The notes under the pieces: model-generated
What the model was told of the DNA's origin: nothing
Databases searched by the model: none
The model's input: the letters and a program-made list of their open reading frames with translations, nothing else
Position numbers and translations under genes: made by a program
Part shown: positions 1 to 24,292 of the stretch, piece by piece
Layout of the letters: the number at the start of each line of letters is the position of its first letter
Numbering within the stretch: position 1 is the first letter of the stretch
Virus record (IMG/VR): IMGVR_UViG_3300020159_003894
Location: 1 to 24,292 of that record
DNA: 24,292 nucleotides
Reading direction: 5' to 3' (one strand)
Source of the DNA: a virus

Positions 1-522
1 GACGCCAAGCCCAGCAGAAACTTTTTGCCAGAAACTTGCATTTGCATTCTCGCTTAGAGGTTGTGGTTTACGATCTGGATTTGCATCCCAAACTTTCTTC
101 GCATCTTCACCTATCTTGCCGTCGATTGGGCAAGGCGTACCGGCATTCATCATTGCCTGAAATACTCTGTCGTCTTGGCAAAGCGTTGATACGGCGGCAA
201 CTTTCATGCCCATGTCATAAAGATTTTTAGCAAGTTTTAATCGTTCGCAGTTCATATCACGAACCATTGTTCCCCCAGAAATGCCCAGAATTTGAGTTTG
301 TACTGCACCACCTACACCAACTGTGCAGAGGTCATTGTTCAGTACATTAAATGAGGGTGAAACCGCTGTGGCGGGAGGTGACTTAACAGTGGTTTCATTT
401 ACGCTATTGCTATTTGTGGTAACGGTGCTGGTACTTTTAGAATCGGTAACGATCACATCAGATTGAGCAAAAGATAATGTAGACATAACAAAAAGTACCA
501 AAAACGGTAACTTTTTGTACAT
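1..522 (-). CDS. Secreted phage protein with N-terminal signal peptide (3' end outside window)
   Basis: The minus strand is open for 174 codons from an ATG at 520-522 to the window edge, so the C-terminus is missing. AGGAAG lies a few bases upstream of the ATG. Residues 1-19 form a classical Sec signal peptide: two lysines, a hydrophobic core, and an Ala-type cleavage site at LSFA/QSD. A Ser/Thr/Asn-rich linker (about 21-58) follows, then a conserved-looking part with four cysteines (C66, C92, C115, C131), enough for two disulfides in the periplasm. From memory, similar proteins with the CTVGV, LGISGGT and RDMNCERLKL signatures occur in other aquatic T4-like phages without assigned function. 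It is the only minus-strand gene here and has its own late-promoter-like element. Function unknown; a role at the envelope or in the virion is inference. Confidence 0.85.
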   Translation of the reverse strand, partial: MYKKLPFLVLFVMSTLSFAQSDVIVTDSKSTSTVTTNSNSVNETTVKSPPATAVSPSFNVLNNDLCTVGVGGAVQTQILGISGGTMVRDMNCERLKLAKNLYDMGMKVAAVSTLCQDDRVFQAMMNAGTPCPIDGKIGEDAKKVWDANPDRKPQPLSENANASFWQKVSAGLGV

Positions 523-562
523 TTTACTTCCTTTATTGATATTTTTTAATTTATGTGCTATA

Positions 563-572
563 CTATTTATTA
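563..572 (-). promoter_or_regulatory. Late-promoter-like element for the minus-strand secreted protein gene
   Basis: Read on the minus strand this is TAATAAATAG, one base off the T4 late consensus TATAAATA in its core. It lies about 40 bases upstream of the minus-strand ATG, leaving room for a short leader with the AGGAAG site. The same ten bases occur on the plus strand at 22183-22192 before a probable virion gene. A+T-rich sequence makes chance matches common, so this rests on position and the shared decamer. Confidence 0.45.
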
Positions 573-614
573 AAAAGCACTATATAACTAATAAATTATT
601 AAAAGGTGATGAGC

Positions 615-1181
615 ATGAATCCTTCGATTATGGTTTTTGACAATTTTTATGGTAATCCCCATGACGTAAGAAATTATGCATTAAGTTTACCATTTAATGT
701 TACTGGTAATTTTCCTGGAGCAAGAACTGAACCATTAAAAGGAGAAAATTTCCAGAATGCTAAAGTTATGATGGAAACGATCATCCATAAAAAAATCACA
801 TGGTGGCCAGAAGAATATAATACAGCGTTCCAATATACAACAGAAGAAGCAAAAACATGGATACACTATGATCCAACAAATTGGGCAGCAGTTCTGTATC
901 TAACTCCGGATGCTCCACTTGACTCCGGTACAGCAATTTACATGCATAATCAGACAAAAATTTATATGCTGGATCGAAGAGACCCTGCCACCGATCTAAA
1001 TGCAAATCAAGAAGTAAATGACATAACAAAATGGACTCCTATTGTACAAGTGGCAAACATTTTTAACCGTTTAATACTGTACAAAGGAGAATATTATCAT
1101 CGAAGTGTTCGTGCAGGTTTTGGTAAAAATCAATTCGATGGTAGACTTTTTCAAACATTCTTTTTCAATATAGAGGAATAA
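615..1181 (+). CDS. 2OG-Fe(II) oxygenase-like phage protein (DUF6445 type)
   Basis: 188 residues from the ATG at 615. Upstream starts at GTG 606 and ATG 609 are less likely because the AAAAGG ribosome site at 601-606 is correctly spaced only for 615. The protein shows the facial triad of Fe(II)/2-oxoglutarate dioxygenases: H84-x-D86 in WIHYD, H162 in EYYHRS, and R177 in DGRLFQTFFF, which would bind 2-oxoglutarate. The NRLILYKGEYYH segment fits the DUF6445 family as I remember it. Predicted reaction: hydroxylation or oxidative modification of an unidentified protein, nucleic acid or small-molecule substrate in the cytoplasm. It is the first plus-strand gene and sits one base upstream of the next gene, apparently in an operon with the replication genes. 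Family assignment is fairly secure; substrate unknown. Confidence 0.72.
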   Translation: MNPSIMVFDNFYGNPHDVRNYALSLPFNVTGNFPGARTEPLKGENFQNAKVMMETIIHKKITWWPEEYNTAFQYTTEEAKTWIHYDPTNWAAVLYLTPDAPLDSGTAIYMHNQTKIYMLDRRDPATDLNANQEVNDITKWTPIVQVANIFNRLILYKGEYYHRSVRAGFGKNQFDGRLFQTFFFNIEE

Positions 1182-1182
1182 A

Positions 1183-1494
1183 ATGAATATTTTGGGTATT
1201 AAACTTGTAACTGGCGAAGAAATTATTGCAGATGTTTCTTTTACAGAAGATGGTAGATTTAATCTTACTAACTCTGTTCAATTGAGACTTATGCCTCCGC
1301 AAAGACCTGGAGCTGAACCTGGAATGGGGTTTGCACCATTTCCTCCTTTGGCGAAGCAAGGTAAAGATGTAACAACACTTGTGGAACCCATTCATATAGT
1401 GTATACTTATACTCCTGACGATGTAATTATCGACAATTATCGTGCCACTTTTAGTGGAATCTTAACTCCCTCAAAACAAATCATTGCAGGCTAA
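1183..1494 (+). CDS. Small LSm/Hfq-like protein upstream of DNA polymerase
   Basis: 103 residues with GAGG at 1173-1176 spaced 6 bases from the ATG. The N-terminus (ILGIKLVTGEEIIADV) has the strand-turn-strand pattern typical of phage LSm-like small proteins. These continue with a proline-rich middle (PPQRPGAEPGMGFAPFPP, about 45-62 here) and a C-terminal strand pair. Such proteins are predicted to form RNA-binding Sm-fold rings; this is known family behaviour and not visible directly. Its stop overlaps the polymerase start in a TAATG, so the two are translationally coupled. In T4 the translational repressor regA occupies the slot before gene 43, but this protein has no recognisable RegA sequence. 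A regulatory RNA-binding role is inference. Confidence 0.6.
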   Translation: MNILGIKLVTGEEIIADVSFTEDGRFNLTNSVQLRLMPPQRPGAEPGMGFAPFPPLAKQGKDVTTLVEPIHIVYTYTPDDVIIDNYRATFSGILTPSKQIIAG

Positions 1495-4028
1495 TGTCAA
1501 ACTTCTACACAAATGTTCAAGTATCCGGCAACTACATTCTTTTCAGAGGTGTAGTTGACGGTAAAAAAATCAAAAACAAAATCGCATATCGCCCAAGTTT
1601 GTTTGAATTGGCTAAAAAAGTTACGCCTTTTACAAGCTTACATGGTGATTATCTACAAGAAATAAAATTTGATTCTATTCGTGAAGCTAGAGACTATCTT
1701 AAACAATTTGAAGATGTTTCTGGTAAAAAAATCTATGGAAATTCTAGATTCGAATATGCTTTTATTGGTGAACAATACAAGGGTATGATTGATTGGGATA
1801 TAGATAAAATTTCAATTGGTGTTCTTGATATTGAGGTTGGCTCAGAGAATGGTTTTCCTGATCCTTATGAGGCAAACGAACCTGTGACGGCGATTGCACT
1901 AAAATATGTTAATGGTGATACATACGTTTTTGGTTGCGGAGACTATCAGAAAAAAGGTGATGAAATTTACACAAAATGTGTAGATGAATATAATCTTCTC
2001 AAGTTTTTTCTTAAACTATGGACGCAAAAATGCCCAGATATTTTGACTGGTTGGAATACCAAGTTCTTTGATATTCCTTATCTTGTCAATCGTATGAGGA
2101 AAATTCTGGGTGAAGATATGATGAGAACTCTTTCTCCTTGGGGTCAAATCAGAGAAAGAGAAGCATATATCATGAACCGAAAACTCAAAGTGTATGAACT
2201 TGTCGGTATCGGTGATTTCGATTACATTGAATTATACAAATGGTATTCACCTAACGGTAAATCACAAGAATCTTATCGTCTTGATAACATTGCAAATGTA
2301 GAGATTGGTGAGAAGAAACTAGATTATTCTGAATATGATTCTCTACACCAATTATATAAACTAGACTATCAAAAGTTTATCGAGTACAACATCAAAGACG
2401 TTGAACTTATTCTGAGGCTTGATGATAAACTAAAACTACTTGAATTGGGGATTACTCTTGCATATGACACAAAGTGTAATTATGATGACGTTTTTGCACA
2501 AACGAGAATGTGGGATGCGCTGACATATAATCACCTCAAAGAGAAAAATATTGTTGTTCCTCCTCGTGTGATTAAAGAAAAAGATGCTGCATTCGAAGGT
2601 GCTTATGTCAAAGAACCTCAAGTGGGTATGCATGAATGGGTCGCGTCATTTGATTTGAATTCTCTTTATCCACACTTGATGATGCAATACAATATTTCAC
2701 CAGAAACTTTGATCGAACCGGAAAACTATACAAATGAAATGCGTGATGTTCTAACTCGGGGAATTTCGGTTGACAAACTTATTTCGATGAGTGTTGATAC
2801 TTCAAATCTAGAGAAAGCAACTTTGACACCTAATGGGCAATTTTTCAGGACAGATATTCAGGGGTTTCTTCCTAAGATGATGGAAGAAATGTACGAAGAT
2901 CGAAAGAAATTTAAAAAGTTAATGCTTCAAGCAAAGCAGGAAAAAGAGAAAGAAAAGGATGATTCGAAAAAATTTGAAATCGAAAAACGAATCGCTCGAT
3001 ATAATAATCTACAACTTGCAAAAAAAGTTTCTCTAAACTCAGCTTATGGTGCTCTTGGCTCACAATACTTCCGTTTCTATGATCTACGCATGGCTCTTGG
3101 TGTGACAACTGCTGGGCAACTTTCTATTCGTTGGATTGAAAAGAAACTGAATGAATATATGAATGGCGTATTAAAAACAAAAAAAGATTATGTCATTGCT
3201 TCTGATACCGATTCTATCTATCTAAGACTGGCAGAATTGGTTAACAAAGTTTATGGCGTTGATGGTGTAGTTTCTATCTCAAAGTCTAAAGTCATTGAGT
3301 TTATGGATCGTGTTTGTGAAGACAAAATTCAACCATTCATTGACAAATCTTATCAAGAACTTGCAGAATATGTACATGCATATGATCAAAAGATGCAAAT
3401 GAAACGTGAAGCTCTGGCTGATAAGGGTATATGGACAGCCAAGAAACGTTACATCATGCACGTATATAATAATGAAGGTGTTCAATATGCTGAACCTGAC
3501 ATGAAAGTTATGGGTTTGGAAATGATCAAGTCTTCCACGCCCGCGCCCGTGAGAGATAAAATGAAGCAAGCTCTAGAGATTATGATGAAAGGTAAAGAGA
3601 CTGACATTCATTCATTTATTGACACGTTTAAGCGTGAATTTAAAAAGTTGCCAGCAGAAGAAATTTCTTTTCCTAGAGGCATCAATGGGCTAAAAGAATA
3701 TCACAACAATACTACCATTTATTCTAAAGGCACACCAATTCATGTAAAAGGTGCTTTACTATATAATAAGTATCTACAAGAAAATAATCTGGCAAAAAAA
3801 TACCCTATCATTCAAGAAGGTGAAAAGATAAAATTTACGTATCTAAAAAAGCCTAATCCCATTAAAGATAGTGTGATCTCTTTTCCAGGGAGACTACCGC
3901 CAGAATTCGGGCTGCAACAATATATCGATTACGATATGCAATTCGAAAAAACATTTCTCGATCCCATTAAAGTTGTACTAGATTGCATGGGCTGGTCTAC
4001 AGAAAAAACTGTTTCATTATTCGACTAA
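1494..4028 (+). CDS. 43: Family B replicative DNA polymerase (T4 gp43-like)
   Basis: 844 residues, close to the roughly 900 of T4 gp43, so a complete enzyme. It copies phage DNA 5' to 3' and proofreads. Exonuclease motifs: Exo I LDIEVG (D112, E114), Exo II LTGWNTKFFDIPYL (about 185-198, D194), Exo III YNIKDVELI (Y299, D303). Polymerase motifs: motif A FDLNSLYPHLM (D388 with SLYP 391-394), motif B KKVSLNSAYGALGS (about 511-524), motif C ASDTDSIYL (DTDS 572-575), followed by KKRYIM. All catalytic aspartates are present and there is no sign of an intein or the split polymerase seen in some T4 relatives. The ATG overlaps the previous stop (TAATG). The product acts at the replication fork with gp41, below. 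Very secure. Confidence 0.98.
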   Translation: MSNFYTNVQVSGNYILFRGVVDGKKIKNKIAYRPSLFELAKKVTPFTSLHGDYLQEIKFDSIREARDYLKQFEDVSGKKIYGNSRFEYAFIGEQYKGMIDWDIDKISIGVLDIEVGSENGFPDPYEANEPVTAIALKYVNGDTYVFGCGDYQKKGDEIYTKCVDEYNLLKFFLKLWTQKCPDILTGWNTKFFDIPYLVNRMRKILGEDMMRTLSPWGQIREREAYIMNRKLKVYELVGIGDFDYIELYKWYSPNGKSQESYRLDNIANVEIGEKKLDYSEYDSLHQLYKLDYQKFIEYNIKDVELILRLDDKLKLLELGITLAYDTKCNYDDVFAQTRMWDALTYNHLKEKNIVVPPRVIKEKDAAFEGAYVKEPQVGMHEWVASFDLNSLYPHLMMQYNISPETLIEPENYTNEMRDVLTRGISVDKLISMSVDTSNLEKATLTPNGQFFRTDIQGFLPKMMEEMYEDRKKFKKLMLQAKQEKEKEKDDSKKFEIEKRIARYNNLQLAKKVSLNSAYGALGSQYFRFYDLRMALGVTTAGQLSIRWIEKKLNEYMNGVLKTKKDYVIASDTDSIYLRLAELVNKVYGVDGVVSISKSKVIEFMDRVCEDKIQPFIDKSYQELAEYVHAYDQKMQMKREALADKGIWTAKKRYIMHVYNNEGVQYAEPDMKVMGLEMIKSSTPAPVRDKMKQALEIMMKGKETDIHSFIDTFKREFKKLPAEEISFPRGINGLKEYHNNTTIYSKGTPIHVKGALLYNKYLQENNLAKKYPIIQEGEKIKFTYLKKPNPIKDSVISFPGRLPPEFGLQQYIDYDMQFEKTFLDPIKVVLDCMGWSTEKTVSLFD

Positions 4029-4037
4029 GGAATTAAA

Positions 4038-5084
4038 ATGAGTATTCTTGAAAAAATTAAGAAAAATTCTTCCATTAAAGAGTCGGCTATTCTATCGAAG
4101 TCGAAGTTCTTTACCGACAAAGATATGATTCCGACGGCAGTACCAGCAATCAATATTGCACTCTCTGGGCGTCTTGATGGTGGGCTAACACCAGGGCTTA
4201 CAATGTGGGCTGGACCATCAAAACACTTCAAAACTGCTTTCTCTCTTTTGATGGCTAAATCGTATCTGGACAAATATGAAGATTCTGCTTTACTATTTTA
4301 TGATTCAGAATTTGGCACACCACAATCTTACTTTGATACGTTCGGTATCGATACTAATAGAGTATTACATACACCGATCACGGATATCGAACAATTGAAG
4401 TTTGATGTAATGAATCAACTCACAAATTTGGAGAGAGGTGAACATCTAATCATCGTAATAGATTCAATTGGTAATCTTGCATCAAAAAAAGAGGTTGAAG
4501 ACGCCTTGGAACAAAAGTCTGTTGCCGATATGAGTCGCGCAAAACAAATTAAGTCGTTGTTTAGAATGGTAACCCCTCATCTGACAATGAAAGATATTCC
4601 AATGATTGTTGTTAATCATACATACAAAGAAATTGGAATGTTCCCAAAAGATATTGTCGGTGGTGGGACAGGATCTTATTACTCAGCCGATAATATTTTT
4701 ATTATTGGGCGTCAACAAGAAAAGGAAGGAACAGAAATTGTCGGATACAATTTTATCGTCAATGTTGAGAAGTCTAGATATGTTAAAGAAAAATCTAAAA
4801 TACCCGTTACTGTATCTTTTAATGGTGGTATTAGTAAGTGGTCTGGTTTATTGGATCTCGCTCTCGAATCTGGGCATGTTATCAAGCCATCTAACGGTTG
4901 GTATTCGAAAGTAGATGTTGATACAGGTGAAGTTGAAGATCAAAAGTTTCGTGAAAAGGATACAAACACAAAAGAGTTTTGGTTACCGATTCTGAAAAAA
5001 GAATCTTTTCAAACCTTTATAAAAAGCAAATATCAAGTAGCCGGCGGCGATATTATCAGAGAGGAAGAATATGATGAAGTTTAA
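4038..5084 (+). CDS. uvsX: UvsX RecA-like recombinase
   Basis: 348 residues, against about 390 in T4 UvsX. AAGGA at 4027-4031 precedes the ATG. The RecA core is clear: Walker A GPSKHFKT at 59-66, using the UvsX-type loop in place of bacterial GPESSGKT, and Walker B LIIVIDS at 137-143. MIVVNHTY and the glycine-rich VGGGTGSYY loop follow and contact DNA in the family. The protein forms filaments on single-stranded DNA and drives strand invasion for recombination-dependent replication and repair. It lies between polymerase and helicase, the order seen in cyanophage-type T4-like genomes. The next gene begins inside its last codons, consistent with one operon. Confidence 0.96.
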   Translation: MSILEKIKKNSSIKESAILSKSKFFTDKDMIPTAVPAINIALSGRLDGGLTPGLTMWAGPSKHFKTAFSLLMAKSYLDKYEDSALLFYDSEFGTPQSYFDTFGIDTNRVLHTPITDIEQLKFDVMNQLTNLERGEHLIIVIDSIGNLASKKEVEDALEQKSVADMSRAKQIKSLFRMVTPHLTMKDIPMIVVNHTYKEIGMFPKDIVGGGTGSYYSADNIFIIGRQQEKEGTEIVGYNFIVNVEKSRYVKEKSKIPVTVSFNGGISKWSGLLDLALESGHVIKPSNGWYSKVDVDTGEVEDQKFREKDTNTKEFWLPILKKESFQTFIKSKYQVAGGDIIREEEYDEV

Positions 5085-5397
5085 AGAAGAGGTTGATTAC
5101 CGTTACATAATTCCAGAAGACGAGAATACCACTGTTAACATTAAGTTGTTAACAGGACCATATAAAGATATTATCTATCAGTATGGTAAAGTGAAGTTTG
5201 AAGAAGAGAAAAATGGTGACACCTATCTCAGTTTCATTTATAATATCAGTGAGAACCCATATGAAAATGATTACTTAGATCAAAATTTCAAAAATTATAT
5301 CGGTGACTTGCTAGTTGGTATCATACAACAAAATTTGGATAAAGGATTAATGGATGAGGCTGGAACAAACTATATTGAGGAATCTGATTCAAAATGA
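5071..5397 (+). CDS. Conserved small protein between uvsX and gene 41
   Basis: 108 residues, acidic, no membrane segment. A GAGGAAG ribosome site at 5061-5067 lies just before two consecutive ATGs (5071 and 5074); either may be used. The start overlaps uvsX by 14 bases and the end overlaps the helicase gene by 44 bases, so it is locked into the replication operon. Visible features are a central strand-rich stretch (NIKLLTGPYKDIIYQYGKV) and a C-terminal segment (FKNYIGDLLVGIIQQNL) that looks amphipathic. A protein of this size in this position recurs in T4-like marine phages as far as I recall, with no assigned function. An accessory role at the replication or recombination machinery is guilt by association. 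Confidence 0.8.
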   Translation: MMKFKEEVDYRYIIPEDENTTVNIKLLTGPYKDIIYQYGKVKFEEEKNGDTYLSFIYNISENPYENDYLDQNFKNYIGDLLVGIIQQNLDKGLMDEAGTNYIEESDSK

Positions 5398-6742
5398 TGA
5401 CTATCTAAGAAAAGTTCTACCATTTATTAGTGATGAATATTTTTCGGATATAGTTGAAAAAACTCTATTTAAAGAAATAACCAGTTTCACTAACACATAT
5501 AACACAGCACCATCTATCGAAGCGTTAACTCTTTCGACTAAAGAAAATAAAACTTTATCAGATGAACAATTCAAAAATTGTGAAGATTATTTAAAAGAGA
5601 TTGACAAAACAATCCGTGAAATCGAAAAGACGAATCAGAATTGGTTGATTGATCGAACAGAAAAATTTTGTCAAGAAAAAGCAGTCTACAATGCAGTCAG
5701 ACAATCAATCACAATTCTGGAGGGCAAAGATAAAACAAACGATAAAGGTGCCATTCCTAAAATTCTATCTGATGCGCTTGCAGTAAGTTTTGACAGTTCT
5801 GTTGGGCATGATTATCTCGAAGACTCGGATGAACGATATGAATTCTATCACCGAAAAGAGGAGAGAATTCCGTTTGATCTAGATTACTTTAACAAAATTA
5901 CTAAAGGTGGATTACCAGCTAAAACTCTGAACATTGCGCTTGCCGGGACTGGTGTAGGTAAAAGTTTGTTTATGTGCCATGTTGCAGCAGGTTGCATGTC
6001 TCAAGGTAAAAATGTTTTGTACATTACGCTTGAAATGGCTGAAGAAAAGATCGCAGAAAGAATTGACGCGAATTTATTGAATGTTTCGGTTGATGACCTT
6101 ATGGAACTTCCAAAAGATATGTATGATAGAAAAGTGAAGCGTGTCAAAGATATGACAACAGGTAAATTAATTATTAAAGAATATCCTACGGCTTCAGCTT
6201 CCTCAGTACATTTTAGGACGCTCTTAAATGAACTCAATCTTAAAAGGAACTTTGTTCCTGATATCATTTTTATTGATTATCTTAATATCTGCTGTTCTGC
6301 AAGAATTAAAGCAGGAGCGAATGTCAACTCTTATACATACGTCAAAGCCATTGCCGAGGAACTCCGGGGGCTCGCCGTCGAATTCGGAGTGCCTATCGTT
6401 TCTGCTACTCAAACCACAAGAAGTGGATTCACAAGTTCCGATCCAGGTCTTGAAGACACCAGTGAAAGTTTTGGTCTGCCCGCAACAGCCGACTTGATGT
6501 TCGCTTTGATTTCATCCGAAGAACTTGAAGCACTGAATCAAATCATGGTCAAACAACTTAAAAATCGATATTCTGATCCAACAGTACATAAGAGATTTGT
6601 CCTTGGTATCGACAGGTCAAAAATGAAATTATATGATGTAGAACAAGATGCACAAAGTGGATTGGCTGATGCTGGTAGTAATCCAGTAATGAAAACAGAA
6701 AACAAATTTCAAAGTAAAAAATTTGGAGGCATCAAAGTATAA
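5354..6742 (+). CDS. 41: DnaB-type replicative helicase (T4 gp41-like)
   Basis: 462 residues, nearly the size of T4 gp41. The N-terminus (EQTILRNLIQNDDYLRKVLPFI) aligns by eye with the T4 gp41 N-terminus, which supports the ATG at 5354 despite the long overlap with the preceding gene. Residues about 140-160 (ALAVSFDSSVGHDYLED) match the linker before the ATPase domain. The RecA-like motor has Walker A GTGVGKS at 198-204, the EMAEE segment with the catalytic-type glutamate near 227-231, Walker B IIFIDY at 304-309, and the ESFGLPATADLMFAL signature. It should form a hexamer that unwinds duplex DNA 5' to 3' at the fork and pairs with a primase not present in this window. Confidence 0.97.
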   Translation: MRLEQTILRNLIQNDDYLRKVLPFISDEYFSDIVEKTLFKEITSFTNTYNTAPSIEALTLSTKENKTLSDEQFKNCEDYLKEIDKTIREIEKTNQNWLIDRTEKFCQEKAVYNAVRQSITILEGKDKTNDKGAIPKILSDALAVSFDSSVGHDYLEDSDERYEFYHRKEERIPFDLDYFNKITKGGLPAKTLNIALAGTGVGKSLFMCHVAAGCMSQGKNVLYITLEMAEEKIAERIDANLLNVSVDDLMELPKDMYDRKVKRVKDMTTGKLIIKEYPTASASSVHFRTLLNELNLKRNFVPDIIFIDYLNICCSARIKAGANVNSYTYVKAIAEELRGLAVEFGVPIVSATQTTRSGFTSSDPGLEDTSESFGLPATADLMFALISSEELEALNQIMVKQLKNRYSDPTVHKRFVLGIDRSKMKLYDVEQDAQSGLADAGSNPVMKTENKFQSKKFGGIKV

Positions 6743-6745
6743 ATA
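6738..6745 (+). promoter_or_regulatory. TATAAATA, T4 late-promoter-like element before the nuclease gene
   Basis: An exact TATAAATA overlaps the helicase stop codon and lies 19 bases before the nuclease ATG at 6765. A start about 6-7 bases downstream would keep the GGAG ribosome site in the transcript. The match is exact, but an A+T-rich genome produces some by chance. Confidence 0.4.
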
Positions 6746-6764
6746 TTTTCTTTTGGAGTTAAAT

Positions 6765-7514
6765 ATGGCAGCACAACAGGGGTTTGAATATGAAAAAAAT
6801 GCGGCTAATATTTTAAAACCAATGGGAATAGTACCTAAAAATTTTATTCCCGCTGGCGCAGGACACGATCAGCCAGATTTAATCATAGAACATAAAGGTA
6901 AATCTTCAGGTTGTGAATTAAAAATTACTGCGGCTTCGGCAGGTTCCCTAGTTTTAAAATATGACACAAAAAATAAAAGAAACCCTTGGTCGTTTGGGAA
7001 AATTTCAGAAGACGATGCGGAGAAAAAGTTTATACAAGATTTAGCAGACGAGGTTGGTCTTTTTGATATAATAAAAAAACAATGGAAAGAAATGCCTTTC
7101 AAAAGAGATAAAGATGAATTATGGAATGCTACCGCAGGTAAATTAACGAAGAAGCAGCAGTATGAAAGGGACAGAGATACTTTTCCGGACATTAGGGGCG
7201 AAATACAAGCATCGAAAATAGAACAATATTACAATCGAAAAGATACGTATTATGTAAACGTTGGCACTCATGGATTCTATATGATGGGTACAAAAAATCC
7301 TTTAAAATTAGATAATGTACCCACATTTGCAAGTGCAGCAAAAGCAATATACAGAGCAAGAGTTCAATATAAAGGAAATGATAACTATCAATTTACTTTT
7401 GAAATGCAATTTTCGATACCTTCTTCAAAAAAATCTCAGTTTAATATTGCCCCTGTTGATGGTAAAAGTGTCAGAATTTTAAAGGATAAATTAGATTTAT
7501 CGTGTTTCATTTAA
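6765..7514 (+). CDS. Putative PD-(D/E)XK nuclease in the replication operon
   Basis: 249 residues from the ATG at 6765, preceded by TTTTGGAG. An in-frame ATG at 6723 would lie inside the helicase gene and lacks a ribosome site. Residues 30-53 carry the pattern of a restriction-type nuclease core: AGAGHDQPDLIIEH, with D38 as candidate metal ligand, then GCELKI with E51-x-K53. That is PD, about 12 residues, then ExK. The rest, a lysine-rich middle and strand-rich C-terminus, is not recognisable. Such folds cut DNA using Mg2+ and serve in resolution, repair, host DNA degradation or restriction. Position behind gene 41 suggests processing of replicating phage DNA, as inference. No partner methyltransferase or specificity domain is adjacent. 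Fold moderately sure, role unsure. Confidence 0.55.
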   Translation: MAAQQGFEYEKNAANILKPMGIVPKNFIPAGAGHDQPDLIIEHKGKSSGCELKITAASAGSLVLKYDTKNKRNPWSFGKISEDDAEKKFIQDLADEVGLFDIIKKQWKEMPFKRDKDELWNATAGKLTKKQQYERDRDTFPDIRGEIQASKIEQYYNRKDTYYVNVGTHGFYMMGTKNPLKLDNVPTFASAAKAIYRARVQYKGNDNYQFTFEMQFSIPSSKKSQFNIAPVDGKSVRILKDKLDLSCFI

Positions 7515-7533
7515 AATAAAAGGGTAGTTTGTT

Positions 7534-8271
7534 ATGAAACCATTGATCACAATTATTACTCCGACAACGGGTAATCCACATCTAGCTAAAGCAGTTCAGT
7601 CAGTAGAAAATCAAACATACGAAAACATACAATATCTTATTGTCATAGATGGTAACAAAAGATTCATCAATACAAGTGAAGTTTTAGAAACAATCGATTG
7701 TAAAAGATATGAAACTATTGTCTTACCGAAAGCAACAGGGTACGATCAGTATAACGGACATAGAATATATGGTGCAATGACCTATATTGCTGAAGGTGAA
7801 TTTTTATGTTTTCTTGATGAAGATAATTGGTATGAACCAAATCATATAGAATCTTTAGTTGAAACTCTTCATGAAAAAACTTGGGCTTATTCTTTGAGAA
7901 AAATAGTTGATCAAGGAAACAATTTTATTTGTAATGACGATTGTGAGTCTCTAGGTAAATGGAAATCTGTATTGAATGATCATTTCGTTGATGTTGGTTG
8001 TTATATTCTTCCTAAAAAAATTGCTCTTCAATTTTCACCAGGATGGTATAGAAGAGCAAGAAATCCACATGATCAGCCAGAAGTTGATCGTCTACTTTCG
8101 CATATACTATTCACACAAATACCAAAAGAACAGGTTGACACGAACGGTCAATATACATTAAACTATCGTGTTGCAAGCAGAACTGATTCTGTTCAAGCAG
8201 AGTTTTTTAAACGTGGTAACGAACAAATGAAAAATATAATGAATGGAGAATACCCATGGAGAAAGACCTAA
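7534..8271 (+). CDS. GT2-type glycosyltransferase
   Basis: 245 residues. The N-terminus ITIITPTTGNPHLAKAVQSV, followed by ENQTYENIQYLIVIDG, is the standard nucleotide-sugar-binding half of a GT-A fold family 2 transferase. FLDEDNWYEPNHIESL supplies the DxD-type metal site (LDED at 94-97). A tryptophan-containing segment (WYRRARNPHDQPEVDR, about 171-186) may form the acceptor side with a candidate catalytic Asp/Glu. No membrane segment, so a soluble cytoplasmic enzyme. The ribosome site is weak (AAGGG about 12 bases before the ATG). It is the first gene of the glycan island, and its end overlaps the next gene by 16 bases. Sugar and acceptor unknown. Confidence 0.85.
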   Translation: MKPLITIITPTTGNPHLAKAVQSVENQTYENIQYLIVIDGNKRFINTSEVLETIDCKRYETIVLPKATGYDQYNGHRIYGAMTYIAEGEFLCFLDEDNWYEPNHIESLVETLHEKTWAYSLRKIVDQGNNFICNDDCESLGKWKSVLNDHFVDVGCYILPKKIALQFSPGWYRRARNPHDQPEVDRLLSHILFTQIPKEQVDTNGQYTLNYRVASRTDSVQAEFFKRGNEQMKNIMNGEYPWRKT

Positions 8272-9137
8272 TTATAGGCGCATTCACAAACTATACTGAC
8301 TATGATGTACTAAAGCCTTGGGTACAATCTATTAAAGATACTGGCTTTGAAGGTGATATAGTTCTAATTGCAATCGAAGCGCCGGATAACCTTGTAAAAA
8401 TCCTAGAGAAAGAAGGCGTCAAGGTTGTGAGAGGAAGTAACCCTCAAAAAATGATGGTACATATGCTTCGTTTCTTATCGATATATGATTACCTCAAAAA
8501 CAACAAAAACAAATATCGTAATGTTATTTCAACAGATGTTCGTGATGTAATTTTTCAAAGTAATCCATTTGATTATTTAAAAACTAAATTTTATAATATT
8601 GGTTTAGTTGCTGCATCTGAAGCAATTAAAATCAAAGATGAAAAATGGAATAGAGAAAATATTATTAAAAACTTTGGTCCATATTTCTACAATGATATAG
8701 AAAATAGTGAAGTTTTGAATGTGGGTATTATTGCAGGCACGGCAGAATTAGTAAAAGATTTATGTTTTACACTTTTTCAACTGTCTTCAAATAGACCTGA
8801 TTGGGTAGCAGATCAAGCTGCATATAACATGTTACTCTCTTTTGAACCATGGAAATCAAAATGCTCAATAACAAGGCTTCGTGATGGATGGGCACTAAAT
8901 GCCCATGTAACTAATAAACCAGATCAAATGCTTGAATTTGAACCTTATTTATTGGAAAAACGTCCTTATTTTGAAAAAGGTAAAGTTGTAAACTCGGAAG
9001 GTAAACCATTCGTAATCGTTCATCAATATGATAGAGTTCCCGAATGGATGGAATTTTTCTCTAAAAAATTCGGAACAAATATTACAAAAGAAACAAATAC
9101 TGGCACATCGCCTAAATACTTCCTATACAATTCATAA
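8256..9137 (+). CDS. Putative GT-A-fold glycosyltransferase
   Basis: 293 residues, starting inside the end of the preceding gene behind TGGAGAA. The N-terminus is a Rossmann-like alpha/beta segment (DLIIGAFTNYTDYDVLKPWV). At 93-100 TDVRDVIF gives a D-x-x-D metal-site-like motif right after a predicted buried strand (YRNVIS), the arrangement found in GT8/GT77-like transferases. Later, NVGIIAGTAE and DQAAYNMLL resemble the family's donor and acceptor loops. I could not assign a CAZy family. Co-location with eight other sugar-related genes is the main support for glycan function. A lipopolysaccharide- or capsule-modifying role is possible but not shown. Confidence 0.65.
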   Translation: MEKDLIIGAFTNYTDYDVLKPWVQSIKDTGFEGDIVLIAIEAPDNLVKILEKEGVKVVRGSNPQKMMVHMLRFLSIYDYLKNNKNKYRNVISTDVRDVIFQSNPFDYLKTKFYNIGLVAASEAIKIKDEKWNRENIIKNFGPYFYNDIENSEVLNVGIIAGTAELVKDLCFTLFQLSSNRPDWVADQAAYNMLLSFEPWKSKCSITRLRDGWALNAHVTNKPDQMLEFEPYLLEKRPYFEKGKVVNSEGKPFVIVHQYDRVPEWMEFFSKKFGTNITKETNTGTSPKYFLYNS

Positions 9138-9160
9138 TTTTATAAATATGAGGCTTTGAT

Positions 9161-9991
9161 ATGAGCAAAATCACTTTGGTTACCGCTTTCTATGATATTG
9201 GCCGGGAAAATTGGTCAACTAATGTTGAAAAAAATGGCGGACCACTCCCACACTATCTTCAAAGGTCTGTAGACAAATATATGGAACATTTTTCCAGAAT
9301 GTGTGAGATCGACACAGAAATTATCGTTTATACTTCTTCAGACATGTCAGAGAGAATGTCTTCAATTTCCCCTAAAGTTAAAGTTGTTGAATATGATTAT
9401 TTTAATGAAAGAAAAGAACTGAGGGACAAAATACAAGAAATTCAATCTTCAGAATCCTTTGTTAAAAGGATCAATCCTTATCAAGTTAGAAATCCAGAAT
9501 ATTGGTCAAAAGATTATGTTGGTGTCACATCTCTGAAAGCTTTCTATATTCATGATGCATTTGAAAAAGGATTGATAACGAATGATTGGGCTGCATGGAT
9601 TGATTTCGGCTATTGTAGAGATGATGACCACATACCTATTTCGAAAAAATGGGAATATGATTTTACTCCAGGAAAAATGCATTTTTTCAATTATAGAGAT
9701 CCAGAAGTTGCGAGGGCCCAAGAACAAATTCAACTTGCAATATTAAACAATATAGTGTATATTATTGGTGGGGTTTTTGTTGGTGAACGAGATCAATGGT
9801 GTATGTTGAGAACTCATATGGAAAAATCTTTAAATGTTCTTATAGATAATAATCTTGTTGATGATGATCAAGGACTTCTGTTAATGTCATATTTTAGAAA
9901 TCCAGAAAAATATGAATTGCACAAAATGCCATTGACACAGAATATCGAAGATGTTCGTTCTATTTTAAAAAAGTTTAACAAATATGAATAA
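9161..9991 (+). CDS. HtrL/YibB-family putative glycosyltransferase
   Basis: 276 residues. The N-terminus KITLVTAFYDIGRENW, the middle KDYVGVTSLKAFYIHDAF and the WAAWIDFGYCR segment (about 143-153) fit the HtrL/YibB (WlaTC-like) family. Bacterial members lie in lipopolysaccharide core or capsule gene clusters and are regarded as glycosyltransferase-like. An aspartate in WIDFG (D148) is the candidate metal or donor ligand. GAGG at 9150-9153 lies 7 bases before the ATG. The end overlaps the next gene by 8 bases. Family assignment is by recalled signature; enzymatic activity of this family is not well documented, so donor and acceptor remain open. Confidence 0.68.
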   Translation: MSKITLVTAFYDIGRENWSTNVEKNGGPLPHYLQRSVDKYMEHFSRMCEIDTEIIVYTSSDMSERMSSISPKVKVVEYDYFNERKELRDKIQEIQSSESFVKRINPYQVRNPEYWSKDYVGVTSLKAFYIHDAFEKGLITNDWAAWIDFGYCRDDDHIPISKKWEYDFTPGKMHFFNYRDPEVARAQEQIQLAILNNIVYIIGGVFVGERDQWCMLRTHMEKSLNVLIDNNLVDDDQGLLLMSYFRNPEKYELHKMPLTQNIEDVRSILKKFNKYE

Positions 9992-11372
9992 ACTTATTAT
10001 TTTTGATTTGGACGGTGTTTTAATAGACTCCCGAGAACTTCATTATGATGCGCTCAATAAAGCATTAGAAAAAGTGGATTCAAAATATGTGATTTCGAGA
10101 GAAGAACATTTAAGTTTGTATGACGGTTTAAATACTACAAAAAAACTTAAAATGTTAACCGAAAGAAAAGGTTTACCTACGTCTGTATATGATAAGGTGT
10201 GGACAGACAAACAAGAAGCGACTTTTAGTTTAATTCGAGGATTCAATAAAAATTATTTTTTGTGCTCTCTGTTCTCTGAAATAAAAAAGAAAGGCTACAA
10301 AATTGCTGTAGCATCAAATTCAATTCGTGAAACTGTAAAATTATCTTTACTAAGTATTGGAGTAATTGATTCTGTTGATTACTTTGTTAGTAACGAAGAT
10401 GTGAAAAGAACTAAACCATACCCAGAAATGTATTGGAAATGTATGCTAGAAATGAATGCTCTTCCAAAAAATACAATTATTGTTGAAGATAGTCATATAG
10501 GTAGACAAGGTGCAATGGACTCAGGAGCACACTTGTTGCCTGTAGAAAATTCACAAGAAGTAAGTTCTGATAGAATGTTAAAGAGGTTAAATGATATGAT
10601 GGAAATGATAGAAGGTAAAAGTAAAAAATCTTTGCCCTGGAGAGACAGTAAACTTAATGTTTTAATTCCAATGGCTGGAGCTGGATCAAGATTTGCGTCA
10701 GTTGGTTACACTTTCCCAAAACCTCTGATTGAAGTTCGAGGAAAACCAATGATTCAGATTGTGGTTGAAAATCTGAATATTGAAGCAAATTATATTTTCA
10801 TTGTGCAAAAAGAACACTATGAAAAATATAATTTAAAATATCTTTTGAATGTAATTGCTCCAAATTGCAAGATTGTTCAAGTTGATGGTTTAACCGAAGG
10901 TGCTGCATGTACCACATTACTAGCAAAAGAATTTATTGATAATGAAAATCCATTAGTCATGGCAAACTCTGACCAATTTGTTGAATGGAACTCAAACGAA
11001 TGTTTATATGCTTTTTCTGCTGATTCTATCGATGGAGGAATCGTCACGTTCGAAGCGACTCATCCAAAATGGTCATATGCAAAACTAGGAGAAGATGGCT
11101 TCGTTTCTGAAGTGGCGGAAAAACGTCCTATTAGTAATTTGGCAACTGTTGGAATTTACTATTGGCGACATGGTAATGACTACGTTCGATTTGCGGAACA
11201 AATGATTCAAAAAAATATTAGGACGAATAATGAATTTTATGTCTGTCCAGTATTTAATGAAGCCATTCAAGATGGTAAAAAAATCAGAATTAAAAATATT
11301 GATAGAATGTGGGGCATCGGCACACCAGAAGACTTGAATTATTTTTTAGACAATTTTAAGGAAAAACTATGA
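9984..11372 (+). CDS. Fusion: HAD phosphatase plus sugar nucleotidyltransferase
   Basis: 462 residues in two domains. Residues 1-205 are a HAD-superfamily hydrolase: FDLDGVLIDS (D8 nucleophile, D10), VASNS (111-113), K144 in TKPYPEMY and IIVEDSHIGRQGAMDSG (E168, D169), all four HAD motifs. After a linker near 210-222, residues 223-462 are a GT-A-like NTP transferase: LIPMAGAGSRF (GAGSRF 232-237), FPKPLIEVRGKPMI (K246), and MANSDQ (D330), with MWGIGTPEDL at the end as in sugar-nucleotide pyrophosphorylases. The likely sequence is dephosphorylation and NTP-activation steps on a sugar or small polar group, such as hexose, heptose or LicC-like choline chemistry. That would supply the donor for the neighbouring transferases. 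Donor identity is inference; both domain calls are strong. Confidence 0.88.
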   Translation: MNKLIIFDLDGVLIDSRELHYDALNKALEKVDSKYVISREEHLSLYDGLNTTKKLKMLTERKGLPTSVYDKVWTDKQEATFSLIRGFNKNYFLCSLFSEIKKKGYKIAVASNSIRETVKLSLLSIGVIDSVDYFVSNEDVKRTKPYPEMYWKCMLEMNALPKNTIIVEDSHIGRQGAMDSGAHLLPVENSQEVSSDRMLKRLNDMMEMIEGKSKKSLPWRDSKLNVLIPMAGAGSRFASVGYTFPKPLIEVRGKPMIQIVVENLNIEANYIFIVQKEHYEKYNLKYLLNVIAPNCKIVQVDGLTEGAACTTLLAKEFIDNENPLVMANSDQFVEWNSNECLYAFSADSIDGGIVTFEATHPKWSYAKLGEDGFVSEVAEKRPISNLATVGIYYWRHGNDYVRFAEQMIQKNIRTNNEFYVCPVFNEAIQDGKKIRIKNIDRMWGIGTPEDLNYFLDNFKEKL

Positions 11373-12055
11373 ATTCATATTTAAAAATGCAGAAACAAAA
11401 TTACGATAATGATGCCAGAGCATGGAATTTATCAAATAAGGATCCTGTTGTGGGCTCATATCGCAGACAAAACGAATTTTCAGATTACGATGAATTTCTT
11501 TTCCCAAAAATTGATACAAAAGATTTAATATCTCTCGAATATGGTTGTGGTCCCGGCAGAAATTTAATAAAATTCAATAAAAAATTTAAAAGAATTGACG
11601 GGGTTGACATAGGACAAATAAATTTAGATAATGCAAAAATAAATTTAGAATCTGAAGGAATAACAGATTATAAACTATTTTTAACAAGTGGTGATAATAT
11701 TCCAACAGAAGATTCAGTATATGATATAGTTTTTTCAGTAATATGCCTTCAGCATATTTGTGTACATGACATACGTTTTAAAATTATGACTGATGTATAT
11801 AGAGTATTAAATGATGAAGGATATTTTTGTTTTCAAATGGGATATGGTAAGGAAAGAATTAATTCAGTATCTTATTATGATAATTTTTATGAAGCAACAG
11901 CAACAAATGGATTAATGGACACCCGAGTTGAAGATGCCTCATATTTGGTTAATGACTTAGAAAAAATAGGATTTAAAGATATTACTTATGTAATACGACC
12001 CGTTGGTCCTGGAGATGTTCACCCTAACTGGATTTGGGTACAAGCAAAAAAATAA
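11369..12055 (+). CDS. Class I SAM-dependent methyltransferase
   Basis: 228 residues, starting in an ATGA overlap with the fusion gene. SAM-binding motif I is SLEYGCGPGRNLIKF (57-63 core), with the acidic residue ending strand 2 at D80 in IDGVDIGQINL. Motif II/III-like segments (YDIVFSVICLQHI, VLNDEGYFCFQMGY) follow, as in the Methyltransf_11/UbiE-like group. There is no DNA methyltransferase catalytic motif (no DPPY or PCQ), so a small molecule, sugar or lipid-linked substrate is more likely than DNA. Its place inside the glycan island suggests O-methylation of a sugar, which is inference. From this gene to about 14250 the sequence is visibly more A+T-rich than the replication block. Confidence 0.86.
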   Translation: MNSYLKMQKQNYDNDARAWNLSNKDPVVGSYRRQNEFSDYDEFLFPKIDTKDLISLEYGCGPGRNLIKFNKKFKRIDGVDIGQINLDNAKINLESEGITDYKLFLTSGDNIPTEDSVYDIVFSVICLQHICVHDIRFKIMTDVYRVLNDEGYFCFQMGYGKERINSVSYYDNFYEATATNGLMDTRVEDASYLVNDLEKIGFKDITYVIRPVGPGDVHPNWIWVQAKK

Positions 12056-12066
12056 AGTGAAAAAAC

Positions 12067-12783
12067 ATGAGAGTTGCTATAATTTTAACTGGTCATATGA
12101 GATGTTGGGAACAAGTTTTTCCAAACTTCAAACAACATTTCATTGACAAATATGATCCAGATATTTTTATCGATACCTGGGAAGATGAAGCTTACTGGGA
12201 TCCACACAGTCAACATGGAATAGTAAAAAATGCTCCTTTGGTTGATTTTAATAAATTAATTGACACATATAAACCGATAGTTCTAAGAAAAGAACATTTT
12301 GAAAATTACCAAAAATCATTCGAGGAAAGGTCTAAACAATACACAAATTTTTATCACGTTCCTAAAAATATAATATCAATGCTTTTTAAAATTGGTAGAG
12401 GAATAGCTCTAATGGAAGACCACATGTTCGAAACAGGAAAAATCTATGATCTTGTTTTCAGGATGAGGCCTGATCTAGTTTTCCATGAAAACTTACCTAA
12501 TTTCAATTCATCAAAATTTTATACTATGGGTTATCGTAATCATATGGGTCAAGGAACATCTGATATGATTCAGGTAGGAAATTTTTTTACTATTAGTCTT
12601 TTTTCTAAACTACTTCATCATCTTCCACATATTTACAGAGAAACAGGAATTTTATGTCCACATGTAATATCTGAACATTTCATAAAAAGATTAGGATTTC
12701 CTTGGGAGGAATTTATTGTACATAAAACAATTATGCACACACCATTAGGTGAATATAAAAATAAGGAACTTTATCTGAAATGA
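12067..12783 (+). CDS. Glycosyltransferase-like protein, paralogue 1 (TGHMR...RMRPD type)
   Basis: 238 residues. It begins MRVAIILTGHMRCWEQ, a nucleotide-binding-like strand-loop with G9-H10, followed by DPDIFIDTWED (31-40). RMRPDLVF at 132-139 follows a YDLVF strand. The same three landmarks in the same order occur in the genes at 12780 and 14684. This pattern (GHxR near the N-terminus, then DxFxxTW, then RxRPD) is known to me from uncharacterised proteins of bacterial capsule and lipopolysaccharide clusters, generally called glycosyltransferases without biochemical proof. No membrane segment. The stop overlaps the next start by 4 bases. Confidence 0.6.
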   Translation: MRVAIILTGHMRCWEQVFPNFKQHFIDKYDPDIFIDTWEDEAYWDPHSQHGIVKNAPLVDFNKLIDTYKPIVLRKEHFENYQKSFEERSKQYTNFYHVPKNIISMLFKIGRGIALMEDHMFETGKIYDLVFRMRPDLVFHENLPNFNSSKFYTMGYRNHMGQGTSDMIQVGNFFTISLFSKLLHHLPHIYRETGILCPHVISEHFIKRLGFPWEEFIVHKTIMHTPLGEYKNKELYLK

Positions 12784-13460
12784 AGATAGCAATTTTTTTT
12801 ATAGGTCATTTAAGAACTTGGAATGTATGTAAAAACAACGTGTTAGAAAATTTAATTGACAAAACTCATTCTTTTGATATTTTTGTAGAAACATATAATA
12901 ATATTTTTAGATTCGATTATAGTGTCAGAGGTGAATGTAATCAAAATAAAATTGAAAATGAAGAACAAATAAGAGAACATTTTTCTGATTTTAACGTTGT
13001 TAACTTATCTGTGGAAAATCAAATAGAAATGAGTGCCGATTCTTCTCAAGCAATAAAGATACAAAAGGCTTTTGATACACTTTTACGATTTGAAGAAAAA
13101 ATAGGAAAATATAATTTAGTTGTTAAAACGCGTCCAGACCTATTCTTTGAAGAAAAAATAAATTACGACTCTTTCGAAAATATTGAAGACGATAAACTAA
13201 TATTAGGTATGAAAACGACAACACATATAAATGACACTTTTGCTCTAGGTAAAAGTGATACTATGAAAAAATATTTTAATAGATTTCGAATAACATCAAA
13301 TTCTTGTCCATATAAAAGTATAGATTCTTTAGCCGTAAAGGAAAAAATAATTTTAGAACAAAAAATAGATCATTATATAATTAGACTTCCTTTAAATAGC
13401 GATTCAAAACACAAATATGTGAAAACTCGCCCAGGTGAAGAAATCCCTTTGGATATTTAA
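12780..13460 (+). CDS. Glycosyltransferase-like protein, paralogue 2 (IGHLR...KTRPD type)
   Basis: 226 residues, ATGA overlap with the gene before. Landmarks shared with its neighbour: IFFIGHLRTW (7-14), FDIFVETY (32-39) and VVKTRPDLFF (114-123). The rest has diverged strongly, so this is an old duplication and not a recent tandem copy. The C-terminal half (ILGMKTTTHINDTFALGKSDTMKKYF) corresponds by eye to the NDQFAIADPETMKIY segment of the third paralogue. That suggests a shared N-D-x-F-A donor or acceptor loop. Predicted soluble transferase; sugar unknown. Confidence 0.58.
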   Translation: MKIAIFFIGHLRTWNVCKNNVLENLIDKTHSFDIFVETYNNIFRFDYSVRGECNQNKIENEEQIREHFSDFNVVNLSVENQIEMSADSSQAIKIQKAFDTLLRFEEKIGKYNLVVKTRPDLFFEEKINYDSFENIEDDKLILGMKTTTHINDTFALGKSDTMKKYFNRFRITSNSCPYKSIDSLAVKEKIILEQKIDHYIIRLPLNSDSKHKYVKTRPGEEIPLDI

Positions 13461-13464
13461 AAAT

Positions 13465-14247
13465 ATGAAAAAAGTAAAATTGTACATCGTAACCTATAAC
13501 TCGTCTGAAGATTTAAATCAAACTTTGAATAGTTGTTTTTCTGGAAATTTAAATTCAATTAATTTTGAAGTAAATGTAATTAATAATCATAGCAATTTTG
13601 AAATAGATGATAAATTCAAAGAAAAAGTGAATATTTTGCATAATGTATTAAGACCAGATTTTAGTAAAGGACATTTAAGTAGAAATTGGAATCAAGCTAT
13701 TATAAATGGTTTTAAAAGTTTAATAAGTCCGGAATGTGATATATTGGTTACTTGTCAAGATGATACCATTTTCGAAAAAACTTGGTTAGAGGACTTATTA
13801 CAAATACATGAAAAATATAGCTTTTATGCAGGTGATTGTGGTGATATGATATGTTCTTATTTACCCGAAGCGGTACGTAAAATAGGATTATGGGACGAAA
13901 GATTTTGTAATATACAGTTTCAAGAGGCTGATTATTTTTTAAGGGCGAATATTTATAATTCAGAAGAAAGCTCAATAATGGATTTTCTTCATTCCAGAAC
14001 TCTGAATCCGACAAAACACATTGCAAAAAGAATAAAGGCAGCAGGTATCATTACAGACAGAGGTTCTACAAGTAATGAATATCACAGCTATAGTTTAAAC
14101 ATTTTTGAACAAAAATGGGGAAATAAACTTAATTGGAATTCTAAAATAACAGATATACTACATAGTAAAATTCCATCTTATTTTTATTATCCTTATTTCG
14201 AAAGAGATATTTATGGTGCCAAAGAAAAGGGATATGTTATACCATAG
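13465..14247 (+). CDS. GT2-like glycosyltransferase
   Basis: 260 residues from the ATG at 13465. A GTG at 13435 would give ten more residues but would sit inside the upstream gene and lacks a ribosome site. The N-terminus KLYIVTYNSSEDLNQTLNSC is the family 2 pattern, and ILVTCQDDTIFEKTWLEDLL gives the metal-binding QDD at 98-100. DFSKGHLSRNWNQAI (65-79) resembles the nucleotide-sugar-contacting loop. No transmembrane helix. Very A+T-rich codon use, like the genes on either side. Donor and acceptor are not predictable from sequence. Confidence 0.78.
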   Translation: MKKVKLYIVTYNSSEDLNQTLNSCFSGNLNSINFEVNVINNHSNFEIDDKFKEKVNILHNVLRPDFSKGHLSRNWNQAIINGFKSLISPECDILVTCQDDTIFEKTWLEDLLQIHEKYSFYAGDCGDMICSYLPEAVRKIGLWDERFCNIQFQEADYFLRANIYNSEESSIMDFLHSRTLNPTKHIAKRIKAAGIITDRGSTSNEYHSYSLNIFEQKWGNKLNWNSKITDILHSKIPSYFYYPYFERDIYGAKEKGYVIP

Positions 14248-14256
14248 AGGTTAATT

Positions 14257-14736
14257 ATGAAAATTATTGCACACAGAGGTCTCATACAAGGACCCGATAA
14301 AAATTTAGAAAATCGCCCAGAGCAAATAGAAGAAGTTTTAAAAAGTGGCATCGATTGTGAAATAGATGTTTGGTCGATTTATGGAAAATGGTTTTTAGGT
14401 CATGATGAACCGCAATATGAAATATCTACAAGTTTTTTAGGTAAACAAGGATTATGGATACACTGCAAGAATTTAGATGCTCTATATCAATTTACTGATA
14501 TGCCATTTAAGTATGAATATTTCTGGCACCAAAATGATGATTTTATTCTAACATCAAGTAATTTTATTTGGACTTATCCCGGGAAACACCTCACAAAAAA
14601 TTCTATTGCCGTCTTACCTGAAATCAATCGAGAATATTGGGAATATGTAAAATCAGTAAACATTTATGGAGTGTGTACAGATTATGTTGAAAAATTCTTA
14701 TCCGAAACTAGCACTATGTCTGTCGGGACAACCTAG
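14257..14736 (+). CDS. GDPD-like phosphodiesterase domain protein
   Basis: 159 residues forming a short glycerophosphodiester phosphodiesterase-like (PI-PLC-fold) protein. MKIIAHRG supplies H6-R7. NLENRPEQI gives E18-N19, CEIDVWS gives E35 and D37, and FLGHDEPQY gives the second catalytic-type histidine H49. GDPD enzymes cleave glycerol-phosphate diesters with a divalent metal and two histidines, all seen here. At about 160 residues it is shorter than cellular GDPDs (around 240 or more), matching a compact form I recall from phages and surface-glycan clusters. No signal peptide, so cytoplasmic. Its last 53 bases overlap the next gene in another frame, and its C-terminal tail after YGVCTDYVEKFL may therefore be poorly conserved. 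Could edit a glycerol-phosphate substituent on a glycan; inference. Confidence 0.72.
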   Translation: MKIIAHRGLIQGPDKNLENRPEQIEEVLKSGIDCEIDVWSIYGKWFLGHDEPQYEISTSFLGKQGLWIHCKNLDALYQFTDMPFKYEYFWHQNDDFILTSSNFIWTYPGKHLTKNSIAVLPEINREYWEYVKSVNIYGVCTDYVEKFLSETSTMSVGTT

Positions 14737-15418
14737 AAGTTATTTCGATGCTTATCAATATATAAAAAAGAATCTACTCGATCATTTTAATGTTGATGTT
14801 TTTGTACATTCCTGGAAAAACTCAAATAAGTTAATTCAATTAAAAATCTATGAAGAGATAAACTCAATTTATTCTCCAAAACTATTATTATTTGATAACG
14901 TTTTAGACGAAAAAACCAATTCTGATTTAGTAGTTCCGAACTCATCACATCCAGCACATTTCTGCACCTCAATGTTTTACTCATTACATAAGGCAGATCA
15001 TTTTAGAATAGCTTCAGAAATTTGTTTAGGTCAAAAGTATGATTTTGTGATTAGAACAAGATTCGATCATGCACTAAATTGTGTATTAGACTTTAGTAAA
15101 ATGGAAAAAGGTAAAGTTTACATTTCAAAGGATACAGACGGTCTAAATCCTCTATTAAATGACCAATTTGCAATAGCGGATCCGGAAACAATGAAAATAT
15201 ATTCCAGCACTTTTCTTTTCCTAAGGCACCATTATAATAAAGGTGTTCCCTTGTGTGGACATGCAATGCTTGAAGCACAATTACAGATGTTTGAAATTCC
15301 TATAGAAAGAATTGACATAAATCATCCTTTTCAGGATGGCAAATATAATATAGGAAGACACTCATTATTTCGAAATGATATGGATAAATGGGTCGATCCA
15401 AAAATCTGGGGCTACTAA
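14684..15418 (+). CDS. Glycosyltransferase-like protein, paralogue 3 (SGQPR...RTRFD type)
   Basis: 244 residues from the ATG at 14684. An in-frame ATG at 14666 would add six residues, but the only ribosome-site candidate, GGAG at 14668-14671, lies downstream of it and upstream of 14684. Landmarks: LALCLSGQPRSYFDA (9-23), VDVFVHSWKN (37-46), FVIRTRFDHAL (121-131) and NDQFAIADPETMKIY. These parallel paralogues 1 and 2, with RTRFD replacing R(M/T)RPD. It is the last gene of the glycan island and overlaps the GDPD-like gene by 53 bases. After its stop come a CTAAATA element and the head-cargo block. Confidence 0.6.
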   Translation: MLKNSYPKLALCLSGQPRSYFDAYQYIKKNLLDHFNVDVFVHSWKNSNKLIQLKIYEEINSIYSPKLLLFDNVLDEKTNSDLVVPNSSHPAHFCTSMFYSLHKADHFRIASEICLGQKYDFVIRTRFDHALNCVLDFSKMEKGKVYISKDTDGLNPLLNDQFAIADPETMKIYSSTFLFLRHHYNKGVPLCGHAMLEAQLQMFEIPIERIDINHPFQDGKYNIGRHSLFRNDMDKWVDPKIWGY

Positions 15419-15421
15419 ATA
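15415..15421 (+). promoter_or_regulatory. CTAAATA, possible late-promoter element at the start of the head-protein block
   Basis: CTAAATA overlaps the stop of the last glycan gene and lies about 35 bases before the ATG at 15456. It has the spacing of a late promoter followed by a short leader carrying GAGG (15447-15450). It marks the change from glycan genes to presumed virion genes. Sequence match is partial, so the call is tentative. Confidence 0.35.
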
Positions 15422-15455
15422 CCAAATAGTCACAGTGTACTAATTCGAGGTATTA

Positions 15456-16652
15456 ATGCTATCCTTTGGAAAGTTCTTACTGGAACAAATAGATCCAGAA
15501 GAAGGCGCAAGCCGCCAAATTAAACATCTAACTCACGTTGAAGATCGCGCTCTCCAGACAGGGGAGAAGGGTGCATTACGCTCTATCTCTTCTCTTAAAG
15601 CTGCGGCTGAACACATTGCATCTGGAAAAAAGTCATCTGAACTTACAACAAAATATGATGGCTCTCCAGCTATAGTTTATGGGCACCATCCAGATAACGG
15701 TAAGTTTTTTGTTGCATCAAAATCGGCATTCAATAAAACTCCTAAGATAAACTATACACCTCAAGACATTGAAAACAACCACGGGCATGCACCTGGATTG
15801 GTACAAAAACTAAAACATGCGCTAAAACATTTACCAAAAGTTGCTCCAAAAGAAGGAGTATATCAGGGTGATATGATGTTTTCAGCGGAAGATAAGAAAG
15901 CTGCAAAAGGTGGAGGAGTTTCTTTCAATCCTAATCCTTCAGGCTTGACATACACCGCACATGGAGATTTAGGTAAAAAGGCAAAAAAAGCACAAATAGG
16001 AGTGGTTACACACTTAAAGTACGAAGGTAAAGATTCTAGTAACTTAAATGCTTCACATGAAGTTGACCATGAAAATTTCAATCACCATCCAGATGTTTTT
16101 ACGGTCGATCCACAAATGAACACTTCGGCTGTTCACTTTGGTCCAAAAGACCGCGCAGAATTCAATAAGCATGTTGCCGCCGCTGAGGCTGTACACAATA
16201 CTCACGGTGATGACATGTATGCTGGCACTAAAATGCATCATGGAATCGGTGGGCATCTTGAAGCCTATATGAATCACACCGTTAGAAGCGGCGAGGCTCC
16301 GAATCATGAAAACTTTAAAACATGGTTGGAAACTAAAAAAACAAAAGAAATTGACAAATTAAAAGTTGAAAAGAACAAAAAAGTTAGGCAAGACGAATTG
16401 AAATCTGAACTAACAAAAATTGAAACAAACAAAAAACACTACAATAATCTTTTCAAATTTCATAAACATTTACAGAATGCCAAAAATACACTTATAAATG
16501 TAATGAATCAACACCAACAATTTCAACATCAGCATGCGGGTGAAAACGCAAATCCAGAAGGATATGTTTTCCACCATAAAAACGATACCGATAAATTTGT
16601 AAACCGACAAGAGTTCTCCAAAAGAAATTTTGAGGGAATAAGAAACATATGA
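15456..16652 (+). CDS. Divergent ligase-like nucleotidyltransferase (DUF6267-type), possible head cargo
   Basis: 398 residues, GAGG 5 bases before the ATG. I recall this family from T4-like aquatic phages as an uncharacterised DUF, but its motifs read as the covalent nucleotidyltransferase superfamily of DNA/RNA ligases and capping enzymes. Motif I is TTKYDGSPAIVYG with K66 as candidate AMP/GMP-accepting lysine. Motif III-like is VYQGDMMF (135-142), IIIa-like IGVVTHLKY (181-189), IV-like PEGYVFHH (367-374), and V-like KFVNRQEFSKRNF (380-392). A lysine-rich helical stretch (about 285-345) separates IIIa from IV, longer than in typical ligases. Its N-terminus MLSFGKFLLEQ resembles the short capsid-targeting-like ends of three other proteins here. 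Activity could be ligation, adenylylation or capping; undetermined. Confidence 0.72.
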   Translation: MLSFGKFLLEQIDPEEGASRQIKHLTHVEDRALQTGEKGALRSISSLKAAAEHIASGKKSSELTTKYDGSPAIVYGHHPDNGKFFVASKSAFNKTPKINYTPQDIENNHGHAPGLVQKLKHALKHLPKVAPKEGVYQGDMMFSAEDKKAAKGGGVSFNPNPSGLTYTAHGDLGKKAKKAQIGVVTHLKYEGKDSSNLNASHEVDHENFNHHPDVFTVDPQMNTSAVHFGPKDRAEFNKHVAAAEAVHNTHGDDMYAGTKMHHGIGGHLEAYMNHTVRSGEAPNHENFKTWLETKKTKEIDKLKVEKNKKVRQDELKSELTKIETNKKHYNNLFKFHKHLQNAKNTLINVMNQHQQFQHQHAGENANPEGYVFHHKNDTDKFVNRQEFSKRNFEGIRNI

Positions 16653-18544
16653 AAACATTTCTAGAAAAAGTCGAAGATGACAACAGAACCGAAAGGCCAG
16701 TTGTGATGGCTTTTGGTAGGATGAATCCACCTACCGTCGGGCATGAACAACTTGTAAATCATGTTAAAAAAATCGCCCAAGATTATAATGCACCCCATCA
16801 TGTGATAATTTCACATTCGACAGATTCAAAAAAGAATCCTTTAGATGTGGTAAAAAAAGTAAAACACGCCAAAAGATTTTTTCCCAACACTAACATATAT
16901 TCTTCAAGTAAAGAATCACCTACATTTTTACAACATGCATCTAAACTTTATCATTCTGGGCATGATCATTTGATTATGGTTGCAGGCTCAGATCGAGTTG
17001 ATGAATATAAAAATAAATTAGCTCAATACAATGGTACACATGAAGGTGCGCTTTATAATTTCAAGAAAATAGAAGTTAAATCTGCCGGACAAAGAGATCC
17101 AGATGCCGAAGGTGTTGAAGGCATGTCTGCATCCAAAATGCGAGAACACGCAAAAAATAATGATTTCACCTCGTTTAGGCAGGGCATTCCGTCACATGTT
17201 TCAGAAAAACATTCAAAAGAACTTTTCAGAGATGTTAGGACTGGAATGGGATTACATGAAGATGTTAATCATGGGCTTTTTAAAGCGATTTTTGTTACAG
17301 GTGGCCCAGGATCCGGTAAAGACATTATCATACGGGAATGCATATCATGTGAAAATATAGTCGAATTAAATGCAACAATAGCAATATCTATACTAAATGA
17401 TAAGCATAAACTGTATGAATATACCACAGACAGCCGTAGAGAAGCAATCAGAAAAAGAAAGCCACTTGTCATAAATGGTACGACAAGTGAAGAATTTAAG
17501 ATTGCTGAAATAAAAATGGAATTGGAAGAATTAGGTTACGAAACGATGATGGTTTTCGTTAATACTTCGAATGATTCTTCTAAAAAAAGAAATGAGATGC
17601 ATGCGAGGATGATGTTAGAATCTGTCAGACAAGAACGTTGGGAAACATCTCAAAAAGTGGCAAATAATTTATCAAATAGTTTTACAAAATTTATAGAATT
17701 TGACAATTCATTGGATCTAAAAGAAGCAACAGATTTCGAAAGAACAAACAAAGAACAGGATATAACTCTTATTCATGAGATTACAAACTGGTTTTTAAGT
17801 ATACCGGTTGAAAATAAAGTGGCAAATGATTGGCTACATAGGAATAGAAGAGTAAATATAGACAAGCTTTTTGAAAATGCAATTATATATCAGGAGAAAA
17901 AATATGTTTCAAAAAATAAAACAAATAGCAAAGCTTCTATTACCGAAGGGAAAGACTGCTCCTGTGGAACCGACAAGGCATCCTCTAGACTCTTTGGTGG
18001 ACTCCCAAGAAAGAAAGGCCAACGCATACTTGACAACATCTGCCCCAGTTGCCAACTCACCAGAAAACAAGGAAGAGAAGATTCAGTCACCGACGGAGAC
18101 GTTAAATCCAACTCCAGTTACATCTTCAGAACCTACGTTGAAGCTGGAGACCCCACCATCACCAGAGCCCCCGAAGCCAAAGAAACAAAGTTCCAACAAG
18201 ACGCAGACAAAATCAGGGCAAAAAAACAGAAAACGAACAACTCAGAAGCAGGGAAAGTAATGAAGGTGCCAGGCACCTCTCCTGAGTATGATACAAGAGG
18301 TTCAGGTACAGTTTATCCAATGTCTGGTCTTGGTATGGTAACATATAGAGAACAGAAAGAGAATAAATATACCAGTGCCGCAGAGGTAACTCGCAAATCT
18401 TTCAAGAAATTCAAAGAAGCAATAGATTCGCCAAGCCCAGATATGGGTGTTACCGGAACAGCACATGGACCTACTAATAAAGAACCGATGGAAACTTTAA
18501 ATAAGATTGAAACTAATCCTACAATAAAAAAGAAGAAAAAATGA
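16649..18544 (+). CDS. NadR-like fusion: HIGH-type nucleotidyltransferase plus P-loop kinase with long tail
   Basis: 631 residues, ATGA overlap with the ligase-like gene. Residues 17-200 are a nucleotidylyltransferase: AFGRMNPPTVGH (T/HxGH motif ending at H32), VAGSDRVDEY, and the C-terminal MSASKMR (159-165), as in NMN- or phosphopantetheine-type adenylyltransferases. Residues about 212-385 are a P-loop kinase with Walker A GGPGSGKD (218-225). This order matches NadR (NMN adenylyltransferase plus ribosylnicotinamide kinase), although substrates cannot be read from sequence. Phage relatives are often called cytidylyltransferases. The tail (400-631) has a CSC...CPSC cysteine set (437-468), a disordered-looking stretch, and RKSFKKFKEAID near 582, which resembles the protein's own MKTFLEKVED start. 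A second gene appears to be nested in it at 17904-18260. Confidence 0.82.
   Translation: MKTFLEKVEDDNRTERPVVMAFGRMNPPTVGHEQLVNHVKKIAQDYNAPHHVIISHSTDSKKNPLDVVKKVKHAKRFFPNTNIYSSSKESPTFLQHASKLYHSGHDHLIMVAGSDRVDEYKNKLAQYNGTHEGALYNFKKIEVKSAGQRDPDAEGVEGMSASKMREHAKNNDFTSFRQGIPSHVSEKHSKELFRDVRTGMGLHEDVNHGLFKAIFVTGGPGSGKDIIIRECISCENIVELNATIAISILNDKHKLYEYTTDSRREAIRKRKPLVINGTTSEEFKIAEIKMELEELGYETMMVFVNTSNDSSKKRNEMHARMMLESVRQERWETSQKVANNLSNSFTKFIEFDNSLDLKEATDFERTNKEQDITLIHEITNWFLSIPVENKVANDWLHRNRRVNIDKLFENAIIYQEKKYVSKNKTNSKASITEGKDCSCGTDKASSRLFGGLPRKKGQRILDNICPSCQLTRKQGREDSVTDGDVKSNSSYIFRTYVEAGDPTITRAPEAKETKFQQDADKIRAKKQKTNNSEAGKVMKVPGTSPEYDTRGSGTVYPMSGLGMVTYREQKENKYTSAAEVTRKSFKKFKEAIDSPSPDMGVTGTAHGPTNKEPMETLNKIETNPTIKKKKK
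17892..17896 (+). promoter_or_regulatory. Strong internal ribosome binding site for the nested frame
   Basis: AGGAG sits 7 bases before the ATG at 17904, inside the coding sequence of the nucleotidyltransferase/kinase gene. It is as good as the best ribosome sites in the window (for instance AAGGAG before 22222). Within the host gene it reads as a Gln-Glu-Lys stretch, so it need not be there for regulation, but spacing is optimal. Confidence 0.55.
17904..18260 (+). CDS. Candidate overprinted gene nested in the nucleotidyltransferase/kinase gene (118 aa, Pro/Lys/Ser/Thr-rich)
   Basis: 118 codons in the +1 frame relative to the enclosing gene, ATG with AGGAG at 7-base spacing, TAA at 18258-18260. 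The product begins with an amphipathic basic helix (FQKIKQIAKLLLPKG). It then becomes a low-complexity proline-rich chain (16 Pro in 118), ending in a very basic Lys/Gln/Thr tail. There is no Cys, Trp, signal peptide or membrane segment, so a disordered nucleic-acid-binding or scaffold-like protein is plausible. By hand count about 42 of 89 enclosing-frame codons from 17950 end in C, against about 7 of 57 after the nested stop. Third bases of the outer frame are second bases of the inner one, so C there gives Pro/Ser/Thr/Ala. This suggests selection on both frames. Function unknown; the alternative is a biased tail with no second protein. Confidence 0.5.
   Translation: MFQKIKQIAKLLLPKGKTAPVEPTRHPLDSLVDSQERKANAYLTTSAPVANSPENKEEKIQSPTETLNPTPVTSSEPTLKLETPPSPEPPKPKKQSSNKTQTKSGQKNRKRTTQKQGK
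18264..18278 (+). other. Short hairpin just after the nested frame's stop
   Basis: AGGTGC-CAG-GCACCT forms a perfect 6-bp stem with a 3-base loop, starting 4 bases after the nested TAA. No U-run follows, so it is not an intrinsic terminator. The TAA also overlaps an ATG (TAATG at 18258-18262) in the enclosing frame, so hairpin and restart codon sit together. May be chance. Confidence 0.35.
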
Positions 18545-18861
18545 AAAGTTTCAAAGAATTTATTAACGAAGAGCATCTAGAAGAAGCCTCACCCGCATGG
18601 CAGAGGAAAGAGGGCAAAAACCCATCTGGTGGTTTAAATCGTAAAGGTATTGCTTCGTATCGTAGAGAAAATCCAGGATCAAAACTTTCAATGGCAGTCA
18701 CTACTAAGCCATCAAAATTGAAGCCTGGTTCAAAAGCTGCAAAAAGACGCAAGTCATTTTGTGCCAGAATGACTGGAATGAAGAAAAGATTAACTTCCGC
18801 TAAAACGGCAAGAGACCCTAATTCAAGAATTAACAAATCACTCAGAAAATGGAACTGCTAA
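18541..18861 (+). CDS. Small basic conserved phage protein (DUF6321-type), CTS-like N-terminus
   Basis: 106 residues, ATGA overlap with the preceding gene. The N-terminus MKSFKEFINEEHLEEA resembles the T4 capsid-targeting sequence MKTYQEFIAEA, and LEE/A at 13-16 fits the T4 gp21 protease rule (Leu-x-Glu then a small residue). The body AWQRKEGKNPSGGLNRKG and the end KSFCARMTGMKK, LTSAKTARDPNS, LRKWNC match a small basic protein found in very many phages as I recall (DUF6321). The mature product would be highly basic and start at SPAW, well suited to lie with DNA inside the head. Family recognition is good; function unproven. Confidence 0.8.
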   Translation: MKSFKEFINEEHLEEASPAWQRKEGKNPSGGLNRKGIASYRRENPGSKLSMAVTTKPSKLKPGSKAAKRRKSFCARMTGMKKRLTSAKTARDPNSRINKSLRKWNC

Positions 18862-18873
18862 ACGGAGAATAAT

Positions 18874-20169
18874 ATGTTCACTAAAAATAAATTTGCTCAA
18901 ATGGATTCTATTTCAAATCTTATTAATACCATTCTTGAAACTGATACAAAAGCCAAGATGGAAGAGTTGAAAGGTAATCAACATAAGATTGATAAGAACA
19001 AGAATAATAAAATCGATGCACATGATTTTAAGATTCTCCGTGGTGAAAAGAAAGTTGAAGAGTCTAGTCATCAAGCCAAGACTACGATGAAACATGTTAA
19101 GAATCCTACAGCAGGAGAGAAAGCTGCCGCTAAAGATATCAAGCCAGGTGTTGCAGGATATCGTGATCGTATTGCCATGCTCAAATCTGCCGAAGCCCGT
19201 GGTGGTCTAAAGAAAGAAGAAACCCAACAAGTTGATGAAGCCGTTGACATGTCCGATGCAAAAAGTGTTGCAGCACATTTAGCAAAAAAAGCAATTTCAC
19301 TACATGGTATTTCTAATCCAACTAGAGCGGCTCATCATGCAAAAAATGCTGATGCAATAGAGAAAACAATAGATCGTGTAAAAAGATCAAGTTCACCCTC
19401 CTCTTTAGCTAAAGCACACACTGAAGTTGGTTCTGTTAGCACTGCGGTGCGACGTATGAATGTTGGAAAAGCAATGTCAAGTGCAGAAAAAACAGCACAT
19501 AAATCTTTACAATCTGGTGTTGTGAAACATTTACAAAATCATCTAGATCAACATAAAGCGGCATTTAGAAATGCTGCTGCTAAATTTGCTGCAAAAAATG
19601 AAGAAGTAGAACAAGTAGATGAAGCAAAAGAACCAGGTTTTAGAGCATCTTATGGGCTTGGTAGAAAAGGTACTGCTGCAAAAAAGCCTGAAACATACGG
19701 AAAAAGAGTGACAGGCAAGGGCTACGATAAGCCTGAGAATGAGCGCAAAGCACCAGAAGGTAATGTAGCAATGACAAGTATGATGCCTGGGCATGACGAG
19801 AGAGCAGCAAAATTCTTAGCGCGTCAGGCCAAAGGAACACTGGTCAAAGGTAAAGCACAAAGCGCAAAACAAATGGAAAAAGAGGAAATTGATCCTAAAA
19901 AAACAATGACCGATACTCTAAAAGGTCGTGAAAAGGATTCTAGCAATCCATTCCTTTCTAAAAAAGTAATGATGGATGTTCCAGATAATGTTAAAGAACA
20001 AACTGAACAAATTGATGAGCGCACTTTAACTGCACCAGAAACAGCAGAAAAAGAACGTATCGTTAAAGGAATGAAAAAGAGTTTAGCTGGTTTTAAATCA
20101 CGTTACGGTAATCGTGCAAAATCTGTTATGTACGCAACCGCAACTAAAGCCGCAAAAGAACGAAAATAA
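18874..20169 (+). CDS. Modular virion-type protein with EF-hand loop and repeated cleavage-like motifs
   Basis: 431 residues, GGAG before the ATG. It is a string of basic modules joined by acidic linkers. Residues 37-52 (HKIDKNKNNKIDAHDF) form a near-canonical EF-hand calcium loop with ligands D40, N42, N44, D48 and D51. A module at 78-112 (PTAGEKAAAKDIKPGVAGYR...) is followed by EETQQVDEA (115-123). A helical Ala/His-rich module leads to EEVEQVDEA (243-251). A Gly/Lys-rich module (YGLGRKG, YGKRVTGKGY) leads to EQTEQIDER (375-383). A final module ends FKSRYGNRAKSVMYATATK, a C-terminal block I recall from many phage proteins. The linkers look like prohead-protease sites (hydrophobic-x-Glu then Ala). 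Interpreted as an internal head polyprotein or scaffold; not proven. Confidence 0.72.
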   Translation: MFTKNKFAQMDSISNLINTILETDTKAKMEELKGNQHKIDKNKNNKIDAHDFKILRGEKKVEESSHQAKTTMKHVKNPTAGEKAAAKDIKPGVAGYRDRIAMLKSAEARGGLKKEETQQVDEAVDMSDAKSVAAHLAKKAISLHGISNPTRAAHHAKNADAIEKTIDRVKRSSSPSSLAKAHTEVGSVSTAVRRMNVGKAMSSAEKTAHKSLQSGVVKHLQNHLDQHKAAFRNAAAKFAAKNEEVEQVDEAKEPGFRASYGLGRKGTAAKKPETYGKRVTGKGYDKPENERKAPEGNVAMTSMMPGHDERAAKFLARQAKGTLVKGKAQSAKQMEKEEIDPKKTMTDTLKGREKDSSNPFLSKKVMMDVPDNVKEQTEQIDERTLTAPETAEKERIVKGMKKSLAGFKSRYGNRAKSVMYATATKAAKERK

Positions 20170-21879
20170 GGATTTACCATGAGTGAACGTAAAAAACAGA
20201 TTTTCTTAGAGGCTCTTAAAAAGTCTAAAAAAGAATCTGTCATGGGAAAACTAGCAAATGGAGACACTGATCCAATGGAGCCATGGTCTAAAAAACATGC
20301 TCCACTGGATGAGGTCAACACTCAAGTTCTTTGGAGATACATCAAAGCAATGGGTCGTGATCCCAGAACCATTTCACTCAATGACCGTCTAAATCTCGCA
20401 CGAACAGATAGATTCAAAAAGTTTGCAAGAGACCATGTTAAGTTGATTCAACAACAAAAAGAAGAAGTTGAACAAGATGTGGCGGAAGAAACAGTCAATG
20501 AAGCTGGTACTGGTACATTAATGTCATACATCAAAGCAAAAGGATTGAATCCACTATCAATGGATGGCAATCAGAAAAACAAATATTCACATTCTAGTGA
20601 ATTCAAATTGTTCAAGCACAGAAAAATGAAAGCCGAAACTTCAGGAATGGGAGAGAGAGGTGATGACTGGAATGAAGAAAAGAAGCCAGTCAAAGAGGCT
20701 GTTGACGAAAAAGATACAGTTACGCTAGATATTCCTCTGATGATTCGTATTGTCGAATATGCAAAAGAAGATGCAAAAACTGACATGGATCTTCACAGAA
20801 TGGTCGAGAACTTAATCGATCTACGACATGAAGGTGTTCTCACTATGGAACACTACGAACAAATAGTAAATATTAAAAAAATAAAAGAAAATATCGATGT
20901 AGATGATTTCATAAAACACTTGAGAAGCAAAGGTTTGCCTGCTAAAAGGCCCATGTCAAAAGCTGATTCAGATGCAGAATTAAAAGCGAGAGCCGAAAAA
21001 CTCAAAAGTGCTGAACCGAAAAAACCTGAACCTTATAAAGATCCTTATCCACTTGGTGGAAGAGATGAAAGATCCGGCAGGAGCTACAGTGAAGAAGTTG
21101 AACAGATTGATGAATTGAAAAAACAATCTGACACACAAGATATGGACTCACATATCACAAGAGAAGATTTAAGAAAATGGTTTAGTAAAACTGATCCTGA
21201 AGGCGGCTGGAAAAGAATCAATAGTAAAGGTGAGGCAATCGGTCCGTGCGCCCGTGAGCCAGGTGAACCAAAACCAAAATGCATGTCAAACGAAAAACGT
21301 GCAAAGCTTTCTAAAAAAGCAAGAGCGGCTGCCGTAGCCGCAAAACGTAGACATGATCCTGTTGCAGATAGAGCAGGTAAAGGTGGCAAGCCAGTCAATG
21401 TTTCGAATTTTGGAAAAGGTAAGTTAAGCGAAGAAGGTGTTGATGAAGCTTGTTGGGACACACATAAACAAGTTGGCATGAAGAAAAAAGGTAATAAGAT
21501 GGTACCTGATTGTGTACCAAAAAATGAAGAAGTTGAACTCATTGATGAAAAGAATTCACCAACAAATCCAAAACTTTGGGCTAGAGCAAAGTCGTTAGCA
21601 AGGTCGAAATTTGATGTTTATCCATCAGCATATGCAAATGGTTGGGCCTCCAAATGGTATAAATCTAAAGGTGGTGGCTGGAGAGCAACTAGTGAAGAAA
21701 CTGTCGCCGAAGCAAAAAAGTTTGGTTACGATGCAATCAATGCACGTTTTAAAAAACAAACAGGAAGTTCTCTAGAAGATAGAGCAAAGCATTATGCAGC
21801 TACTTCAGAACGTTTAAAGAAAATGCAAGCTGATTATGAAGCAGGAAAGATGAAAAAAGAAGAAACTGTAAATGAGGGC
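19216..21879 (+). repeat. Dispersed linker motif, about ten copies in two adjacent genes
   Basis: Copies at 19216-19242, 19600-19626, 19996-20022, 20461-20487, 20485-20505, 21091-21117, 21430-21450, 21526-21552, 21694-21714 and 21859-21879. All encode variants of E-E-(V/T)-(E/-)-Q-(V/I)-(D/N/A)-E-(A/G/other). DNA copies are imperfect (for example GAAGAAGTTGAACAGATTGA and GAAGAAGTAGAACAAGTAGA), so conservation is at the protein level and copies are not recent duplications. Confidence 0.75.
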
Positions 21880-22185
21880 ATCTACGGAATAGAAGACTCA
21901 CCAATGTCTGCCACTAATTCAGTTAAAGCTATGGAATCAAGAATGGCAAAAGAAAAATCAAAATCTGCACGAATGATTAAGGCCATTTATAAGAAAAAAG
22001 GTTTAAAAAAAGAAACAACTTATGATTGGGAAAAATCGGAAAAAGGTGTTGGAAAGGAACCCAATGCGAAGATAATTTTAAAAGGCGGTAAAACGATGAC
22101 AGGTAAAGATAGAGACACCATCGAAATTGATCCTGTTGTGAGAACAAAGCTCAACGGTGCAAATGGCACTAAACCCAATCTATAA
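20179..22185 (+). CDS. Large modular virion-type polyprotein with repeated EE-V-(D/N)-E-A linkers
   Basis: 668 residues, AAGGA before the ATG. The same linkers as the previous gene occur at EEVEQDVAE (95-103), EETVNEA (103-109), EEVEQIDEL (305-313), EEGVDEA (418-424), EEVELIDEK (450-458), EETVAEA (506-512) and EETVNEG (561-567). Modules between them: two related copies of a YIKAxGxxP unit (51-88, 114-151), an acidic helical part (180-237), and a DUF5872-like block (EDLRKWFSKTDPEGGW...GPCAREPGEPKPKC...AKRRHDP). Next come CWDTHKQVGMKKKGNKMVPDC (425-445) and KFDVYPSAYANGWASKWYKSKGGGW (477-501), a motif seen in many phage and some large-virus proteins, then a coiled helical part and a C-terminal beta-like block. 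Predicted head-internal protein processed into several basic peptides. No enzyme motif seen. Confidence 0.7.
   Translation: MSERKKQIFLEALKKSKKESVMGKLANGDTDPMEPWSKKHAPLDEVNTQVLWRYIKAMGRDPRTISLNDRLNLARTDRFKKFARDHVKLIQQQKEEVEQDVAEETVNEAGTGTLMSYIKAKGLNPLSMDGNQKNKYSHSSEFKLFKHRKMKAETSGMGERGDDWNEEKKPVKEAVDEKDTVTLDIPLMIRIVEYAKEDAKTDMDLHRMVENLIDLRHEGVLTMEHYEQIVNIKKIKENIDVDDFIKHLRSKGLPAKRPMSKADSDAELKARAEKLKSAEPKKPEPYKDPYPLGGRDERSGRSYSEEVEQIDELKKQSDTQDMDSHITREDLRKWFSKTDPEGGWKRINSKGEAIGPCAREPGEPKPKCMSNEKRAKLSKKARAAAVAAKRRHDPVADRAGKGGKPVNVSNFGKGKLSEEGVDEACWDTHKQVGMKKKGNKMVPDCVPKNEEVELIDEKNSPTNPKLWARAKSLARSKFDVYPSAYANGWASKWYKSKGGGWRATSEETVAEAKKFGYDAINARFKKQTGSSLEDRAKHYAATSERLKKMQADYEAGKMKKEETVNEGIYGIEDSPMSATNSVKAMESRMAKEKSKSARMIKAIYKKKGLKKETTYDWEKSEKGVGKEPNAKIILKGGKTMTGKDRDTIEIDPVVRTKLNGANGTKPNL
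20329..20631 (+). repeat. Internal duplication of a YIKAxGxxP module
   Basis: Residues 51-88 (LWRYIKAMGRDPRTIS...) and 114-151 (LMSYIKAKGLNPLSMD...) of the 668-residue protein align without gaps. Shared positions include YIKA, G, P, and two phenylalanines at matching offsets (F79/F142, F82/F145). An EETVNEA linker separates them. Protein similarity is clear and DNA similarity weak, so the duplication is old. Confidence 0.6.
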
Positions 22186-22192
22186 TAAATAG
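22183..22192 (+). promoter_or_regulatory. Late-promoter-like element TAATAAATAG
   Basis: It overlaps the stop of the 668-residue gene and lies 29 bases before the next ATG, which has a strong AAGGAG at 22208-22213. It is the same decamer as the minus-strand element at 563-572. Best placed of the late-promoter candidates, in front of a probable abundant virion protein. Confidence 0.55.
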
Positions 22193-22221
22193 TAAATAGA
22201 TTCTTTTAAGGAGAAGAAAAA

Positions 22222-22770
22222 ATGTCATCAGCTTTTTGGACAATGACAGATGCAAACACTGGTGTTCCAATTTATGCAGGCACCGCTTTAAACTTAGCAC
22301 CAACACGTGCAAACGCCAATGTAATTTTTGCTAATGCTAACGTAGCACAAGCATTTTCTGAGGCCGTTGGTGTTTACGGTGTCGATACACAAGAAGCATC
22401 TAATACACAAGTTACACCTGCCGCAACAAAAATGGCACATGCTGGTTGGGTTCAAAGAACTGCCGGTATGGGTCCTGTTCTTTCTATCAGCGCAAACGCA
22501 GGTGCTTTTGGAACAAACAGTTTCGTAACATTCTCTGGTGGGGGTACAGGTAACACAGCCGCAAATGCTACAGTAGCTGTAGCACAGAATGGTGCAGTGT
22601 TGTCTATCACTATTAATACTGCCGGTTTATATCTCACTACACCAACAGCAGTTCCTGTTTCCGGTAATGCCGCATTCACAGTAACAATGGGTGGTCGTGC
22701 TAATCGTACACAATATGAAACATTGGTAGCGTCAGGCAGTATCACCGGCAACGGCGCAGTTATAATTTAA
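22222..22770 (+). CDS. Probable virion structural protein, Ala/Thr/Asn/Gly-rich
   Basis: 182 residues with the strongest ribosome site in the window (AAGGAG, 8-base spacing) and a late-promoter-like element upstream. Composition is Ala, Thr, Gly, Asn and Val rich with no charged clusters, as in beta-sheet capsid decoration or fibre proteins. Conserved-looking segments are GVYGVDTQEA with MAHAGWVQRTAG (about 48-83) and the C-terminus GGRANRTQYETLVASGSITG. These I recall from a family of uncharacterised structural proteins in T4-like marine phages. The middle (about 85-155) has a beta-strand repeat-like domain (SFVTFSGGGTGNTAANATV, GAVLSITINTAGLY) that looks inserted between those two halves. 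Codons are richer in C than neighbouring genes, consistent with high expression. Structural role likely; exact location in the virion unknown. Confidence 0.65.
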   Translation: MSSAFWTMTDANTGVPIYAGTALNLAPTRANANVIFANANVAQAFSEAVGVYGVDTQEASNTQVTPAATKMAHAGWVQRTAGMGPVLSISANAGAFGTNSFVTFSGGGTGNTAANATVAVAQNGAVLSITINTAGLYLTTPTAVPVSGNAAFTVTMGGRANRTQYETLVASGSITGNGAVII

Positions 22771-22775
22771 TAAAA

Positions 22776-22792
22776 GGGCGGTTAGTCCGCCC
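22776..22792. terminator. GC-rich hairpin between the structural gene and the next gene
   Basis: GGGCGG-TTAGT-CCGCCC is a perfect 6-bp all-GC stem with a 5-base loop, striking in this A+T-rich DNA. On the plus strand the following bases are AAATATT, not a U-run, so it is more like a 3'-end stabiliser or attenuator for the virion gene's mRNA. On the minus strand TTTTATT follows, giving a terminator-like shape there. It ends 7 bases before the next ATG. Confidence 0.55.
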
Positions 22793-22799
22793 AAATATT

Positions 22800-23186
22800 A
22801 TGTTTGAAGATTTGAATGAAGATAACTTTATCTTATATGCAATGAAAGCATATAATTCACCTCATTGCATATTAAGCGAATTTGAAAGTGACCTAAAAAG
22901 AACTAAATATTTAAAAAGACTTTTTAGAAGATATAAGATAACAAAAACTCTGAAAGAACGATTAATTTTAAATCATTTAATTTTACTTTATAATGTATTT
23001 GGCGCAGAACCCGCAACTCGTATATTATTTTTTAAGATAGATGAAACGGATTATGATGTTTTAAAAACATTCTTAATCTATTTAAATTACATGCCCGAAA
23101 GGGTTAAGGGTATTAGGGGTAATGATTACATGTCCTCCGATATTCTCATTGATATGAATGTTGCAGACATTTTAAGAAGAATATGA
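22800..23186 (+). CDS. Conserved phage protein of unknown function (DUF7207-type)
   Basis: 128 residues. The opening MFEDLNEDNFILYAMKAYNSP, the core LKERLILNHLILLYNVFGAEPATRILFFK and the ending DILIDMNVADILRRI match a very widespread T4-like phage family as I recall (DUF7207), with no known role. Predicted mostly helical and soluble; hydrophobic stretches are too interrupted for membrane helices. The start is fixed by the family N-terminus, yet no Shine-Dalgarno is visible: the GC hairpin stands only 7 bases upstream. Its stop overlaps the next ATG in ATGA. It travels with the next small protein in related genomes as I recall, suggesting joint function. Confidence 0.82.
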   Translation: MFEDLNEDNFILYAMKAYNSPHCILSEFESDLKRTKYLKRLFRRYKITKTLKERLILNHLILLYNVFGAEPATRILFFKIDETDYDVLKTFLIYLNYMPERVKGIRGNDYMSSDILIDMNVADILRRI

Positions 23187-23368
23187 AAACATTTAAACAA
23201 TTCAATGAGGATGCTGTAGCAGCATCAGCAGGGCCAACCAACGTAGTTTCAGGTGGTGCTATTGCTGGATCAGGTGAAAAGGGCGGCGAACCCGGAGTAC
23301 ATTTAAAAAGAAAACGTGCCGTCATAATTCAGCCTATGTCCAGAAGAAAGCCCCCGAAAATGGCTTAA
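23183..23368 (+). CDS. Small Gly/Ala-rich phage protein with CTS-like N-terminus
   Basis: 61 residues, ATGA overlap with the DUF7207-type gene. MKTFKQFNEDA at the N-terminus resembles the T4 capsid-targeting sequence MKTYQEFIAEA. A small-residue stretch (AVAASAGPTNVVSGGAIAG), a conserved-looking GEKGGEPGVH, and a basic C-terminus (KRKRAV, SRRKPPKMA) follow. Similar very small proteins with an N-terminal MKxFKQF and a central GEPGV recur in aquatic phages from memory. If targeted and cleaved near NEDA, the mature form would be a short basic peptide inside the head. Short length limits certainty, but start, overlap and recognisable segments support a real gene. Confidence 0.78.
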   Translation: MKTFKQFNEDAVAASAGPTNVVSGGAIAGSGEKGGEPGVHLKRKRAVIIQPMSRRKPPKMA

Positions 23369-23370
23369 AA

Positions 23371-23805
23371 ATGTGGATATTAGAATGGTTGCCAAACTGG
23401 ATTTTCTATGGAATCCTTTTTTTAGGATTAATAGGATATCTAGTAACTTATCTACTTAAATTCATACCAATTCCAGCGTTATACATGTATAGAACACCGA
23501 TACAAATCGTATCGGTTATTTTTATTGTCATTGGTGTTTATATGGCAGGTTCTATTGCCAACAACGAAGCATGGGAAGCTAAAGTAAAAGAAGTTCAAGC
23601 CAAATTAGCCGAAGCAGAAGCACAAACAGCAAAAGAAGTTGTCAAAGTTGTGGAAAAAGTAGTTGTACAAACACAAATCGTTCGACAAAAAGGTCAAGAA
23701 ATTGTCAGAGTTGTGGATAGAGAAGTTGTAAAATATGATAACAAGTGTGAGATACCTCCCGCATTTATTCAAGCTCTAAATGATGCTGCGAGTCGTCCGA
23801 AATGA
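23371..23805 (+). CDS. Two-TM inner-membrane spanin-like protein (i-spanin candidate)
   Basis: 144 residues. Two hydrophobic segments at about 10-29 and 43-60 are separated by a short loop with K30 and R41. By the positive-inside rule the loop is cytoplasmic, so the C-terminal 80 residues face the periplasm. That part is a long charged coiled coil (EAWEAKVKEVQAKLAEAEAQ, then KEVVKVVEKVVVQTQIV) ending in a CEIPPAFIQALNDAA segment like the C-terminal end of Rz-type spanins. The cysteine may form disulfide dimers. It overlaps the lipoprotein gene that follows, as in Rz/Rz1 pairs. Most i-spanins have one N-terminal helix, so two is atypical. It could combine holin and spanin functions, since no separate holin is seen. 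No clear Shine-Dalgarno. Confidence 0.68.
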   Translation: MWILEWLPNWIFYGILFLGLIGYLVTYLLKFIPIPALYMYRTPIQIVSVIFIVIGVYMAGSIANNEAWEAKVKEVQAKLAEAEAQTAKEVVKVVEKVVVQTQIVRQKGQEIVRVVDREVVKYDNKCEIPPAFIQALNDAASRPK

Positions 23806-24068
23806 AGTTGATAGCACTTCTAATAGTACCTTTACTTGTGGGTTGTGCATCGAAACCTGTTCCAGTTACTATAAAATTTCCTGATGTACCGCCTCAACTT
23901 TTCGAGTCGTGCCCAGAATTAAAAAAACTTTCCGATGATGCAAAACTAAGTGATGTGGCAAAAACTGTGGTAGAAAACTATACTCTATATCATGAATGTT
24001 ATTTAAAAACAGAAGCTTGGAAACAATGGTATACAATTCATAAACATTCTTTCGAGAAATTTAAATGA
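23802..24068 (+). CDS. Outer-membrane lipoprotein, o-spanin candidate
   Basis: 88 residues beginning in an ATGA overlap with the preceding gene. Residues 1-15 form a lipoprotein signal: one lysine, a hydrophobic core and the lipobox LVGC with C15 as lipidated cysteine. Ala follows Cys, so sorting to the outer membrane is expected. The mature part starts with a short proline-containing stretch (KPVPVTIKFPDVPPQL) as o-spanins often do, then a helical C-terminus with two further cysteines (ESCPEL, HECYLK). With the i-spanin-like protein it would span the periplasm and fuse the membranes at lysis of a Gram-negative host. Order i-spanin, o-spanin, endolysin is conserved enough to trust the set. 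Confidence 0.75.
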   Translation: MKLIALLIVPLLVGCASKPVPVTIKFPDVPPQLFESCPELKKLSDDAKLSDVAKTVVENYTLYHECYLKTEAWKQWYTIHKHSFEKFK

Positions 24069-24292
24069 TAACACAAGAGCAATTAAAACAATTGTTACCT
24101 AAAAATCCCTATGTCTCACATTGGCATAAGGCACTCGAACAACTATTTCCCGATTATGAAATTAATACACCCCAAAGAATGTCTGCATTTATTGCACAAT
24201 GTGCCCATGAATCGGGTGGTTTCATGGTTCTTACTGAGAATTTAAACTATCGTTGGCAGTCACTTCGTAAAATATTTCCAAAGTATTTTCCC
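24065..24292 (+). CDS. GH19-type endolysin, 5' part only (runs off window)
   Basis: The frame opens with an ATGA overlap at 24065 and stays open for 76 codons to the window end. Residues 39-61, RMSAFIAQCAHESGGF followed by TENLNY, carry the catalytic glutamate region of chitinase-like GH19 lysozymes: E49 in AHESGGF and E58 in TENLNY. The LRKIFPKYF continuation is also typical. It would hydrolyse the beta-1,4 glycan backbone of host peptidoglycan at the end of infection. No signal peptide is present, so release needs a holin or equivalent. About two thirds of a normal GH19 endolysin lies beyond the edge. Confidence 0.85.
   Translation, partial: MITQEQLKQLLPKNPYVSHWHKALEQLFPDYEINTPQRMSAFIAQCAHESGGFMVLTENLNYRWQSLRKIFPKYFP

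Follow-up and report, generated by a model that had tools for sequence, protein, structure and literature searches.

Comparative support for a gene nested in the +1 frame of a nucleotidyltransferase/kinase gene of uncultivated phages

The stretch of DNA analysed, hereafter referred to as the window, comprises 24,292 nucleotides (positions 1 to 24,292 of the IMG/VR virus record IMGVR_UViG_3300020159_003894). One of its enzyme genes, designated here as the outer gene, contains in its +1 frame an open reading frame (ORF) whose properties point to a second, fully nested gene. The features concerned are the following:

16649-18544, + strand: outer gene, 631 aa; predicted NadD-like nucleotidyltransferase, polynucleotide-kinase-like P-loop domain and disordered tail (PHROG 3041 and 12810; AlphaFold, Foldseek)
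17888-18544, + strand: C-terminal tail of the outer protein (residue 414 onwards), predicted to be disordered (low pLDDT; sequence conserved in relatives)
17892-17896, + strand: Shine-Dalgarno motif AGGAG, 7 bases 5' of the nested ATG (predicted pairing -7.1 kcal/mol)
17904-18260, + strand: probable nested gene, 118 codons, +1 frame (conserved ORF, dNN/dNS, shift towards C at outer third codon positions)

Foldseek matched the outer protein to NadD and to polynucleotide kinase with probability 1.0 and TM-scores by target of about 0.5-0.6. Structural matches also included ATP sulfurylase and adenylate kinases, PHROG 3041 assigns the protein to the nucleotidyltransferases, and the predicted fold is that of a NadD-like nucleotidyltransferase joined to a P-loop kinase. 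Cytidyltransferase-like proteins with homologous nucleotidyltransferase and/or P-loop kinase domains occur in cyanophages, Pelagibacter phage HTVC008M and Methylophilales phage Melnitz, but kinase and nucleotidyltransferase are two separate genes in HTVC008M, whereas a single outer gene is found here. In the AlphaFold model, pLDDT values were low for residues 414-458, 482-508 and 527-631 of the tail. Since the overlap corresponds to outer residues 419-538 and disorder is predicted from residue 414 onwards, the nested ORF begins where the outer fold ends, and its position on a disordered tail, just past the folded kinase domain, may be the reason why the overlap is tolerated.

The gene located 5' of the outer gene (15456-16652) belongs to DUF6267 (PF19782). 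PHROG 455 covers both DUF6267 and the nucleotidyltransferase, suggesting a fusion or linkage of the two in some phages. Between the DnaB-like helicase gene and the DUF6267 gene (7534-15418) lie about ten genes, several of which, by eye, resemble glycosyltransferases, sugar-nucleotide or methyltransferase enzymes. On the other side, at 18541-22185, several neighbouring genes display MKxF-type N-termini and repeated VEQxDE-like motifs, which we take to resemble the capsid-targeting and prohead-protease sites of T4-like phages.

The preliminary description of this DNA, made from the letters alone, had reported a 118-codon +1 ORF preceded by AGGAG at a 7-base spacing, and both were recovered at 17904-18260 and 17892-17896. 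The ORF is in the +1 frame relative to the outer coding sequence (16649-18544), the closest +1-frame stop 5' of its ATG is at position 17859, and it terminates in TAATGA. Within this terminus, the TAATG at 18258-18262 makes the nested stop overlap an in-frame outer ATG, where a restart could possibly yield a separate fragment of the outer tail; in many relatives the corresponding outer methionine is replaced by leucine or isoleucine.

Base composition of the outer frame changes markedly along this ORF. The share of C at outer-frame third codon positions (C3) was 44/103 codons between 17949 and 18260 and 54/511 in the rest of the gene. It amounted to 2/14 in the initial 45 bases of the ORF, 7/56 immediately downstream and 45/418 upstream (Fisher p = 2.6e-13). 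The turn to C that had been described from about 45 bases past the nested ATG was thereby borne out, and the earlier hand count (about 42/89, against about 7/57 downstream) proved close to the computed 44/103 and 7/56. When outer codons were resampled synonymously with codons drawn from the remainder of the gene, the chance of an open +1 frame in the window was P ~0.012. At this value, the openness observed in a single genome makes the window by itself suggestive only, and we dropped the idea that it could serve as sufficient proof of coding.

To evaluate the start region, pairing with CCUCCU was predicted for the bases immediately 5' of each ATG. In the window, the outer gene contains 48 further internal ATGs, all of which scored lower than the nested one. 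Over the relatives its median rank was about 2.6%, in both of the locus sets considered below, with weak motifs in L018, L035 and L056. Comparison thus shows a putative start site with a Shine-Dalgarno motif in most relatives. Ribosomes on the outer mRNA would most likely start internally, at 17904, and a small basic protein would be made beside the enzyme.

Relatives were collected from IMG/VR with the outer tail, which retrieved 65 loci, i.e. 66 sequences with the window. A +1 nested ORF of matching kind, start and extent was present in 59 of the 66, down to approximately 40% identity of the outer tail. In these carriers the ORF follows a common pattern, with an ATG (mostly ML or MF) and a brief amphipathic segment at the start, a middle part rich in Pro/Ser/Thr, and lysines abundant towards the end. 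Stops in the +1 frame of close homologues, which would have spoken against the preliminary description, were looked for, and the frame was unbroken there. The seven non-carriers (L019, L049, L050, L052, L064, L065 and L066) indicate that the nested gene is not universally required. C3 in the overlap ranged from 0.29 to 0.46 in every carrier and from 0.06 to 0.20 in the non-carriers (0.06-0.09 in six of them, 0.20 in L066), close to the level of the remainder of their own genes. It is worth noting that L019 has kept the outer CTC, CPSC and YTFKTY segments, while the nested ORF and the C shift are both absent from it. Among the relatives, L004 and L006 (1738-2900) have a nucleotidyltransferase part strongly diverged from that of L007 and L008 together with a nearly identical tail, which points to recombination between domains.

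A further search of the viral collection was performed with the inner protein only. A single profile of the 30 inner proteins was too heterogeneous to scan the collection with, whereas subclade profiles worked, and one built from the inner sequences of four divergent loci matched 112 loci, the best 80 of which were retained. Each of these best 80 of 112 started with ATG and lay, in the +1 frame, inside an outer ORF that carries a kinase P-loop motif, and 43 of them were distinct loci missing from the first locus set. No relative of the outer tail was found in GTDB genome contigs, nor was any match to the outer tail or to the nested gene found in 50,697 GenBank phage records.

Selection on the two frames was examined in pairs of relatives. 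In 22 pairs, with each sequence used once, the outer third-position difference was 0.125 in the overlap versus 0.311 upstream and 0.206 downstream, so that the drop of outer synonymous variation that had been anticipated for 17904-18260 did occur. Third positions accounted for a share of 0.44 of all changes in the overlap versus 0.64-0.66 outside; this share is the better measure, because near-duplicate pairs and recombinant upstream parts make the associated chi-square value (p 3e-20) nominal. A second locus set gave a similar picture, with third-position rates of 0.118 in the overlap versus 0.27 and 0.19 outside. Outer synonymous change in the overlap was roughly halved.

The inner frame was then considered through the dNN/dNS ratio, in which changes are scored by their effect in both frames. 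It was computed with a script of our own following the idea of OLGenie (PMC7531306), and not with OLGenie itself. In the first set (20 pairs, duplicates removed), the +1-frame ratio was 0.61 in the overlap (bootstrap 0.46-0.76) and 1.00 outside (0.93-1.07), and the +2-frame ratio in the overlap was 1.60. In the second set (21 pairs), the +1-frame ratio reached 0.67 in the overlap (0.51-0.79) and 1.02 outside (0.95-1.07). At the level of sequence, the comparison shows that selection maintains the amino-acid sequence of both frames. The preliminary description had considered both products meaningful, and our data were in agreement with this view: the outer segments NICPSCQLT and SxYTFRTY recur in relatives, including loci devoid of the nested ORF.

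Resemblance among distant inner proteins was less decisive. In a cross-clade null, outer codons were resampled with the region's own usage and the inner profile of one clade was used to score the other. Real inner proteins were clearly above this null in seven of 13 loci, borderline in one and not above it in five, so that a large part of what the inner proteins have in common is imposed by the outer protein and by C-rich codons. Inner residues 11-30 were nevertheless more alike than the outer residues encoded by the same bases, with a prominent HPLD motif.

The window also provided a negative control. A second +1 ORF of 89 codons with a C3 bump lies at 6228-6497, inside the DnaB-like helicase gene. 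It was open in every relative that was 90% or more alike and broken in all lower ones among the matches listed, and 75% of its changes fell at third positions, a proportion indicating the absence of synonymous constraint. With normal synonymous change and a frame broken in the listed relatives below 90%, this ORF was rejected as a candidate and is probably not coding. As it fails where the nested ORF passes, the procedure separates chance openness from coding.

Taken on these comparisons, the ORF at 17904-18260 is very probably a true protein-coding gene, fully nested in the +1 frame of the outer nucleotidyltransferase/kinase gene. Other explanations can be based on the same features. The +1 frame could be non-coding and kept open through outer conservation, with the C-ending codons being used for RNA structure or translation speed. 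Resampling with the codon usage of the region itself did indeed leave the frame open by chance in a fair proportion of cases, much of the inner similarity is imposed by the outer protein, and the helicase ORF illustrates that conserved openness can arise from outer conservation alone. However, a dNN/dNS ratio below 1 was restricted to the overlap and to the +1 frame, in both locus sets; the ATG and its Shine-Dalgarno motif are conserved; and L019 has lost the ORF and the C shift together while retaining the outer segments. A non-coding frame is therefore very improbable. The inner frame might otherwise be reached from the outer gene if ribosomes underwent a programmed +1 frameshift, giving a kinase with an alternative basic tail, and the +1 frame is open for about 4-15 codons 5' of the ATG in most loci. 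This seems slightly less probable still, because the ATG (80/80 among the best 80 of the 112 inner-only matches) and the good Shine-Dalgarno motif directly 5' of it are conserved; inspection by eye did not reveal a conserved shift site upstream. An embedded o-spanin, comparable to Rz1 in Rz, would account for the +1 embedded architecture and the proline richness, both of which are as in Rz1 (PMC6139136). Against it stand an inner protein that in the window is devoid of cysteine, and hence of a lipobox, a host protein that is a nucleotidyltransferase/kinase enzyme and not an inner-membrane i-spanin, and the presence of spanin-like genes at other positions of the window (23371-23805 and 23802-24068). 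It is the least probable of these readings, and for the inner protein of the window the missing cysteine excludes an Rz1-type o-spanin.

Evaluation of the relative age of the two frames is more delicate. The nested gene may be real and yet the older partner, the outer frame having been extended over it by stop loss, in which case the outer tail would be the overprinted part. The codon usage of the inner frame was somewhat nearer to that of the remaining gene and genome than was outer usage in the overlap (0.41 versus 0.23 in the window; 19/26 loci), so that the inner frame does not stand out as a newcomer by its codon usage, and the outer segment that carries the overlap is missing from L064 and L065, the most distant of the loci. 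On the other hand, L019, L049, L050 and L052 possess the outer segments without the inner ORF, and no free-standing inner protein occurred among the best 80 of the 112 inner-only matches. In an unrooted tree of the outer protein, from which the overlapped part was excluded, three changes were needed to explain the absence of the inner ORF, and well-supported branches forced no fewer than two of these. An older nested gene thus appears possible but rather unlikely, and the term 'overprinted' is to be used with reserve where it implies that the inner frame is the younger one.

As for the product of the nested gene, the inner protein of the window has a net charge of +11 and consists of 47% P/S/T/Q/N; across relatives the net charge was +5 to +16 throughout, with an amphipathic N-terminus. 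Helices were predicted at residues 2-12 and 29-39, the remainder being coil, in a low-confidence model (pTM 0.15). Its features can be summarized as an N-terminal amphipathic helix, the HPLD motif and a basic, apparently disordered Pro/Ser/Thr-rich chain. No useful match was obtained in Pfam, PHROGs, PDB or GenBank phages, the PHROG profile matches being limited to two isolated weak ones (best E 0.01, each for 1/30 members), and the family is absent from the catalogues searched. From composition and the low-confidence model, it may tentatively be proposed that the inner product acts peripherally as an accessory factor: its N-terminal amphipathic helix would dock on a membrane or a protein partner, and its flexible, positively charged Pro/Ser/Thr-rich tail would bind nucleic acid or another polyanion. 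A partnership with the outer enzyme may also be envisaged. More speculatively, the inner proteins could form an undescribed family, widespread in uncultivated T4-like phages and produced solely from the alternative frame of one enzyme gene, that would serve as an amphipathic-helix, polybasic accessory acting with or regulating the nucleotidyltransferase/kinase, for instance as a membrane-recruiting or counter-defence factor.

To our knowledge, long and fully nested genes with strong comparative support have rarely been documented in large DNA phages. With frame-specific selection in two locus sets, natural non-carriers and a negative control within the window, the present locus constitutes a well-supported example. 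It also offers a clean system in which to study how a single sequence can serve two proteins if a disordered tail carries the overlap. Embedded o-spanin genes have been passed over by gene callers (PMC6139136), and our results suggest that scans for compositional shifts at outer third positions could uncover further nested genes in viromes.

The locus belongs to the class of nested overlapping genes, with the architecture of lambda Rz/Rz1 but outside that family. It shares with this pair (PMC6139136) a small proline-rich protein encoded wholly inside another gene, in the +1 frame, and easily missed by gene callers; it differs from it in the lack of a lipoprotein cysteine, in a host gene encoding a soluble enzyme instead of a membrane protein, and in having spanin-like genes elsewhere. 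Viral overprinted accessory genes (reviewed in PMC8227390) are likewise characterized by a small, disorder-prone product inside a conserved gene and by a restricted distribution. For the +1 overlaps surveyed across viruses, the median length is 14 bases (PMC8903798), whereas the overlap found here, in a T4-like phage, is a full nesting of 357 bases.
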